Source: Mesorhizobium sp. B2-1-1 (GTDB lineage Bacteria > Pseudomonadota > Alphaproteobacteria > Rhizobiales > Rhizobiaceae). Taken from it: a DNA stretch of 64,000 nt. Shown in pieces: positions 1-64,000 of this stretch. The translations under genes were made by a program, and so were the position numbers. Position 1 is the first letter of the stretch, and every line of letters starts with the position of its first letter. The DNA is taken from assembly GCF_006442975.2 (NCBI RefSeq), contig NZ_CP083954.1, positions 5,525,501-5,589,500 on the forward strand, in the 5' to 3' direction. Below the pieces are notes generated by a model that had not been told where the DNA came from, made no database searches, and saw only the letters and a program-made list of their open reading frames with translations.

Positions 1-236
1 TCTACCAGATGATGGCGTATGCCCATCTCTACAAGGCACCCCGGCTGACTCTGCTCTATCCCCATCACGAGGGGCTCGGCGACAAAGAGGGCGTTCAGGC
101 GCAGTTCCTGATCACGGGTCTGGAGACGGTCCTCGAGACTGCAAGCGTCGACGTGGCCGAAGGAAAGGACATGGTGACACGCCTGAGAAACACCATACTC
201 CTCGCGATCACGAAGGAGCATTCGGTTCCCCAGTGA
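1..236 (+). CDS. mcrC: McrC-like restriction component, C-terminal fragment
   Basis: The reading frame is open from the left edge and stops at TGA 234-236, so only the last ~78 codons are present. The motif YQMMAYAHLY followed by LTLLYPHHEGL resembles the C-terminal part of McrC-family proteins, which pair with the McrB GTPase to cut modified DNA. The partner mcrB would lie outside the window. It converges on the minus-strand methylase cassette, which fits a defence island. Family recognition is from a short segment, so the call is moderate. Confidence 0.65.
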   Translation, partial: YQMMAYAHLYKAPRLTLLYPHHEGLGDKEGVQAQFLITGLETVLETASVDVAEGKDMVTRLRNTILLAITKEHSVPQ

Positions 237-451
237 TACCACCCCCCGCGATTTCAACCCCTGGACCGTGATCCCGCAGACGTCTTCGTTGAGGATCGGT
301 TGCTGACGGAAGGCTTGATGCGAATTCGCATACTGCCGCCTTCCGGGTGGGTCGATGTCGAATGCATTAGTTTTATGCACCAGATCTCTCAATTTTCGGA
401 AGCCGAACGTTCGCGGATCGAAATCGGAAGCCAGGTTGGCAAGCTGGGTGC

Positions 452-844
452 CTAATGGGCACGAGGAGGCAGTTGTAGGACTCGCGCGGTGATGGCCTTT
501 GGATGGCGGTCAATGGCCTTGCCGCTGCTATGGCCCGACGCGACTTCGACAAAGCCTACCCGCCCGTGCGTTCGCACGTTCTTTGGCAGCACTTCATCCT
601 GCGAACCCTCCCGTACCCATAGGTTCTTCAGCGCCGCATCGAGGTCACCGCAAGCGCTCTCGGCGACGTAGGTCGGTCAAGGAGTGCCTAAGGCTTAGTT
701 GATCACCAGCGTCAGCCGCCGGTCGCCCGACACGCGACAGAATTCACCGGGGAGAAGCGGTCCGCCCAGTTTGAAGTCTTCCATGATCGCAAGCTCTCGG
801 CGGTTCTAGATCAGCGATCCCCATGCGAAAATCGCGATCCTCAT
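452..844 (-). pseudogene. gamma-glutamylcyclotransferase-like gene with three in-frame stops
   Basis: Reading from ATG 844-842, which overlaps the methylase TGA as ATGA, one frame gives IFAWGSLI, then GPLLPGEFCRVSGDRRLTLV, then TYVAESACGDLD and AALKNLWVREG, ending at TAG 452-454. The opening resembles the [FY]xYGSL signature of the gamma-glutamylcyclotransferase-like fold, and later blocks resemble such cyclotransferase-like proteins. Three stops interrupt this single frame: TAG at 806-808, TAA at 695-697 and TGA at 677-679. No indel is needed to join the blocks, so decay was by point mutation. The start coupling suggests it was once the last gene of the restriction cassette. The family assignment is by eye. 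Confidence 0.6.
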
Positions 845-3800
845 TCGTAGTCTGTCTCGTCGTCACTTCCATCGTCGGCCAGTCCTGACCGAGCGAAAAT
901 GGCGTTGTGCTCTCTAATGTCAGCAAAAAAGCCTGGAACTATGCCAATACCCGAACGTTCGATAGCGTCATCAATGGCCACTATTTGGGCGGCACATCCA
1001 GGAAGAAAATAATTCCCAATCCGACCACGGTTGTCTTTGTAAACGTAGTTTTTCCTTAGTTCAGTTCGCAAAACAGCACCAAGCACGGCCAGTTCCGCCT
1101 TATACTTGGGTGAGAATAAAGTCGATGACACCGGGAAGCAGTCGAGCAGCCACTTTTTAAGATTGAAGCCATCTGATGCGACAGACCACCACCAATACCC
1201 TAGGGAACTGCAAAGCAACGCAAATACAATGTTCGCCTCTTCGTGCGTCCTGAATCGGTAGCCGGCAGTTCGTGCAGGAAGAGATGGCTTCCCATTCATA
1301 TCTGTCGTTTCCGGAATGTCTCGCCAAGCCGGAAACCAGTTATACGCTGTACCACCAACATAGACGGCGGGCTGTGGAAACTTTGGTGCCACAGATGAAA
1401 GCGTGGGGAACGAGATTGAGTCCCTAAGTTCAATCCCAAGCGGCAACTGTCGCGAGGTGAGATGTGCTAATGTCTTCGCTTGCACGTCGCTCCCGATTTT
1501 CGGCACGCGCGTTAGAGTCTCAACGTCGAATTCTGCATATCGAAGCACAGAAAACAAAGCATCCCGGGATTCAGCATTCCACCGCTGAAGCGCTGTTGTC
1601 GCATTTCGATGAGGTCTTGAGGACGATGCCCGTGAGAAGAGCGTGATTGAACATCGCGTTCTGACCTCATTACCAAAAAGAGCACTAGGTATGCGATCAA
1701 AATGCGACCACGTTGCCAGTGTCCCTTCGGCACTCAGTATTTTCCTTAGTTCTATGAATGGCCGCTTGGTCGAAAATGCAACTGAAAGTGGCAGTATCAT
1801 GCCAAACTGGCCAGAGTCCGACCGAAGCAATTTTAGGCTTCTCTCGACAACCAGAGTATAAAGGTCTTCGTCTCGGCTCCATCGCTCTAACGCACTTCGA
1901 AATGTACGTCTCAACAGGGGACGATCTATGTCACGGGGTATTTCCGCATACGGCGGATTTCCTATAATTACATCGAACCCCCCGCTCTCCATGATCCTGT
2001 AAAATTCGAGAAACCAGTGGAAGGGGTTGTGCGCCTTCAGCCACGTCCTATAAGATGAAACGTCAGAAATCTTAACTCCCGCTTCTATTGCAAGGTTTCG
2101 ATTTACATCGCCTTCCAGCGTTGCCAGACGCATCCTGAGGGCAATTTTATCATCAAGAGGAACTGTGCCATCACCTTGGATCTGTCGTGCCCGGAAAGCA
2201 TCAAACGTCTGCTGCAGATCGGCTGCGCTCTTTATGATTTTTCCAAGCGCATCATCGAAGTCGAGTTTACTCGTCAATGACTTCTTCAGTTCCGCAAGCG
2301 TCGCATAACCAACAAGCGTGTTTCCAGCGCGGATGTTGAAATCGATATCCGGCAATGGCTCGATGCCGAGGTTCTCGTGCTTCTGATCGGGATCGACCTG
2401 GGCGGCAAGTTTCAGGAACAGGCGGAGCTTACAGATCTCGACTGCCTCTTCCATGATATCGACGCCGAAGAGGTTGTTCAGGATGATACTCTTCAGCGTG
2501 AAATAGCGGGCGTTCGGGTGCGCGCCGACTTTCGTCAGCGTCGCCTTGAAGTCTTCGAACTTCTTCGGCGCGTGGACTTCGCCCGACCGTTCAAGATCGG
2601 CGACAAATGCTTCCATCCGGTCCAGGCACGTCTCATAAAGCGGTTCGAGAATATTGAGCGCGGCAAACAAGAACGCGCCGGAGCCGCAGGTCGGATCGAG
2701 AACAGTGACGCCTTCGATCGCCTTCCAGAAGGCGCGCAGCAAGTCTGGCCCTTCGCAGCGCTCGATCACGTCCTGGGCGAATTGCCGGATGTCGAGATTG
2801 AGCGTGATGAGATCGTTGATCTCACGGACCCCGCCCGTCGCCAATTTCGCCCGGACTTCGGCATAGCGGGTGCGCCGCGCGACGACTTCGCGCCAGATCT
2901 CGGTGGGCAAGCCGAAGTCGGCAGGCGCCTTCTGGTTCCATTGCGTTCGCGCTGAAACGTCCTCGATGCCGGCTGCGATCGCAGGTGGCAGCGCCTGTTG
3001 TGCGCCGTGCTTAACGGCGGTGTAGATATAGCGGTCGGGATCGTCGCGCAGATGATCCCAGATCGTCGGCCCGCCCGGATTCTCGAAGGCGACCTTGCAC
3101 TTTGTTTTTGCAGCGTCGAACAGGAAGGGGATCACCGTATTCTTCGAAATATATTCGGTGATGTCCTCCTTCGTGTAGTAGGCGCCCATCTGCTTCTGGT
3201 TGATGTATTTTTCGAAGATGTAGCCGAGAACGTCCGGATTGATCTCGTTGTCGTTGCGCAGCGGGCGCTCGTCGAGATGCCACTGATAGCGGTCGAAATA
3301 GGCGAAGATGCGAGTGAAGGCCTCGTCCGGAATCTTGATGTCGGGGCAGCGCTCCTCGATCGGGTGCTTTTCGAACAGGCCGCCATTCAGATAGGGAATG
3401 CGGCCGAGCAGCTTGTCGAGTTCCAGGTTGCGCGCTTTGCCACCAAGCCCCTCATGGAAGAGGCGCAGCAGGAAGTATCGGTAAAACGAGTAGAATTTGT
3501 CCTGGCCCTTTTCCTTCTGACAGCGGGCAAGCCGGTCACGGAGATAGTCGCGCTCGGCGTTCAAGAAGCCCTTCCGCTGCATGAAATAGATGAACATCAG
3601 CCGGTTGAGCATCAGTGACGCGTACCATTCCTTGTCCGCCAACTCCGTGATGCCGCTGATGAAATCGAGGAAGGCTTTATGCTCGGCCTTGAACTGGTCA
3701 TAGAAGCGCTTCGTAACGCGCTCGACATCGAAGGCGGCGCGCGCTCGCGCTGTCACATCGACGAGCGTAAGGGTGTTTTCTTCCGAAAGTGAGAACGCGA

Positions 3801-4203
3801 TGGCTTCGAGCTTTTGCAGGAAGCCGCGATTGCCCGATGAGGCGTACCAGAAGTGTTCCGGCACCGAAGCCGGCTTGCCGGCCTCACGCCGCGCCCAGCA
3901 CCAGATCTGCTCGGCGTGCTTCGAGTCCGTGAAGATGATGAGATGCTCGAGCGTCGTCTTGGCGACTTGCGTTTCGATCTTCTTTCGGGCGGCCCGATCC
4001 GGGATTTGCTGCCCGGTCGGCGCCTGACACACCCAAGCCACCATCCCGCGCTTTTCGGCGACCGCACGAAGCGTGTAGGTCGCACCGCTGATAGGGACTG
4101 AGAGGTCGGCGCTGTGCCGATCCCAGCCCAACTCCTCGATGAAGAGCTTCGCGAAGTCGAACTGCTCCAGCAGCTTCCTTGCTTTACCGGCGTTGAAGTC
4201 CAT
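841..4203 (-). CDS. Eco57I-type N6-adenine DNA methyltransferase (possible type IIG-like or DISARM-like)
   Basis: A 1,120-residue protein with an N6-adenine methylase core. SAM-binding motif I (DPTCGSGAFLF) lies near residue 505 and catalytic motif IV (IIGNPPYAE) near 743. The ~450 residues before the core are long enough for extra functions, but I could not identify a nuclease motif there. The ~370 residues after NPPY are the likely target-recognition region. The size and layout match Eco57I-like methylases found in type IIG, BREX-like and DISARM class 1 systems. It lies 15 nt downstream of the PLD-SNF2 helicase, so the two are probably co-transcribed. Its likely role is modifying host DNA so that the neighbouring helicase and nuclease spare it; that is inference from context. 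Confidence 0.85.
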   Translation of the reverse strand: MDFNAGKARKLLEQFDFAKLFIEELGWDRHSADLSVPISGATYTLRAVAEKRGMVAWVCQAPTGQQIPDRAARKKIETQVAKTTLEHLIIFTDSKHAEQIWCWARREAGKPASVPEHFWYASSGNRGFLQKLEAIAFSLSEENTLTLVDVTARARAAFDVERVTKRFYDQFKAEHKAFLDFISGITELADKEWYASLMLNRLMFIYFMQRKGFLNAERDYLRDRLARCQKEKGQDKFYSFYRYFLLRLFHEGLGGKARNLELDKLLGRIPYLNGGLFEKHPIEERCPDIKIPDEAFTRIFAYFDRYQWHLDERPLRNDNEINPDVLGYIFEKYINQKQMGAYYTKEDITEYISKNTVIPFLFDAAKTKCKVAFENPGGPTIWDHLRDDPDRYIYTAVKHGAQQALPPAIAAGIEDVSARTQWNQKAPADFGLPTEIWREVVARRTRYAEVRAKLATGGVREINDLITLNLDIRQFAQDVIERCEGPDLLRAFWKAIEGVTVLDPTCGSGAFLFAALNILEPLYETCLDRMEAFVADLERSGEVHAPKKFEDFKATLTKVGAHPNARYFTLKSIILNNLFGVDIMEEAVEICKLRLFLKLAAQVDPDQKHENLGIEPLPDIDFNIRAGNTLVGYATLAELKKSLTSKLDFDDALGKIIKSAADLQQTFDAFRARQIQGDGTVPLDDKIALRMRLATLEGDVNRNLAIEAGVKISDVSSYRTWLKAHNPFHWFLEFYRIMESGGFDVIIGNPPYAEIPRDIDRPLLRRTFRSALERWSRDEDLYTLVVERSLKLLRSDSGQFGMILPLSVAFSTKRPFIELRKILSAEGTLATWSHFDRIPSALFGNEVRTRCSITLFSRASSSRPHRNATTALQRWNAESRDALFSVLRYAEFDVETLTRVPKIGSDVQAKTLAHLTSRQLPLGIELRDSISFPTLSSVAPKFPQPAVYVGGTAYNWFPAWRDIPETTDMNGKPSLPARTAGYRFRTHEEANIVFALLCSSLGYWWWSVASDGFNLKKWLLDCFPVSSTLFSPKYKAELAVLGAVLRTELRKNYVYKDNRGRIGNYFLPGCAAQIVAIDDAIERSGIGIVPGFFADIREHNAIFARSGLADDGSDDETDYE

Positions 4204-4218
4204 CCCCAGCCCCTTTCA

Positions 4219-7200
4219 TCACACCGTCAGCCGCGCTAGCCCGAGCGAGCAGATGATCTGCGGTTCGCCAGAGTTTTCTTCATCCTGGATCAGGCAAAGC
4301 CGATCTTCCTCGCGAAGCGCCAAGACCAGCTCGGCCAACTTGTCATCGCTAATGCCGGTCTTCATCTGCCGGTTCAAGGTATCGGTTGCCGACTGGCGCA
4401 ACGGGAAGCGGTATACCTCTTCGATGGCTCTGCCGAGTTCAGGCAGATCAAACAGCGTGCCCTTAACCTTGTCAGCGTGACGCTTGAGCCGTTCGTAGGT
4501 TCGAAAACGCGCACCGGATGGGCGACCGAGCTGCCCGCCGACCTGCTTCTCCTCGGCAGATATATGCTCGACGCCCTTTGACACCATGGCGTGGTGTTCT
4601 TCCTGCCGTCGGACAACCGGTGTGTTCGGCTCGCAAGCCGCGACTTTCAGTATTTCGAATTGAGATTGGGTGACACTCTTGCCGTCCTTGTCCACCCACG
4701 CCAGAGCGTCGTTGCCCTGGGCTGTGCGCAGATAGACGAGAGCGCCATTGGGGCGCCCGTCCTGTGGCGTGTAGCTTTTGGTGGAATAGACGACCGAAGG
4801 GAGTTCCGGGACAGACTTCTGCAAAGCCGGATTTGCGTCGATCGCGTTTTTCCAGATCTGATAGGCGTAGGAAGCCAGATCGACCTCTCCCTCCGCTTCG
4901 CCTTCGAGAATGCCGGACTTCTCGTTGTAGAGATCGACAAGCTCGTCGTGCTCTCCTTCATCCTCGAAGAACGCTTCATCGGTTCCCACCACCTCGGCGT
5001 TTTCCTTCAGGCGCTGGCGGACGCGGGAGCGCAACTGGATCAGGCGCTCCACGCCATCAGCCGGCAAGAATGAGTAGCAGAGAATTTTCTCGGCCTTCTG
5101 CCCGATGCGATCTACACGGCCCGCACGCTGGATGAGCCGGATGATTGCCCACGGGAGATCGTAGTTCACGAGGATTGCGCCGTCCTGAAGGTTCTGGCCT
5201 TCGCTAAGCACATCAGTGGCAATTAGCACTCGGAGTTCGTCGTCCGGCTTGATCTTGTCGCGCTTGTTGTTGCTGCTCGGGCTGAACCGCCAGGCGAAGC
5301 TCGTCGGGTCCGAAGTCTCCCCAGAGACGGCCGCCATTGCCTTCAGACCGGCCCCCTTAAGCCGCCGCTCAAGATAACGAACGGTGTCTGCAAACTGCGA
5401 GAAGATCAGCACTTTTTCTTTCGGGTGCTTCTTGGTCAGCAATTCGAGCAAGGCGGCGAGCTTGGTATCTTTTGCGTGGTCCCAATCGCCGCAATCATCG
5501 AGTATCTTCAGAAGCCGAGCGCTGTCGGTCGTCAGGTCCTTCTTCAGCTGCGCTACGAACAGGTCGGGCCGAAGCCACTTGAACCGCCGCTTGAACTGGC
5601 CTGCATAGAGGCGATAGGTTTCCGCAGCTCGCGCCAGGAAGGCAGCCTCGTCGCGCAGATTAAGTGTTTCCGAGTCCTGCGTTTTCTCGTCTTCCCCCTC
5701 GGCAAACAGTTCAGCGTCGGCGCTTTGGTCATCCACATCTTCGTCGTAGTTGGCGGTGTCTAAGAGCCCTGCGTCTTGTGTCCCAAGCGGCAAAGGAAGA
5801 TCGTTCTCGATAGCGTGCAGGAAGATGTAGTTTCGAAGGACATGGCGTTCTAGCGATTGCTGAAAGGCCTCACCACTGCTTTCCAACCGCTTGAAGAGGT
5901 TGGTGCGACAGAACCCCATTAGGCGCTTGCCGGCGCGAGAAAGATCATCCAGCTGCTTTGCCTCGTTTGGAGTGGGCGGTTTGTGGGGTTTTGCCGCAAC
6001 GTAGTTTCCCATGCCGTAGCGTGGCAAGTGCATGGCATTGATCGCATTAACGACCGGGGCAGCGTAAAGCCTTGCGTACTGATCGGCGGCATCCTTGTCG
6101 TCGATCTTGAACCGAAGCGTGCGAGGCACGCGTTCCGGGAAATAGGAACGTGACCCATCTTCAAACGTGAGGAACTTTCGCCCATTTACAGGATCGGTCT
6201 GTGCATAGTTATCCTGGATGAAAGTGCGTGTGCGACGAACCATGTAGAGGCGCATCAGCTCGCGCCAATCGTCCGTGTAAGCACTCTTCTCGAAAGCCGC
6301 GAGAGATCTAACCGGACATTGGTGCCGCCGGATGAACTCGGTTTCGCCGATGTCCTGAAGCAGGCGCTCTGGGCGCACGCCGATGTCGCGATCATCGGGA
6401 ATAAACAGGCGCAATTGGCTTGAAAGGTCGCCGTAAGTCTTGTTGTAGGGAGTGGCGGAAAGAAGGATGCAGCGGCTTTCGTTCTCCGCCAGATACTCTT
6501 GAATCGCCCGATACCGGCGTCCTTCTCGGTTTCGCAAGTTGTGGCTCTCGTCGATCAGCACAACGCGGTAGCGGCGAAGATCCGGCAGTTCGCGGGTGGC
6601 CCGTGTTACCGAAAGCACCTTGGCGATCAGGCGGTATTCCGAGACGTAATCCTCCCACATCTTCACGAGGTTCTTCGGGCAGATGATCAACGTCTCTGTG
6701 AAGTGATCGTCCTGGAAGATTTTTGCCAAAGCGGTAGCCATAAGCGTCTTGCCGAGGCCGACCACGTCGCCAATCAGGACGCCGCCACGCTTGTTAAGGT
6801 GATGCGCCGCGATCTTTACCGCGGCCTCCTGATAAGCGAAGAGGCGCTTCCCAAACTCCGGTGGAATTCGAAACTCGTTGAGGCCGGCACGCGCTTCCTG
6901 GGCGAGATGGTAGGCCATCTTCACGTAGATCATGTAGGGTTCGAGCGGTTCTTCACGCGCCCAACTTTCCTCAATGACCTCGATCAATTCATCGGTGATG
7001 TCGATGCACCAGCGGTCGGACCAACGATCATCGAACCACTTGGAGAGCTTGGTCGTGGCATCATGGTCAAGCACATCGACGTTCAACTCGCCCTGCTTGG
7101 ATAGGCCGGAAAGAGTGAGGTTGCTGCTACCCAAAAAGCCGGTGATCGGGTTATTAGGGTCAGGGCGGAATAGAAGGTAAAGCTTCGCGTGTAGCGGATG

Positions 7201-7605
7201 CTTCAGGAAAAGCCGAACCGTGACCTGCTTAGATTTCAGTTGCTCGGCCAACCGACGCAAGCCGGCTTCGTCGGCGTTGTTCGGCATGCCTAGGGTCAAT
7301 TGAACCCGGAATTCCTCGGCTAGCTTCTTCTTAAGGCGTAGCGCGGTCTGGTTATCGAGGGGCTGCTGTTCCTTGCCTGTGCCTAATCCAACCCGCAATT
7401 CATCCTGCGGAAGGCGCTGCATTCCTACAAGCAAGCGGCATTGGTTGCCGTCGCCGCCTGACCACGCGGAAATCAAGTCGTCGATCGATTTCCAGCCGCG
7501 TAGATTGAAATAGCCTACGCAGAAGTCACCGCGGGCGGAAATCTGCAGAGTTTGACGAAGAGCGGGAAGGAGGCCAGATTCTATGTTGTCGAATATTCGT
7601 GGCAA
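4219..7605 (-). CDS. phospholipase D-like / SNF2 helicase fusion, defence-associated
   Basis: An 1,128-residue protein. The N-terminal PLD-like half carries one HxK motif (HAKLYLL, about residue 135) followed by GSSNLTLSG. A full SNF2/superfamily 2 helicase follows: Walker A GDVVGLGKT near 278, DESHN near 350, LLSATPYNKT after it, LIFSQFADTVRYL near 728, and motif VI QRAGRVDRIGQ near 825. PLD domains with this pattern act as nucleases or DNA binders, and SNF2 enzymes translocate on DNA. DISARM uses a separate SNF2 helicase (DrmD) and a separate PLD protein (DrmC), whereas here the two are fused. It overlaps the upstream small ORF by 80 nt. A role in recognising or cutting unmethylated DNA is inferred. 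Confidence 0.85.
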   Translation of the reverse strand: MPRIFDNIESGLLPALRQTLQISARGDFCVGYFNLRGWKSIDDLISAWSGGDGNQCRLLVGMQRLPQDELRVGLGTGKEQQPLDNQTALRLKKKLAEEFRVQLTLGMPNNADEAGLRRLAEQLKSKQVTVRLFLKHPLHAKLYLLFRPDPNNPITGFLGSSNLTLSGLSKQGELNVDVLDHDATTKLSKWFDDRWSDRWCIDITDELIEVIEESWAREEPLEPYMIYVKMAYHLAQEARAGLNEFRIPPEFGKRLFAYQEAAVKIAAHHLNKRGGVLIGDVVGLGKTLMATALAKIFQDDHFTETLIICPKNLVKMWEDYVSEYRLIAKVLSVTRATRELPDLRRYRVVLIDESHNLRNREGRRYRAIQEYLAENESRCILLSATPYNKTYGDLSSQLRLFIPDDRDIGVRPERLLQDIGETEFIRRHQCPVRSLAAFEKSAYTDDWRELMRLYMVRRTRTFIQDNYAQTDPVNGRKFLTFEDGSRSYFPERVPRTLRFKIDDKDAADQYARLYAAPVVNAINAMHLPRYGMGNYVAAKPHKPPTPNEAKQLDDLSRAGKRLMGFCRTNLFKRLESSGEAFQQSLERHVLRNYIFLHAIENDLPLPLGTQDAGLLDTANYDEDVDDQSADAELFAEGEDEKTQDSETLNLRDEAAFLARAAETYRLYAGQFKRRFKWLRPDLFVAQLKKDLTTDSARLLKILDDCGDWDHAKDTKLAALLELLTKKHPKEKVLIFSQFADTVRYLERRLKGAGLKAMAAVSGETSDPTSFAWRFSPSSNNKRDKIKPDDELRVLIATDVLSEGQNLQDGAILVNYDLPWAIIRLIQRAGRVDRIGQKAEKILCYSFLPADGVERLIQLRSRVRQRLKENAEVVGTDEAFFEDEGEHDELVDLYNEKSGILEGEAEGEVDLASYAYQIWKNAIDANPALQKSVPELPSVVYSTKSYTPQDGRPNGALVYLRTAQGNDALAWVDKDGKSVTQSQFEILKVAACEPNTPVVRRQEEHHAMVSKGVEHISAEEKQVGGQLGRPSGARFRTYERLKRHADKVKGTLFDLPELGRAIEEVYRFPLRQSATDTLNRQMKTGISDDKLAELVLALREEDRLCLIQDEENSGEPQIICSLGLARLTV

Positions 7606-8026
7606 CTAAACCCTCCCGATCGACCGGCCCCGATAAGAGGCGTGCCCCTTCGCCAAGCCCTTTCTTGTCAAAAACGCTACTGGCTTCGACTAGCGCCAGC
7701 AGCGATTGATGCCACTGAGTCGCGCTGATTTCATGTTGGAACATGAAACGATATTTCGCCAGCCTCAAGCTTGGTCTAAACGGGACCCTCCAGCTGTAGG
7801 CTTCCATCGGCGGTACTTCCCCTTCTCGTTGCATTATCTCCAATTGCGGACGGTCAGCATGCGCGAAGAGTTTCAGGCGCCGGCAGGCGTCCTCAACGTC
7901 GGTGACAACCAGACCGAAACTCCGTAATGAGCCAATTATCGCGCCTCCCCTGACCCACTCGTCGGATCCGGAGCTTTCCCGCTGCACCCGCAGCGGACCA
8001 CGACTTCGTCTTCCGCAAATCCTCAA
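7526..8026 (-). CDS. hypothetical small protein of the defence cassette
   Basis: A 166-codon frame fills most of the gap between the nuclease and helicase genes. Its TTG start overlaps the TGA of the upstream gene (TTGA at 8026-8023), an arrangement typical of coupled translation. The 3' end overlaps the start of the helicase gene by 80 nt in another frame. The middle, from LRSFGLVVTDVEDACRRL through FRPSLRLAKYRFMFQHE, reads like an ordinary folded domain. The C-terminus is S/R/P-rich where it overlaps. I do not recognise the family. It could be a real subunit, or an extended frame over a non-coding gap whose only support is position. Confidence 0.4.
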   Translation of the reverse strand: MRICGRRSRGPLRVQRESSGSDEWVRGGAIIGSLRSFGLVVTDVEDACRRLKLFAHADRPQLEIMQREGEVPPMEAYSWRVPFRPSLRLAKYRFMFQHEISATQWHQSLLALVEASSVFDKKGLGEGARLLSGPVDREGLVATNIRQHRIWPPSRSSSNSADFRPR

Positions 8027-11000
8027 AGTTTATCGAGATCATCGAACACATGCAGAGCGATCCGCTCCCTCATGTGCTCCCAGGCATACTCCATCGGGAC
8101 CATGTGCTTGAACACTAGGTGTCCTTCGATTTTGGAGCTCCCACTCTGGTTCACGTATCGCTCGAGCGCTTTGTGCTCCTTCGAAATCAGATCGACGCGA
8201 TCAAGATGCTTACGGAGCAGGTCCGGTTTTCCGTCAGATCGGGTCACCCCACGGAAATCGGACAACTGCTCGGCAATCTCGCCTTCTGTCTTGCGAAACT
8301 GAACGTCTTTGCACTCAATCAACAGAGTCCTGGGAGAGTCATCGCGCCACGCCAAGACGTCGACATCGCCAAAGTCGCGTTCGAACCCTTTCGCAAGCAG
8401 TTTCGTTACAGGAACTTCTGTTTCCGTCTGCCAGCCAAGTTCCTTGAGCCGCGCCGATACCTCTTGAGCAAACTCAGACCCTTGCCGGTCTCGCGATGCC
8501 CCAGCCCATCGCTTCATAGCGGGCGACAACTGCCATATCGGGAAATCTCCTCGGTGGTAGTTACCGAACATGTAGACGAATGAGTCTCGTAGGATTCCTG
8601 GAGCGACCAAGAACGTAGGATCAGCTTCGTCATCGACTTGGATCAGTGGCTTTCGCAGTATCGAAAGCCGCCGTCGAAATCGCCAAGGAAAGAGGTCCTT
8701 GGCATGGTAGCCGTCCGGTATTTCACGCCATGACGAGCGACTCTTAAACGTGAGAAACGCGACCAGATTTTCGACTTGGGTCCGATTCAGATCGACACCA
8801 TCTAACTCCGCGTTCAACACGTCGCTACGCCGCAATTCGAGGACGGCTTGGGTTCTACGAATCCCTAGATTTTCTACGAAATCGACGAACTTGCGTATCG
8901 TATCTAGTGACGCGCCAAACTGCTCTTCGAGGGCAACCAAGAAATTGGATGCAAGTTCAAGATCGTCGGTTTCCTGAAATTCCGGTTCCTTCAGATTGCG
9001 CGCGTAATCGCGAACCCGTTTGTCGATCCGAGATCGAGTGGTTGCACGTCCGAACGGCTGAAGTACATTTTCTTGGAAGGACACATTCGCTTGGACGTCA
9101 CCCAGCGCTGTAACCTGAATTCTAGGTTCCATCGCATCCCACCGAATTGCGTCGGACCAGCCGCCCATACCTCCGATCATCATTATCGTCGCCATCATTC
9201 GCGACACATCTAAGCGGCCAGCTATAGCTCCGCCGTCAAGCGGACATTCGCAAATCGCGAATTCAACCAACAGGCGGGATGCTTGGAAGACAGCGTTAAG
9301 CTCGGCCTCATGGTGCAGAATGCCTTCCAGCGTAGCGTCACGATCTTTGTGAAGAGCTAAAACAGCTGCGGCCGTCCGATGCCATCGTTCTCGATCAAGC
9401 GCTGCACGTTCGTGGTTTAAGAGCGCAAATCGGATCAAAGATTTTCGATCGAATGATCTCAGCTTCGCGCAAAGATCGTCTTCCAGCACTTTCACCAGCC
9501 TGTTGAGGAATGACGTACAGGCCTCTCGTCCAGTGATGTCGCCGCCTTCGCTTCGCGCGCGAACGCGCCATCCAAGCCCGAGCTTAATCAACGCGCCGTC
9601 ATCATTGTCGATAGTAAGGGGGGGCCGTCCAGCTGACCTTTGAACAAAGTCGCGGAAATTTCGTGCAGGGAATGGGTGGCTCTGACGTGCGTCAGGTCCC
9701 GGTATTATCTCGCTTAAGAGTGCTCCACAGCGAGCTTGGTCAAGACTGATGCCTGAGAGGGAAGCAAACCCTTCGACAATGCGTTGAACGAAGGCAGTTT
9801 CGGCCACGTTTTCCGGGTTGAAAACTGCATGGTCAAATCCGTCAGCGATTTCGAGGTCGACAGTGGACCCATGCGCTGATGAACTTATGAGGCCCAACGT
9901 CGCCTCCAACGTCATGAATTCATCTGGTATCCCCGCTCGGCGATCACCGAGGGATCCCTTGAACGCCGCTCTCAGCAAAACTGGACCAGATGGAATCGTC
10001 TCGAACGCCACTTCAAGAACTGGCGCGATTAGGCAAATCCAAGTCCGAAGCGTTTGAAAGTGCTGGAAGGCCATCGACCCGGCCACGCCCTCGTCGGTCA
10101 CAAGGCGAATCCACCAAGCACGCTGAGCCGTTTCGAAGACCCCGAGCGGCCAGCGAGATGTTGTGTCAGTGACCGCAACATAGAACGACTTCTCGTTGTC
10201 TTCAGCAAACATAGAGGCTCGTTCTTTGCGGATTGGAATCCAGTGGCCCTCAATGTCCCGACATGAGTGCACATCCCAGATTTCCGCGACTTCCTTGCGC
10301 GTCTTCAGCAGACCGTTTTGCTCGATCATCACGAAGTTGCGCCCGTCTCCTAAGCCGAATTCGATAGGCAGGCTGGCATGAGGGACAAGGTGGCCGCCTA
10401 GCTGTCGAACCCACGCGACCAGATTCAACAGGCCGTTTATGTTTTGCAGCTCTACGCCCATTTCAGCCAGGCGATTCCGCCCGTCCAGCAGGCGCCACAA
10501 CGACAGGGGTTTGAAATCGGGAATCCAACTCAGCGTGAATAAATCCGACGCCCCGACAAACTCGACGGGCCAATTCTCTCTCGCCTTTTCGCTGAAGAAG
10601 TCGACGACTCCTCTCCCGAGGCCGCATGGGACAAGGAACGTGACGCCCCCTTTGAACCCTTCGCTAGCGCTTGCCTGTTGCCACGCAAAGTCAATCCATT
10701 GATCGACATCGGACGCCAAGCCATCGCGTTTCTCTTTCTGAGGGAAAATTCCGACTAGGCCGCCCTCCGCAAATTCATCCAGCGTGTCGGAGAAGAAGAT
10801 GAGGTTGATAAAGCGTCCAGCATCGGCGCGCATGGTTACACCAGCCAACATCCCATTCTCGGTTTTTCGAAATTCAAGCTCAGCACCTGAACCACCGCCT
10901 AATAGAGGCAATTCTGCAAATGCATCGGCGAATTCGTGCGCCAGTGTCGCAGCGAATGCTTCACGTAGTTCGAAGAGCTCCATCGTCTCGATGACATAGC

Positions 11001-11823
11001 GGCGCAAGGAAGCGCTAACCGCACTGGGCAGGATCAGGTAGGTATCGGCTTCGGAGAAGACTACGGGATACCGCTCCAGCAGCGAGTTTCCGATTTGGTC
11101 CGATTGCAGATCGAGCCTGCGACGCGGATCAAAGCCAAATTCGGCGAGATCGTCGGGGCTGATGCCTAGCGCCGACAAATCCTCCCGCGAAAATCTGACG
11201 ATTTGCGATACCGCGCCAAGCCGATCTCGTAGAGTGCGCGGCAGCAGCAGATGGGGGTTTTCATCGCCGATTGCATATCGCTTCAGTCCCGCGCGCTGAC
11301 ACACAGCTTCCGACAAAGCGAGGAGCGCGTACACACGGTTTCGAAGGAGACGGAAAACACCGTTGTCTGGCAAACGCTCCAGCGTGTTCAATAGACGTTG
11401 GGTATAAAAGCCAGCTGATTCCCAGACACCTTCAAGGAGCCTGAAATCTCCCCTAGGGGTCACGATCAGAGAAACAAAAATATCTTCTGCCGGGTCTTCT
11501 AGCCGACCGGTCATACCTCGCCCGAGTTCTGCGAAAATGGGCCCGACAACCTTGGATGAAGGCTTTTTGGAGCCATTGCCTATCGCTAGTGAAAGATGCA
11601 CCAGCGCTTCCAGCCGGACGCAGTTGGCTTGCAGGATCGGCTGTGTGAGCAACCCCCCAAAGATTGCGGCCAGTTGGACTGGCTGAAACTGCGAGAGCTT
11701 TCCCAGCGCGATCTCGTGCTCTTTAGCAACATTGGCAAGATTCATCCCGCCGAACCCAAACATTGGTTGCGAGTTGAGCATCTGTTCGAACAGTGGCGGA
11801 ATATCGGGAGCTTCGCGTTCCAT
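8023..11823 (-). CDS. large defence protein with C-terminal PD-(D/E)XK nuclease domain
   Basis: About 1,266 residues from ATG 11823-11821, which follows a GAG-containing ribosome site. A TTG at 11889 would add 22 residues and looks less likely. The first ~1,100 residues are not recognised. The last ~150 contain a restriction-nuclease fold signature: FAQEVSARLKELGW, then GDVDVLAW supplying the acidic residue, then LLIECKDVQF supplying the ExK pair near residue 1170. This resembles PD-(D/E)XK nucleases of the NERD/Mrr kind. It is the first gene of the minus-strand cassette and probably its DNA-cleaving part. The long unassigned N-terminal region is the main unknown of this system. Confidence 0.7.
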   Translation of the reverse strand: MEREAPDIPPLFEQMLNSQPMFGFGGMNLANVAKEHEIALGKLSQFQPVQLAAIFGGLLTQPILQANCVRLEALVHLSLAIGNGSKKPSSKVVGPIFAELGRGMTGRLEDPAEDIFVSLIVTPRGDFRLLEGVWESAGFYTQRLLNTLERLPDNGVFRLLRNRVYALLALSEAVCQRAGLKRYAIGDENPHLLLPRTLRDRLGAVSQIVRFSREDLSALGISPDDLAEFGFDPRRRLDLQSDQIGNSLLERYPVVFSEADTYLILPSAVSASLRRYVIETMELFELREAFAATLAHEFADAFAELPLLGGGSGAELEFRKTENGMLAGVTMRADAGRFINLIFFSDTLDEFAEGGLVGIFPQKEKRDGLASDVDQWIDFAWQQASASEGFKGGVTFLVPCGLGRGVVDFFSEKARENWPVEFVGASDLFTLSWIPDFKPLSLWRLLDGRNRLAEMGVELQNINGLLNLVAWVRQLGGHLVPHASLPIEFGLGDGRNFVMIEQNGLLKTRKEVAEIWDVHSCRDIEGHWIPIRKERASMFAEDNEKSFYVAVTDTTSRWPLGVFETAQRAWWIRLVTDEGVAGSMAFQHFQTLRTWICLIAPVLEVAFETIPSGPVLLRAAFKGSLGDRRAGIPDEFMTLEATLGLISSSAHGSTVDLEIADGFDHAVFNPENVAETAFVQRIVEGFASLSGISLDQARCGALLSEIIPGPDARQSHPFPARNFRDFVQRSAGRPPLTIDNDDGALIKLGLGWRVRARSEGGDITGREACTSFLNRLVKVLEDDLCAKLRSFDRKSLIRFALLNHERAALDRERWHRTAAAVLALHKDRDATLEGILHHEAELNAVFQASRLLVEFAICECPLDGGAIAGRLDVSRMMATIMMIGGMGGWSDAIRWDAMEPRIQVTALGDVQANVSFQENVLQPFGRATTRSRIDKRVRDYARNLKEPEFQETDDLELASNFLVALEEQFGASLDTIRKFVDFVENLGIRRTQAVLELRRSDVLNAELDGVDLNRTQVENLVAFLTFKSRSSWREIPDGYHAKDLFPWRFRRRLSILRKPLIQVDDEADPTFLVAPGILRDSFVYMFGNYHRGDFPIWQLSPAMKRWAGASRDRQGSEFAQEVSARLKELGWQTETEVPVTKLLAKGFERDFGDVDVLAWRDDSPRTLLIECKDVQFRKTEGEIAEQLSDFRGVTRSDGKPDLLRKHLDRVDLISKEHKALERYVNQSGSSKIEGHLVFKHMVPMEYAWEHMRERIALHVFDDLDKL

Positions 11824-11914
11824 GGACCACTCGTAAAATTCTCGACAGCAATGGCTGTCAGACCGGTCCGATAATAAAGGACTGCACAAGTTTAGCGAGT
11901 AGTATGTTCCCGTT

Positions 11915-12121
11915 ATGTCTCATTTCCGCTCTGGCCGCGAAATTCAGTGCAGGTGCGAATGGCAGCCAATCGAAAACCTTCCTCTAAAGGCGACCGTCCG
12001 TTTCGGCCCCATCGAGACCTTCAAGATGATGCATCGCAAAATCGACCGCTGGCACCAACCGGGCGGTGCGGAGACCTCAAATATCGTAGCGCCGCCCGCC
12101 TCTTGCGGCAAAAACCGCTAA
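11915..12121 (+). CDS. hypothetical 68-residue protein
   Basis: A short frame between the divergent nuclease gene and traD. It encodes a Cys-x-Cys pair (QCRCEWQ) and a basic stretch (MMHRKIDRW). No clear ribosome site is present and no family is recognised. It is the only candidate gene in the ~300 nt between 11824 and 12126, which must also hold the promoter of the minus-strand cassette. It is given mainly to describe the gap. Confidence 0.25.
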   Translation: MSHFRSGREIQCRCEWQPIENLPLKATVRFGPIETFKMMHRKIDRWHQPGGAETSNIVAPPASCGKNR

Positions 12122-12126
12122 GTTCG

Positions 12127-12369
12127 CTAGCCCACCAGCTTTTCATTCCGTTCTACCACTGCGAACGTCGCTTTCCCCTTTCCGGCCCACAGTTCGCGCG
12201 CCCGTTGACCGTCCTCACTCTGGAGCTTGTCCGCCATCCAGATGAGCGCGCCGAACATCATGGCGCGATCGTCACCGGTCAGATCGACTATCCCGGCCTT
12301 GACGACGAGACCGCCGAGTTCGATGAGCTGCCGTGTGCGCTTGCGACGCTCGATCTGACACGTGCGCAT
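12127..12369 (-). CDS. traD: conjugal transfer protein TraD (Ti-type)
   Basis: A small basic protein whose core (RTRQLIELGGLVVKAGIVDL, then TGDDRAMMFGAL) is typical of the TraD proteins beside Ti-type oriT sites. These accessory factors are thought to help assemble the relaxosome. I chose ATG 12369, just after the traC stop at 12371, which gives 80 residues. An upstream TTG at 12459 would overlap traC extensively. Being divergent from traA across the oriT is the classical rhizobial arrangement. Confidence 0.75.
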   Translation of the reverse strand: MRTCQIERRKRTRQLIELGGLVVKAGIVDLTGDDRAMMFGALIWMADKLQSEDGQRARELWAGKGKATFAVVERNEKLVG

Positions 12370-12370
12370 G

Positions 12371-12697
12371 TCATGCCGAGCCAGTGCCGCTTGCCGTCGA
12401 TTGAGTGCCGCCCGGTTGCGCTGGAGCGCTGCGCCGGTTGCTTTCAGATGCCGGAGCAATTCGCCTTGGTCGGCTCTCGAAAAACATCACCCCACGCTTG
12501 GCCCACGCCTCACGCTTTGCGGTGTCTTTCGTCTCGGCAATTGCGACCAATGCGCCGGCCAGTTCGTCGGTATTGAGCTGATCGGCGCCGGTGGCGATCA
12601 CCAGTTCGCCAAGCTGCTGCACCTTTCGCGTTTTGAGTTCCCGCGCTTTGTCTTCCAGTGCCTTCAGTTCCGCGTCGAAGTTCCGTGGTTTGCGCAT
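12371..12697 (-). CDS. traC: conjugal transfer protein TraC (Ti-type)
   Basis: A 108-residue charged protein starting MRKPRNFDAELKALEDKARE, with LGELVIATGAD and a central ETKDTAKREAWAKRG block, as in TraC accessory proteins of rhizobial conjugation modules. ATG 12697 is preceded by GGAGGT four bases upstream, which favours it over the ATG five codons earlier. It abuts traD in the same operon, and oriT lies just upstream. A relaxosome accessory role is inferred from the family. Confidence 0.75.
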   Translation of the reverse strand: MRKPRNFDAELKALEDKARELKTRKVQQLGELVIATGADQLNTDELAGALVAIAETKDTAKREAWAKRGVMFFESRPRRIAPASESNRRSAPAQPGGTQSTASGTGSA

Positions 12698-12805
12698 GTC
12701 TACCTCCATTGATTGTCGATCTCTGGATGATAGTTGAGCGTCCACCGGAAGGCTTCAGGGTTGCCGAGACAGCCCGGGACGGGCTGGTCCATCCCGAGAT
12801 TTTTT

Positions 12806-12845
12806 CGAGGGAGGGCGCGCTTATACGTCGTGCCGACGTACGCTT
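12806..12845. other. oriT: oriT: MOBQ-type origin of transfer
   Basis: Between divergent traC and traA lies GAGGGCGCGCTTATACGTCG. Its GAGGGCGCGCTTA part differs by one base from the reverse complement of the RSF1010 nic core (TAAGTGCGCCCTC), the region shared with Ti-plasmid oriT. It is followed by a perfect inverted repeat TACGTCG-tgc-CGACGTA at 12824-12840. Location, sequence and the adjacent MOBQ relaxase agree. The nick would fall near 12820-12823 by analogy. Confidence 0.8.
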
Positions 12846-12869
12846 TGCCGTGCAAATGATCTGGTCGCG

Positions 12870-15800
12870 ATGGCGATCTATCATCTTCACGTCAAGGTCA
12901 TTGGCCGCAAGGCAGGCTCAAGCGCTGTCGCGTCCGCCGCCTACCGCTCGGCTTCGCGGCTGCGCGACGAGCGCATTGATCGCACGCATGACTTCTCGGC
13001 CAAGCGCGGTGTCCTCCATTCCGAGGTGATGCTGCCGGAGGATGCACCGGAGGCCTGGCGCGACCGCGAGAGGCTGTGGAACGATGTCGAGGCGTTCGAG
13101 GTGCGCAACGACGCGCAGTTGGCTCGTGAGGTGGAGTTTGCCCTCCCGCGCGAACTCAGCCAGGCGCAAGGCATCGAACTGGCGCGCGACTTTGTTCAAG
13201 CCGAGTTTGTCAGCCAGGGCATGGTCGCCGATCTCAATGTGCATTGGGACAGGGCGGAGGATGGCAGCCCCAAACCTCATGCTCATGTCATGCTCACCAT
13301 GCGGGCCGTGGACCAGAATGGTTTTGGTCCAAAGGTTCGAGACTGGAACCGCACCGAACTGGTCGAGCGCTGGCGCGAGCGGTGGGCCGAGCTGGCCAAT
13401 GAGCGTCTGGCCGAACTCGACATCGACGCCCGCATCGATCATCGCAGTCTGGAAGCGCAGGGCATTGCGCTCGAGCCGCAAACCCAGATTGGTGCACCGG
13501 CCCAACGCATCGAGGGCAGTGGCCTTGCTGCTGGCGACATTGAAGCGGATCGCGCCGAACTGCATCGCGAGATCGCGCGCAACAATGGTGCGCGCATCAT
13601 TGCCGATCCATCCGTGGCGCTGGATGCCATCACGCATCAGCAGTCGACCTTTATCCGAAAAGACATTGCGAAGTTCTCGCATCGCCACAGCGACGGAATG
13701 GAGCAGTTCAACGAGGTGGTGGCAGCCATCAGCAACGCGCCCGATCTGGTCGAACTCGGCAAGGACGGACGCGGCGAAGACCGTTTCACCACAAGGCAGA
13801 TGATCGACACCGAACAGCGCCTGCATCGCGCGGCAGAGCGTATCGATTTGGACGAGCGTCATGCGGTGAATGACGTACATCGCGAGGCAGCACTGGCGCA
13901 GGCTGCGCAACGCGGGCTTGTCCTTACGGGCGAGCAGAGCGATGCGCTGGCGCATATCACCGACGGTCGCGGTCTTGGTGTCGTCGTCGGCTTTGCCGGA
14001 ACGGGCAAGAGCGCCATGCTGGGCGTTGCGCGCCAGGCATGGGCAGCGGGGGGCTACGAGGTTCGAGGTGCCGCACTCTCCGGCATTGCCGCCGAGAATC
14101 TGGAAGGCGGATCAGGCATCCCGTCACGCACCATCGCCAGCATGGAGCATGGCTGGGGACAGGGCAGGGATCTGCTCACCGCGCGCGATGTCCTGGTGAT
14201 CGATGAAGCCGGCATGGTCGGCACGCGCCAGTTGGAGCGCGTGCTCTCCCATGCGGCTGACGTTGGCGCAAAAGTCGTCCTCGTCGGCGATCCGCAGCAG
14301 CTACAGGCAATCGAAGCCGGCGCTGCATTCCGCTCTATCCACGAGCGACACGGCGGCGTCGAAATCGGCCAGGTGCGCCGGCAGCGCGAGGACTGGCAGC
14401 GCGATGCAACGCGCGATCTGGCAACCGGCAGGATCGGCGCTGCGGTCAGCGCCTACGACGCGCAAGGCATGGTGCATCAAGCTGCAACGCGCGACGAAGC
14501 GCGAGGGGAACTCGTCGAGCGCTGGGATCGCGACAGGCGGGCGCATCCAGAGGCAAGCCGGATTATCCTCACCCACACAAACGACGAGGTGCGCGCCCTC
14601 AACCAGGCCGCGCGCGATCGCATGCGCGCTGCTGGCGATCTCGGCGACGAGGTTCAGGTGAATGTGGAACGCGGTGCAAGGGCCTTCGCGAGCGGCGACC
14701 GTGTCATGTTCCTGCGCAACGAGCGCGGGCTCGGCGTCAAGAACGGTACGCTGGGCATCGTGGAGGAAGTCAGCACACAGAGTATGGCCGTGCGGACCGA
14801 CGACGGCAGCTCGGTACGGTTCGACCTGAAAGACTACGCGCACATCGACCACGGCTATGCCGCAACCATTCACAAGGCGCAGGGCATGACCGTCGACCGC
14901 ACCCATGTGCTCGCCACGCCGGGCATGGATGCGCATGGCAGTTACGTCGCCCTGTCGCGGCATCGGGACATCATGGACCTGCATTATGGTGGCGATGACT
15001 TTACAACCCACGAACGCCTCGTCCAGACGCTGTCACGCGACCGCGCCAAGGACATGGCGTCGGATTACGAGCAGCTCGACCCGGCGCAACACTATGCCGA
15101 GCGGCGCGGCATCACGTTCCGCGAGCGCGTGGTCGAGATCATGCGCCGGATCATTCCGGAGAAGTTGCGCGACAGGATCGGCGGGCTGGTCGACGGGTTG
15201 CACTCGCCCGGAGACGGCGAGCCCAGGCAGGACCGTGGATCTGGGCCGGGAAGGGAAAATGTTGGGGCGCGGATCGGAGATGTTGGCGCCACGCCCGAAA
15301 GGAGAACTCCCGCCACGGGAGTGTCGCGCGACACGGATATGCCGGTGGACGCGGAAGCGGCGTTGCGCAGCGCTCGCACCCAGTCGCTTGTTCGTCACGC
15401 GCGCGCTATCGACGCGATCCTCACTACTCGAAATGCGGATGGCCAGGCCAGTCCCGAGCAGATGCGCGAATTGAGGGATGCCCGTACCGCTTTCGAGAAG
15501 GTGCGGCCACATGGCTGGCGCGATGCCGAAGCGGCTTATGTGAAGAATCCCGAACTTGTCCGCGAGGCGGGGGCCGGCCGCGTCAACCGCATCGTGCTCG
15601 CTCTCCAGCTTGAAACGGAAATCCGCACCGGGATGGACATCGACCCAGGCCGCCGCGCCGACCGGTTTGTGGAACGTTGGCAAAAGCTCGATCGGACGGG
15701 ACAGGAGCAATATCAGGCCGGCGACATGTCCGGCTACAAGTCAACGCGTTCGGCCATGTCCGATATGGCCAAGAGCCTCGAACGCGATCCTCAGCTTGAA

Positions 15801-15923
15801 TCCCTATTGGCCAATCATAAGAAGGCGCTCGGCATTCGGATCGAATCCGGCCGTCGTCTCGGGGCGGAACTCGCCTTTAACTATGGCATCGGGCTCGGCC
15901 GAGGCAAAGGCATCGGAATCTGA
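12870..15923 (+). CDS. traA: Ti-type conjugative relaxase TraA
   Basis: A 1,017-residue relaxase-helicase that would nick oriT and unwind the transferred strand. The N-terminal MOBQ relaxase domain opens MAIYHLHVKVIGRKAGSSAV and has the metal-binding HAHVMLT motif near residue 136. A RecD-like helicase follows: Walker A GFAGTGKSAML near 376, Walker B VIDEAGMVG, VGDPQQLQAIEAG, and the late GYAATIHKAQGMTVDRTHV and YVALSRHRD motifs. The C-terminal third is of unclear function. No mating-pair (trb/virB) genes are in the window, so mobilization would need transfer genes elsewhere. It lies 25 nt from the oriT repeat. Confidence 0.93.
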   Translation: MAIYHLHVKVIGRKAGSSAVASAAYRSASRLRDERIDRTHDFSAKRGVLHSEVMLPEDAPEAWRDRERLWNDVEAFEVRNDAQLAREVEFALPRELSQAQGIELARDFVQAEFVSQGMVADLNVHWDRAEDGSPKPHAHVMLTMRAVDQNGFGPKVRDWNRTELVERWRERWAELANERLAELDIDARIDHRSLEAQGIALEPQTQIGAPAQRIEGSGLAAGDIEADRAELHREIARNNGARIIADPSVALDAITHQQSTFIRKDIAKFSHRHSDGMEQFNEVVAAISNAPDLVELGKDGRGEDRFTTRQMIDTEQRLHRAAERIDLDERHAVNDVHREAALAQAAQRGLVLTGEQSDALAHITDGRGLGVVVGFAGTGKSAMLGVARQAWAAGGYEVRGAALSGIAAENLEGGSGIPSRTIASMEHGWGQGRDLLTARDVLVIDEAGMVGTRQLERVLSHAADVGAKVVLVGDPQQLQAIEAGAAFRSIHERHGGVEIGQVRRQREDWQRDATRDLATGRIGAAVSAYDAQGMVHQAATRDEARGELVERWDRDRRAHPEASRIILTHTNDEVRALNQAARDRMRAAGDLGDEVQVNVERGARAFASGDRVMFLRNERGLGVKNGTLGIVEEVSTQSMAVRTDDGSSVRFDLKDYAHIDHGYAATIHKAQGMTVDRTHVLATPGMDAHGSYVALSRHRDIMDLHYGGDDFTTHERLVQTLSRDRAKDMASDYEQLDPAQHYAERRGITFRERVVEIMRRIIPEKLRDRIGGLVDGLHSPGDGEPRQDRGSGPGRENVGARIGDVGATPERRTPATGVSRDTDMPVDAEAALRSARTQSLVRHARAIDAILTTRNADGQASPEQMRELRDARTAFEKVRPHGWRDAEAAYVKNPELVREAGAGRVNRIVLALQLETEIRTGMDIDPGRRADRFVERWQKLDRTGQEQYQAGDMSGYKSTRSAMSDMAKSLERDPQLESLLANHKKALGIRIESGRRLGAELAFNYGIGLGRGKGIGI

Positions 15924-16050
15924 CCATCCGATTTGCCTCCGTTTCCACGCCACATCGCGGTGGGGCGGGAATGCGTCTTGCCTGACCGATGCAGCCTGTT
16001 TCGTGTGAACCATCAAATATCAGAGGCACTCAGGAGGAGACAGGCGAGCC

Positions 16051-16257
16051 ATGCCCGAACCCGATCGCATCATCCGCAGCAGAACTGTCCTTGCCCGGAC
16101 CGGCCTGTCCCGTTCAACCATGTATCGCAAGATCGCCGAAGGCACGTTCCCGGCCCAAGTCAAGATCAGCTTAAACGGTGCGGGATGGCGCGAATCCGAT
16201 ATCAATCGGTGGGTGGAGGATCCGGTATCTTGGAGGCCGAGGCGAGAGGGTGATTAA
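16051..16257 (+). CDS. AlpA-family helix-turn-helix regulator
   Basis: A 68-residue protein with the AlpA/excisionase-like HTH: ILARTGLSRSTMYRKIAEG in pattern (here VLARTGLSRSTMYRKIAEG), then FPAQVKI and the ending WRESDINRWVED. AlpA-type proteins control integrase or excision genes on prophages and integrative elements. AGGAGG lies 13-20 nt upstream of the ATG. It follows traA on the same strand and precedes an IS insertion and an integrase stub, which fits an element-borne regulator. Confidence 0.85.
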   Translation: MPEPDRIIRSRTVLARTGLSRSTMYRKIAEGTFPAQVKISLNGAGWRESDINRWVEDPVSWRPRREGD

Positions 16258-16470
16258 ATCCGATTGCGAGAGCTGGTGAAATGATAGCATCTATATCATC
16301 TTGCCATGCTTTTTCTGTGGATAATGGAACCGAAGCACCGGTATGATTTTAGATTGGGTAATTTTGAGGGTATCGATCAATACCCTTACTGACGATTTCT
16401 AATTAAAATCAAATACATAGCTTACACTTCGATTCCGCCTCTGGCACCATTTCCCCCTATGTACGGCCCG
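16258..16470. other. AT-richer spacer with a small inverted repeat
   Basis: This spacer between alpA and the IS481 element is clearly richer in A/T than its surroundings and has no gene. It contains GGGTAT-cgatca-ATACCC at 16368-16385, which could be a weak terminator or an operator downstream of alpA. Nothing else is recognised. Confidence 0.35.
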
Positions 16471-16510
16471 GAGACATAGGTAACAGAATGTACCTAAGAC
16501 ATGGGTGACA
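16471..16510 (+). repeat. left terminal inverted repeat of the IS481 element
   Basis: Starts GAGACATAGGTAACAG and ends ACATGGGTGACA. It pairs with the right end at 17711-17750. The transposase stop codon (16494-16496) lies inside it. Confidence 0.8.
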
Positions 16511-17684
16511 ACCTCGTGCCGAACGGGTTGTCGATGGTCTGCAAGGTCCTCTGTTCCAAGTCGATATACCCCAGATCATAGTGCATGAAGGAGACGAGCC
16601 AAATGCCGTCGTCGACTTCGCTGATGCCGAGCCTTTGGCGGGCGAGCACGGTGGAGATGTTTATCTTCTTCCTGTGCATGCAGATGCGGCCGCAGGCGGT
16701 GACGAGGATGTCCTTGTCATGGAAGGGATATTCCAGCTCGGGTAGACCTTGATAGGCTCTTGAAGAGCCTCTGTAGAGCTCGGCTGGCACCTTCATGCCG
16801 ATGGCCTCGTGGGGCCTCTCGTCATTGAATTCGCTCATGAAAGCATCGAACCTGGCCTGCTGCTGGAGGGTGTTCATGCCCGGCGGCCGGGTCGTTTCGG
16901 CCTTGAGCGTGCGGTGCATGCGCTCATGGCGAGCGTTCTCGTGCGGGTTGCCAGGCCGGATGCGCTCGATGGCGATGCCGAGCCTCAGCCAGAACACCGA
17001 CAGCCTCGATAGATTGTAGAGGCCGTTGGGGCTTGCGAAGGGAAGGCCATTGTCGCTTCTAATCGCTTCCGGCAGGCCACGTTCCTTGAACAGCCGGACG
17101 AAAGCCTCGATGACTGGAACCTCCTTTGTCGCTTCAAGGGCTTCGCAGGCCAGCAGATAGCGTGAAGCCTGGTCGGTGACGGTCAGGGGGTAACAGTAGC
17201 GGCCGTTGCCGAGCTTGAACTCGCCCTTGAAATCGGCGCACCAGAGATCGTTGGGCCGCATCGCCTGTGACAGTTGCGTGCCCGCGGCCTTGTTCGCCCG
17301 GTTCCTCTTGCGGGCCTGGCTCACAAGGCCGTGGCGGTCGAGCACGGCATGAACCGTGCTCTTGGCCGGAATGCGCACGTCGCCGGCCAGTTTCCTGATC
17401 AGCAACTCCCTGATCTTCCTGGCGCCCCAGTGCGGCTTCTCTTGCTTGTTTTCCACAATCATCCGCTCGATCTGGACCGGCAGTTGGTTGGCATAGCGCA
17501 CCGGCCGCCGAGAGCGGTCCGTCAGTGCCTCAAGGCCCTCATCCTTGTAGCGATTGAAGATCTTGTAGCCCGTCTTGCGCGAGATGCCGAACTCCCGGCA
17601 CACATCGCTCATGCCTTCCCCGTCCAGAAGACGGGCCACGAAGCGTAGACGTTCCTCCATCACCGAACACTCTCTCCACGGCAT
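16494..17684 (-). CDS. IS481-family transposase
   Basis: A 396-residue DDE transposase. The N-terminal HTH region has FGISRKTGYKIFNRYKDEGL. The catalytic core shows D in LWCADFKGEF, D in AIRSDNGLPFAS and E in NPHENARHERMHRTLKAE. ATG 17684 follows GGAGGTGTTG at good spacing. A longer frame starting at 17741 runs into the inverted repeat and is not needed. It transposes its own element, and full length suggests it is functional. Confidence 0.93.
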   Translation of the reverse strand: MPWRECSVMEERLRFVARLLDGEGMSDVCREFGISRKTGYKIFNRYKDEGLEALTDRSRRPVRYANQLPVQIERMIVENKQEKPHWGARKIRELLIRKLAGDVRIPAKSTVHAVLDRHGLVSQARKRNRANKAAGTQLSQAMRPNDLWCADFKGEFKLGNGRYCYPLTVTDQASRYLLACEALEATKEVPVIEAFVRLFKERGLPEAIRSDNGLPFASPNGLYNLSRLSVFWLRLGIAIERIRPGNPHENARHERMHRTLKAETTRPPGMNTLQQQARFDAFMSEFNDERPHEAIGMKVPAELYRGSSRAYQGLPELEYPFHDKDILVTACGRICMHRKKINISTVLARQRLGISEVDDGIWLVSFMHYDLGYIDLEQRTLQTIDNPFGTRLSPMS

Positions 17685-17710
17685 CAACACCTCCGGCCAA
17701 AAGCCAAAAG

Positions 17711-17750
17711 TGTTACCCATGTGTCCGGTACAAAACGTCACCTATGTCTC
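17711..17750 (-). repeat. right terminal inverted repeat of the IS481 element
   Basis: Read on the minus strand it begins GAGACATAGGTGACG and ends ACATGGGTAACA, matching the left end at 16471-16510. Confidence 0.8.
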
Positions 17751-17808
17751 GGGTCGCTCACTAAGCCGCTGATTTTCCTGAAGCGTTATTTTCCAAGGGT
17801 TTGACCCA

Positions 17809-17843
17809 CCTCGACTGTCACACACGCTGTGATACAGTCGAGG
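17809..17843. promoter_or_regulatory. palindrome ahead of the integrase stub
   Basis: CCTCGACTGT (17809-17818) and ACAGTCGAGG (17834-17843) form a perfect 10-bp inverted repeat. With two mismatches it extends to 16-bp arms around a three-base centre. It ends 10 nt before the integrase ATG. It could be an operator for an element regulator such as AlpA, or a hairpin at the 5' end of the transcript. Role inferred from position. Confidence 0.45.
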
Positions 17844-17853
17844 AATGGACGAC

Positions 17854-17937
17854 ATGCGCAAGATACCAAACACAATCATCCGAAATGGCATCTACTATGT
17901 TCACGTCCGCGTACCGAAAGACCTCATAGAGAGTTAG
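17854..17937 (+). pseudogene. tyrosine-recombinase (integrase) N-terminal stub
   Basis: ATG 17854 with GAGGA nine bases upstream opens MRKIPNTIIRNGIYYVHVRV, then PKDLIES and a TAG at 17935. The IxxxGxYYxxxRVPKDL pattern is the start of integrases with a DUF6538-type N-terminal domain. Everything after ~28 codons is missing, including the catalytic R-H-R-Y region. The stop overlaps the TAA of the curli-locus gene on the other strand, so the deletion joined the integrase directly to that locus. Confidence 0.65.
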
Positions 17938-18674
17938 CCGCCCTGCTTGGGGCAAGAGTTGTCGAAGGTGACGATGGCCCAGCGGTTCTGGCGCAAGGCC
18001 AACTTGCGCATCCATCCGGTCCTCTCCCCGAACTTGGCGCGGCACCAGGCGCCGTCGGTCGCCGTCATGCACAGTTCGGTCGTGACGCAGGTTTGCGACG
18101 GAACCACGCCGACCACCTCGGCGTCGTCGCGCGCCTCGGCGCGGACGTTCAGGTTAACCAGGACCTGGACGCTGGCGCCTTCCGGCGCGGGAGGCGCGGC
18201 CTGTGCCGCATCCGCGCACTTGCCGGTGAAGCCCGAATAGAAGCAGCCCCCGGCCCGCTTGGCAGTCTTGAGCATGGCCGCCGTTCCGGCAACACCGACC
18301 TTCTCGAAGATCAGCGGAGCGCCCGATACGCTGGTGCCGCTGATCCGCCGCTGGTTGCCGCCAAGACGGGCGATCACCGCTCCGGCCGCATCGAACAGGG
18401 CCATCTGACCCTCGCTCACGCCCCAGGAACTGACCAGAGCGGCATCGCCGCGGCAGCCCAGCCCCTTAATGGCGAAGCGGCCGTTCGCATCGGCTGTCGA
18501 CCCCAGCGCCATGTGGCAAGTTGAGGGAAGGTTGGAATAGCGCGCATCAACGAGCTGCCAGGTGCCGCTGAATGCCTGAACGAACTGGTCCACGGACTGC
18601 GCCCGTACCACCGTGGCCGGGAACGACATGCCCGCCACGGCCAGAACGACGGTCAAAAATCTCGCAACCTTCAT
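17934..18674 (-). CDS. secreted protein with Inh/Omp19-like and SH3 domains, last gene of the curli locus
   Basis: A 246-residue exported protein. A signal peptide (MKVARFLTVVLAVAGMSFPA...VRAQS) is followed, about residues 30-135, by a protease-inhibitor Inh/Omp19-like lipocalin-type domain: SGTWQLVDARYSNLPSTCHM, a Cys pair, then GNQRRISGTSVSGAPLIF. The C-terminal ~70 residues form a bacterial SH3 domain (NLNVRAEARDDAEVVGVVP, then GAWCRAKFGERTGWMRK). It is the last minus-strand gene, 51 nt after csgH, so it may serve the amyloid fibre as a cell-wall-facing chaperone, anchor or protease guard. That role is inference. Domain calls are by eye. Confidence 0.65.
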   Translation of the reverse strand: MKVARFLTVVLAVAGMSFPATVVRAQSVDQFVQAFSGTWQLVDARYSNLPSTCHMALGSTADANGRFAIKGLGCRGDAALVSSWGVSEGQMALFDAAGAVIARLGGNQRRISGTSVSGAPLIFEKVGVAGTAAMLKTAKRAGGCFYSGFTGKCADAAQAAPPAPEGASVQVLVNLNVRAEARDDAEVVGVVPSQTCVTTELCMTATDGAWCRAKFGERTGWMRKLALRQNRWAIVTFDNSCPKQGG

Positions 18675-18725
18675 GATGCCCTCTCCGCTGCGCGAAAGTC
18701 GAAAATTAGGGAGCTAGCGACTTCC

Positions 18726-19103
18726 TCAGGGCTCGCCCGCCGAAACCTCGGCCTGGCCGACGACCCTGCCGTCCTGCCGGAGAACAACCCTGATGGAGAT
18801 GTGGTCGCCCTTGGCGAGAGACAGCGCAGTCCTGGCTATGTCCTGGGATTGGCCGGCGGAGAGCCTCAGTGTGCGGTTCTGGCGCGTGGTCATCGTGCCC
18901 GAGCCGCCCGTCCGGTCGATCTCAACCGAGCCCTCGATCTCCACAACGCCAAGGCCGACGGCCGATGCAGTGATCTGGACCCCGGCGCCCGTGGGCACGA
19001 TGGCGATGGAGGGGACCGCGACGGCGCCTCCGTGCTGCGCCACCGCGCCGCCTGCACCGCAGGCGGCGGCAAGACCCACGACGAGTGCAGCCGCGCCGCG
19101 CAT
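18726..19103 (-). CDS. csgH: CsgH-like curli assembly chaperone
   Basis: A 125-residue exported protein. After a signal peptide ending AVAQ come short beta-strand blocks: VQITASAVGLGVVEIEGSVE, TTRQNRTLRLSAGQSQDIAR and SIRVVLRQDGRVVGQAEV. This immunoglobulin-like beta pattern with small size is that of alphaproteobacterial CsgH, which keeps curlin subunits from aggregating in the periplasm. It begins two bases after the curlin gene stop, so it is clearly co-transcribed. Confidence 0.75.
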   Translation of the reverse strand: MRGAAALVVGLAAACGAGGAVAQHGGAVAVPSIAIVPTGAGVQITASAVGLGVVEIEGSVEIDRTGGSGTMTTRQNRTLRLSAGQSQDIARTALSLAKGDHISIRVVLRQDGRVVGQAEVSAGEP

Positions 19104-19105
19104 CG

Positions 19106-19801
19106 CTAGAAACCGGTCTGGGTGATCGAAACTGTTCCCGGCGCCGTCGAGAACACCTGCATGCCTGTCACGCCTACCGGGCTAAGATTGTTGCCGTTCT
19201 GCGTGATGGTCACGGCGGTGTTGGCCGCCACGGACGTGGAGAAGGTGTTGCCGTTGCCGTTCTGAACTATCTCGCCGCTGCCACCAGAACCCACGGTGAG
19301 TGAGTTGGCATTGCCGCTGCCGTTCTGCACGATCAGACCGGTTGCGCCACCGCCTACGGTCAGCGATGCATCGTTGCCATCGCCGAGCTGCAGGACGGCG
19401 CCAAGGGAATCGGCTCCAAATGCGCTCAACTGAGCCGAATTGCCCAACGTCCCGCCAGCCGAATTGTCCTGGAGAAGAAACAACTGACCACCATCGCCTT
19501 CGATGGTCAGCGTTGCGGTGTTGCCCTGGCCTGTCTGAAGCGCGGACGGCGCAGTCGCCTGGTCCATCCGGTACAGGTCGCCGACAGCAAGCGTGCCGCC
19601 GAGCGCGTTATCGATCATCTGCTGCGTCGGGCCGGCGACAAGCGAACCGGTGGCGCGCGACTGGTCTGACGACAGGACGTTTCCCTCGAGCGCGCCAGGA
19701 GGGCTGGTCTGGATGATCTTCAGGACGTTATTGTCGCCAGCAAAGGCCGGAGAGGAACATAAGACGAGAGCGCTCGCCAGAACAGCCGTAGATTTGCGCA
19801 T
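19106..19801 (-). CDS. curlin-repeat amyloid subunit (CsgB/CsgA-like)
   Basis: A 231-residue exported protein from ATG 19801; the signal peptide is MRKSTAVLASALVLCSSPAFAG. A GTG at 19831, overlapping the upstream stop as GTGA, is an alternative start. The C-terminal half carries curlin-type repeats of the form Q-x-G-x-x-N: LQTGQGNTATLTIEGDG, LQLGDGNDASLTVGG, IVQNGSGNANSLTVGS, IVQNGNGNTFSTSV and ITQNGNN. Such repeats stack as beta-helical amyloid. The N-terminal ~90 residues are non-repetitive, which may suit a nucleator (CsgB) role; this is inference. Confidence 0.75.
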   Translation of the reverse strand: MRKSTAVLASALVLCSSPAFAGDNNVLKIIQTSPPGALEGNVLSSDQSRATGSLVAGPTQQMIDNALGGTLAVGDLYRMDQATAPSALQTGQGNTATLTIEGDGGQLFLLQDNSAGGTLGNSAQLSAFGADSLGAVLQLGDGNDASLTVGGGATGLIVQNGSGNANSLTVGSGGSGEIVQNGNGNTFSTSVAANTAVTITQNGNNLSPVGVTGMQVFSTAPGTVSITQTGF

Positions 19802-19827
19802 GATGCGAACAAGCTCCCTGTGTTGCG

Positions 19828-20322
19828 TCACCAGGATGTCTGCGAGACGCTGACCGTATTGCCGTTTCCGGACTGTGAAAATCCCACGACGTTATTTCTT
19901 CCGGATTGGGTGACGGCTGCCTGATTTGCCATGCCCGAGATCGAGGCTGTAAGCCGGTCGCCGCTGCCCTCCTGCGCGAAAGCGAAGAGATTGTAGCTGC
20001 CGGTTACGCTGGCGATGATGTGGTCGTCGAATCCGCTCTGTGTGATCGAACCGGGCGTGAGGCCAGCCGAGAGGATCGCTCCGATGAAGGACGGGCCAAG
20101 CGGGCCGCCGTTGAAATCGCTCTCGATGTTGACGTCGATCACGTTCGCCGCGCCGAGACCGTGGTGGGCCTGAAGAACGGACACCGCATTGAGGCTGCCG
20201 CTCACGCCGAGCATGAGCGAATTGGACAACCCGTGCTGGGCCAGGATAACCAGTTCGTTGCCGGCCTGGGCAGGCGCCGACGCCAAGACGACGCCCGCAA
20301 CAAAGACAGAATGCAGATTCAT
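19828..20322 (-). CDS. small curlin-repeat protein (CsgA-like)
   Basis: A 164-residue exported protein from ATG 20322; the signal peptide is MNLHSVFVAGVVLASAPAQA. The C-terminal part shows curlin repeats (ITQSGFDDHIIASVTGSYN, FAQEGSGDRLTASISGMAN, VTQSGRNNVVGFSQSGNGN), ending in VSVSQTSW. It is in the curli operon, just upstream of the second small curlin. The N-terminal part repeats less regularly. It is probably a fibre subunit; major versus minor cannot be told from sequence. Confidence 0.75.
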   Translation of the reverse strand: MNLHSVFVAGVVLASAPAQAGNELVILAQHGLSNSLMLGVSGSLNAVSVLQAHHGLGAANVIDVNIESDFNGGPLGPSFIGAILSAGLTPGSITQSGFDDHIIASVTGSYNLFAFAQEGSGDRLTASISGMANQAAVTQSGRNNVVGFSQSGNGNTVSVSQTSW

Positions 20323-20589
20323 TGTTACAGTCCCCTCGTAATGTGGGGAGATCATCGCAAGTGCTGCCTAATATTCGGGCCTCGGGATCGATCAAAGTTG
20401 AAGCAACGTCGCTTTCTCCGGTCCGACCGAAGACAAGGTCATTGCTGGAGCACGACGGCGCTCTGCCAGAACCAGCCTGAGGCGCCACGCCACCGAACTG
20501 GTTGCTGTCGCCGTGCACCGACGCCAGGAGGGTAAGCGCCACACCGCCCTTTGCGTTGGAGAACGGATTGAGAGGGCCCATGAGCATCG

Positions 20590-21786
20590 TCAACGCACCG
20601 GCGCTATCGAGGCCACATAGTCACGTTGCCGGGCCGCCTTCGGAGTCGCGGCAGGGTTTGGCGCCGTCGCCGCGCCGGCGACCGCAGGCGAAGCCTCGGG
20701 AACGGCCACGCCCGGCTCAAGCGAGCCGACGGTTTCGTCCGGCGCTGCGGGAGGCGGAGCCGCGGGGACGGGCGCGCCCGGCGGCGGAGCCGCCAGAGCC
20801 GGAGTCGTGCGTCGCGGCGCAGCCGCCGCGCGCGGCCATGCGGCTGTCGTCTCGACGACGTCCGCGGCGTTGCGTGTCTTGGGCGGCGGCACGATTTCAG
20901 CGGCCGCGGTCAGCTTGGTGCCATACTTCTCGTTGCGGTAGTCGGCTATCAGCTCGCGTCCTGCATCCCGGTCCTCGAACGACCAGACACCGAGTTCGGC
21001 GCCCTCGATGATCATACCCATCACCGCCTTCTCGATGGCCTGCTGCACGGCGATCTGCTTGGGCTCGTTCTGGGTGACGCCCGCCTCAGCCTCGAGGATC
21101 TTGTCCAGGGCGACATAGCGGAATGCACCGCCCTGCAGCGCGTAGGAGGCGATCATCTTGTGGACCGCCACGCTGGACAGCACCTCGCCCGTGTTCGTCG
21201 AAACGGCCCGCAAAGTGACGGTCACAGTGTCCTGCTGCCACTTCACATCGCCGCCGATGCCCAGGTAGCGCGCGCCGATGCCGCCCGTCATGGTGTTGGT
21301 GTCGTAACCGGTGATTCCGCCCTGGAGGATGATGCCCGCGTGATCGAGCGGCGGCAGGACCCGCGCGTCGATACGCTGCTCGTTGCGGTAGAGCCGCCGC
21401 ATCTCGGTGACGATCTGCCGTTCCTTGAGCAGGTCGTCAAGGCGGGCACGGTCGAGCACAGTGAACCAGCGCTTCTCGCCAGCATCCTGCAAGGCCTTGA
21501 TCAGCATGGGCGCACCGCCCTGGGTGACAGCCCGCGACAGGGTCTGGACGTTCTCGCGTTCCTTGTACTGGCCGGTGAGATCGGGGAAATCGTAGACGGC
21601 GACGGTAATTCGCTTCGAAGGGGCCGGGATGGTGCGCAGGCTGTGGCTCTGCTTCGTCACAGGCGTATAAACAGGCTGCAGAACGCCTTCGGTCGGCACC
21701 GCCTGGCATCCGCCAAGCACTGACACGAGTGCGCCTACGACGGCGACCCTTGCGATCTTTGTCCCAAAGCGCCGGCTTTTCGGCAT
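20590..21786 (-). CDS. csgG: CsgG curli secretion channel lipoprotein
   Basis: A 398-residue outer-membrane lipoprotein that forms the channel through which curlins leave the cell. ATG 21786 has GGGAGG five bases upstream. The lipobox is VLGGC. The CsgG domain runs through PSKRITVAVYDFPDLTGQYK, LDRARLDDLLKERQIVTEMR, GIILQGGITGYDTNT, GARYLGIGGDVKWQQDTVTV and the late GAELGVWSF. A Pro/Ala-rich C-terminal tail of ~90 residues exceeds the usual CsgG length. It follows csgF in the same operon. Confidence 0.92.
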   Translation of the reverse strand: MPKSRRFGTKIARVAVVGALVSVLGGCQAVPTEGVLQPVYTPVTKQSHSLRTIPAPSKRITVAVYDFPDLTGQYKERENVQTLSRAVTQGGAPMLIKALQDAGEKRWFTVLDRARLDDLLKERQIVTEMRRLYRNEQRIDARVLPPLDHAGIILQGGITGYDTNTMTGGIGARYLGIGGDVKWQQDTVTVTLRAVSTNTGEVLSSVAVHKMIASYALQGGAFRYVALDKILEAEAGVTQNEPKQIAVQQAIEKAVMGMIIEGAELGVWSFEDRDAGRELIADYRNEKYGTKLTAAAEIVPPPKTRNAADVVETTAAWPRAAAAPRRTTPALAAPPPGAPVPAAPPPAAPDETVGSLEPGVAVPEASPAVAGAATAPNPAATPKAARQRDYVASIAPVR

Positions 21787-21842
21787 GTCGGCCTCCCGTG
21801 AGGCCGCTGCCCGCACTCGCACTGATCCATCCCGCATCGAAA

Positions 21843-22424
21843 TCAATTGAGCCCCGGGCTGAGCGACGTGCTCGACGTCAGGTCGCCGCTCAGGGCGCCG
21901 GTGTTCAATCCGCCGGACAGAGCGTTGCCCGACTCCAGGCCACCAGCGCCCTGCATGAGGGAATTCACGGTGTTGTTTGTCGCGACCAGCAGGGGCACCA
22001 CGATCTCGGTGACGCCGGTCGGGTCAGTGATGATCAGCCGGATCGAATCGACGGTCCGCTCGAAGGTGACGGTCGTCTCACCGAAACGGACCGTACCCGA
22101 GTCCTGGGGATTGTCACCGAAGATCGCCTCGGTAACCTGACTCGCGAGCCCCGAAAGCAGGCGGCTCTGGAGCTGGCGGATAAAGAGGTCCGCGTCGGTG
22201 GAGCCCGGATCGCTCGGATCCGTCGAATCCGTGCCCGGGCCTGGCGTGCGGGCCGTGGCCGTACGCTGGGCGTTGGCGAGGCCGAGCAGGTGAGACGAAT
22301 TCAGCGGGCTGCCGCCGAAGGAGGGGTTGACCGGAGTGTAGACCATATCCTGAGCGACCGAACCGCCCGCGGCAGCCAGAACAACGCCAGCGGTCAGAAG
22401 CGCCGCACAAGCAGTCTTCATCAT
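21843..22424 (-). CDS. csgF: CsgF curli assembly factor
   Basis: A 193-residue exported protein that caps the CsgG pore and helps nucleate fibres at the cell surface. ATG 22424 follows GGGGGAG. After the signal peptide (…GGSVAQ) comes the CsgF hallmark MVYTPVNPSFGG, then SPLNSSHLLGLANAQ. The C-terminal part is long and ends in a Gly/Ser-rich stretch (GGLESGNALSGGLNTGALSG). It lies 57 nt upstream of csgG, so it is in the same operon. Confidence 0.92.
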   Translation of the reverse strand: MMKTACAALLTAGVVLAAAGGSVAQDMVYTPVNPSFGGSPLNSSHLLGLANAQRTATARTPGPGTDSTDPSDPGSTDADLFIRQLQSRLLSGLASQVTEAIFGDNPQDSGTVRFGETTVTFERTVDSIRLIITDPTGVTEIVVPLLVATNNTVNSLMQGAGGLESGNALSGGLNTGALSGDLTSSTSLSPGLN

Positions 22425-22605
22425 CTCATCTCCCCCAACACCTTGCGAATGAAAACCGCCATAACGGCGTTTCTTGCAAACACTTCCAGGCACCGTTTCC
22501 GCCACCCTGCCGCTTTCCCCCACGTACATGACAGGATCGCTATTACGCCTGCGCCCGGCCTCACTGCGCTTTTACGGGACGTGCTGGCGGGGCGGCCTGG
22601 CAACC

Positions 22606-24786
22606 CTACTGCGAGACGCCGATGCTGTTTGAGCTGCCGATCTGGCTGAACGATGCATAGTTGCTGTTCCCCGCCTGGACGATCGCGACCTCGTTGCCGG
22701 TTCCCATGACCGACCCGTCGATCGTGTTGCCGCCGCCGATCTGGGCGAAGGCGAACTCGTTCAGATTGCCGACGACGTCATAGGTCAGGCTGTTGCCCGA
22801 CAGCGCCGAGGACGAGTCCTGAAGCGCCCTGCCCGCCACGAGTTGACCGCCAGACGTGCTGACCAGCAATCCCGCGGCGCCGGTCAGGCTGCCACTGCCG
22901 TTCGAGTCCCCCTGGAAGGTCATGCTGACCGTATTGAAGCTGCCGTTCTGGTCGATCGCTACATCGTTCTGGTCGCCGAAGATGTCGACAGAGCCGGTAT
23001 TCACGTCTCCTGTCTGACTCAGCGTGACCTCGTTGGCATTGCCGTTCGCCAGCGCCACCGCGTCGTTGAAGGTGCCGTCCTGATCGACGTCGAACTGGTT
23101 GCCGTCCCCGTAGATCTCGATGAGCGCGCTGTTGATGGCGCCGTCCTGGGCGAGCGTTGCGCCGTTGAGGTTTCCGGTGACGACCATCCCGCCCGTATTG
23201 CTGCCCTCCTGGTCGACCGCCACGTCGTTCTGGTCGCCCTGGATGTCGACTGTCGCTTCGTTGGAGCCGGCCGCGCCGAGTTGATCGACGACAAGGTTGT
23301 TGCTGTTTCCATCGACGCGGATCCCGGCTTCATTACCGAAGGAGGAGATGGCTTCCTGGTCGAGCGAAACGACGTTGAGGTTTCCGGTGACGAACACCTC
23401 GCCCGTATTGCTGCCGTCCTGGTCCACCGCCACGGCGTTCTCGTCGCCGAGAATGTCGACGGTCCCGTAGTTGCTGCCGATCACGCCCAGCTGGTCGAGC
23501 GAAATCGTGTTGGCGTTCCCGTCGACGTCGATCTCGCCGACATTGCCGAACGAAGCGAGGCTGTCCTGGTTCAGGACCACCGCATTGTCGTCGCTGCTGC
23601 CGGCGGTCCGGGATCCGATCAGGACCTCGCCGAGATTGGCGATTCCGATCTGGCTCAGTGTAAGTTCGTTGGAGTTGCCGTTCGCAAACGCCAGCGCCTC
23701 GTTTGCCTCGCCAATCTGGGCAATGCCGAACTGGTTGCTGTCTCCGCGGATCTCGAGTTCGGCGCTGTTGACGTCGCCTTCCTGCGATACCGCGACCTGA
23801 TTGGCACTTCCGTCCACAGTGCCGACGATCCGGTTACCCAGCCCGTCCTGGACGAAGCCGAACAGGTTGCCGTCGCCGGTCGCGACATAGCTCAGGTCGT
23901 TGCCTTCCCCGGTCTGGCGAATGCGCGACTGGGAGATCCCCACGCCCAGCGCCACCCCGGTGAAGACGCCGGACGTCACCCCGTTGCCGGCACCCGAGAA
24001 GGTCAGCCTCGCGGTGTTGTCCAGGGCGCCGGTGTTGGTCTGGCTCAGCTCGCGAATCTGGTTGCCATTGCCGCCGCCCTGGGTCACCGACCCGACGTTC
24101 GTGCCGCCGCTCGAGGCGCTGTTGATCTGCGTCGCCGTGTAGACGAGCTGGGAATTGCCAGTCTGGTTGACGGTCAGCTGGTTGCCGAAGCCGGTCTGGT
24201 GCGCGCCACTGCCGTCATTGCGCGGGCCGCTGCTGGTGTTGCCCACGCGCGAAGACTGGCCGGTCTGGGTGATGGTGACGTCGTTGGAACCGTCCGCGGC
24301 GCCGCCGGTGAAGGTCTGCCGCAAGTTGGAGACGCGTGCCGACCAGCCGCCGTTCTGGGTGATCGTTGCGTTGTTGGAAGAGGTCGTCGCAGACGTGCCG
24401 CCATTCTGCTGCACCTCGAAGACGGCCTGGTTGGCACCCGTCTGATCGATTCGCAGATAGTTGGAGTTTCCGATCTGGTCGATGCCAAGACCCGCCTGGT
24501 CGCCCGGCGCTCCTGCCCGGTTGATCTGGTTGCGCGGCGGGCTGTTCACGTTCGAGTCATGCGTCTGGTTGATGATCAGCTCGTTGTCGGTGCCGTCCTG
24601 CCGGATTCGCTGCGTCGTATGTCCGGCTCTGTTGCCGACGGCTGAACCGTTCGACTGGCCCTGGACGATGGAGGCCGAGTTACCGTCGCCGACCTGGTCG
24701 ATATAGGCCTCGTTCTCGCCTGCGAGTGCCGCCCCCATGAGAAGTCCGACCGCCGTGGTGGTCGCAAGTGTCAGCTTGAATGTCAT
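22606..24786 (-). CDS. giant curlin-repeat protein (~726 residues)
   Basis: An exported protein with signal peptide MTFKLTLATTTAVGLLMGAALAG and almost nothing but curlin-type repeats over ~700 residues. Units follow roughly N-x-x-x-x-x-Q-x-G-x-x-N, with variants such as VAVDQDGSNTGEVFVTGNLN and ISLDQLGVIGSNYGTVDI. Many are acidic (VDQDG, IDQNG). Ordinary CsgA has five repeats in ~150 residues; this one is several times larger. The C-terminal ~150 residues (GRALQDSSSALSGNSLTYDV onward) are closely matched in the upstream paralogue. It should form or decorate extracellular amyloid exported through CsgG. Confidence 0.85.
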   Translation of the reverse strand: MTFKLTLATTTAVGLLMGAALAGENEAYIDQVGDGNSASIVQGQSNGSAVGNRAGHTTQRIRQDGTDNELIINQTHDSNVNSPPRNQINRAGAPGDQAGLGIDQIGNSNYLRIDQTGANQAVFEVQQNGGTSATTSSNNATITQNGGWSARVSNLRQTFTGGAADGSNDVTITQTGQSSRVGNTSSGPRNDGSGAHQTGFGNQLTVNQTGNSQLVYTATQINSASSGGTNVGSVTQGGGNGNQIRELSQTNTGALDNTARLTFSGAGNGVTSGVFTGVALGVGISQSRIRQTGEGNDLSYVATGDGNLFGFVQDGLGNRIVGTVDGSANQVAVSQEGDVNSAELEIRGDSNQFGIAQIGEANEALAFANGNSNELTLSQIGIANLGEVLIGSRTAGSSDDNAVVLNQDSLASFGNVGEIDVDGNANTISLDQLGVIGSNYGTVDILGDENAVAVDQDGSNTGEVFVTGNLNVVSLDQEAISSFGNEAGIRVDGNSNNLVVDQLGAAGSNEATVDIQGDQNDVAVDQEGSNTGGMVVTGNLNGATLAQDGAINSALIEIYGDGNQFDVDQDGTFNDAVALANGNANEVTLSQTGDVNTGSVDIFGDQNDVAIDQNGSFNTVSMTFQGDSNGSGSLTGAAGLLVSTSGGQLVAGRALQDSSSALSGNSLTYDVVGNLNEFAFAQIGGGNTIDGSVMGTGNEVAIVQAGNSNYASFSQIGSSNSIGVSQ

Positions 24787-24861
24787 CGTGTAACCCCTGT
24801 CACGCGGTTGAATGTTGCTCGAAGACGTCGGCCGGGCGGCTTCCCGCCCGGCCGATAGTGC

Positions 24862-27027
24862 TTACTGCGAGACTGAGAGGCTGTTCGAGCCGCCACCGTT
24901 CTGGGTGAACGACGTCACGTTGTTCGACCCGTTCTGCAACACGGCGACCTGGTTTCCATTGGATGCGCCGGCGTTGCCGACGAGGCCGGTGATGGAGTTG
25001 CCGCCACCGATCTGAGCAAAGGCGAACTGGTTCAGATTGCCGATGGCCTCATAGGTCAGGCTGTTCCCCGTCAGGGCCGAGGACGAGTCCTGAAGAGCTC
25101 TGCCCGCCACGAGGAGGCCGCCCGAACTGCCGGCCAGAGCTCCCGCAACGCCAGTCAAGCCGTTGGCGCCGTTCGTGTCACCCTGGAAGGTGATGAGGGC
25201 CGTGTTGAAGCTGCCAATCTGGCTGATCAGCGCTTCGTTGCCATTGCCGGTCGCCAGAGCCAGTGCATCGTTCAACGTGCCGGACTGGACCACGGCCAGC
25301 TCGTTGCTGTCTCCGAGGATCTCGATCTGCCCGTTGTTGAAGTCGGCGGTCTGGTCGAGCGATGCGGTGTTGAGGTTTCCGACCACCGACACCAAGCCCT
25401 CGTTCCTGCCGACCTGGTCGACCGTCACCTGGTTCGTGTCGCCGAAGACATCGACGAGCACGTTGTTGCCGTAATCGAGACTGGTCACGCCGAGCTGGTC
25501 GACGGAAATCGTGTTGGTGTTTCCATCGACGAGAATCTCGGCTTGATTGCCGAGCGAGGCGCCGCTGTCCTGGTTCAGAGCCATGACATTGTCGTCGCTG
25601 CCCCCGTTCCGGTCGCCGATCAGGATCTGGCCGATATTGGTGCCTCCTGTCTGGCTCATCGTGACGTCGTTGGCGTTGCCGGTCGCCCGCGCCGTCGCCT
25701 CGTTGTAATCGCCGGACTGGTCACCGTCGAACTCGTTGTCGTGCCCGATGATCTCGAGCAGCGCGCTGTTGACGGCTCCGTCCTGGTCCAGCGTTGCGTC
25801 GTTGGCGTTTCCTACGACGTACACGTCGCCCTGATTGCTGCCGTTCTGGTCGACAGCCACGTCGTTGTCGTCGCCCTGGATGTCGACGCCCGCATCATTG
25901 TAGCCGGTCGCGCCGAGCTGATCGACCGACACCGTGTTGCCGTTTCCGTCGACCAGGATCTCGGCTTCATTGCCGAACGAGGAGCCGGTGTCCTGGTTCA
26001 GGACCACCAGGTTCTCGTCGCTGGCGCCGTCCCGGTCTCCGATCGCGATCCGACCGATATTCGCGTCGCCCGTCTGGCCCACCGCGAACTCGTTGGCGTT
26101 GCCGGTCGCCCGAGCCACCGCGTCGTTCCCCGAGCCGGACTGGTCGATGCCGAACTGGTTGCCGTCACCAAGAATGTCGAGCAGCAGGCTGTTGCCGTTG
26201 CCTTCCTGCTTGATCAGGCCCTGCGTCACCGAGGACGAGGTGGTGACGAAGGTGCCGAAGCCGGTCGTGCCGTTCGAGTTGCCGACCTGCGACGCGTCCG
26301 CGGTGTTGCCATCGCCGACCTGCGATCCGTCGATCGCGTTGCCGTCGCCATCCTGGCTCATGGCCGTCGCATTGCCCTGACCGTCTTGGACCGAGGCGCC
26401 GATGCGGTTGCCTGCCCCGGTCTGGCTCAGGTTGGCGTCGTTGCCGCCGCCGGTCTGCGTGACTCCGCCGCTGACGGAGTCAGCGTTGCCGGTGCCGATG
26501 ATGTTGCCGCCGGCGCCTTCGCTGGTCTGGGTGATCGCCACAGTGTTGGCAGCACCCGAGACATGCGTCTGTGCGATGCCGGTGACGGTGGAGAGCCCAT
26601 CCACAGGCTCGCCCGAAGCGGTCTGCTGGGTGACGGTCGCGCTGTTGAGCCTCCCCGAGCCGCTTGCGCTGCTCTGGTTGATCTGGTTGACGCGGTTGCC
26701 GTCGGAAAGCTGGTCGATGACCAGCACATTGCCGTCGCCTGTCTGGTCGAGGCCGGTGCCGCGGGTACCCACCTGGTTGCGGTTGCCGGCCTGCCCGACA
26801 TCGAGGTTGTTACCCGAGCCGTTCTGGCTGGCCGCGTCCGTCGCGGTGCCGACTTCGTTCTCGTCGCCGGGACCCTGGACCACCATGCCAGTGTTGCCGC
26901 TGCCCGTCTGCGAGACGTTAGCGAAGTTGTCGTCGGCCCAGGCCGGCGCAGACACCAGCGCCATCGCCGTCGCGGCCAGAAGTGTCGAAGCGAAACGTTT
27001 GGATGAGAGTAGTGCCGTCTTCTTCAT
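24862..27027 (-). CDS. giant curlin-repeat protein (~721 residues), paralogue of the next gene
   Basis: First gene of the curli operon. ATG 27027 starts MKKTALLSSKRFASTLLAAT, a signal peptide ending PAWA. The rest is built of curlin repeats: VSQTGSGNTGMVVQG, MSQDGDGNAIDGSQVGDGN, VDQNGSNQGDVYVVGNAND and QIGGGNSITG. It shares repeat order and the C-terminal GRALQDSSSALTGNSLTYEA segment with the neighbouring 726-residue protein, pointing to tandem duplication. Its promoter should lie in 27028-27200. A longer start at 27042 lacks a better ribosome site. Confidence 0.85.
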   Translation of the reverse strand: MKKTALLSSKRFASTLLAATAMALVSAPAWADDNFANVSQTGSGNTGMVVQGPGDENEVGTATDAASQNGSGNNLDVGQAGNRNQVGTRGTGLDQTGDGNVLVIDQLSDGNRVNQINQSSASGSGRLNSATVTQQTASGEPVDGLSTVTGIAQTHVSGAANTVAITQTSEGAGGNIIGTGNADSVSGGVTQTGGGNDANLSQTGAGNRIGASVQDGQGNATAMSQDGDGNAIDGSQVGDGNTADASQVGNSNGTTGFGTFVTTSSSVTQGLIKQEGNGNSLLLDILGDGNQFGIDQSGSGNDAVARATGNANEFAVGQTGDANIGRIAIGDRDGASDENLVVLNQDTGSSFGNEAEILVDGNGNTVSVDQLGATGYNDAGVDIQGDDNDVAVDQNGSNQGDVYVVGNANDATLDQDGAVNSALLEIIGHDNEFDGDQSGDYNEATARATGNANDVTMSQTGGTNIGQILIGDRNGGSDDNVMALNQDSGASLGNQAEILVDGNTNTISVDQLGVTSLDYGNNVLVDVFGDTNQVTVDQVGRNEGLVSVVGNLNTASLDQTADFNNGQIEILGDSNELAVVQSGTLNDALALATGNGNEALISQIGSFNTALITFQGDTNGANGLTGVAGALAGSSGGLLVAGRALQDSSSALTGNSLTYEAIGNLNQFAFAQIGGGNSITGLVGNAGASNGNQVAVLQNGSNNVTSFTQNGGGSNSLSVSQ

Positions 27028-27207
27028 TTTGATTGTCCCCAACTAGAGGTGAGAGATATCGATGCCGGTCGCGCCGGATGCCGGAAGCCGGATTGGAGCG
27101 CGGGGGCATCGTCAATTTGTTGAACCTTGGCGTCTGCGACGTGTCGTAAGCCGCGCACACTGCTTGCGGCTTCAAACTGACTCGGACGCACGATGCTTCT
27201 GCAAATG

Positions 27208-27240
27208 GACGCCGGAGCAGGCGAACCTGGCTCCGGCGCC
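27208..27240 (-). terminator. hairpin downstream of dctP
   Basis: GACGCCGGAGCAGG (27208-27221) and CCTGGCTCCGGCGCC (27226-27240) pair over about 13 bp with one bulge and a four-base loop, beginning 10 nt after the dctP stop. It probably ends the dctP transcript ahead of the curli promoter. No strong T-run follows, so the call is moderate. Confidence 0.55.
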
Positions 27241-27249
27241 ATAAGACCT

Positions 27250-28248
27250 CTATGGCTTGGCAACTGCCGCCATAGCGGCGCGCGCCTGCTCGACCAGATC
27301 GACGCCGATCTTTTCGCTGTACTCTTTCACGACAGGCGCAACGCGTTCGGTCATGGCTGCGAGCGCTTCAGGCGTGGGTTGGGAAATCTCGAAGCCCTTC
27401 GCCGCGAGCTCCGCCTCCAATTTCCCTGCCTCCTTGCGAGAAAGATCCCGTTGGAAGGCTGCCGATTCCTTCGCAGCTTCCATGACGGCTGCCTTGTCCT
27501 CCTCGGAGAGGCTTCCAAACCATTTCTGGCTCGCGAGAAGAACAAACGGCGTATAGACATGGCCCGTCTTGGTCAGATACTTCTGCACCTCATAGAACCT
27601 TGCGGTGTAGATAAGAGCGTACGGCGTCTCCTGGGCATCGACGGCGCCATTTTCGAGCGCGCTGTACAGCTCAGGCCAAGGAAGCGGCGTCGGATTGGTT
27701 CCCAAAGCCGTCCAGGTCGCAATGAACAACGGGTTGGGTATGACGCGGATGTTGATCCCTGCCATATCGTCCACCGTTTTGACGGGACGAACCTTGTTGG
27801 TCATGTGGCGGAAGCCGTTGTCCCACCACGCCAGACCGACGATGCCGGTCTTTTCCTTCAGCTGTGCAAACAGCTGCTCGCCGACCGCGCCGTCCATGAC
27901 GGCATCGACCGCGGCGAAGTCCTTGTAGAAAAACGGAAGATCGTAGATCATGAATTGCGGAACGACGCCGACCAGGTTGGGCGTGGGGCCAACCATGATA
28001 TCGATGAAGCCGGCCTGAACCGACGCCTGCATCTCGGGCTCGCTGCCGAGCACGCCATTTCCGAACGTGTCGATCTTGATGCGCCCGCCCGTCTTCTCTT
28101 CCACCAGCTTCGCAAAATAGCGCGAAGCCTGTCCGACCGGATGGTCTTCCGTAGGCACGTAGCCCAGGCGCGGGTTCTGAGCCATGGCCGGAGCGGCGGC
28201 CAAGAGCCCTCCCAGCAGCGCCGCAGTCAGAAACAATACTTTCTTCAT
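27250..28248 (-). CDS. dctP: TRAP transporter periplasmic substrate-binding protein
   Basis: A 332-residue DctP-family protein with signal peptide ending AAPAMAQ. Typical blocks are LGSEPEMQASVQAGFIDIM, the ligand-binding arginine in GINIRVIPNPLF, and LPWPELYSALENGAVDAQET. It would capture a carboxylate (organic or sugar acid) for import by the DctQ/DctM membrane pair at 37.3-39.1 kb, about 9 kb away. ATG 28248 follows GGGAGG. It has no permease next to it; the cupin and dehydrogenase genes upstream suggest one regulon. Exact substrate unknown. Confidence 0.9.
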   Translation of the reverse strand: MKKVLFLTAALLGGLLAAAPAMAQNPRLGYVPTEDHPVGQASRYFAKLVEEKTGGRIKIDTFGNGVLGSEPEMQASVQAGFIDIMVGPTPNLVGVVPQFMIYDLPFFYKDFAAVDAVMDGAVGEQLFAQLKEKTGIVGLAWWDNGFRHMTNKVRPVKTVDDMAGINIRVIPNPLFIATWTALGTNPTPLPWPELYSALENGAVDAQETPYALIYTARFYEVQKYLTKTGHVYTPFVLLASQKWFGSLSEEDKAAVMEAAKESAAFQRDLSRKEAGKLEAELAAKGFEISQPTPEALAAMTERVAPVVKEYSEKIGVDLVEQARAAMAAVAKP

Positions 28249-28554
28249 AGTTCAACCTCCCAAGAATTGGTTCAAAGGAACCAGAATGCAGGAACTGCAA
28301 CCACTAAGGAACAGGACCGGCGGTACGAGAATGGCCTATTCGGCCAAGACTAACGATATGGCGTCCCTGGCTGCTGAAGCGGACGGTACGCCGCTTCTGC
28401 TACGGCGCCGACGAGCCTCCGACGGGCGGTGTGATCAATTCTACGGCCACGATGAACGCGCCCCCGCGAATACACCCCGGCCGATGCTCCCCCGCGCCAA
28501 AGTCAGGTCAGACCAACGGCCCGCCCTCACGATGAGGACGGGCCACCGGCAACA
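28249..28554. other. dctP-cupin intergenic region
   Basis: About 300 nt with no gene I can support. It should hold the dctP promoter. A short inverted repeat TGGTTC-aaag-GAACCA lies at 28268-28283, 20 nt upstream of the dctP ATG, and a terminator-like hairpin lies at 28518-28544. Confidence 0.5.
28518..28544 (-). terminator. hairpin downstream of the cupin gene
   Basis: GGCCCGCCCTC-acgat-GAGGACGGGCC pairs over 11 bp with one G:T-type mismatch, 11 nt past the cupin stop codon. It is consistent with a terminator of the cupin transcript, though no T-run is evident. Confidence 0.5.
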
Positions 28555-29526
28555 TCAATCAAGCCATCCCTTGCCCGAGATCGGGGGCATCGGTGGGTTG
28601 GGCTGGCTGGCAGTCGGCGGCCAGTTATGCGTACCGGTCGGGAAGGGATTGATGGCAATCCGCGTGTCACTCCCCGGACAATAGTTCGCCGCCGAGTGCC
28701 ACCGGCCGGCCGGGACATAGACAATGTCGCCGGCCTCCGAGACGAAGCCCGGCAGGCCTTCGAGGTTGTATTGGATCTGACCTTCCATGATGAACCAGAA
28801 TTCACCATAGTTGATGTGCCTGTGTCCGAGCGCCGTGGGGGACTGCATATTGCAGTTGAACGCCTGGCCGCGGATGGCGTTAACGAACAAGCCAGGGGCG
28901 GTTACGAACGCGCCGCCCGAGGGCGAAGCAAGGAAATCCCTGAAAGTAGAATTGCCCGTCCCAAGGGCTTCTGCACCCGGATCCTGTCGCGTCAACGCCC
29001 AGGTCATCCCCGGCTGCGGCTTAGGCAAGGTTGCCGCCGCCTGCGGGTAAGTGATCTTGGCGTCCGCGGTGAAGACCTCGAAGTGCAAGGACGGCACCGC
29101 GCCGACGTTCTTCATCTGGAACTGCGTACGCGCGGGAACCTGGACCATAAAGCCTTTGGTGGCCGTAAACGGCGCCTCGCTCCCGATCGTGAACTCGACC
29201 GAACCTTCCCAGACAATGAAGGCCGCGCGGGTATCCGATATGAACATGGCCGGCGACTGATCACCGACCGCCAACTGAACCCATGAAGCCCGCAGGTGCG
29301 CGTCGCTGACGATCTCCTGGTGCCAAGTCTTGGACTGATTGGCGGGAGAAATCTTGGCGCGCACGTCGGCTATCGTCGTGTGTGGCTTGTTCGGGGCCTT
29401 GTATGGTGCCAGCGCCACCGGCTTTGGCGTCCAGGTGAACACCGTCTGTGCGAGCGCCGCGGTGGACGATACCGCCCCGATCGCCAGCGCGGCCACCACG
29501 GCCAATCCGCCTTTCCATAGGTTCAT
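28555..29526 (-). CDS. secreted double-cupin protein
   Basis: A 323-residue exported protein with signal peptide ending STAALAQ. Two cupin folds can be traced: residues ~70-150 (QSPAMFISDTRAAFIVWEGS, VQVPARTQFQMKNVG) and ~220-300 (LGHRHINYGEFWFIMEGQIQ, GDIVYVPAGRWHSA). The second has the metal-ligand pattern H-x-H...E...H; the first lacks the histidines. ATG 29526 follows GGAGGAG with proper spacing, better than a GTG at 29535. It may bind or convert a small extracellular molecule; its place beside dctP suggests the TRAP substrate, but that is inference. Confidence 0.75.
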   Translation of the reverse strand: MNLWKGGLAVVAALAIGAVSSTAALAQTVFTWTPKPVALAPYKAPNKPHTTIADVRAKISPANQSKTWHQEIVSDAHLRASWVQLAVGDQSPAMFISDTRAAFIVWEGSVEFTIGSEAPFTATKGFMVQVPARTQFQMKNVGAVPSLHFEVFTADAKITYPQAAATLPKPQPGMTWALTRQDPGAEALGTGNSTFRDFLASPSGGAFVTAPGLFVNAIRGQAFNCNMQSPTALGHRHINYGEFWFIMEGQIQYNLEGLPGFVSEAGDIVYVPAGRWHSAANYCPGSDTRIAINPFPTGTHNWPPTASQPNPPMPPISGKGWLD

Positions 29527-29610
29527 GAGAGTCACTCCTCCGTTTTCTGCTTGACCGATGGTGACACCGCGAATCTGACCGAAACCCCAAGCATCGACCG
29601 ATCAGAAAAA

Positions 29611-29623
29611 TCCACAATGTGGA
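29611..29623. promoter_or_regulatory. palindromic operator candidate, cupin promoter
   Basis: TCCACAATGTGGA is a 13-bp palindrome 85 nt upstream of the cupin ATG, followed at once by GGAC-gcgat-GTCC. Similar palindromes stand in front of other catabolic genes at 30950, 31080, 39738 and 50318. It is likely a site for the IclR-type regulator of this region; inferred from recurrence. Confidence 0.5.
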
Positions 29624-29788
29624 CGCGATGTCCAACAATGCATATTGGGCAGACTATTAATGGGTTGTCAACGCCTCACCGCGGCGCTTCAGGGCCTGTC
29701 GATCGGATGCTTGCCTGTTGGGTTAACGTGCATGGATCATAACGTCCGCTGACAGTGCAGGAGGCCTCGGCGGCTGATCGGAGGCTGT

Positions 29789-30733
29789 CTAGGGTACGGG
29801 TGTGATCGCCGCTCCACTCTGGAACCAGGCGATCACGTTCTGGGCCACGAGGTCCGCCATTGCGGTGCGCGTACTGACCGACGCGGACCCGATATGCGGC
29901 AGGATCGTCAGGTTATCGAGCGCCAGCAGGTCTTCGGAGACATTGGGTTCATCCGCGAGCACGTCGAGGCCGGCCGCCGCAATGGCTCCTGTGCGCAGGG
30001 CGCCGATCAGTGCATCCTCGTCCACGACGGTTCCGCGGCCTACATTGATGAACACGCCCTCGGGCCCGAGGGCGGACAGCACCTCGGCATTCACGCTGTT
30101 TGCGGTCGACGGGTCGCCCGGCACGATGGAGATGAGCACATCGACGGCACTGGCAAGTTCCAGCAGTGAAGGAAAGTAATCATACGCGACCCCCTCCGCC
30201 GGGCGCCGGCTGTGATAGGCAACAGGAAGCCCAAACGCTTCAACTCGTCGGGCGATGCAGCGACCGATCCGCCCCATTCCGTAGATGCCGACCCTGCGGT
30301 TCCGCAGTGTCAGACGGCTAAGCGGGTAGTCCGATGCTTTCCAGTGGCCCCCGCGAACGAAGGCTGCCGCCCTGGGTATCTCACGCACGACGCTGATAAG
30401 GAGCCCCAACGTGAGATCGGCGACCTCCTCGTTCAGGACATCAGGGGTGTTCGTGACGACGATATTCTTGCTTCGTGCGTAGGCAGCATCCACCGCGTCG
30501 TAGCCAACGCCGTAGCTGGCGATGATCTCAAGGTTGGGAAGGGCGTCTATGAACTGCCGATCGATTCTGGCGCGACAGGCCACGCCACGAATTGACGCCC
30601 GCACCTCCGGGGACAAACGGGCGTGAATGTCACAGTCAGGGGTTTCGACCAGGCTGAAATGCGTTCCGAGCATGCAGCGGGCATGCTCGTGCATCCAGCC
30701 TGGTATCAACACGGTGGCGGCGGGTTTCGACAA
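29789..30733 (-). CDS. D-2-hydroxyacid dehydrogenase (NAD(P)-dependent)
   Basis: A 314-residue enzyme of the D-isomer-specific 2-hydroxyacid dehydrogenase family, which interconverts 2-hydroxy and 2-keto acids such as glycerate/hydroxypyruvate. The Rossmann motif is VGIYGMGRIGRCIARR (about residues 148-163). Substrate and catalytic residues appear in SYGVGYDAVD, NVGRGTVVDEDAL (Arg), LADEPNV (Glu) and ILPHIGSAS (His). The TTG start at 30733 has AAGGAAAG just upstream. It is divergent from the iron alcohol dehydrogenase across an operator-rich region. Specificity cannot be set from sequence. Confidence 0.88.
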   Translation of the reverse strand: MSKPAATVLIPGWMHEHARCMLGTHFSLVETPDCDIHARLSPEVRASIRGVACRARIDRQFIDALPNLEIIASYGVGYDAVDAAYARSKNIVVTNTPDVLNEEVADLTLGLLISVVREIPRAAAFVRGGHWKASDYPLSRLTLRNRRVGIYGMGRIGRCIARRVEAFGLPVAYHSRRPAEGVAYDYFPSLLELASAVDVLISIVPGDPSTANSVNAEVLSALGPEGVFINVGRGTVVDEDALIGALRTGAIAAAGLDVLADEPNVSEDLLALDNLTILPHIGSASVSTRTAMADLVAQNVIAWFQSGAAITPVP

Positions 30734-30903
30734 AGGCTTTCCTTCCGGTTCGGGGTGTCACTGCCGGCACGAATGGCCGCAGGTGAATCAGGGTTTTCGC
30801 ACGGGAGGCCTTTGGATTGCGCAATGCGCCGATAGTGAGCCGCGGACTTGATTTTGGCTTCGAGTTCGCGGCGGCTGGCCAGTTTCTCCAGCGCAATCGG
30901 CAT
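30706..30903 (-). CDS. hypothetical 65-residue ORF upstream of the hydroxyacid dehydrogenase
   Basis: ATG 30903 follows AGGA at nine bases. The peptide begins MPIALEKLASRRELEAKIKS and is rich in charged residues, then ends in a Pro-rich tail that overlaps the dehydrogenase start by 28 nt. It would be the first gene of that transcript. No family is recognised. It may be a real leader gene or a chance frame in the regulatory region. Confidence 0.3.
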   Translation of the reverse strand: MPIALEKLASRRELEAKIKSAAHYRRIAQSKGLPCENPDSPAAIRAGSDTPNRKESLCRNPPPPC

Positions 30904-30947
30904 GTCAGCGGTTCCTGTACCACGTCCTCCAAGGTCGCCATCGATGT

Positions 30948-30962
30948 GACCATAATGTGGTC
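30948..30962. promoter_or_regulatory. palindromic operator candidate, hydroxyacid dehydrogenase promoter
   Basis: GACCATAATGTGGTC is an imperfect palindrome about 45 nt ahead of the minus-strand ORF at 30903. It shares the CCA-wwTg-TGG core with the sites at 29611 and 31080. It lies in the divergent region 30904-31204, where nothing else but promoters is expected. Confidence 0.5.
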
Positions 30963-31079
30963 AACCTGCCCAAAACTTTGATAGGGGCCCGCGACCTCTT
31001 TGTCAAGGCGGCGGGAACGCCGCAACCAAAAGGGGGAGCTTGACAAGTGTGCAGTTCCACCCAATGCTTGGGCATATTG

Positions 31080-31092
31080 TCCATATTATGGA
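31080..31092. promoter_or_regulatory. palindromic operator candidate, iron alcohol dehydrogenase promoter
   Basis: TCCATATTATGGA, a perfect 13-mer apart from its centre, flanked by TTG and CGAA, lies 113 nt upstream of the GTG start of the alcohol dehydrogenase. It is the best palindrome of the shared set. Confidence 0.55.
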
Positions 31093-31204
31093 CGAAGCGA
31101 TTCCAAAAAGGTCGCGCGTTCGCATTCACCGGCTGCACGAATGTGCCGAATGCCAGGCGGTGGCTGCAGCGATGCATGTGCGGAATGTCAAGGAGAGTGG
31201 CAGC

Positions 31205-32332
31205 GTGAACAACATAAACTACCTTACAAATATCAATTTCGGGCTTGGAGCGGCCGAGTCACTGGCAGAAATTTTGGGCGAACTCGGCGTGTCCCGCCCT
31301 TTGGTGATCAGCGATCACGGCATCAAATCCGCTGGTTTGCTTGAGCGTCCGGTATTCGAGTTCCTGAGAACAGCGCCGATCTTCCTGGACGTTCCCTCCA
31401 ACCCGACTGAGAGCGCAGTTGCTGCCGGTCTCGCGCTATACAGGCGAGGCGGCTGCGATGGGGTAGTGGCGATTGGCGGAGGCTCTCCGATCGACCTGGC
31501 AAAGGGCGTGGCGCTGCTTGCCACGCACGATGGTGAACTTGAGCGTTATGCAGCGATCCTGGGCGGGCTGGCACGCATCACCGGCGCGGTAGCGCCGCTT
31601 GTGGCCATCCCGACAACGGCGGGTACGGGGTCCGAAGTTGGACGCGCGGCACTGATCACACTGGATGACGGCCGGAAGCTCGGATTTATCAGCCCGCACC
31701 TCATCCCGCGCAGGGCGATCTGTGACCCGGGGTTGACGATGGGGCTCCCCCCGGCTCTGACGGCCTCGACAGGGCTCGACGCACTGTCGCATTGTATCGA
31801 GACGTACCTTTCCCCCCGCTATAATCCGCCTGCCGAGGCAATTGCCACCGACGGCTTCCAACGGATCTGGAAGGCTTTGCCTGTCGCTTACGCAGACGGC
31901 GCGAACGCGGAGGCGCGGACCGAACTCATGATGGGTGCCCTCGAAGGGGGCATGACGTTTCAGAAGGGGCTTGGCGCCGTCCATGCGCTTAGCCATGCAT
32001 TGGGCGGTCTCAAGGAGGCTAAGCTCCATCATGGGACGCTCAACGCCATCCTGATGCCGACCGTCCTTCGGTGGAACGTGGAAGTTGAAGCCGTGGCTCA
32101 GAAGGTCGACTACCTCGAGCGCCTGGCGGGACTTGAACATACAACGCTCGCAGATGCACTGGACGCGTTGAACCGTAGTCTTGGCATTACGCCCAGATTG
32201 TCCGAACTGGGGGTTCCCCGGCACGTCATCGATTGGGTGTGTGAGCGAGCCATTGCAGACCACAGCCATCCCACAAATCCACGTTCGCTGACCAAGGAAG
32301 ACTACGCCGCGATCCTTGAGACCGTTTTCTAG
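31205..32332 (+). CDS. iron-containing alcohol dehydrogenase
   Basis: A 375-residue group III (iron-type) alcohol dehydrogenase or maleylacetate-reductase-like enzyme. GTG 31205 follows AAGGAGAG; longer frames would run through the operator. The nucleotide-binding block is [14 protein letters not shown] and [13 protein letters not shown]. Metal-ligand histidines appear in [25 protein letters not shown] and [10 protein letters not shown]. The late block [10 protein letters not shown] is also typical. It is followed 40 nt later by an SDR gene, so two oxidoreductases are co-transcribed. It probably oxidises or reduces an intermediate of the TRAP-imported compound. Confidence 0.88.
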
Positions 32333-32372
32333 GCTGCGAATGCCCTCAAAGGAGGAGCGAGGAGGTAATTCC

Positions 32373-33119
32373 GTGAGACCGATCGTGATCGTAACGGGCG
32401 CAAGCCACGGCATCGGTGCCGCAACGGCGCGGCTGTTCGCCGTTGAAGGCTACGATGTTTGCATAAACTATCTTTCGGATGCTGCCGCTGCATCCGAAGT
32501 CGTTGAGCACTGCAACGCCGCAGGCGCCCGCGCCATCGCGGTACAGGGAGACGTGGGCAAGAGGGAGGACATCGAGGCCCTGTTCAGTGCCTGCGACGAT
32601 GCACTGGGGCGAGTGACCTGCCTGGTCAATAATGCCGGGATCATTGGGAAAGCCTGCAGAATCGATGAGTTGCAGCCCGCGGTGCTGGAAAACACCTTCA
32701 GGACCAACGTCTTCGCCGTCATGTACTGTATACAGGAGGCCGCGAAACGCATGTCCAACCGCAAGGGCGGCAGAGGCGGGACGATTATCAACATGTCTTC
32801 GCTCGCCGCCTTCCTCGGCAGCCCGAACGAATATGTGCATTATGCCGCAAGCAAGGGTGCAGTGGAATCCATCTCCATCGGCGCGGGGAAAGAACTGGCG
32901 CCGGAGGGCATCCGTGTGAATGCCATACGTGTTGGGACCACCAACACGCGGATACACACACAAGGCGGAAACCCCGAGCGACCAGCGAGGATTGCGGCGG
33001 CAACCCCCATGGGGCGCATCGCGGAGCCTGAAGACATCGCGCGCGCGGCCCTGATGCTTGCGTCTCCTGGCGCGGGGTTCATGACAGGCACCCTGATCAC
33101 GGTGTCCGGGGGGCTCTGA
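32373..33119 (+). CDS. short-chain dehydrogenase/reductase (SDR)
   Basis: A 248-residue classical SDR. The cofactor loop is VTGASHGIGAATAR, then NNAGIIG, catalytic Ser in INMSSLAAF, and Tyr/Lys in YVHYAASKGAVE. GTG 32373 has a strong GGAGG seven bases upstream. The ending FMTGTLITVSGGL is standard for the family. It lies directly after the iron alcohol dehydrogenase and ends before a hairpin. Substrate not predictable. Confidence 0.92.
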   Translation: MRPIVIVTGASHGIGAATARLFAVEGYDVCINYLSDAAAASEVVEHCNAAGARAIAVQGDVGKREDIEALFSACDDALGRVTCLVNNAGIIGKACRIDELQPAVLENTFRTNVFAVMYCIQEAAKRMSNRKGGRGGTIINMSSLAAFLGSPNEYVHYAASKGAVESISIGAGKELAPEGIRVNAIRVGTTNTRIHTQGGNPERPARIAAATPMGRIAEPEDIARAALMLASPGAGFMTGTLITVSGGL

Positions 33120-33145
33120 TGCTCCGCGGTCGGGATATTCCGCTG

Positions 33146-33171
33146 GGAGTGCCAGGCTGGCCTGGCACTCC
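33146..33171. terminator. bidirectional hairpin between SDR and gspK
   Basis: GGAGTGCCAGGC-tg-GCCTGGCACTCC is a perfect 12-bp inverted repeat between two convergent genes (SDR stop at 33119, gspK stop at 33205). Its position and symmetry suit termination in both directions. No T-run is present on the plus side. Confidence 0.65.
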
Positions 33172-33204
33172 TGCTGAGACCGGTCGCGCCCCATCCACGG
33201 GCAT

Positions 33205-34083
33205 TCATTCCAGCTCAATTGCCGCGCGACGCCAGTCAAGCACTCTGTAAGGTGCCTCGTCCGCGTTCGATACAAGTATCAATGCCTCGAAAGATTCGCT
33301 GTAGCCGGACCGCAGGGTCGTCCTGAGATCGACGCGCCAGCTCGGTGCCGGTTTCAGCGTGTTGAAGGTCACCCCCGCCAGCGACTGATCGAGTTGCTCG
33401 CGCGACAGACGGCCGGCGTGGAAATCCTTGATCGCCTTTCGCACCGACGGCGGCAGGCCAGGAATGTCGCCCAGCAGTCCATCATCGAGCGCTTCCAGGC
33501 GAACGCCGGCCAATCCGGAGGAGACGGTGACATAGGGTTCGATGGCGATGGCCATGTCGGGCGTTATTCCCGGGAAGGCGGCCAATTCGGAGACCGTCTG
33601 AAACAGCTTTGTGTCGTTTCCAGCCTGCTGCGGAGCGGAACCGGCCGGCTGTCCGTTCGGCGGAGTCGGCCGGGCGCGGTGGTCGATGATCTTTGTCGCC
33701 AGATCCTCCGCGGTTCCGGGAGCGGCGCCGGCGGCTCGCAACGCGCCAACGATCAGCGGCCGCTCGGCGGTGTTGAGATCGATCCGCAACGCTTCATTTC
33801 TCGCAGAGATGGAAGCGACCCCGGCCGGCAGGGTGATCGTGGACAATATCTGATCGCTCAGCGTGACTACACCGTCGGGCGGGCCGGCGCGGATCTCGGC
33901 CGCGGCCTGCGACAGCCCGGCTTCAGCCAGAATGCGCGCCGACGCCTTGTCCTCCGTGACGCGCACACTGGCCACGACCCCGGTCATCTGCACGCGAAGT
34001 ATGACGGCAAGGAATCCCAGAAAAATCATGATCCACAGGACGCTGACGAGGATTGCACCCCGCCGGCTCGTTGCCGAGCTCAT
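33205..34083 (-). CDS. gspK: type II secretion minor pseudopilin GspK
   Basis: A 292-residue pseudopilin forming part of the pseudopilus tip. The prepilin region reads RRGAILVSVLWIMIFLGFLA, with cleavage expected after RRG. The long soluble domain has RIDLNTAERPLIVGALRAAG and FPGITPDMAIAIEPYVTV, and later VDLRTTLRSGYSESFEALI, as in GspK proteins. ATG 34083 places the signal near the N-terminus; a GTG at 34140 is possible. It is last in the minus-strand gspD-peptidase-gspK block. Confidence 0.82.
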   Translation of the reverse strand: MSSATSRRGAILVSVLWIMIFLGFLAVILRVQMTGVVASVRVTEDKASARILAEAGLSQAAAEIRAGPPDGVVTLSDQILSTITLPAGVASISARNEALRIDLNTAERPLIVGALRAAGAAPGTAEDLATKIIDHRARPTPPNGQPAGSAPQQAGNDTKLFQTVSELAAFPGITPDMAIAIEPYVTVSSGLAGVRLEALDDGLLGDIPGLPPSVRKAIKDFHAGRLSREQLDQSLAGVTFNTLKPAPSWRVDLRTTLRSGYSESFEALILVSNADEAPYRVLDWRRAAIELE

Positions 34084-34186
34084 GCCCACTGCCGCAAGGC
34101 CCATTTCGGCCCCATGCTTCGCCACCAAAGGTGACGCCACGATCCCGTCGAAATCAAGACTTCGCTCCCCGGCTCAAGCAATGTGG

Positions 34187-34747
34187 TCACCATGCGGCGG
34201 GCAGCCACGCCCAGATGATGACCAGTGCCGGCGCGAGGAACGTTCCGAACGGAACGCGCGCCGCGGCACGGAGCGGGCGGCGCAAGCGAACCGCGCGGAT
34301 GACGCTGAAGATGAAAGCCGCGACCGAAGCAAGCAGGATCTGGGCGCCGACGCCGGCCAGCCCGGCCAAGACGGTGGATACACCGATCAGCTTGATGTCG
34401 CCGAAGCCTATGCCGTCGCGGCCGCGCAGCCTCCCATACGTAACGTCGAACAGACACAGCAGGAGCATCAGGGCGCCCCCCGGCCCGATGCGCCAGGCCA
34501 GCGCGGCGAAATCGTTCGCCTCGAACCACCAGTCGGCGAGCGCGACGACCAAGATGCCGGCCGTGTAGCGGTCAGGAATGAGCAAAGACGCAAGATCATG
34601 GACCGCGATTGCCGCGGCCAGAAGGCATAGCGCAAGCGCCGAAGCGACGACGAATGCGGGGCTTCCCATGACAGCCGGCACGGTAGCGGCGGCGAGCGCG
34701 ACTGCGACGGCGGCGGTAGACCGACGCCGCGCCCTCAGAATCTTCAT
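34187..34747 (-). CDS. gspO: short prepilin peptidase (A24 family, GspO-like)
   Basis: A 186-residue membrane protease that would trim and perhaps N-methylate GspG-K. The two catalytic aspartates fit AVHDLASLLIPDR and the GxGD-type motif GIGFGDIKLIG, with hydrophobic helices between. It lacks the N-terminal cytoplasmic domain with Cys pairs found in full-length PilD/GspO, so it resembles shorter CpaA-type enzymes. Its ATG overlaps the gspD stop as ATGA, so translation is coupled. Confidence 0.85.
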   Translation of the reverse strand: MKILRARRRSTAAVAVALAAATVPAVMGSPAFVVASALALCLLAAAIAVHDLASLLIPDRYTAGILVVALADWWFEANDFAALAWRIGPGGALMLLLCLFDVTYGRLRGRDGIGFGDIKLIGVSTVLAGLAGVGAQILLASVAAFIFSVIRAVRLRRPLRAAARVPFGTFLAPALVIIWAWLPAAW

Positions 34748-36972
34748 TCGATCATCGTCTTGGCCGGCCGCCGAAGCGGCACGTTTCTGGATGGCTCGTT
34801 CATCAGCCGCAATTGCGACCGCATCTCCTCCGCCACATGTTGCGCATCCATGCCGTCCTTCATGACCTGAGGCCGGATCAGGATGATCAGCTCCGTCCGC
34901 GTCGCGGAGTTCTGGTTGCTCCGGAAGGCGTCGCCGATGACGGGCAGATCGCCAAGCACCGGCACACCGTCGCGGCCGCGCTGCTGGCGTTCGCTGATCA
35001 GTCCGCCGAGCATCACGGTCTGGCCGCTGGTGACCGATACGGTCGAGCTGACCTTTCGTTGCGATATGGTCGGCGTCAGGGACTGGGCCTGGCTGCGCTG
35101 GACCGAGCTGATCTCCTGTTCGATGACGAGGCTGATCGTGCCGTTCCCGGTGATCCGGGGCAGAACCTTCAGGATCACGCCGGTATCGCGGAACTCGACG
35201 TTGTTGACGACCGGCGCTTCGGGATCGGTGACGGACTGCGCGGTGCGGGTGACGATCGGTATTTCATCACCGACCTGCAGCAAGGCGGGTTTGTTGTCGA
35301 GCACCACTACCGAGGGCGAGGAAAGCACCTTGACCTCGGTAACGCCGCGCAGCGCATCGATGACAACGCGCGGCTCGGTGTCGGGGCCAAGCAGCAGGTT
35401 GAAGCCCGGAAGCGTTCGCGACAGCACGGCCTTGCTGGCTTCCTGGAACAGACCGACCGATCCGTGGTTGCCGCCCACGCCGATATCATTGGATTTCAGG
35501 AAGAACTGCACGCCATAGCGCAGCTCGTTGGTCAGGGTGACCTCGGCTATCGTCGCTTCGATAGCGACCTGCTCTTGCGGCCGGTCGAGTGCGGTGATCG
35601 CCTGTTCGATCAGCCGTTGCTGGTCGGGCCGCCCGTAGATGAGAATGGTGTTGTTTTCGGGGTTCGCGGCGATGCGCACGCCGCTTTGCGACCCACCACC
35701 GCCCGGGATAGGCTGGTCGGTTTCGCCAGCGGGGGCCGGCAGGCTATCCGCCATGCGCTGATCCGGCGTCGCAGTGGCCGCCTGCGAACCGTTTGCGCCC
35801 TGATTCTGGCCGTCAGCCTGCGAGCCGGGCGGAAACTGCGAGGCCGGGTCTTCTGAAGCCGACGATGCCGGGGCGCCGTTGAATATTTCGTTGACCATCG
35901 ATGCAAGGCGCCGTGGCTCCAGGTGCTGGACCTTGTACACCCGCAAATTGGAGGCAGACGCGTCGATCCGGTCGAGCCGCTCGATCCAGCTCGCCGCGCG
36001 CTGCAACTGGTTGCGCGTCTTCGCCACCACCAGAATCGCATTGCTGCGCTCGATCGGCTCGACCCTGATCGTGTTGCGTCCGCGACCGCCCTCCCCGATG
36101 TCGAGCACGCGGGTCAGCTCGGGCATCATGGTGGCCGCGCTGGAATTGTTGACAGGGAAAATGCCGACTGACTGGTCGGCCAGCCAGTCCTGGTCGAAAG
36201 AGCGCGCTGCTTCGATCGCCGCAGTCCGCTCCGCCGCCGTCCCCTGGAAGATCAGCGCGTTGCGGCTGGGATCCTCGCGCACCATGCCGGGACGGGCGAC
36301 GAAGTTTTCGAGCAGCGGCAGGATCGTGCTGGCGGAAACGTTTTTCAGGGGAAACACCGTGACGGCGTAGCCAGGCTGGATGGTGGTGCCCGGATCGAGT
36401 TGGGCGGCTCCGAACGCTTCGTTCGCAGGTATCAGCCGCAGACGGTCGCTTTCGCGCATCATGGCCACGCCGCTGCTGTGCAGCGCGGACTCGAACATGG
36501 TGAGGATTTCCGCGGCCGGCGTAGGCTTCGACGTCGTGATCGATACCTTGCCCGCGATTCTGGGGTCGAGCGAGTAGCTGATCCCCAGCACCTCGCCCAG
36601 CACCGTGCGGGCCGCGACTTTGATCTCGGCCTCCTCGAGGTTGACCTCGAACTTTTCGCCGCTCAGCCGCTCGAGCGACTTGCGCTCGCCGGCAGTCAGC
36701 TGCTGTTGGTATCCGTAGTATACTTCACCCTGCCGGTTGTTCTGCGTGCGGCCGAAGCCGAGCCTCGACAGAAAACCGCCGCCGGAAGGTTTGCGCGCAC
36801 TCAAATCTGCGTTCGCGACCTTGTCCAGGGCATCCGGCCGCGCGGCAACGTCTCCAAGATAATCACCAGTGGAGGTACACGCGGCCACTACCGCCAAGAG
36901 GCAGGCCGCCGCGCCTCTGCGAACCCACACGGAACAGGCATTTGGGGCACTGCCTTGCCGACCTACGCTCAC
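34744..36972 (-). CDS. gspD: type II secretion outer-membrane secretin GspD
   Basis: A 742-residue secretin, the outer-membrane gate of the T2SS. A lipoprotein-like signal ends VVAAC near residue 32. N-domains follow (FEVNLEEAEIKVAARTVLGE, GYAVTVFPLKNVSASTIL, then a Ser/Gln-rich linker). The secretin core has QVAIEATIAEVTLTNELRYG, VKVLSSPSVVVLDNKPAL and VTSGQTVMLGGLISE. The GTG start at 36972 overlaps the stop of a small upstream frame as GTGA. It heads the gspD-peptidase-gspK operon. Confidence 0.93.
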   Translation of the reverse strand: MSVGRQGSAPNACSVWVRRGAAACLLAVVAACTSTGDYLGDVAARPDALDKVANADLSARKPSGGGFLSRLGFGRTQNNRQGEVYYGYQQQLTAGERKSLERLSGEKFEVNLEEAEIKVAARTVLGEVLGISYSLDPRIAGKVSITTSKPTPAAEILTMFESALHSSGVAMMRESDRLRLIPANEAFGAAQLDPGTTIQPGYAVTVFPLKNVSASTILPLLENFVARPGMVREDPSRNALIFQGTAAERTAAIEAARSFDQDWLADQSVGIFPVNNSSAATMMPELTRVLDIGEGGRGRNTIRVEPIERSNAILVVAKTRNQLQRAASWIERLDRIDASASNLRVYKVQHLEPRRLASMVNEIFNGAPASSASEDPASQFPPGSQADGQNQGANGSQAATATPDQRMADSLPAPAGETDQPIPGGGGSQSGVRIAANPENNTILIYGRPDQQRLIEQAITALDRPQEQVAIEATIAEVTLTNELRYGVQFFLKSNDIGVGGNHGSVGLFQEASKAVLSRTLPGFNLLLGPDTEPRVVIDALRGVTEVKVLSSPSVVVLDNKPALLQVGDEIPIVTRTAQSVTDPEAPVVNNVEFRDTGVILKVLPRITGNGTISLVIEQEISSVQRSQAQSLTPTISQRKVSSTVSVTSGQTVMLGGLISERQQRGRDGVPVLGDLPVIGDAFRSNQNSATRTELIILIRPQVMKDGMDAQHVAEEMRSQLRLMNEPSRNVPLRRPAKTMIE

Positions 36973-37163
36973 CTACACACCCAACCCAAGCCTACGCCCG
37001 GCGCCTCGGGAAAGTACCGTTCTATGACGCTTGAAAACCACAAGGCACGCTTTCTGCTTCCCGCTTGGACACCGTACACCTCGTCGACCTCGGTCAGCCC
37101 GAGGTAGGTGAAGAACTCGAACTTATGCCGCGATTCGACATGGACCTGCGCCAGCGGCTGCAA
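36969..37163 (-). CDS. hypothetical ORF overlapping the gspD start
   Basis: A frame with coding-like composition (SRHKFEFFTYLGLTEVDEVY, then GVQAGSRKRALWFSSVIERY) ends in a TGA that overlaps the gspD GTG. It stays open upstream to ~37240, where GGAGGAG follows the dctM stop, but no ATG/GTG/TTG begins it there; the first usual start is TTG 37163. It may be the tail of a lost gene or a real coupled leader for gspD. No family recognised. This is the only candidate in the 297-nt gap 36973-37269. Confidence 0.3.
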   Translation of the reverse strand: MQPLAQVHVESRHKFEFFTYLGLTEVDEVYGVQAGSRKRALWFSSVIERYFPEAPGVGLGWVCR

Positions 37164-37269
37164 CTCCTCCCGCGTCAGGGCCCCGCCGACGTCGTCGTTG
37201 AGGCCCTGCTCGCATGGGCGGCAAAGCCATCGTCGAATGTTCAGCCTAACTCCTCCACGGTTGGGATTC

Positions 37270-38547
37270 TCAATGGAACCAGCCCGCTGGCACGGTCACC
37301 AATGCCGGGAACAGAACCAGCAGCACGATGAGGACCATCTCGGCCAGAAGGAAAGGCCACACACCTCTCAGGGCCGACCCCATTGAAACTTTGCTGATTC
37401 CGCACACCGTGTTGAGGACAGTTCCGACAGGGGGCGTAATCATGCCGACCGCGGCGGTCATGATGAACATGACCCCAAAATAGATCGGGTCGATCCCGGC
37501 CGCCGTTACGAGCGGCATGAGGATGGGTACCAGTATGGTGATCGAAGGTGCGAAATCGAGCACCATGCCGATGACAAAGATCGCCAGAACGATCATGGCC
37601 ATCAGCAGGATCGGCATATCGATGAAAGGACTGAGGAGAGTAACGAGCTGGGCGGGCAGACTGGCGATCGTCATCATGAAGCCGGTGACCACGGAGGCTG
37701 CCACCAGCAGCATGATTACTGCCGTCATTCGACCGGCGTCGAGCAGCGCGTCAAAGAGCAGCCGCGGCGTCAGCTCCCGATAAACAACCAGCCCCACGAA
37801 CAGTGCATAGAAGGCTGCAACGACGCCGGCCTCCGTGGGGGTGAAGATGCCGAACCGCAGTCCGACCAGGATAATCACCGGCAGCATCAACGCCCAACCG
37901 GCGGTCAGAATGGCTTTCGGGATGTCCCTGCGCGGGAGTTTGGGCTGGACCGCCGACGTTTCCTTTCTGGAGACGATCCACCAAGTCACCACTAGGCTCA
38001 GCCCCATCAGGATCCCTGGCACGATTCCGGCGAGGAATAAGCCGACGATGGAAATGTTTGCGGTGACGCCCAGGATGATGAATCCGACAGAGGGCGGGAT
38101 CACGGGGGCAATGATGCCCGTCGCCGCCATCAAGCCCGAGGCGCGACTCATGCTGTAGCCCGCATCGCGCATAAGAGGGATCAGCATGACGGCAAGCGTC
38201 GCCGTATCCGCGATTGCCGATCCGGAGAGGCTGGCCATCAGCAAGCCCGTGCCGATGACCACGTAACCGAGGCCGCCACGTATGTGACCGAAGAGCGCCA
38301 GGGCCACGTTCACGATGCGGCGGGAGAGGCCGCCGGCGTTCATGAGCTCGCCGGCAATGAGAAAGAACGGGATCGCCATCAGCGGATAGCTGTCAGCGCC
38401 ATTGACCAGCCTCTGCGCCAGAATCTGTGCATCCAGATTTCCCATCAGCATCATCATCGCGACGCCCGACAGCATCAGGGCGAAGGCGATTGGAATCCCG
38501 ATGCCCATTGCACCGAGGAGTGAACCTATGAAGACCAAGCCGCTCAC
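37270..38547 (-). CDS. dctM: TRAP transporter large permease DctM
   Basis: A 425-residue, multi-helix membrane protein that carries solute with sodium or proton coupling. Family blocks are MAIPFFLIAGELMNAGGLSR, SASLSGSAIADTATL in pattern (here MASLSGSAIADTATLAVMLI), GLMAATGIIAPVIPPSVGFI and ITPPVGTVLNTVCG. The GTG start at 38547 overlaps the dctQ stop as GTGA. It works with DctQ and the binding protein encoded at 27.2-28.2 kb, or another outside the window. Confidence 0.93.
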   Translation of the reverse strand: MSGLVFIGSLLGAMGIGIPIAFALMLSGVAMMMLMGNLDAQILAQRLVNGADSYPLMAIPFFLIAGELMNAGGLSRRIVNVALALFGHIRGGLGYVVIGTGLLMASLSGSAIADTATLAVMLIPLMRDAGYSMSRASGLMAATGIIAPVIPPSVGFIILGVTANISIVGLFLAGIVPGILMGLSLVVTWWIVSRKETSAVQPKLPRRDIPKAILTAGWALMLPVIILVGLRFGIFTPTEAGVVAAFYALFVGLVVYRELTPRLLFDALLDAGRMTAVIMLLVAASVVTGFMMTIASLPAQLVTLLSPFIDMPILLMAMIVLAIFVIGMVLDFAPSITILVPILMPLVTAAGIDPIYFGVMFIMTAAVGMITPPVGTVLNTVCGISKVSMGSALRGVWPFLLAEMVLIVLLVLFPALVTVPAGWFH

Positions 38548-39089
38548 GGTGTTTTCTCCGAAACTAGCGCGGGGGACACGGCCGGTGGCGGCACATCGAT
38601 CTCTGCTCCCGACCACGGGGCGGGCAGGATGCCGCGCAGCGAGCGCCACAGATCAAGAAGGAGGATCAGAGCCATCATGATGGCAGCGGTAATACCCGCG
38701 GCGTAGATGGCCCCGACGGGAATTCCCGACAGTGCTTGGACGTTGCCCCATTCGATCACGGTGAGTGACCAGCTGCCTTGTGCCAGGAGCCAGCAGCACC
38801 AAAGCATCAAGCCATACGAAACAAGAAAGCAGACGAAGCGCGCCCTGCGAGGCAACCGGACCACCAATGAGTCGACGCCGAGATGCGCGCCCTTGGCTAG
38901 GGCCACCACGGATCCCATAAAGATGATCCAGACGAGGACCACACGGGAGACTTCAACGGCAAACGGAATGCCTGAGCTGAAGCCGTAGCGTAGCACGACA
39001 TTTGTAAAGATTAGGATGCTGATGACGGCCATGCCGACGACGACGAAGACGTCAAAAGCCTTGAAAAGCCACTGTAACGGCGTGGTCAT
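38544..39089 (-). CDS. dctQ: TRAP transporter small permease DctQ
   Basis: A 181-residue protein with four membrane helices. The N-terminal block VFVVVGMAVISILIFTNVVL with RYGFSSGIPFAVEVSR, then WIIFMGSVVALAKGAHLGVD, is diagnostic of the DctQ family. ATG 39089 follows GGGAG at six bases. It is translationally coupled to dctM. The gap 39090-39302 upstream holds no gene. Confidence 0.9.
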   Translation of the reverse strand: MTTPLQWLFKAFDVFVVVGMAVISILIFTNVVLRYGFSSGIPFAVEVSRVVLVWIIFMGSVVALAKGAHLGVDSLVVRLPRRARFVCFLVSYGLMLWCCWLLAQGSWSLTVIEWGNVQALSGIPVGAIYAAGITAAIMMALILLLDLWRSLRGILPAPWSGAEIDVPPPAVSPALVSEKTP

Positions 39090-39302
39090 AACTGCTCCCA
39101 AAAGGTTGTGCGCGCATGCATCGATCCTTGCGGCACTCTGACGAGAATCCGCAGACCGTGAGCAGGGAGCCTCCAGCATGCTGATGGGGTAGAAACACCC
39201 AATCGCGTGATGAAGGCCTGTCCTGCTCATCCGGTCGAACAGCGCAGGGGTAAAGCCAACGATCCCTCCAACCAGTAGGAGGTCCCGGGCGAGCTTCCGG
39301 TG

Positions 39303-39593
39303 TCAGACACCTTCCACCACGGCCAGATGTGCCTTGGCATGCTTCTCGCGGGCCTTGATCGCCGTCTGATACTCTGGAGAGTTGTAGCAGGCGAGAGCGG
39401 TCTCGTAGTCCCTGAACTCGATGACCGCCAGGCGGTTCGCGTGAGGGCCCTCCATGACCTGGCTCGTTCCCGCGCGAACGACGAAGGACGCCCCGTATTT
39501 GTCGAATGCTGCCTTGTTCAAGGCAATGTATTCTTTATAGCCCTCATGGTCCGCGATATCGACCATTGCAACCCAGTATCCTTTTTTGGTCAT
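39303..39593 (-). CDS. DUF1330 family protein
   Basis: A 96-residue ferredoxin-like-fold protein: KKGYWVAMVDIADHEGYKEY, then the core FVVRAGTSQVMEG and RLAVIEFRDYETALACYNS, closing YQTAIKAREKHAK. ATG 39593 follows GAGGAAG. DUF1330 proteins are dimeric alpha-beta barrels, often beside catabolic genes; their activity is mostly unknown. It is the first gene of the minus-strand dctQ-dctM unit and divergent from the IclR gene, sharing the operator region. Confidence 0.9.
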   Translation of the reverse strand: MTKKGYWVAMVDIADHEGYKEYIALNKAAFDKYGASFVVRAGTSQVMEGPHANRLAVIEFRDYETALACYNSPEYQTAIKAREKHAKAHLAVVEGV

Positions 39594-39737
39594 CTGCTTC
39601 CTCTCCCACAGAAATTCCCATACCCTCTCGCGGAAGATACGGACGTCCCGATGCATTCAAATTCGCCACAAGTGCGTTTGCCGTTGATCCTCCTCGATCA
39701 CACGGCTAGAACCGAAACTACGACGCTGACTACAATA

Positions 39738-39752
39738 TGGACAGCTTGTCCA
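39738..39752. promoter_or_regulatory. palindromic operator candidate between DUF1330 and iclR
   Basis: TGGACA-gct-TGTCCA is a perfect inverted repeat in the divergent promoter region 39594-39804, preceded by ACAATA as at the other sites. It lies 53 nt upstream of the iclR ATG, where autoregulation would be expected. Confidence 0.55.
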
Positions 39753-39804
39753 AAAGCGTGTAGTACCACCATGTTTCGTTGTCAAGCTTGCAAGGAGATG
39801 CGCC

Positions 39805-40614
39805 ATGGGCCTAAGTGAGCTCCAGGACGAAGCCGATGAGAGAGCTTCTACTCACGTGCAGGGAGCGGCCTCGTTCTCGAAGTTCATCACGGTGCTGCAG
39901 ATCATCGCGGATGCCCCTGGAACCTTGGACATTGCCCAACTGACAAAGTGCGCGCCATTTCCCCGGGGGACGGTCTACCGTCTCGTTTCGGCGCTCACGG
40001 CGGAGGGACTCATCACACAGTCGGGAGAGGGTGGAACGTTCCGCTTGGGGCCGCGCCTCCTCCAGCTTGCTGCCAAGACCTGGGAGGACTCCGACTTGCG
40101 GACGATCGCCAGGGATTTTCTGGTTTCGCTCCGCGACGCAACCGATGAGGCGGTTCACCTTGCGGTGCCCAGCAACAACCGGATGGTCTACATAGACAAG
40201 TTGGTGGGCTCCAGCAGGGTTCAGATGAAAACCAGCATTGGCGGCCAGGTTGAACTTCACTCGACATCCGTGGGTAAGGCGTGGCTGTCTGGTCTGCCAG
40301 ACCAGCGGCTGTTGGAAGTCATCAAGAGCCTGGATCTGAGACGCCATACCGCCAAGACGTTCACGACACCCGAAGCGCTGTTCGATGAGTTGAAGCGGAC
40401 GCGCGAGCAAGGGTTCGCGTTCGATGACGAGGAGAACGAACCGGATATCCGCTGTCTCGGCAGCCCGATCTTCAATCGTTCGGGGGAACCGATCGGAGCG
40501 GTCAGCATCAGCATGCCGGTGTACCGGCACGACGCTCGGCGCCACGAGCTCTGCGCAAGGCTGGTGCGTCAAACGGCGAAACAGATCAGTGGCGAATTGT
40601 CCAGGATGGTGTAG
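39805..40614 (+). CDS. IclR-family transcriptional regulator
   Basis: A 269-residue regulator. The winged HTH covers about residues 25-85 (LDIAQLTKCAPFPRGTVYRL, VSALTAEGLITQSG). The effector-binding domain follows (LRDATDEAVHLAVPSNNRMV, ELHSTSVGKAWLSG, then GFAFDDEENEPDIRCLGSPI and AVSISMPVYR). AAGGAG lies six bases before the ATG. It sits at the centre of the catabolic genes and is the best candidate to bind the palindromes at 29611, 30948, 31080, 39738 and 50318, in response to a small acid ligand. Confidence 0.92.
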   Translation: MGLSELQDEADERASTHVQGAASFSKFITVLQIIADAPGTLDIAQLTKCAPFPRGTVYRLVSALTAEGLITQSGEGGTFRLGPRLLQLAAKTWEDSDLRTIARDFLVSLRDATDEAVHLAVPSNNRMVYIDKLVGSSRVQMKTSIGGQVELHSTSVGKAWLSGLPDQRLLEVIKSLDLRRHTAKTFTTPEALFDELKRTREQGFAFDDEENEPDIRCLGSPIFNRSGEPIGAVSISMPVYRHDARRHELCARLVRQTAKQISGELSRMV

Positions 40615-40693
40615 CGCCGGGCGCGCCACCGCGTCCATCGCCACCATCGACGTACCGCTTTAACGGCATCGCTATCATTCGACGCTGAGGAAG

Positions 40694-40930
40694 ATGGCTG
40701 ATCCAACAGCACCGAAACAGCCTTGGGGGCCGTTCAAGCCAGGTCAGTCCGGAACCCGGCAGGCAGGCCCGAAGGGGCCCACAACAAGCTCGTTGAAGCA
40801 TGCCTCGAAGACATGCTCGCGGATTGGGAGGCCAACGTGCCAGCAGCCATTGGCAAGAAGCGAGAGAAAAAGCCAGACGCACACCTCGAAATCGCCGCTT
40901 CGATCCTGCCGCGAGACTTGCCGCACCAGA
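40694..40930 (+). pseudogene. DUF5681-type phage-derived gene, frameshifted
   Basis: The frame from ATG 40694 reads PWGPFKPGQSG. After a shift near 40750 the +1 frame continues NPAGRPEGAHNKLVEACLED, MLADWEANVPAAIG and LEIAASILPRDLP. Together these make a DUF5681 domain (FKPGQSGNPAGRPKG...). A one-base lesion separates the two halves, and the 3' part runs into a transposase remnant. The product is probably not made. Confidence 0.6.
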
Positions 40931-41090
40931 TCGACAAGCGGCAGCCCTTCGTCAATGCCTTCGCCCACCGCTACAACCGTCACAGGGCACACGACGCTCT
41001 CGACGAATCAACTAAGCCGAGTATCTCAAGACCTTCAGCGGCGCGCCCCGCAGGCCTCCTCACATGTCTTGAACCAGGACATCCTCCAGG
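40931..41090 (+). pseudogene. transposase C-terminal remnant
   Basis: AFAHRYNRHRAHDAL followed, in another frame, by EYLKTFSGAP matches the tail of integrase-core transposases (...YNxxRPHxALxxxTPxEYLK). Two or more frame changes are present. This is a scar of an old insertion between the IclR gene and the metal operon. Confidence 0.5.
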
Positions 41091-41483
41091 ATGACACCAA
41101 GCGAACTCACTGTGCCGGAATGGCTGCGACGATCTCAGGCGATAGCCTGGGTGACATTGCTTGGCATGCTCTTCCATATCGCATTTGCTTTCGGACACAT
41201 CGATGGCCCGACGCATAGAAACGGCTTGCTCTTATCCAGCTTCGAGCGGTCGCTCGCAGGATCCGGAGAAGGGCCCGCGTCGGGGCACCACGACGACAAG
41301 TCCCAGGGCCGTTGTGACATATGCATCATCGGCTCCATGGGAGCCGCACTGCCGGCGCCTGCGGCAGTTCATGTCCTTTCCGAGCTCACCTTCTACGCGA
41401 TCGACTGGGTCGCGACTGCGGCGCGCCCGGACACCAGAGAACTCTCTTCACACTACGACATCCGCGGCCCTTCGCGAGCTTGA
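41091..41483 (+). CDS. DUF2946-like protein of a Zrg-type metal operon
   Basis: A 130-residue protein with one N-terminal membrane helix (AIAWVTLLGMLFHIAFAFG), then a His/Asp patch (GHHDDKSQGRCDIC) whose Cys-x-x-Cys fits DUF2946 proteins. These occur with DUF2796 and ABC genes in metal-regulated operons. It is first of five plus-strand genes. No clear ribosome site precedes the ATG, and an in-frame GTG seven codons later is possible. I saw no Zur-type box upstream. A function in zinc or copper handling is inferred. Confidence 0.65.
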   Translation: MTPSELTVPEWLRRSQAIAWVTLLGMLFHIAFAFGHIDGPTHRNGLLLSSFERSLAGSGEGPASGHHDDKSQGRCDICIIGSMGAALPAPAAVHVLSELTFYAIDWVATAARPDTRELSSHYDIRGPSRA

Positions 41484-41536
41484 ATGGATGGCTGAACTGC
41501 CGCTTCTCGCGGTCGCGCAACGCGCCGACACTTGTT

Positions 41537-42154
41537 ATGGCGGCTAATGACCATATCGATCTGGAGAGACAGAGATGGGATTGCATCACCACACCGGGAC
41601 GTTGTTTGCCGCTGGTGTTTATTGTTATTTCGACGGCGCACGCAGAAGAAGATCGTCGAGAGCTTGGACCACATGTTCATGGACACGGGACATTGGCGAT
41701 CGCTTTCGAGGCCAACAATGTTGAGATGGAGCTCGCTGCCCCTGGCATGGATATTGTCGGGTTTGAGCACGAAGCTGAAACCGCGGAGCAGAAGAGCGCC
41801 GTCGAGACCGCGCTCGCCGACCTTAAGGAACCCTTGAAGCTCTTCGCGATGCCCGACTCCGCAGGGTGCACCGTCACCTCCGCCGACGTCAAAGTCGTCG
41901 CGGAAGAACATGAGGACCACCCTGCTACCGCGGAGGCTGGTGAGGCCGCGGGTTCTGAAGAGCACGGGACCCATCACACCGAGTTCCGAGCAACTTATGC
42001 TCTCGCCTGCGCGGATACTGCCCAGGCCGCGTGGCTCGACTTCCCCTTCTTCGATCGCTTCGCCGGATCCTGGAAACTCGGCGTGACGGTCGTCGATGCC
42101 AATGGACAGACCGCTTTCGAGGTGTCCCGCGAGGCGCGCTATCTGGAGAGATGA
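41537..42154 (+). CDS. DUF2796 (ZrgA-like) periplasmic metal-binding protein; start possibly frameshifted
   Basis: The mature part is clear: ISTAHAEED ends a signal peptide, then GPHVHGHGTLAIAFE, ELAAPGMDIVGFEHEA, ADLKEPLKLFA, a His/Glu-rich linker (EEHEDHPATAEAG, EEHGTHH) and FPFFDRFAGSWKLGVTVV. DUF2796 proteins such as Vibrio ZrgA bind zinc in the periplasm. The 5' end is odd: ATG 41537 in this frame lacks a ribosome site, whereas ATG 41575 with GGAGAGACAG ahead of it starts MGLHHHTGTLFAAG in another frame. A one-base indel between ~41580 and 41625 would join them into a normal signal peptide. Confidence 0.75.
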   Translation: MAANDHIDLERQRWDCITTPGRCLPLVFIVISTAHAEEDRRELGPHVHGHGTLAIAFEANNVEMELAAPGMDIVGFEHEAETAEQKSAVETALADLKEPLKLFAMPDSAGCTVTSADVKVVAEEHEDHPATAEAGEAAGSEEHGTHHTEFRATYALACADTAQAAWLDFPFFDRFAGSWKLGVTVVDANGQTAFEVSREARYLER

Positions 42155-42155
42155 G

Positions 42156-42878
42156 ATGAACGCGGACGCCGCGACGGACGCCGTGCGCTTGCACGGCGTC
42201 GAATACAGGTGGAACGCGCGAGACCCGTTTTGCCTCTCAATCGGCGAGTTCGAAGTTTCCCGCGGTGAGCGTCTTCTGCTGCTTGGCGCATCCGGTAGCG
42301 GAAAATCGACGCTCCTCAGCTTGCTGACAGGCATCGCGTTGGCGCAAGCTGGGCGCTTGGAAGTCCTCGGGCAACGGCTTGACGAATTGAGCGGCAGCGG
42401 GCGCGATCGGTTTCGGGCGGAACATTTTGGCATCATCTTTCAGATGTTCAATCTTCTTCCCTACGGCGCCGTCATCGACAATGTGCTGTTACCGCTCAGC
42501 TTCGCACCGGAACGTCGCGCCCGCGCAACGGCCGCGGGAGGCGCGGAGAGCGAAGCCCGGCGCCTCTTGTCGGCCCTGGGACTTCCGGCGGATATCGGGC
42601 AGCAGACGGCGGCCACCCTGAGCGTCGGTCAGCAGCAACGCGTCGCGACGGCGCGGGCGCTCATCGGCTCCCCCGATATTGTTGTCGCCGACGAGCCTAC
42701 ATCGGCTCTCGACGACGATCGGCAGCAGGATTTTCTCGACCTGCTGTTCGGCCAGATCGAGGCCACAAAGGCAACTCTGATCATGGTCAGTCACGACCGC
42801 CGCTTGGCGCAGCATTTCACGCGGGCGATCCAGCTCAACGACATCCTTACAACGTCGAAAAGCCGAGCCCGGGCATGA
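42156..42878 (+). CDS. ABC transporter ATP-binding protein (LolD/MacB-like)
   Basis: A 240-residue ATPase: Walker A LLGASGSGKSTLL near residue 45, Q-loop FQMFNLLPYG, signature LSVGQQQRVATARAL (LSxGQ), Walker B IVVADEPTSALDD and H-loop MVSHDRR. ATG 42156 follows GGAGAG one base after the DUF2796 stop. It pairs with the FtsX-like permease that overlaps its 3' end. In Zrg-type systems this pair is part of a zinc-related transporter. Confidence 0.92.
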   Translation: MNADAATDAVRLHGVEYRWNARDPFCLSIGEFEVSRGERLLLLGASGSGKSTLLSLLTGIALAQAGRLEVLGQRLDELSGSGRDRFRAEHFGIIFQMFNLLPYGAVIDNVLLPLSFAPERRARATAAGGAESEARRLLSALGLPADIGQQTAATLSVGQQQRVATARALIGSPDIVVADEPTSALDDDRQQDFLDLLFGQIEATKATLIMVSHDRRLAQHFTRAIQLNDILTTSKSRARA

Positions 42879-44131
42879 TTGTCGCACGTCTCACTCTGCA
42901 ATCGCTGCGCAACCGCTGGATCACGGTGTTGCTGACGATCCTTTCGATCTCCGTCAGCGTCATGCTTCTGCTCGGTGTCGAGAAGGTGCGCAGTGGCGCG
43001 CGAGACAGCTTTGCCGGGACCGTGTCTGGTGCGGATCTGGTCATTGGCGCCCGATCGGGTGCCATGCAGCTCCTTCTCTACTCGGTGTTCCGCATTGGCA
43101 ACGCGACCAACAATGTCACCTGGCGCAGCTACGAAGACATCGTTTCGCGCCCGCAGGTAGCCTGGGCAATTCCGCTTTCACTTGGCGACAGCCATCGCGG
43201 CTTTCGCGTCATCGGGACGACTCCGGATTACTTCGAGCACTTCCAATATCGCGGCGGCCAGGCCTTGACGTTTGCCGCAGGCGCACCCTTTGACGACCTG
43301 TTCGATGTCGTCCTCGGCTCGGATGTTGCGAGCCGGCTTGGCTATTCCATCGGCGACAAGATCACTGTCGCGCACGGTGCGGGCTCCCTTGGGCCGCAGC
43401 ATGACGACCTCCCGTTTCGCGTGTCCGGCATACTGGCACGTACCGGCACGCCGGTGGACAAATCCCTCCATGTCAGTCTCAAGGCTATCGAGGCCATTCA
43501 TGTCGACTGGCGGTCCGGTTCACGGATCCCGGGACAAGTTACACCGGCCGACCGTCTGCGGCAGATGACCATTGCTCCGAAGGCGGTAACCGCCGCGATC
43601 ATCGGCTTGAAGTCGCGCCTGCAAGTCATCGGGTTCCAGCGCGGCGTGAACGAGTACAGGGCCGAGCCTCTTTCGGCTGTGCTGCCGGGGGTCGCCTTGC
43701 AGGAGATGTGGGGACTGGTCGCCACCGCCGAGACCGCATTGCTTGGCGTCTCCGCGATGGTCGTGGTGACCTCGATGCTCGGCTTGTCGGCAATGATCCT
43801 GTCGACGCTCAACGAGCGACGGCGTGAGATCGCGATATTGCGCTCGCTGGGGGCAAAGCCCGGCACGGTTGCAGGACTTCTTGTCGGAGAGGCGACACTG
43901 CTGACAGTAGCGGGAATCGCAATAGGAACGGCGGCACTTTATGCGGTCCTGGTGGTGGCCCGCCCGCTTGTTGACAGACAGTTCGGCATCGACATCGGCA
44001 TTCAGCCCCCATCCGCAACCGATGCCCTGTTGTTATTGGCAATATTGATCGGCGGGATGGCCGCCGGGTTCCTGCCGGCCTGTCGCGCCTACAGGATGTC
44101 ACTCGCAGATGGCATGATGGTGAGAACATGA
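42875..44131 (+). CDS. FtsX/MacB-type ABC permease
   Basis: A 418-residue permease. One N-terminal helix (WITVLLTILSISVSVMLLLG) is followed by a ~240-residue periplasmic domain and three C-terminal helices (VSAMVVVTSMLGLSAMIL, ATLLTVAGIAIGTAALYAVL, LLLLAILIGGMAAGFLPA), with the FtsX coupling block NERRREIAILRSLGAKPGTV. It overlaps the ATPase stop as ATGA. Such proteins usually move lipids or peptides or act mechanically rather than importing ions; the metal link is from context. Confidence 0.9.
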   Translation: MIVARLTLQSLRNRWITVLLTILSISVSVMLLLGVEKVRSGARDSFAGTVSGADLVIGARSGAMQLLLYSVFRIGNATNNVTWRSYEDIVSRPQVAWAIPLSLGDSHRGFRVIGTTPDYFEHFQYRGGQALTFAAGAPFDDLFDVVLGSDVASRLGYSIGDKITVAHGAGSLGPQHDDLPFRVSGILARTGTPVDKSLHVSLKAIEAIHVDWRSGSRIPGQVTPADRLRQMTIAPKAVTAAIIGLKSRLQVIGFQRGVNEYRAEPLSAVLPGVALQEMWGLVATAETALLGVSAMVVVTSMLGLSAMILSTLNERRREIAILRSLGAKPGTVAGLLVGEATLLTVAGIAIGTAALYAVLVVARPLVDRQFGIDIGIQPPSATDALLLLAILIGGMAAGFLPACRAYRMSLADGMMVRT

Positions 44132-44853
44132 AGACTTCCGGATTCCTCGGCAACGCGAGGTCGATGTTGCGCTGCATCGCTCTCATCCTGGCCGTTTTGG
44201 GCGCGGGCTGCGGCGCGGCATTCAGCGAGGCCGCAACCCAGCTGAAATGGGAGATGCTGATCCCGCCGACAGAACCGCTGGCAAATTTCCCGGACGCACT
44301 TCCTTTTGAGCAGCAGGAGGCCCTGAGAAATGTCCTATACTGGAAAGGTCACCCGTCGGGCGAGTTGAGCGAAGAGTTTGCCCTTCAGCGCGACGAAGCC
44401 AAAAAAAGGGTCGACGCCGACAGGGAGAAACTTGCAAAGCAAGGCGTCGATCTTGATGCGCTTTACGAACGATACGTCGCCTGGGCTACAGAGATCGAGA
44501 GGCGTGGAACCCTCACCGAGAAGAAGTTGGACGGCGCGCAGGTAGCCATCGCCGGCTATCTGCTGCCCCTGGATTTTGATCCGAACGGTACGACGGAGTT
44601 CCTGCTTGTCCCCTATTTTGGTGCGTGCATCCATGAGCCGCCACCGCCGCCGAACCAGGTGATCTACTTGAAATCCACCGCTCCGTACGCACCTGCGGCC
44701 CTGTTCGAGGGCGTGATGATAACCGGTACGATGCGCGTGCAGTCCGAAAGGAAAGACCTCTCCTTTGTGGACGGTTCAAGCGAAGTTGCTTCGGGCTACG
44801 TCCTGGAGGGCGACAGCATCGAGCCCTATCAAGGCGAGGGTGGCGGGCAATAG
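44128..44853 (+). CDS. DUF3299 exported protein of the Zrg-type operon
   Basis: A 241-residue exported protein with a lipobox-like LGAGC near residue 28. The DUF3299 domain shows TQLKWEMLIPP, DGAQVAIAGYLLPLDFDPNG, EFLLVPYFGACIHEPPPPPN and VMITGTMRVQ. The Cys-His pair in ACIHEPPPPPN suggests metal binding. It overlaps the permease stop as ATGA and is last in the operon. DUF3299 is also called ZrgE-like in zinc-responsive operons; that parallel is from family knowledge. Confidence 0.85.
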   Translation: MKTSGFLGNARSMLRCIALILAVLGAGCGAAFSEAATQLKWEMLIPPTEPLANFPDALPFEQQEALRNVLYWKGHPSGELSEEFALQRDEAKKRVDADREKLAKQGVDLDALYERYVAWATEIERRGTLTEKKLDGAQVAIAGYLLPLDFDPNGTTEFLLVPYFGACIHEPPPPPNQVIYLKSTAPYAPAALFEGVMITGTMRVQSERKDLSFVDGSSEVASGYVLEGDSIEPYQGEGGGQ

Positions 44854-44920
44854 TCCCGCGGAGGCAATGCCAACCGCCAGTCCGCTGGTCGGAGGCAGGC
44901 GCGTCCGTGGATGGATGCGC

Positions 44921-46606
44921 TCAGCGAAACCCGGTGACCCTGAGCACCTCCGCCGGCGAGGTGAGACCTTGCCCTGCCTTCCTGGCACCGTCATGCGCCA
45001 TCGTGCTCATGCCCCGCTCCAGCGCGAGCGCTTCGATCCTGGAGTGGTCTGCTCCTTGTGAAGCGAGCTCGATGATAGCTTCCTCTAGGACCAGGATCTC
45101 GAACACGGCGATGCGGCCTCGATACCCCGTGCCGTTGCAACGGCCGCAGCCCACTGCGTTGAACACTTTCTGGCCTTGGGAGAACCCGACGGCCTGGTAG
45201 CGCGAGTCGGAGGAGAAAGTCTCGGCCGAAAGAATTCCTTCCTGCTTGCAGTGATCGCAGAGCCGCCGCAACAGGCGCTGGGAGATGATGCCGCGGACGG
45301 CGCCGACCAGCAGATAGGTCTCGACACCCAGGTCGCGCATACGCGTGAAGGCCGCCGCCGCGGTGTTCGCGTGGACGGTGGTGAGAACGAGGTGTCCGGT
45401 GAGCGCTGCCTGGACGGCGGCCCGTGCCGTCTCGCCGTCGCGTATCTCGCCGACCAGGATCACGTCGGGGTCCTGTCGCACGAACGTCCGGATCGCGGAT
45501 GAGAAGGTGATGCCGATCGCCGAGTTGATCTGCGACTGCACGATGCCGGGGATCTGGTACTCGACGGGATCCTCGATGGTCACGATCTTGCGGCCCGGAT
45601 CGTTTAGCTTCGAGAGCGCGGCGGCGAGCGTCGTCGTCTTGCCGCTGCCGGTCGGGCCGGCGACGGCGATCATTCCATGGGTGTGCTCAAGGAGCCGGTC
45701 CAGCGTCTGCCGTTCTTGGTCATCCAGGCCCACGCCCGCGAAATCGAGCAGGACGCTGTCGCGGTGCAGGATGCGCATGACGACGGTCTCGCCATGGATG
45801 GAGGAGAGGGTGGCAACGCGCAGTTCGACTTCGCGGTCGCCGATGGGAAGGCGCATCGCACCATCCTGAGGCTTGCGGCGCTCGGTGATGTCGAGGCCGG
45901 CGAGAACCTTGATTCGCGACACGATCGCATCGCCCATTTCGTGCGGCGGCGGAGGCATGATCCGCAAGACGCCGTCGATACGGAAACGCATCACGAGCCG
46001 TCCGCGCATCGGTTCGAGGTGGATGTCGGTTGCCCTCAGGTCGAGCGCGCGCCGGAAGATGTCGTCAACGACAACCACAACCGGCGCGCCGCTCGCGAGA
46101 TCCCGCAGGCTTGCGATAGCCGCTTCGGAGGTTGCTCCTTCGCCGGTGGCCTGGGCAACATCCTGGGTGCCGGAAAGGCGTTCCAGGCAGGATTCCAGGT
46201 CGGGTGCGGGAACCACGCAGACCTCGACGTCCCCGTCGAGAACGGATCGCAGCGCCTCTATCGGGTCTGCGTCTCCAGGGTGGAGAACCCCTATGACGGC
46301 GCTCCCGTCAGGCGCCGTGAGCGGCGCGATCCAGTTCTCCACAAGAAATCGGTTTGAGAGATTCTGCGCGACGGGCCTGTAGTCGGCGAGTTGGTGCCGG
46401 TCGAGAAGCCGCACGCCATAATAGGGCGACAGGAAGCCTGCGAGGGCATCGGCGTCGACTATCTGCGCTTCGATCAGGCGGTGCAGGTCGGAGGCTCGCG
46501 AGGCCGTGCTCTCACCGAAAAGGCCCCGCGTAGCCTCTCGGCTCGCCAGTCCGGCATCGGCCATGGACGACAAGAGCGAGTGTAAGTCTGTAAGCTGTGG
46601 GTTCAT
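44921..46606 (-). CDS. gspE: type II secretion ATPase GspE
   Basis: A 561-residue ATPase that powers pseudopilus assembly. Walker A GPTGSGKTTTLAAAL, Asp box IVTIEDPVEYQIPGIVQSQI, Walker B ILVGEIRDGETA and the His box LTTVHANTAAAAFTRM are present, with the zinc-binding pairs CDHC and CGRCNGTGYRG. ATG 46606 gives the usual family length; the frame stays open 98 codons further upstream, which I judge non-coding. It is alone on the minus strand, away from the other gsp genes. Confidence 0.93.
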   Translation of the reverse strand: MNPQLTDLHSLLSSMADAGLASREATRGLFGESTASRASDLHRLIEAQIVDADALAGFLSPYYGVRLLDRHQLADYRPVAQNLSNRFLVENWIAPLTAPDGSAVIGVLHPGDADPIEALRSVLDGDVEVCVVPAPDLESCLERLSGTQDVAQATGEGATSEAAIASLRDLASGAPVVVVVDDIFRRALDLRATDIHLEPMRGRLVMRFRIDGVLRIMPPPPHEMGDAIVSRIKVLAGLDITERRKPQDGAMRLPIGDREVELRVATLSSIHGETVVMRILHRDSVLLDFAGVGLDDQERQTLDRLLEHTHGMIAVAGPTGSGKTTTLAAALSKLNDPGRKIVTIEDPVEYQIPGIVQSQINSAIGITFSSAIRTFVRQDPDVILVGEIRDGETARAAVQAALTGHLVLTTVHANTAAAAFTRMRDLGVETYLLVGAVRGIISQRLLRRLCDHCKQEGILSAETFSSDSRYQAVGFSQGQKVFNAVGCGRCNGTGYRGRIAVFEILVLEEAIIELASQGADHSRIEALALERGMSTMAHDGARKAGQGLTSPAEVLRVTGFR

Positions 46607-47088
46607 TGAACGTACCTGTCGCACTTGACCCTTGAGCACAATGGACGCCGGCTTGCGCATGCCGAATCCGTCTGTCGGTTTAGTCCGCAGATCGGTCTGC
46701 CTGACGTACGATTCCGGATCCGGCGGTTCCCCGGAAAGCTGCGCCAGACCAGAAGGCTGTGCGGTATAGGTGTCAAGAGCCCGTGCCCTTCTACTCCCAC
46801 CAGACGGTGGACCGGGTGCCACACGAGGTAGCGATTGAGAATCTTTCGCTACACCCACATATCGCCGCCAATATTGCGGAACCCCACTCGACCAAGGCAA
46901 GCGTCACGCCCGCCAGCAGCTGGTGGGAAATCGTCATGACCCATGCGACCGTGATGATCGTAGCCGAGGGCCGCTTCGGCCGAGGAAGGATATCTTGGCC
47001 GCAAAGGCAGACTGCGCCGCGTTGAAATGAGCAGGCTTGGAGTGGCTGGAGCCCTTCCCGCTTCATCGCCTTGCCGGGCGTATCAATC
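46607..47088. other. gspE-pntB intergenic region, no recognised gene
   Basis: About 480 nt that should contain the gspE promoter. A minus-strand frame at 46791-47066 encodes a hydrophobic stretch (MTISHQLLAGVTLALVEWG) but has no family match or ribosome site that I can support. A short repeat CCGCcAATATTgCGG lies near 46866. Nothing else seen. Confidence 0.5.
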
Positions 47089-48489
47089 TCAGTGATCCAT
47101 GGCCTTGACGATTTCCTCGGTCATCTTCTTGGCGTCGCCGAGCAGCATCATGGTGCCGTCCTTGTAGAACAGCGTGTTGTCGATGCCGGCATAGCCGGAG
47201 CCGAGCGAGCGCTTGACGAACAGGCAGGTGCGCGCCTTGTCGACGTCGAGGATCGGCATACCGTAAATAGGTGAGGACTTGTCATCCCGCGCGGACGGGT
47301 TGGTGACGTCGTTGGCGCCGATGACATAGGCGACGTCGGCCTGCGCGAATTCGGAATTGATGTCCTCGAGCTCGAACACTTCGTCGTAAGGCACGTTGGC
47401 TTCGGCCAAGAGCACGTTCATGTGGCCCGGCATGCGGCCGGCCACGGGGTGGATGGCGTATTTGACGTCGACGCCATTGGCCTTGAGCTTGTCGGCCATT
47501 TCGCGCAGTGCATGCTGCGCCTGGGCGACGGCCATGCCGTAGCCAGGGACGATGATGACTTTCTGTGCGTTCATCATCAGATAGGCGGCATCGTCGGCCG
47601 AGCCCTGCTTGACCGTGCGCTCGATCCCATCATCAGCGCCCGCGGCTGCGGTCTCACCACCGAAGCCGCCGAGGATGACGGAGATGAAGGAGCGGTTCAT
47701 GCCCTTGCACATGATGTAGGACAGGATGGCGCCCGACGAGCCGACCAGGGCGCCGGTGATGATCAGCGCCAGATTGCCGAGCGTGAAGCCCAGAGCCGCG
47801 GCCGCCCAACCCGAATAGGAGTTGAGCATCGACACCACCACCGGCATGTCGGCGCCGCCGATGGGGATGATGAGCAGCACGCCCAGCACCAGCGATGCGG
47901 CAACGATGAGCCAGAAGACGAGCTTCGATTCGGTGGTGACCAAAAGCACGATCAGCACGACCAAGGCGATGCCAAGCGCGATGTTGATGAAATGGCGGCC
48001 GCCGATCATGATCGGCTTACCGGACATGCGCCCGTCAAGCTTCAGGAAGGCGATGACCGAGCCGGTGAAGGTGATGGCGCCGATGGCCACACCCAGGCTC
48101 ATTTCGACCAGCGCCTGTGCGTGGATGTCGCCCGCCGTGCCGATGCCGAAGCTTTCCGGCGCATAGATGGCGGCCGCCGCCACCATCACGGCGGCAAGGC
48201 CGACGAGCGAGTGGAAGGCGGCGACCAGTTGCGGCATCGAGGTCATGGCGATGCGCCTGGCCGTGACGGCGCCGACGCCGCCGCCAATGGCAAGGCCGAG
48301 CACGATCAGGCCGAAGCGTCCGGCCGATGGCGTGGCCAGCGCCAGCGTGGTGGCGATGGCGATGCCCATGCCGATCATGCCGTAGAGATTGCCCTGCCGG
48401 CTGGTGGTCGGGTGCGACAGGCCGCGCAGCGCCAGGATGAACAGAATGCCGGAGACCAGATAGAGGAAGGAGGCGAGATTGACGGTCAC
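47089..48489 (-). CDS. pntB: NAD(P) transhydrogenase subunit beta PntB
   Basis: A 466-residue membrane subunit that binds NADP(H) and carries protons while hydride passes from NADH to NADP+. N-terminal helices (residues 1-~260) include [15 protein letters not shown] and [16 protein letters not shown] in pattern (here [20 protein letters not shown]). The NADP domain has [40 protein letters not shown] and [15 protein letters not shown]. The GTG start at 48489 is one base beyond the intended pntAB stop (48491-48493). Confidence 0.95.
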
Positions 48490-48923
48490 GTCACTTGTCC
48501 TTCTTCTTGTACATTGCCAGCATGCGCTGGGTGACGAGGAAGCCGCCGAAGATGTTGACCGACACCAGCATCAGCGCGACGAAGCCGCCGAAGCCCGCGC
48601 GCGACGCCCGAGGCGGCAATGCCGACGGCAAGCAGCGCGCCGACGACGATGACCGAGGAGATGGCGTTGGTGACGGCCATCAGCGGCGTGTGCAGCGCAG
48701 GCGTCACCGACCAGACGACGTAATAGCCGACGAAGATCGCCAGCACGAAGATGGCCAGGCGGAAGACGAAGGGATCGATGGCGCCGCCCGACAGCGCGTG
48801 TGCGGCGTCGCCGGCCGCCTCAGCGCCTCCGGGAGCATTTGCCAGGTTCTGCACCGCCAGCCGGACGGCAGCACTTGCCTGGTCGAGTTGGTCGAGGGCT
48901 TTCTGCAAGGTCTGGTCCATCAC
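48486..48923 (-). pseudogene. pntAB: NAD(P) transhydrogenase subunit alpha-2 (PntAB), frameshifted
   Basis: The first ~108 codons encode a normal Pnt[42 protein letters not shown], then [14 protein letters not shown]. At about 48595-48610, in a run of CG repeats, the frame is lost and the continuing frame becomes Arg-rich ([12 protein letters not shown]). The expected tail [34 protein letters not shown] is intact in the next frame and stops at TGA 48491-48493, one base before pntB. One base is missing or extra, by lesion or sequencing error. The last two membrane segments would be lost. Confidence 0.85.
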
Positions 48924-50248
48924 GCGGTCCCTTTCGGCTTGGGCGAGGGCGACTTTGGCGAGGGCGACTTTGGCAGCGAGGGCTTGGATGCGGCGGCTTG
49001 CTTGGACGCGGCTTTCCTAGGCGCGGCTTGCTTGGGCGCCGAAGCATCGGCGACCATTGTGCTGGCCGGTATCGCGGGCGGTTCGATATATTGGCCCTTT
49101 GGCGGCTGCTGGTCGGCCTTGGCGAAGGCCGGATGGACGATCTTGCCGCCGTCGGTCAGCATGGTCGCCTTGACCAGATCGTCGTCGCGGTTGATCGCAA
49201 GCTGCTTGGTGCCCTTGTCGACCAGCGTCTCGAGGAAAGCAAAAAGGTTCCTGGCGTAGAGCAGCGAAGCGGAGGCCGCGACGCGGCCCGGCACGTTGAG
49301 ATGGCCGACGATCTTGACGCCGTTGGCCGTCGTCACGATCTTGCCTGCTTCGGCGCCCTCGACATTGCCGCCGCGCTCCACAGCAAGATCGACGATCACC
49401 GAACCGGGCTTCATCGAGGCGACCATGTCAGCCGACACCAGCCTCGGCGCCGGGCGGCCGGGGATCAGCGCCGTGGTGATGACGATGTCCTGCTTGGCGA
49501 TGTGCTCGGCGGTCAGCGCCGCCTGCTTGGCCTGGTAATCCTTGGACATCTCCTTGGCGTAGCCGCCGGCGGTCTCGGCCGCCTTGAACTCTTCGTCCTC
49601 GACGGCGAGGAACTTTGCGCCAAGCGAGGCGACCTGTTCCTTGGCGGCGGGGCGCACATCGGTCGCGGTGACGACTGCGCCGAGCCGGCGCGCTGTGGCG
49701 ATCGCCTGCAGGCCGGCGACGCCGACGCCCATGATGAACACCTTGGCGGCAGGAACAGTGCCGGCCGCCGTCATCATCATCGGCAGCGCGCGATCGTATT
49801 CGGCTGCGCCGTCGATCACCGCCTGGTAGCCGGCAAGGTTAGCCTGCGAGGACAAGACGTCCATCGACTGGGCGCGCGTGATGCGCGGCATGAATTCCAT
49901 CGCAAAGGCCGTCACCCCGGCCTTGGCCAGTGCCGCGACGGCGGCGTCATTGCCATAGGGATCCATCATAGCGATGACCGCAGCGCCTGACTTGTAGCTT
50001 TTCAGCTCCGCATCGGTCGGCCGGCGCACCTTCAGAATCACATCCGCACGGGCCGCATCGGATGCGGAACCAATGGTGGCACCGGCCTTCGCGTAGTCTT
50101 CGTCGGCGATGCGGGACAGTGTGCCCGCTCCGCTCTCAACCACCAAGTCAAAGCCAAGGGCGGCTATGCGCTTCACCGTATCGGGCGACGCCGCGACACG
50201 GGGTTCGCCCGAGCCGCCCTCGGCGGGAATGAAGATGATCTGGCTCAC
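48920..50248 (-). CDS. pntA: NAD(P) transhydrogenase subunit alpha-1 PntA
   Basis: A 442-residue soluble NAD(H)-binding subunit. The N-terminal alanine-dehydrogenase-like domain has [20 protein letters not shown] and [15 protein letters not shown]; the nucleotide loop is [20 protein letters not shown] and [13 protein letters not shown]. The C-terminus ends in a low-complexity tail with repeated KSPSP/KPSLP-type units. GTG 50248 has GGGAGGGG upstream. It overlaps pntAB by ATGA-type coupling. Divergent from the IlvD-family gene, with an operator-like site between. Confidence 0.93.
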
Positions 50249-50317
50249 GCTTGGCTACCCCTCCCCGGCACGCGGCGCATCTGCGCGCCTGCCGTATCGT
50301 TCACATCTTACTACAAT

Positions 50318-50341
50318 CCACAAAATGGGCAATTTGTCCAC
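50318..50341. promoter_or_regulatory. operator-like double palindrome between pntA and the dehydratase
   Basis: TCCACAAAATGGG (50318-50330) overlaps TGGGCAATTTGTCCA (50327-50341). The elements resemble those at 29611 and 39738, including the flanking ACAA. It sits 76 nt upstream of the dehydratase ATG and 70 nt upstream of pntA. Suggests co-control of the dehydratase with the TRAP genes; inferred. Confidence 0.5.
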
Positions 50342-50416
50342 ATATCTGATTGAGGGTACTTGTCCGACAGTTGCCGATGCCATATCGATGGCCAAACGGC
50401 GGTTCTGGAGGTGTAA

Positions 50417-52219
50417 ATGTCCAAGATCAATGGTGCGAAGCGGCTACGCTCGCGCGACTGGTTCGACAATCCGGACAATCCCGGCATGACGGCGCTCTAC
50501 CTCGAACGCTATCTGAACTATGGGCTGACCCGCGAAGAACTGCAGTCCGGAAAGCCGCTTATCGGCATCGCCCAGACGGGCTCGGACCTGTCACCTTGCA
50601 ACCGGCATCATATCGAGCTCGCCAAGCGCGTGCGCGACGGCATTGTGGCCGCCGGCGGCGTGCCGCTGGAATTCCCGGTCCACCCGATCCAGGAGACAGG
50701 CAAGCGGCCCACCGCCGCGCTCGACCGCAACCTCGCCTATCTCGCTCTCGTCGAGTTGCTTTATGGCTATCCGCTGGATGGCGTCGTGCTGACCATCGGC
50801 TGCGACAAGACCACCCCGGCGCTGCTGATGGCCGCGGCCACCGTCAACATTCCAGCCATAGCGCTGTCCGTCGGCCCGATGCTGAACGGCTGGCACAAGG
50901 GCGAACGCACCGGCTCCGGCACGGTCGTGTGGAAGTCACGCGAAAGGCTGGCGGCAGGAGAGATCGACTACGACCAGTTCATGGACATCGTCGCTTCATC
51001 GGCGCCGTCCGTCGGCTACTGCAACACGATGGGCACGGCGACGACGATGAACTCGCTGGCCGAGGCGCTCGGCATGCAGTTGCCGGGCTCCGCCGCCATT
51101 CCAGCACCCTATCGCGAGCGCGGCCAGATCGCCTACCAAACCGGCAAGCGCATCGTCGACATGGTGCGCGAGGACTTGAAACCCTCCGACATCATGACGC
51201 GGGAAGCCTTCGAGAACGCCATCGTCGTCAATTCTGCCATCGGCGGCTCGACCAATGCGCCGATCCACCTCAACGCCATCGCGCGGCATCTCGGCGTGTC
51301 GCTGACCGTCGATGACTGGCAGAAGGTCGGTCACCACGTTCCGCTGATCGTAAATCTCCAGCCGGCCGGTGAATATCTCGGCGAGGACTATCATCATGCG
51401 GGCGGTGTGCCGGCCGTGGTGGCAGAGCTGATGAAGGCCGGCTTGCTGCCGCATCCTGGAGCCATGACCGTCAACGGCCGCACGATCGGCGACAATTGCG
51501 CCGCGGCAGAGAATCTCGACGGCAAGGTCATCCGTACCGTGGCCAATCCGCTCAGGAAGGATGCCGGCTTCATCAACCTGAAAGGCAATCTGTTCGATTC
51601 CGCAATCATGAAGACGTCGGTCATCTCGCCGGAGTTTCGCGACCGCTATCTGTCAAATCCGCGAGACCCCGATGCCTTCGAGGGCGTCGCCGTCGTCTTC
51701 GACGGTCCGGAAGACTACCACCGTCGCATTGAGGATCCGTCACTCGGCCTGAACGAGAATACCATCCTGTTCATGCGCGGAGCCGGCCCAGTCGGTTATC
51801 CGGGCGGCGCCGAAGTCGTGAACATGCAGCCGCCAGCCTACCTGCTGAAGGCGGGCATCCACTCGCTGCCCTGCATCGGCGATGGCCGTCAGTCCGGCAC
51901 TTCCGGCTCTCCATCGATCCTCAACGCCTCGCCCGAGGCGGCCGTCGGTGGTGGCCTTGCGCTGCTGCGTACGGGTGACCGGGTACGCATCGACCTGCGC
52001 AAGGGGACCGCCGACATCCTCGTGTCGGACGACGAGATCAAGCGCCGTCGCGTCGACCTGCAAAACGAGGGCGGCTATGCATATCCGAAGCATCAGACAC
52101 CCTGGCAGGAGATCCAGCGGTCAATGGTTGACCAGTTGTCCGAGGGAATGGTTCTGAAGCCGGCGGTGAAGTACCAGAACATCGCCGTCACCAGCGGCCT
52201 GCCGCGCGACAATCATTAG
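50417..52219 (+). CDS. IlvD/Edd-family dehydratase, sugar-acid type
   Basis: A 600-residue Fe-S dehydratase converting an aldonate (for example arabinonate, xylonate or gluconate) to a 2-keto-3-deoxy acid, or less likely dihydroxyacid to keto acid. Cluster ligands fit [20 protein letters not shown] and [12 protein letters not shown]. The lysine-containing and later blocks are [39 protein letters not shown] and [20 protein letters not shown]. The family length (~595) and GCDKTTPA wording favour the sugar-acid branch over IlvD. GGAGG lies five bases before the ATG. It fits the acid catabolism theme. Confidence 0.9.
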
Positions 52220-52373
52220 AACAGTTCCTACTCTGCGTTCAAGATCGGTGCTCGATTGGCGAAGAACTGTGACTGATTTGGAATTAGGGCCTGAAGATGC
52301 GCTATGATTTGTATTCACGCGGGCGACGGAACTCCGGATCCGGTGCCGGCTTCTGCTCTGGGGTTTGACCGGA

Positions 52374-53441
52374 ATGGCTTATCCTTTCACCGCGGCGATC
52401 CGCGGCTTGGATGACTGGATCGCGGGACCGGCCTCCCTGCTGGATGAACTTGCGCGCGTCAAATCCGGCAGCCGCGTGGTCGCGCGGGTCGCGGACGATG
52501 GGAGCGCGCTTGAAATCGAGCCGGCGACGAGCCGAAAGCCGTCAGCACCCCTGTTGATACTGATTTCTCCAGACACGCAGGCGCCGGCCGCATTGCGCGC
52601 CGCGGTGAATGGAAAGGCGGTCCATCTCGGCATCCCGGCGAGCTGGGTGATCGCGCGCCGGATCGAACTGCCGATGGAGGCTGCCAGCCACGTCGAAGGC
52701 ATCGTTACGTCGCGGATGGGCGCGCTTTCGCCATTGCCTGCTTCCGATATCTATTTCGGCCACAGGGTCCTCGGGATCAGCCGTGAGGCGCGGCAGATCA
52801 CCGTCGCCGTCGCAATCGTTCCGAGGTCGCGTGTCGCTGCTGCCTTGGCCTGCCTGAATGTGGCCGAGGCCCGCCAGGTCGTGATCTCGGCGCCGTTTCC
52901 GGAAGGCGATGCCGTGGAAGTATTGACACAGCGGCAACGGGTCACCGGCACGCGTGGCCGGATAAAGTTTGTCCTTGCCGGAGTTCTGGGCGTAAGCCTA
53001 GTCGCTGCAGTCACGGCTCCGGCGGTGCGGCCGATGATCCAGAACAACTATGCCGAGCGCCGCGCCGCCGTCGAGATCCGGGCCGAGAAGGCGCGCCAGG
53101 CAATCGCGCTGGCGGCGACTCCGGACAAGGCTGAAACAGCGCCTGAGCAGGAGGCGCTGAATATCAAGGACGACGCGATAAGCGCGCTGGGAGCATTGGA
53201 CGACCTGGCTCAGGTTTTGCCGACGCATTCCTATGCCATTGAGGTGTCCTTCGCCAATGGCCGCATGCGTCTCTCGGGCCGGACCAAGGACGTGCCCGAA
53301 GTACTGACCGCGCTGGAATCGTCGGGTCGCTTCGAAGACAGCAAGCTGGTCGGATCGGCCCTGCGCGGCGAGGATGGCGTTACCTCGGAGTTCGAGGTCG
53401 ATACCCGCCCGCTCATCCGCACGGGAGGTTCGCTGCGATGA
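52374..53441 (+). CDS. gspL: type II secretion inner-membrane protein GspL-like
   Basis: A 355-residue protein. The N-terminal cytoplasmic part (to ~200) has an actin-like character seen in GspL/PilM-PilN (HLGIPASWVIARRIELPMEA, YFGHRVLGISREARQITVAV). One membrane helix follows (IKFVLAGVLGVSLVAAVTAP), then a coiled periplasmic region and a small ferredoxin-like domain (YAIEVSFANGRMRLSGRTKD). It overlaps gspM as ATGA. The call rests on layout and the following gsp genes more than on motifs. Confidence 0.75.
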   Translation: MAYPFTAAIRGLDDWIAGPASLLDELARVKSGSRVVARVADDGSALEIEPATSRKPSAPLLILISPDTQAPAALRAAVNGKAVHLGIPASWVIARRIELPMEAASHVEGIVTSRMGALSPLPASDIYFGHRVLGISREARQITVAVAIVPRSRVAAALACLNVAEARQVVISAPFPEGDAVEVLTQRQRVTGTRGRIKFVLAGVLGVSLVAAVTAPAVRPMIQNNYAERRAAVEIRAEKARQAIALAATPDKAETAPEQEALNIKDDAISALGALDDLAQVLPTHSYAIEVSFANGRMRLSGRTKDVPEVLTALESSGRFEDSKLVGSALRGEDGVTSEFEVDTRPLIRTGGSLR

Positions 53442-54046
53442 GGACGACACCCCTGTGGCGCGACACGCGGCTTCAATCCCTGGTCGTCATGGCCCTGCTG
53501 GTCGTCGGAGCTCTTGTACTCGTCGCCGATACGCTGCTGTCCTGGCGCGCGGAGGCGGGCGCGCTGGCGCTCTATGAGGAACGTACCGCCTTGCTCGAAA
53601 GCAAGGCGTCCACTTCCCCGGTTCCCCAAGGCGCGAACCAGGCTCTGGATCCCGGCGAGGGCAAGATTCTTCTCGATGCCCAAACCAGTGGGCTCGTCTC
53701 GGCCGAATTCCAGAGTCTGCTCTCCAACCGCGTTGAACGCGTGGGTGCCGTTATCCGGCGCGTCGATGTTCCCACAGACGGTGAGGTCGCCGATATAAGC
53801 GATCCTCAGTTGGAGTCTTTGGAACGCATTCGTTTAACTGCCGATATCGAGGTTATGGAGCAATCGCTGCCCGATCTCATGTACGCCATCGAGGCAAGCT
53901 CGCCCGTCATGGTCGTTGATAGCTTCAGGCTTCGGTTGAACCGAAACGTCGATCTGGGGGGAAATCAGACCTCGGGTTCCATGGATCGGCCGCTGTCGCT
54001 GAACGTCATGCTGTCGGCCTTCCGGGAGAAGGGACCCCAGTCATGA
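53438..54046 (+). CDS. gspM: type II secretion protein GspM-like
   Basis: A 202-residue protein with one N-terminal helix (LQSLVVMALLVVGALVLVAD), a coiled stretch, then a periplasmic ferredoxin-like fold (VERVGAVIRRVDVPTD, LTADIEVMEQSLPDLMYAIE, VMVVDSFRLRLNRNVD). This is the GspM plan; it would bind GspL in the inner-membrane platform. Both ends overlap neighbours by ATGA. Confidence 0.78.
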   Translation: MRTTPLWRDTRLQSLVVMALLVVGALVLVADTLLSWRAEAGALALYEERTALLESKASTSPVPQGANQALDPGEGKILLDAQTSGLVSAEFQSLLSNRVERVGAVIRRVDVPTDGEVADISDPQLESLERIRLTADIEVMEQSLPDLMYAIEASSPVMVVDSFRLRLNRNVDLGGNQTSGSMDRPLSLNVMLSAFREKGPQS

Positions 54047-54534
54047 TGACCATGCTGGGCGCGACAATGATGCTCGCCGCCATCGCGGCCTCTTCGAGCC
54101 TGTCCTTCGGCGCAGAAAAGCTATCGGTCAGGGAACGCCAGGTGAGCGACTATGCGGCGCTTCGGGATCGGCCCCTGTTCTCGCCGGACCGGACTGCCCC
54201 GATCGCGTTCGGTGCCCCCGAGCCGGAACCTATTGTCGTGCAGCCCGAGCCGGAACCCGAGCCCCCGCCTGCCGCGGCGCCCGAGTGGCAATTGGTTGGC
54301 ATCGTGCGGTCGGAAAGGCTCAACAGCGCGACCTTCACCACCCCGGCCGAAATGGCGGCCTTCACGCTGCGCACGGGGGAAAGCCGGGAAGGTTGGACCC
54401 TGAAGGAAGTCGGCCAGTTCGAAGTCAAGCTCGATGGAGCGGGAGGACGCGCCTCGCTGCGGTTTTCGGATGAGGCAAGCGGTCAACAAATGTTGCCACC
54501 GGAGGAGCCGGTGCCCACGCCTTCAGGGGGGTGA
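54043..54534 (+). CDS. GspC/GspN-like periplasmic T2SS protein
   Basis: A 163-residue exported protein. After a hydrophobic start comes VSDYAALRDRPLFSPDRTAP, a Pro/Glu-rich linker (PEPEPIVVQPEPEPEPPP), then a small beta domain (EWQLVGIVRSERLNSATFTT, GESREGWTLKEVGQFEVKL). The RPLFSPxRxP plus beta domain recalls the homology region of GspC and some GspN proteins, which link platform and secretin. It lacks a clear PDZ or coiled-coil end. Identity as C or N is open. Confidence 0.6.
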   Translation: MMTMLGATMMLAAIAASSSLSFGAEKLSVRERQVSDYAALRDRPLFSPDRTAPIAFGAPEPEPIVVQPEPEPEPPPAAAPEWQLVGIVRSERLNSATFTTPAEMAAFTLRTGESREGWTLKEVGQFEVKLDGAGGRASLRFSDEASGQQMLPPEEPVPTPSGG

Positions 54535-54658
54535 TCCAAATGGAGCGGTTGCACATTCCGAGCCTCCGGCAGGGATTAATGGAGCGAGTTTCTTTCACAG
54601 ACAGCAATCAGGAACGAACGTCTCCAGTAGAGGCGTACAGTTAGGAAATTTGGCCTCC

Positions 54659-55864
54659 ATGGTCTCCACGGCATTCGCATACAAGGCTTTGAATGGCGAG
54701 GGTCGTCTCGAACTCGGGCGGATCGATGCGTCCGATTCCGACGATGCCGTCCAGAAGCTCGGGGCGCGCGGGCTGATCCCGGTAAGTGTCGAACCGAGGC
54801 AGTCTGCATCGCGCGCACCGCTGTTTTCGACCCGGATACCGGCGTCGCAGGTCACGCGGCTGCTCTCCGACCTGTCGATCATGCTGAATGCGGGGATCCG
54901 GATCGACGAAGCGCTGGCGATCATGGAAAAGGAATTCGACAGCGGCAGGCTTCAGCCCGTGGTTGCCGGCATTCGCACCGACCTGGCGTCGGGCAACTCG
55001 TTCTCCAGAGCGCTGGAAGCCTGGCCCGCTCTGTTCCCGGCGTTCCAGGTCGCCATGGTTCGTGTCGCGGAGACCTCCGGCAAGTTACCCACCCTCCTGT
55101 CGCGCATCGTGCAGGAGCGCCAGCATTTCGAGGCATTGCGGGCCAAAGTCAGCGAGGCGCTGCGGTATCCGGCAGTCCTGTTTGCCGGCACGATCTGCGT
55201 ACTGGTCTTCTTCCTGGTGGGGGTCGTTCCTCAGTTCGAACCGATGCTCATGCAGAGCGGCAAGAAGGACACGCTGATGGTGGTGATGTTCGCGGTCTCG
55301 AATTTCCTGCGCGCTTATGGGCTGGTCCTTTTGCTTGCGGCTTCGATACTCGTATTGCTGGGGTTCGTGGCGGCGCGGCGGGGCCTTCTCTGGGCATGGC
55401 TTTGGGGTTTCGCCAAGAAACTTCCGCTTTTGTCGGAGATACCGGGGAGCTATCGGACGGGGCGCTTCGCCCGTCTCCTGGGCATCATGGTCGAGACCGG
55501 CGTGGCGGTTCCTGTGGCTTTCAAGCTCATCAGCGATACCGTCGACCACGGCGAGGCCGCGCGGGCACGCGCGCAGCAGGCGTCCGACGCGCTGAGGCAG
55601 GGGAATAGGCTTGGCCATGCGCTTGAGATTCTTCAGCTTCCCCCGCTGGCGGTGCGCATGTTGAGGCTCGGCGAGCAAAGTGGCGAACTCGCAGGGCTGG
55701 CCTATCGTGTCGCCGACTTCTATGAAGTGCGGCTGGAGCGTTCGCTGTCCCGTATCGTCGGGCTTGTCGGCCCTGCGGCAGTGGCAACCATCAGTATCTT
55801 GATCGGTGGTATGATCGTGTCGATCATGTCCACCCTCATGTCATTCAACGACATGGTCCGCTAG
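54659..55864 (+). CDS. gspF: type II secretion platform protein GspF
   Basis: A 401-residue inner-membrane protein. It opens with MVSTAFAYKALNGEGRLELG, followed by two GspF domains: LLSDLSIMLNAGIRIDEALA, VAETSGKLPTLLSRI, then RTGRFARLLGIMVETGVAVP and LRLGEQSGELAGLAYRVADF. Membrane helices lie near residues 170-195, 220-245 and the C-terminus (ISILIGGMIVSIMSTLMSF). The gap 54535-54658 upstream holds no gene; AGGA lies 12 nt before the ATG. It would rotate or scaffold pseudopilus assembly with GspE. Confidence 0.92.
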   Translation: MVSTAFAYKALNGEGRLELGRIDASDSDDAVQKLGARGLIPVSVEPRQSASRAPLFSTRIPASQVTRLLSDLSIMLNAGIRIDEALAIMEKEFDSGRLQPVVAGIRTDLASGNSFSRALEAWPALFPAFQVAMVRVAETSGKLPTLLSRIVQERQHFEALRAKVSEALRYPAVLFAGTICVLVFFLVGVVPQFEPMLMQSGKKDTLMVVMFAVSNFLRAYGLVLLLAASILVLLGFVAARRGLLWAWLWGFAKKLPLLSEIPGSYRTGRFARLLGIMVETGVAVPVAFKLISDTVDHGEAARARAQQASDALRQGNRLGHALEILQLPPLAVRMLRLGEQSGELAGLAYRVADFYEVRLERSLSRIVGLVGPAAVATISILIGGMIVSIMSTLMSFNDMVR

Positions 55865-55876
55865 GAGGCTGTTTGC

Positions 55877-56317
55877 ATGAGCGTTCATTTCGCAGTTGGT
55901 CCCAATCTCATGCAGCGCAAGCGTGCCCGGCGCCGCGAGGCAGGCTTTACGCTGATCGAGATGCTGGTCGTGCTGGCCATCATCGGCCTGATCTCGGCGC
56001 TCGTCGGTCCTCGTGTTCTCGCGCAGTTGTCCGACTCGCGCGTGCGTGCGGCGAAGCTTCAGATCGAGGCGTTTTCCAGCGCGCTCGACATCTTCTACAT
56101 CGATGTCGGCCGTTATCCGGTGCAGGCCGAGGGGCTGGGAGCGCTGGTGCGCAAGCCCTCGACCATCCAGGTCTGGAACGGGCCATACGTTCGCGGCGAG
56201 ACCGTTCCGCTCGATCCGTGGGGCCATGAATACAGATACGCAAGCGACGGAAAGACGTTCAACATCACCACCGACGGGCCCGATGGGCGCGGCTCCAATG
56301 TGTCCGCCCAGCCCTAA
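55877..56317 (+). CDS. gspG: major pseudopilin GspG
   Basis: A 146-residue pseudopilin. The prepilin site is REAG|FTLIEMLVVLAIIGL with the conserved Glu at +5. The C-terminal domain has the GspG pattern ALDIFYIDVGRYPVQAEGLG, WNGPYVRGETVPLDPWGHEY and YASDGKTFNITTDGPDGRG. It is 12 nt after gspF, and its 3' end overlaps gspH. Confidence 0.95.
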   Translation: MSVHFAVGPNLMQRKRARRREAGFTLIEMLVVLAIIGLISALVGPRVLAQLSDSRVRAAKLQIEAFSSALDIFYIDVGRYPVQAEGLGALVRKPSTIQVWNGPYVRGETVPLDPWGHEYRYASDGKTFNITTDGPDGRGSNVSAQP

Positions 56318-56774
56318 GGGCAACAGCAACCGCAAAAGGACGCAACGCGGTGTCGTGCTGCTCGACGTGGTCGCGGCGCTTGCGATCGTCGCTCTCGCGG
56401 CCTTCGTGCTGATGCCGCGCCCGCGTTCCAGCATCGGGGCTGCCGAGCTTTCTGGCGAGGCGGTTCGTGTCAGCGGGGAGTTCCGCAAGGGCAGAGCGAA
56501 GGCGCTGACCACGGGCAGCGTCGCCGACGTGAGGGTCGATCCGGGAAACAAACGCATCCAGGTGGATGGCGCCAATCCGATCTCGATCAGGGATGGGGTG
56601 GCCATGAACTGGGTCACGTCGGACCGGTGTCCCATACGAGGCGGAACCAGAGCCTTGCGCTTCCTTGCCGACGGACGGTCGTGTGGGGGCGTCATGACAC
56701 CGTCCGCCAGCGGCCGGGAGATCGAACTGCGCGTCGACTGGTTGACCGGCCGCGTGGAAATGAGCCCGAAATGA
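56298..56774 (+). CDS. gspH: minor pseudopilin GspH-like
   Basis: A 158-residue protein from ATG 56298 (ATG 56283 is an alternative), overlapping gspG by 20 nt. The prepilin-like segment is RTQRG|VVLLDVVAALAIVALA; Asp rather than Glu is at +5. The soluble part (ALTTGSVADVRVDPGNKRIQ, GGTRALRFLADGRSCGG, REIELRVDWLTGRVEM) matches the GspH fold. Position between gspG and gspI supports the name. Confidence 0.82.
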   Translation: MCPPSPKGNSNRKRTQRGVVLLDVVAALAIVALAAFVLMPRPRSSIGAAELSGEAVRVSGEFRKGRAKALTTGSVADVRVDPGNKRIQVDGANPISIRDGVAMNWVTSDRCPIRGGTRALRFLADGRSCGGVMTPSASGREIELRVDWLTGRVEMSPK

Positions 56775-57139
56775 CAGGACGGCGCAGACGCGGCTTCACG
56801 CTGATCGAGGTTCTGGCCTCGCTTGCCGTCGCCGTGCTGCTGATCGTTCCGATCGCGCGCATGATCACGGGCACCGCAGGTGCGTTCGCGGGTCTGGAAC
56901 GATCGACCGAACGCCGTGTCGGCATGCAGGCTGCCATGGCGGCGGCGATGACCCTTAACCCGTTGCGAACGGGCCGGCGCGTGATCGGAGGCTTCACGGT
57001 CATCGTGGAACCGTACCGCTTCGAACGCGGCACTGCCCTGGCTCGCGCCGGATGGCAGCTTTACTCCGTCACCGTTCGCAGCACCGACGGATCGGATGAC
57101 GACGCGATGCAGACCGTGCGCCTCGGCAAGCGGCAATGA
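56771..57139 (+). CDS. gspI: minor pseudopilin GspI-like
   Basis: A 122-residue protein. The prepilin site RRRG|FTLIEVLASLAVAVLL is standard, with Glu at +5. A short soluble domain follows. ATG 56771 overlaps the gspH TGA as ATGA. GspI, GspJ and GspK form the pseudopilus tip; GspK is encoded far away at 33.2 kb in this window. Confidence 0.85.
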   Translation: MTGRRRRGFTLIEVLASLAVAVLLIVPIARMITGTAGAFAGLERSTERRVGMQAAMAAAMTLNPLRTGRRVIGGFTVIVEPYRFERGTALARAGWQLYSVTVRSTDGSDDDAMQTVRLGKRQ

Positions 57140-57786
57140 CAAGGAAACGCAGCGCTCGGGCCGGCTTCACGCTGATCGAGGCATTGGCTTCGCTGGTGCT
57201 TGCGACGATGCTGTTTGGCGGGCTGGCACTCTACACCGGAACCTGGCTGCGCCAATGGCAGGGGATAATCGCCAGAGGCGGGCAGGAGGACACGGTGGCG
57301 GTGATTCTCGACCGGATGGTCGAGGATCTGGAGGCGGCGCAGCCCGGCTATTCCAACCCGGAGGGAGCCGCTGCGATCCGCTTCACCGGCCATGCCGACG
57401 AGGTCACCTTCGAGCGCCCAGCGCTCGGCTACGAGCCGCGTGCGGGACTTGATGACATCACCTATTCGATGGGTCGGGCCGGAGCCGACGAGGCCCTCAT
57501 TCGTGCCCGCCGCGATCACAGGATGGGCGAGGGCGGGGAGGATCTTCCGCTGGTGCGAGGCGATCTGAAGCTTTCGTTCAGCTATGCCGGGCCGGACGGC
57601 GCGCTCAGCCCCGAATGGACAAGCACCAACCGCATGCCGTCACTCGTCCGTATCGAGATATCCGGCAGTTCTCCGCGTCCCTGGCGGCAATGGGCCTATG
57701 CGCGGTTACGCGTCGAGCTGCCCGCGCGTTGCGGCGCGGCCGAAGCGCTCGCGCCGTGTCTGCAGCGCTACGGCATCGGCTTCTGA
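57136..57786 (+). CDS. gspJ: minor pseudopilin GspJ-like
   Basis: A 216-residue protein with prepilin site ARAG|FTLIEALASLVLATML, then VAVILDRMVEDLEAAQPGYS, a typical GspJ stretch, and a longer beta-rich soluble domain with two late Cys residues (ARCGAAEALAPCLQR). It overlaps gspI and is the last gene of the gspL-J operon. After its stop begins an IS-scarred region. Confidence 0.85.
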   Translation: MTRKRSARAGFTLIEALASLVLATMLFGGLALYTGTWLRQWQGIIARGGQEDTVAVILDRMVEDLEAAQPGYSNPEGAAAIRFTGHADEVTFERPALGYEPRAGLDDITYSMGRAGADEALIRARRDHRMGEGGEDLPLVRGDLKLSFSYAGPDGALSPEWTSTNRMPSLVRIEISGSSPRPWRQWAYARLRVELPARCGAAEALAPCLQRYGIGF

Positions 57787-57884
57787 ACTCCGCAGGGCTG
57801 TACGATTGGCGCCGATAACAGGCTTGCAAAACAGCGTGGCATGCAGACGGCGCAAGGCTGCCGCTGGCTATCGACATTCGCGCG

Positions 57885-58256
57885 GGCTCTGTCGCAAATC
57901 GTTCTTTTGTTTTCGCGTCGCTGATCAGGCTGCCAGGATCTCGAACTGCTCGGCGATCGAGGGAGATGGATTGTAGGCAAACCTCGCCTGCTGTCTGCGC
58001 ATCATGTGAACCATCTCGATGCCAGTGAGAATAACCTCGGCGGTCGCCATTCACTTGAAGCCGAGCATGGATGCGGCGCTTGACGCGTCGATGGTTCTGT
58101 TCGATCCAATTATTGAGGTACTTGCTGTTGCGGATGTGAATCGGTTTCGGTGAACGTCGCGGGCGGTCCCGCAGACGGCTTTCAGCATCGCAGGAAATGA
58201 CCGCCTCGCGGTTGGTTTGGCTGCCGTCGATGACAATGCGTTCCGGCCTGCTGTGG
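57885..58256 (-). mobile_element. IS6-family insertion sequence, 3' remnant
   Basis: The end GGCTCTGTCGCAAAT at 57885-57899 matches IS6-family terminal repeats. Upstream on the minus strand, pieces of the transposase C-terminus can be read in two frames: RPERIVIDGSQTNRE, IRNSKYLNNWIEQNHRRVKR, then after a frameshift and a stop ATAEVILTGIEMVHMMRRQQ and AYNPSPSIAEQFEILAA, stopping at TGA 57925-57927. The 5' two thirds are gone; the break joins directly to the LysR fragment at 58259. Confidence 0.75.
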
Positions 58257-58258
58257 CC

Positions 58259-58467
58259 CAGCGGCGTGCCGAAGGTCGTCTCGATTTCCTGCAATGCCTT
58301 GCTCGCGCCCGGCTGCGTCGACGCGACCTGCTGCGGGCCTTCAGGAGCGAGCCGTGCTCGCCCAGCGCGACCAGGAGCCGCAACTGTTTCAGGTGGAGCC
58401 TGGAAATGATCGAGTGGAGCGGTGGGGCCATGCCTGGGTTGAGTAAACGTTATACCGAGATCACATC
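58259..58467 (-). pseudogene. duplicated LysR 5' fragment
   Basis: Nearly identical to 62231-62440, in the same orientation. It contains the LysR start (MAPPLHSIISRLHLKQLRLL, VALGEHGSLLKA) and about 36 nt of upstream sequence. A one-base deletion after the HTH start (ctgcgg-gcc against ctgcgatgcc) breaks the frame, and the fragment ends at the IS6 junction after ~58 codons. Confidence 0.8.
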
Positions 58468-58625
58468 TTCTCAGTTGTGGCGCGAGCGAATGCTGCAATA
58501 CTCCGGCCGGCCAAGTCTCTGCGGCGATCACGATTAATGAGTTTCGCTGTTCAGGCCCAGATCCAAACAATCCCGAATGCGCTGGCCCGAATGCGCTGGT
58601 CTAAAAATATCAGGAGGAGAACGTA

Positions 58626-60365
58626 ATGACAGTCAGCCGACGCTCATTGTTGAAGGCCGGCGCCGGAATCGCCGCCGCAGGGGTGGCCAGCAGCATGTTG
58701 CAGCCGAGCATTGCCAATGCCGCGGACCCGCGCGTAGCCGATATCGTCGTTGTGGGTTGCGGCTCGGCGGGCCTCGGGGCCGCAGTCGCCGCCGCAGAGG
58801 CGGGCGCGTCGGTCATTGTCCTCGAGGCGCAACCGCACATCGGGGGACGTGGCATCGTCAGCTCAGGCAACATTCCCCTGGGAGGCGGAACCCCTGCCCA
58901 GATGGCAGCCGGCATCGCGGACTCGCCAGACCTCCTGTATCGCGACCTTACCGACTGGTCCATCGTCCAGGCGAACGGCTTTCCGAGCTACCGCTATAAC
59001 GACCGCGAGCTGATCCGGGCATTTGCCGACATCAACGTCGACCTTTACAACTTTCTGGTCCGCCATGGCGTCGTGTGGACGACATCCAGGCCCGACAATG
59101 TCGGCGGCAATGAGGTCGGCAACTCGGTGAACCGTATGATGCATACGGCGATCATGAACTACGTCTCGGTCCGTACCGGCTTGCCGGTAGCCGCGAGCCA
59201 ACAGCGGACGACGTCTCAAGGGCCCGGCTTCATATATCCGCTGGAGGCCGCGGCAAAGGCGCGTGGCGTGAAGATCCTGCTGAATTACCGTTTGGAGTCG
59301 CTGCTCCGGACGAAAGCGGGCGTGGTCGGGGTCGTAGCCTCCAATCAGGGCCGCCTCGTTAACATTCAGGCACGCAAGGGCGTAGTGATTGCGAGTGGCG
59401 GCGGAAACGGGAATGTGGAATACCGCCGACAGTTCGACCCACGGCTCACCGCGGAGTACTGCGGCGTCGCTGGCGAGCCCTATTCCTTCCAGGACGCCAG
59501 CGGCATACTCGCAGGGCTGAATGTCGGCGCGTCCCTCGCGGGCACGTACAACCAGACTGGAGAGTTCGGCACTAACATCACCAAGCCAACCGCCATCGGA
59601 ACGCGGTACAACTACTCGTTCCTGCAGTGGGGGCCCAATAGCCCTGTCTTCCACCTTGCGAAAGCTTCGGGACTAGCCAACGTCAACAACCAGAACGTTA
59701 TCCATGTAAACATGATCGGGAGGCGGTTCTACGACGAAACGGGAGGTCAATTCGGGACGAACAGCGCTGGCTCGGTCAACCCGTACACTCAGGGCAGCTA
59801 CCTGAACGCCAAGAACATCACATACAACCCGCAAAACTGGATCAACGCCGCTCTGGCTGGAATCGGCGACGGCCACAACGGCGGTGGCCCGATCTGGGCC
59901 ATCTTCGATGCAGATGCCGTGGCCCGCCAGAGATGGAATGTGGCGCCGCCCTTCGTCGATCCCGATGGATTCTTCTTCCAGGCAAACACGCTGGAGGAAC
60001 TCGCACAGAAGATCGTCATGCCGCATCAGCGGGTTCCCATGCCGGCAAGCAACCTGGTCGAAACGGTGACGCGGTACAACAGCTTTGTTGACGCGGGTGC
60101 CGACGCCGACTTCGGCAAACCGACACCCCAATACAAGATCCAACGGGGCCCGTTCTATGCCGCCTGGTCGACGCCGGTGATCCACGACGCCCGGTCCGGC
60201 CTGCGCATCAACGGCTCAAGCCAGGTCCTCGACTATGCCGCTCAGGTGATTCCAGGCCTCTACGCCGCCGGCGAAGCTGCTGGCGGATTCAGTCAGCACG
60301 GGAACGGTCGAGCTCTCTCTCAGGGCATCATCGCAGGAAGACACGCAGCCTCCAGTTCGTATTAG
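58626..60365 (+). CDS. Tat-exported FAD-dependent flavoprotein (fumarate reductase/succinate dehydrogenase flavoprotein type)
   Basis: A 579-residue enzyme with a twin-arginine signal (VSRRSLLKAGAGIAAAGVAS, ending ANAA). The FAD-binding dinucleotide motif is DIVVVGCGSAGLGAAVAAAE near residues 38-58, with VIVLEAQPHIGGRG after it. C-terminal FAD contacts are PGLYAAGEAAGGFSQHGNGR and ALSQGIIAGRHAA. This is the flavocytochrome-c/3-ketosteroid-dehydrogenase-like flavoprotein group. GGAGGAGAA precedes the ATG. No haem motif or partner subunit is present. Substrate unknown; probably a periplasmic oxidoreductase. Confidence 0.82.
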   Translation: MTVSRRSLLKAGAGIAAAGVASSMLQPSIANAADPRVADIVVVGCGSAGLGAAVAAAEAGASVIVLEAQPHIGGRGIVSSGNIPLGGGTPAQMAAGIADSPDLLYRDLTDWSIVQANGFPSYRYNDRELIRAFADINVDLYNFLVRHGVVWTTSRPDNVGGNEVGNSVNRMMHTAIMNYVSVRTGLPVAASQQRTTSQGPGFIYPLEAAAKARGVKILLNYRLESLLRTKAGVVGVVASNQGRLVNIQARKGVVIASGGGNGNVEYRRQFDPRLTAEYCGVAGEPYSFQDASGILAGLNVGASLAGTYNQTGEFGTNITKPTAIGTRYNYSFLQWGPNSPVFHLAKASGLANVNNQNVIHVNMIGRRFYDETGGQFGTNSAGSVNPYTQGSYLNAKNITYNPQNWINAALAGIGDGHNGGGPIWAIFDADAVARQRWNVAPPFVDPDGFFFQANTLEELAQKIVMPHQRVPMPASNLVETVTRYNSFVDAGADADFGKPTPQYKIQRGPFYAAWSTPVIHDARSGLRINGSSQVLDYAAQVIPGLYAAGEAAGGFSQHGNGRALSQGIIAGRHAASSSY

Positions 60366-60385
60366 CAGGACTACAGCTCTCAACA

Positions 60386-60421
60386 ATAGTCCCGCCAGGC
60401 CTCTCGGTCCGGCGGGACTAT
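60386..60421. terminator. hairpin after the flavoprotein gene
   Basis: ATAGTCCCGCC (60386-60396) and GGCGGGACTAT (60411-60421) form a perfect 11-bp inverted repeat with a 14-nt loop, 20 nt after the flavoprotein stop and before the convergent aldehyde dehydrogenase remnant. It is consistent with a terminator in both directions. Confidence 0.65.
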
Positions 60422-60429
60422 CTGTTCCT

Positions 60430-61191
60430 CGGACCCGAGGCCAGTGATTCCAGCACCGGCGGCATGAAGAACTTGGCCATGCAACGCGACACAGGCCTGC
60501 GCGATGCGCCGGCCGGTGGCCACCGGGCCGGTGAAGCTGATCGCGTTGGCGCGTTTGTCGTCCAGCAGCACCTGGCCCACTTCGGAGCCGCGGCCCATCA
60601 CCAGGTTGAACACCCCCGCTGGCAGGCCGCGCGGTGCAGGATGTCGGCGATGGCCAGGCGCTGCCGTGTGCGAGATCGGCGGGCTTGAGCACCACGGCGT
60701 TGCCGCAGGCCAAGGCCGGGGCGATCTTCCAGGCGGGGATCGCGATGGGAAGTTCCAGGGCGTGATCAGGCCCATGACGCCTACGGGCTCGCGGGTGACT
60801 TCCACGCCGACGCCGGGCGCACGGAAGGCACCACGTCGCCGCCGACACGCAGCGCTTCGCCGGCAAAGAACTTGAAGATGTTGCCGGCCCGTGCCACCTC
60901 GCCGATGGCCTCGGGCAGGGTCTTGCCTCCCTCGCGGGCGAGCAGGTCGCCCAGTTCGGCCTTGCGCGCCAGGATCCCGGCGCCGGCGGCGTCGAGGATG
61001 TCGAAGCGCTGCTGCGGGGTGGACAGGCTCCAGGCGGACCGGGCCTGGGTGGCTGCGGCGATGGCCTGCCTGGCTTGGGCCGCCTCGGCTTGCGTGAACT
61101 CGCCAATGACGTCGTGCGTGTCCGAGGGGTTGATGTTGCGCGAGACGCGAGGGCCTTCGACCCACTCGCCGCCGATCAGGTTGTTGAACAT
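60430..61191 (-). pseudogene. aldehyde dehydrogenase remnant (ketoglutarate-semialdehyde-type?)
   Basis: A 5' piece from ATG 61191 reads MFNNLIGGEWVEGP, NINPSDTHDVIGEFTQA and GILARKAELGDLLAREGGKT, a normal ALDH N-terminus. After ~130 codons the frame breaks, and the reading resumes in other frames as EVTREPVGVMGLITPWNFP, AIPAWKIAPALACGNAVVL and FNLVMGRGSEVGQVLLDDKR, then NAISFTGPVATGRRIA. At least three frameshifts are needed, and the catalytic Cys/Glu half is missing. The start resembles 2,5-dioxovalerate (ketoglutaric semialdehyde) dehydrogenases. Confidence 0.8.
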
Positions 61192-61205
61192 AGTGTGCTT
61201 GCTTC

Positions 61206-61470
61206 CTAAAGGCTGGCTTCGAGCATCGCTTCATAACCGGTGTCGGATGCAACGCGCGGGTTGGTCAGGTGGCTGTGGTCCTTCAAGGCGCCCCGGACGA
61301 TGTCGGGGAACATCGCGCGCCACGCCCAGTTGGGCCAAGCCCGTCGGCAAGCCGAGCCGCTCGGTCGTGGCGCGCACGGACGGCCCCCCTCGGCCCCGCT
61401 GGCCAGGTCCATCGCCTTGCCCATGCGGCACCCTGGCGGATACAGCGCTGACCGGCGCGGTCGCGCCGAC
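61206..61470 (-). pseudogene. iron alcohol dehydrogenase C-terminal remnant
   Basis: Reading upstream from TAG 61206-61208 gives FPDIVRGALKDHSHLTNPRV and YEAMLEASL, the standard C-terminus of an iron-type alcohol dehydrogenase. Earlier pieces (MGKAMDLASGAEG, then in another frame TTERLGLPTGLAQLG) continue it with a frameshift. The N-terminal ~300 residues are absent. It lies between the ALDH remnant and the LysR gene. Confidence 0.7.
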
Positions 61471-61477
61471 CTGATGC

Positions 61478-62404
61478 TCAGGACTGGCGATGGACCAATT
61501 CGTCGATCAGCAGTTTGGCGGCGGGCGGAACCCACGCCCCCTTGCGGGTGACGAGCTCATAGGCCTCGCTTCGCGACGCCAGGGCCAGCGGCAGGATGCG
61601 CGTCATCTGCCGGTACGCGAAGAACTGCGCGACTTCGATCGACACCAGGGCCACGAAGGACGGGTTGGCCTGCAGCAGCGCCAGCGTCGCAAAAGCGGAG
61701 GTCGTCTCGAGCAGGTGCTGCGGGAACCGGATCCCGCAATCGCGGTATTCGCGTTCGAGCAAGAGCCGCATCGGCATGTTCGCGCGGTATACCACCCATC
61801 GGTATGGCGCCAGCTCCTGCAGGGTTAGCTTCTTCGCGTGTCGCAGCGGATGGCCGACGTTCGCGATCACCGCGAGCGTTTCATCCTGGAGCTTCACGCT
61901 GTCGTAGACCTGCGGCGCCTGGCTGATGGTCGTGCGGCAGATCGCCAGGTCGAGCCGGCCGGCTTCGAGCTGGGCCAGCAGGGCGGCGCTGGTGTCCTCG
62001 ACGATCTCGACGGACAAGTCGGCCTGCCGCGCAACGAGCGCGGAGATGGCATCGGTGAGCAGCGGCACCGCGCCCATGATGACGCCGGCCGCCACCCGCC
62101 CGCCCTGGCCACGCATGATTCCGACGATCTCGTCGCGCAGGTGCGCGAGATCCGTCTGGATCAGACGCGCATAGCGGATCACGCAATGGCCGACGGCATT
62201 GGGCTCCAGGCCCCGGTTGGTGCGAACGAACAGCGGCGTGCCGAAGGTCGTCTCGATTTCCTGCAATGCCTTGCTCGCGCCCGGTTGCGTCAACGCGACC
62301 TGCTGCGATGCCTTCAAAAGCGAGCCGTGCTCGCCCAGCGCGACTAGGAGCCGCAGCTGTTTCAGGTGGAGCCTGGAAATGATCGAGTGGAGCGGTGGGG
62401 TCAT
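61478..62404 (-). CDS. LysR-family transcriptional regulator
   Basis: A 308-residue regulator. The HTH region (residues ~14-72) reads LKQLRLLVALGEHGSLLKAS, QQVALTQPGASKALQEIETT, FGTPLFVRTNRGLEP. The effector domain has VAAGVIMGAVPLLTDAISAL and DLAICRTTISQAP. It is complete, and its 5' end is the source or sister of the fragment at 58259-58467. The genes it once controlled may be the decayed ALDH and alcohol dehydrogenase next to it. Unlike its neighbours it shows no lesions. Confidence 0.92.
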   Translation of the reverse strand: MTPPLHSIISRLHLKQLRLLVALGEHGSLLKASQQVALTQPGASKALQEIETTFGTPLFVRTNRGLEPNAVGHCVIRYARLIQTDLAHLRDEIVGIMRGQGGRVAAGVIMGAVPLLTDAISALVARQADLSVEIVEDTSAALLAQLEAGRLDLAICRTTISQAPQVYDSVKLQDETLAVIANVGHPLRHAKKLTLQELAPYRWVVYRANMPMRLLLEREYRDCGIRFPQHLLETTSAFATLALLQANPSFVALVSIEVAQFFAYRQMTRILPLALASRSEAYELVTRKGAWVPPAAKLLIDELVHRQS

Positions 62405-62440
62405 GCCTGGATTGCGTAAATGTTATATCGAGATCACATC
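62231..62440 (-). repeat. direct repeat (LysR 5' end), copy 2
   Basis: This ~210-bp segment matches 58259-58467 in direct orientation with only scattered differences. It spans the first 58 codons of the intact LysR gene and 36 nt of its promoter region. Confidence 0.8.
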
Positions 62441-63112
62441 GACCGCAAGGATTTCAAATGAAGATCATTGGCGGTTTCGCCACCGAACAGCGGAACCCGC
62501 GTGGGGCCAACCCCGCCGCTGTACCAACAGCGCGTCGGGCGAACCAGGACCCGCCAGTGCGTGGAAGGCCTCGGCGCTCGACGGCCGCGAAGGCGCCGAT
62601 CGTCGTTCCGACAGTGCCGTGGGTCGCAGCAAGATGCGTAAGCTCGTCTGCCAAGTCGGCCGCCGTCTCGTCATCCCGGGCAAGCCCCCAGGGCATCGAG
62701 AACTCCGACGACGCTCGCCTCGTCAGAAGATCCTCCGCGGGCCGAGTTGCCAGCCAGCGCCAAGCCAATTCGGCCGGCGGGACCGACGTCGTCTCCAGGT
62801 CGCGTCAGCAGAACGGCATCACGAAGTGCCGCTTCATCGTCTACACCCCCACTGCCGCGCCGTTACCGCCGCCGCAGAAAGTTTTTTGACGAAAACTGCT
62901 CGTTTTCAATCTCTCCGACCAAGATTGACCACATTGATTAGTATATTCGGTCAAAAATCGGTCAAAATAATTCTAACGAAGCCAAAACGGTGGGAATTCG
63001 CCCACCAAGATGACAAACGATTGGGCTTGCTGGAAGGATTCATGATATTTGCGGCAGATCGCTCGCCGTGATTCAGGCGAGCGCGTTTGCGACGCCGTGC
63101 GGAGATACAAAC
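62405..63112. other. LysR-DeoR intergenic region, no confident gene
   Basis: The first half (62458-62890) is GC-rich and has long frames on both strands. One starts at ATG 62458 with AAGGATTTCAA upstream (MKIIGGFATEQRNP); another lies opposite (RDDETAADLADELTHLAATH). None shows a family I recognise, and the region may be a decayed gene divergent from LysR. The second half (62890-63110) is AT-rich and looks like the promoter of the DeoR gene, with paired CGGTCAAAA boxes. Confidence 0.45.
62948..62967 (+). promoter_or_regulatory. paired CGGTCAAAA boxes upstream of deoR-type gene
   Basis: CGGTCAAAA occurs at 62948-62956 and again at 62959-62967, 11 bp apart, or about one helical turn. They sit in an AT-rich stretch ~146 nt before the DeoR-type start. 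Direct repeats spaced by a helical turn suit a regulator's operator, perhaps autoregulation. Inferred from pattern only. Confidence 0.45.
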
Positions 63113-64000
63113 GTGGCTAGGAATGTCCGAAAATCAGCGGTGGAGGACATGGCGCCCTCGGCGTCCGCCGGGTCACGGGAAGACGATGGCGGGCGCGGAC
63201 GGGTCGATTTGATTCCAGCCAAGCGTCATGCCTTCATTCTCGAATGCCTCAAACGGCAAGGAGCTGTAGGCGTTCAGGAACTCATCGATCTCATCGGCGC
63301 ATCGCCTTCGACCATCCGGCGCGATCTCGAGATGCTTGAACGGCAGGGAGCACTGGAGCGAACGCATGGCGGGGCGATGCTTCAGCGCACGGAACTCGCC
63401 ACCTTCGAGCCGGATCTCGCCACCGCGGCGCATTTCGCCAGGGCAGAGAAAGAGGCCATCGGTGCCGCCATGATGTCGGAACTCCGCGCCGGCCAAAGCG
63501 TCATTTTCGACGCAAGCACGACCGTGCTGGAAGTCGCCCGCGCCATCGCCGCGGCGCCTATTCCGCTTACCGCCGTTACCAACAGCCTCGCGATCGCGCA
63601 GATACTTGCAACCGTGCCGGAAGTACGCCTCGTCATGCTTGGAGGCACCTGCAAGCCAGGCTCACTGACCCTGGTCGGCCAGCCCGGCGAGAATTTCCTG
63701 CGAACCATCCACGCCGATGTGGCCATTCTTGGGACCCATGCCATCACCGGAGACATGCTCACGGAGACCTCGCTAGAGGTTGCGGCGATGAAGCAGGCGA
63801 TGATCGCGGCGGCGCGCCGTGTCGTCGTGCTTGCGGACAATTCGAAGTTCACTGCCCCCAATTTCTGCACCATCTGCCGTCTGGCCGATATCCACCAGAT
63901 CATTACCGACGAGGGCATCGATCAAGCTCACCTCACCAATCTTCGGACGCTCGATGTGAACGTCCGCGTCGTGCGCGTCAGCCGTCCAGGTTCTTCAGTT
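63113..64000 (+). CDS. DeoR/GlpR-family transcriptional regulator, 3' end cut by window
   Basis: The frame is open to the right edge (~296 codons seen). The N-terminal HTH is RHAFILECLKRQGAVGVQEL, IDLIGASPSTIRRDLEMLER and GALERTHGGAML, the DeoR signature. The sugar-phosphate-binding domain follows: SVIFDASTTVLEVARAI, LTAVTNSLAIAQIL, VRLVMLGGTCKPGSLTLVG, then MKQAMIAAARRVVVLADNSK. GTG 63113 has GGAG eight bases upstream; ATG 63149 is an alternative. It probably controls sugar or sugar-acid genes beyond the window. Confidence 0.9.
   Translation, partial: MARNVRKSAVEDMAPSASAGSREDDGGRGRVDLIPAKRHAFILECLKRQGAVGVQELIDLIGASPSTIRRDLEMLERQGALERTHGGAMLQRTELATFEPDLATAAHFARAEKEAIGAAMMSELRAGQSVIFDASTTVLEVARAIAAAPIPLTAVTNSLAIAQILATVPEVRLVMLGGTCKPGSLTLVGQPGENFLRTIHADVAILGTHAITGDMLTETSLEVAAMKQAMIAAARRVVVLADNSKFTAPNFCTICRLADIHQIITDEGIDQAHLTNLRTLDVNVRVVRVSRPGSSV

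Follow-up and report, generated by a model that had tools for sequence, protein, structure and literature searches.

A PLD-SNF2/Eco57I-type methylase pair and an adjoining Upx homologue, probably two separate defence units, in Mesorhizobium sp. B2-1-1

We analysed a 64,000-nucleotide stretch of the genome of Mesorhizobium sp. B2-1-1 (contig NZ_CP083954.1, positions 5,525,501 to 5,589,500; here referred to as the window). The defence locus identified in it is likely to comprise two separate units placed side by side rather than one four-gene system: a PLD-SNF2 protein and an Eco57I-type methylase, which would form a two-gene ATP-dependent restriction-modification (RM) system with a Type III-like division of labour, and a homologue of Upx. 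This joint reading is based on the order of the genes and their intact motifs, on the conserved pairing, on a modular recognition region in the methylase and on the lack of linkage to Upx. No description of the PLD-SNF2/methylase pair was found within the literature searched.

Frames of the locus and their families

Four open frames, all on the minus strand, make up the locus, and they are listed here with the neighbouring features of the island.

1..236, plus strand: 3′ end of McrC, an open frame and island neighbour outside the pair
841..4203, minus strand: Eco57I-type methylase, 1120 aa
4219..7605, minus strand: PLD-SNF2, 1128 aa
7526..8026, minus strand: orf166, 166 aa, a doubtful gene
8023..11889, minus strand: Upx homologue, 1288 aa (1266 aa from the internal ATG at 11823, the start taken in the first-pass annotation)
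12870..15923, plus strand: MobA/MobL relaxase-helicase (TraA-like), an island neighbour (Pfam MobA_MobL 5.8e-74, AAA_30)
16428..16453, plus strand: likely attR, an imperfect copy of the tRNA-Phe 3′ end (27-position match, 92.6%, E 0.012)

The tight spacing reported previously was correct throughout, with a TTGA overlap at 8023-8026, an 80-nt overlap at 7526-7605 and a 15-nt gap at 4204-4218, and the Pfam search bore out both the fused PLD-SNF2 helicase and the Eco57I-type methylase. In PLD-SNF2, Pfam detected PLDc_2, RE_NgoFVII (NgoFVII-type PLD), SNF2-rel_dom and Helicase_C, and the motifs HAK (139-141, positions 7183-7191), GSSN (159-162), DVVGLGK, DESH and QRAGR were aligned in 11/11 rows. 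The methylase matched Pfam Eco57I (E 1.3e-24) and, over residues 1-1021 of 1120, the PADLOC model REase_MTase_IIG (PDLC03628, 967 bits); it carries DPTCGSG at 503 and NPPY at 749, followed by a C-terminal region of low identity. Judged by these domains and motifs, it is an Eco57I, type IIG-like methylase of the N6-adenine kind. Although the PADLOC IIG match is full-length, visual inspection of a 9-row alignment showed no conserved E-x-K within the first 150 residues of the methylase.

The large protein had been described as having an unassigned N-terminal part of about 1,100 residues, which is not the case. It matched PADLOC Upx (PDLC02221) with an E value of 1.4e-246 over residues 29-1272 of 1288, and the solved relative PDB 9wuf by phmmer (1.2e-166) over residues 29-1273. 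By sequence comparison it is thus a homologue, over its full length, of Upx, an anti-phage protein reportedly described by Gao and colleagues in 2020. Since it scored 922 bits against NCBIfam NF042954 (Upx), below the curated cut-off of 1900, it is a homologue of the named Upx family and not a Upx equivalog, that is, a divergent family member. The C-terminal restriction-endonuclease motif noticed earlier was confirmed as a PD-(D/E)XK-type motif, D1177-E1192-K1194 (positions 8308-8361), with D-(14)-E-x-K spacing. It was invariant in 49/49 aligned rows, which are the window protein and 48 of 53 relatives of at least 1100 aa, the divergent L072-L074, L076 and L078 being excluded. The depositors of 9wuf labelled it 'Restriction endonuclease'; a paper on this structure was not found in our literature search.

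No family match was obtained for orf166 in PADLOC, Pfam or NCBIfam, and its only matches in 199 genomes of the family were itself and one 18-bit stretch containing stops. The frame may not be a real gene, and it was dropped as a conserved linker as it has no convincing relative among these genomes.

These genes probably sit in an island that is integrated at tRNA-Phe and also carries McrBC. An adjacent McrC-like gene had been proposed, and the full gene indeed matches Pfam McrBC (2.1e-72; 18420-19736 of L084), with its body just left of the window. No other part of the window matches the tRNA region better than the candidate attR. Comparison of window positions 17700-20700, to the right of the island, with five genomes of the same genus gave fragments of up to 62 bases in four of them and nothing in the fifth, and no empty site at the right edge was shown by it.

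Neighbourhoods of Upx and of the pair

The first-pass annotation had read the locus as a single cassette, in which Upx, orf166, PLD-SNF2 and the methylase would act as one modification-guarded complex. The arrangement in the window speaks for this, with all genes on one strand, overlapping or almost abutting, and with the orf166 frame bridging Upx and the pair. The neighbours in relatives contradict it, however, which is the refuting outcome that the first-pass annotation had itself named. Neither PLD-SNF2 nor the methylase was found near Upx, within the flanks examined, in any of 66 Upx loci from GTDB genomes (one of which, L079, is a 60-residue match only), where the best scores did not exceed 39 bits for PLD-SNF2 and 62 bits for the methylase. 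The flank downstream of Upx reached at least 1.5 kb in 56 of these loci and at least 5 kb in 49, and was shorter than 1.5 kb in 10. In the other direction, the 17 plasmid records examined for the pair gave no Upx match, nor did the examined flanks of 7 further loci, and the 7 plasmid records in which Upx was matched all lie outside those 17. Similarity at the DNA level to L020, the closest relative identified (protein identity 78% across 414 residues), stops at 8022, where the Upx gene ends.

A recurring partner of Upx was not apparent either, in the 25 largest clusters of the frames of the 66 loci and the window. Beyond Upx itself, and with names assigned by eye, the largest cluster was an IS transposase, seen in 9 loci; a transporter-like family followed in 7 and a recombinase in 5, and five clusters reached 4 loci each (relaxase, Fic-like protein, LysR-like regulator, integrase and IS element). 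On this neighbourhood evidence, and with orf166 lacking a convincing relative, the four-gene system was dropped, and we regard it as highly improbable. A local link between Upx and the pair may exist in the window, because the spacing would permit one transcript.

On the other hand, PLD-SNF2 and the methylase do travel together. We inspected 24 PLD-SNF2 loci, and in all 21 with a full-length gene the methylase gene was located just downstream on the same strand. It was complete in 18 (L006-L009, L083, L087, L089, L091, L095-L098, L102, L103 and L119-L122) and broken in three (L088, L090 and L117). These three are plasmids that keep PLD-SNF2 at full length although the adjoining methylase is broken, which fits a nuclease that depends on its methylase. 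The exceptions to the pairing were L116 (PCC 7339), in which an apparent inversion breaks PLD-SNF2 while the methylase is intact, L118 (Leptolyngbya), with a truncated PLD-SNF2 and no annotated methylase, and L123 (Ornithinimicrobium), where both genes are present as incomplete copies. The pair recurs in Cyanobacteriota, Actinomycetota and Thermodesulfobacteriota and, judging from the kin of the window, in Pseudomonadota as a fourth phylum, and it is often plasmid-borne. In a search for a third gene, covering 17 pair loci including the window (the set before 8 more loci were added), the 14 clusters listed were led, outside the pair, by two families of recombinases and one DprA-like gene, each in 4 loci, with two toxin-antitoxin-like genes next, each in 3.

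Recognition-region exchange and the proposed division of labour

The recognition region of the methylase was set as codons 771-1060 (positions 1024-1893). Between Synechocystis PCC 6803 and PCC 7338, PLD-SNF2 is 97% identical, whereas identity between the methylases falls from 48% in the core to 18% in the recognition region, and for the methylases V096 and V097 the two figures are 84% and 20%; these percentages come from a single alignment, in which the Anabaena and PCC 7338 methylases, members of a longer, divergent group, may be misaligned in this region. The recognition region of V097 is 50% identical to that of G1047 and 45% to that of G550, both more distant methylases. Across 78 pairs of 13 loci, recognition-region identity did not correlate with helicase identity (Spearman 0.13, p 0.26). 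As nearly identical helicases are paired with such dissimilar regions, and close methylases have swapped regions, the best reading of these comparisons is that the methylase carries an exchangeable, modular recognition region. The pSYSX methylase slr6050, which is presumably the Synechocystis methylase in L007, was reportedly proposed by Hagemann and colleagues in 2018 to make the asymmetric mark GAm6AGGC. The part available to us of a related 2019 paper (PMC6560206) does not mention slr6050.

In the proposed mechanism, the Eco57I-like enzyme would recognise a short sequence through its C-terminal region and methylate an adenine there on host DNA. At an unmethylated site, by analogy with SauUSI, CglI and the Type III/ISP enzymes, the methylase would recruit or license PLD-SNF2, whose SNF2 motor would travel along the DNA and whose PLD (HKD) domain would cut it. 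The second unit would be the Upx-family protein, with its conserved C-terminal nuclease motif and no fixed partner in other hosts.

PLD-SNF2 might instead recognise the site and cut by itself, as in CglI and NgoAVII, with the methylase merely protecting the host. The match of the window PLD domain to the NgoFVII restriction-endonuclease PLD family favours this, as does the resemblance to CglI and NgoAVII, which, in the parts of their descriptions available to us, combine a PLD nuclease (HxK motif), an SF2 ATPase and a methylase that stands apart from them; Pfam and motif alignment confirmed the PLD nuclease and the SF2 ATPase in the window. According to the same partial sources, SauUSI, CglI and NgoAVII all place the recognition domain on the nuclease side and not on the methylase, which is a counterpoint to the mechanism proposed above. 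Yet the Pfam search detected no recognition domain on PLD-SNF2 (residues 881-1128 may conceal one), and the 97% and 18% identities would mean, if the nuclease chose the site, that its specificity stayed fixed while the methylase changed. The full-length PLD-SNF2 genes next to broken methylases in three plasmids also argue against it, and we consider a self-sufficient nuclease unlikely. In the available accounts, CglI and NgoAVII have R and N as separate proteins, site recognition lies in a B3 domain of R, and the partner methylase produces 5-methylcytosine. The window instead has a single PLD-SNF2 chain, and its Eco57I-type (N6-adenine) methylase has a variable C-terminal region of its own. 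The Type IV enzyme SauUSI likewise joins a PLD nuclease and an SF2 motor in a single chain; unlike the pair, as far as the partial source goes, it is a single-protein enzyme with its own recognition domain and cuts only methylated targets.

Comparison with DISARM, BREX and related systems

It had been suggested that the locus is a restriction system matching neither DISARM nor BREX. This holds for the PLD-SNF2/methylase pair, a probable RM unit that recurs in other phyla and lies in a genome where neither MZB/DUF1998 nor PglZ was matched, and not for the large protein, which is not a member of it. The pair shares with DISARM class 1 an SNF2 helicase, a PLD and an Eco57I-like methylase as activities, whereas PLD and SNF2 are fused here and the DISARM DrmD model of NCBIfam gave 138.6 bits, far under its cut-off of 610. 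DrmB, which we take to be the DUF1998 protein (PF09369, now MZB), had no match in the genome of the window (control positive in 8/14). PglZ of BREX was not matched in this genome either (control positive in 2/14), and NCBIfam PglX reached 56.9 bits against a cut-off of 500. Both identities were rejected, as the marker genes were unmatched in the genome.

A minimal derivative of a BREX-related (Hma-type) system that has lost its DUF499 ATPase was also considered. An HKD-Swi2/Snf2 helicase and an N6-methylase occur together in the DUF499-centred, Hma-like type-2 systems (PMC12839542), and the PADLOC HmaA model gave a match at 3.4e-26. However, DUF499 is absent from the system in the window. Among 17 genomes or records (4 whole genomes, 9 plasmids and 4 virus records), it had no match in the genome of the window or in 15 of the 16 others (control positive in 1/14), the sole match lying some 16 kb off in an Hma-type locus of its own; the DUF3780 profile was matched in 0/17, and likewise in 0/14 of the control. 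The helicases of the pair also formed their own clade (support 0.997), in a tree built without Type-2 helicases. The DUF499/Hma identity was rejected as the genome has no DUF499 match, and derivation from such a system by loss of the ATPase has, in our view, a small chance of being right.

In the part of PMC10853773 available to us, the CxC ABC-ATPase-centred systems, including PbeABCD, likewise have an HKD nuclease fused to an SF2 helicase and sometimes a DNA methylase, but their core is a CxC ABC-ATPase together with a DndE-like protein, and their methylases are of the cytosine type rather than the Eco57I kind. The PbeA model reached only 45.7 bits in the window (PADLOC). The best PADLOC model for the helicase family was the candidate C3a139 (HKD+Snf2), with 126-202 bits in 5/5 members scanned including that of the window; for this candidate we found the model name alone and no description.

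The pair might constitute a separate class of two-gene RM systems, a tentative proposal whose chances we place a shade below even. The N6-methylase of such a class would be an exchangeable specificity subunit, responsible for marking as well as targeting, and a near-invariant PLD-SNF2 motor-nuclease would serve any partner. A Type III-like logic would thereby be built on a PLD nuclease, with DUF499, PglZ and DrmB all absent.

The supposed new four-gene system is replaced by a compact PLD-SNF2/methylase pair with natural exchange of recognition regions. With this pair one can test directly whether a single motor-nuclease is given its target by swappable methylases, and it would connect restriction enzymes of the PLD type with the HKD-helicase effectors found in BREX-related systems.

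The four frames and the Upx gene

The four tightly spaced minus-strand open frames seen in the first-pass annotation (a TTGA overlap, an 80-nt overlap and a 15-nt gap) were borne out.

841-11889, minus: the four open frames together
841-4203, minus: methylase (Pfam Eco57I, 1.3e-24)
4219-7605, minus: PLD-SNF2 protein, a PLD nuclease fused to an SNF2 helicase (PLDc_2, RE_NgoFVII, SNF2-rel_dom, Helicase_C)
7526-8026, minus: 166-aa frame, doubtful as a gene
8023-11889, minus: large protein, matched end to end by one PADLOC family, Upx (1.4e-246)

Scans against PADLOC, Pfam and NCBIfam put names on three of the four frames, and gave no family match for the 166-aa frame, which also had no convincing relative in 199 genomes of the family. 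Residues 1-1021 of the methylase matched the PADLOC type IIG profile (967 bits). The large protein scored 922 bits against NCBIfam Upx, below the equivalog cut-off of 1,900 bits, and its residues 29-1273 matched 9wuf, the solved structure of a Upx relative (phmmer, 1.2e-166).

These frames had been proposed to form a single four-gene anti-phage cassette. We collected 66 Upx loci from the GTDB genome collection, using an alignment of five Upx proteins by way of two C-terminal peptide patterns (one locus, L079, is based on 60 residues). Searching them by tblastn with the four window proteins gave nothing above 39 bits for PLD-SNF2 or 62 bits for the methylase, with at least 1.5 kb of DNA downstream of Upx in 56 of the 66 and at least 5 kb in 49. 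Clustering of the frames neighbouring Upx revealed no recurring partner among the 25 largest clusters. The nearest Upx relative found, in Mesorhizobium sp. LHD-90, is 78% identical over the last 414 residues; its DNA match to the window runs from 9263 to 8022, stopping at the end of the Upx gene, after which the LHD-90 DNA continues for about 10 kb without further match. Counting the window's own genome, Upx is rare, being found in 2/199 sampled genomes of the family and 2/297 of the order.

Conversely, Upx and the PLD-SNF2/methylase pair never occurred in the same plasmid record (17 records inspected for the pair versus 7 Upx-matching records), and Upx was absent from the available flanks of the other seven pair loci (three sampled genomes and four virus-collection loci). 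Upx thus stands apart from the pair, and the four-gene cassette was dropped: the observation was sound, the four-gene reading was not. This leaves two units: one gene of the Upx family, and a conserved two-gene pair that is putatively restriction-modification-like.

The surrounding island

L084 (the locus including DNA left of the window) 2289-2364: tRNA-Phe gene, left of the window
L084 5723-10602: SMC-type ATPase and calcineurin-type nuclease pair (Pfam AAA_27, Metallophos), in the island, which we take to be YhaN/YhaO-like
L084 12668-15943: 1,091-aa nuclease-SF1 helicase protein (RNase_H_2, RecB-like, and SF1 helicase), beside McrBC
Window 16428-16453: imperfect copy of the tRNA-Phe end (27-position match), right of a relaxase gene

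A tyrosine integrase, an AAA_5 ATPase and McrC also lie left of the window. The defence genes probably belong to a tRNA-Phe-anchored island with the integrase at its left end and the imperfect tRNA-end repeat at its right end, spanning about 33.7 kb if the tRNA-Phe gene and the imperfect copy are taken as ends. The DNA left of the integrase matched over about 2.1 kb in three of five same-genus genomes, and over its last 330-450 bases only in the other two. On the other side, the DNA at 17700-20700 matched four of five same-genus genomes in fragments of no more than 62 bases and the fifth not at all, leaving the right edge tentative. The 1,091-aa protein showed partial likeness to Mokosh MkoA (159 bits) and may add to the island's defence genes.

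Upx lies near relaxase genes of one family in four loci (L055, L071, L031 and the window, at 12162-16269), and the relative orientation differs among L055, L071 and the window, which suggests that Upx was repeatedly captured by relaxase-bearing elements. Several repeat-rich, apparently secreted proteins, curlin-like by eye, are encoded at 19106-27042; the one scanned (19106-19831) had no Pfam match.

The PLD-SNF2/methylase pair and related systems

PLD-SNF2 matched 519 plasmid records, with at least 80% of it covered in 28, 20 of these at 35% identity or more. We inspected 15 of the 20 (H12-H14, H22 and H25 were left out), two shorter matches (PCC 7339 and Leptolyngbya), three sampled genomes (G550, G1047 and G1125) and four virus-collection loci with a full-length PLD-SNF2 copy, 24 loci in all. 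Set aside were two loci that run into contig ends (L082 and L099) and two partial matches of low similarity that had no methylase hit (L100 and L101). Among sampled genomes, PLD-SNF2 occurred in 3/385 and 4/398, the window's genome counted.

PLD-SNF2 was full length in 21 of the 24 loci, and a same-strand methylase gene came next in all 21, complete in 18 and truncated or split in three. In these three plasmids the neighbouring PLD-SNF2 is full length:

L088 9001-11999: methylase broken by IS3 elements (as annotated)
L090 11279-15366: methylase broken by IS3 elements (as annotated)
L117 9352-10209: methylase cut down to a 286-aa remnant

Synechocystis PCC 7339 (L116 2293-11685) is the reverse of the IS-broken cases, with PLD-SNF2 in two parts, an apparent inversion between them, and a whole methylase. 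The Leptolyngbya locus has a broken PLD-SNF2 and no annotated methylase. In an Ornithinimicrobium locus (L123) the helicase is incomplete and the methylase is a fragment of MmeI type. Actinomycete methylases are far from the window's (24-25% identity in two Rhodococcus plasmids, for example). Taken together, PLD-SNF2 and the methylase are a conserved pair, predicted to be restriction-modification-like.

In three loci, PLD-SNF2 and the methylase are separated by a pair of small genes, of which one carries a VapC-type toxin annotation. Such toxin-antitoxin-like pairs lie in cyanobacterial plasmids at L007 13487-14120, L087 8356-8989 and L089 11484-12114; the same two genes adjoin the methylase in PCC 7339. 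One gene family recurs near the full pair in the four virus-collection loci L095-L098 (L096 15683-16339, for example); the L096 copy is weakly DprA-like (Pfam 20.8 bits, cut-off 29.6), and the gene was not found in the window.

No description of this exact layout was found in the literature searched. BREX-related systems centred on DUF499 are the subject of a 2026 survey, in whose Type-2 an HKD-Swi2/Snf2 helicase and an N6-methylase accompany DUF499 and DUF3780 (PMC12839542); a 2024 survey describes CxC ABC-ATPase (Pbe) systems with HKD-SF2 helicases, some with cytosine methylases (PMC10853773). The window's genome had no match to DUF499, MZB (DUF1998) or PglZ. We also searched three more genomes, nine plasmids and four virus records for DUF499, and 15 of these 16 gave no match. 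Only Microbacterium plasmid A carries it, at a distance of about 16 kb from the pair and next to a separate methylase and Hma-type helicase (HmaA, 1,294 bits). DUF3780 was matched in 0 of 17 genomes or records, the control likewise giving 0. In a tree of 25 helicases, containing one Hma and no Type-2 helicase, the window's and 16 pair helicases formed one clade (support 0.997). Among seven more distant HKD-SNF2 loci, a methylase-like gene lies upstream instead in five (L092, L109-L112), and none is annotated in L113 and L114.

Modularity and proposed mechanism

The PLD-SNF2 motifs HAK/HGK, GSSN, DVVGLGK, DESH and QRAGR were kept in 11/11 aligned proteins; in a separate 13-protein set the DESH string was missing from L095 alone. 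The methylase motifs DP(T/A)CGSG and NPP(Y/W) were kept in 13/13. Identities were compared over 13 loci (78 pairs) with region boundaries of the window protein, codons 771-1060 (1024-1893) being taken as the recognition region; actinomycete L009, L088, L090 and L091, with distant or broken methylases, were omitted. Mean identity was 58% for PLD-SNF2, 55% for the methylase core and 24% for the recognition region. Between Synechocystis PCC 6803 and PCC 7338, PLD-SNF2 is 97% identical, the core 48% and the recognition region 18%. The V096 and V097 methylases share 84% of the core and 20% of the recognition region, the V097 region being 50% identical to that of G1047 and 45% to that of G550, both more distant than V096. 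Recognition-region identity tracked core identity (Spearman 0.73) and did not track helicase identity (0.13, p 0.26), while core identity tracked helicase identity weakly (0.28, p 0.014), the p values being rough guides because the 78 pairs are non-independent. From these contrasts and correlations, we read recognition regions and whole methylases as exchanged under a conserved motor-nuclease.

SauUSI is described as joining PLD nuclease, SF2 motor and recognition domain in one chain, with DNA shredding after translocation proposed (PMC7913695). In CglI and NgoAVII the PLD nuclease carries a B3 recognition domain, the SF2 ATPase is a protein of its own, and the methylase is a C5 enzyme (PMC4267653, PMC5737866). 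For Type III enzymes, a published table assigns recognition to the methylase subunit and cleavage to the helicase-nuclease (PMC4267653). Judging from sequence, the pair would share this Type III division of labour, but with a PLD nuclease as the cutter. That PLD-SNF2 is still full length in three plasmids where the methylase is broken would fit a nuclease unable to act without its methylase partner.
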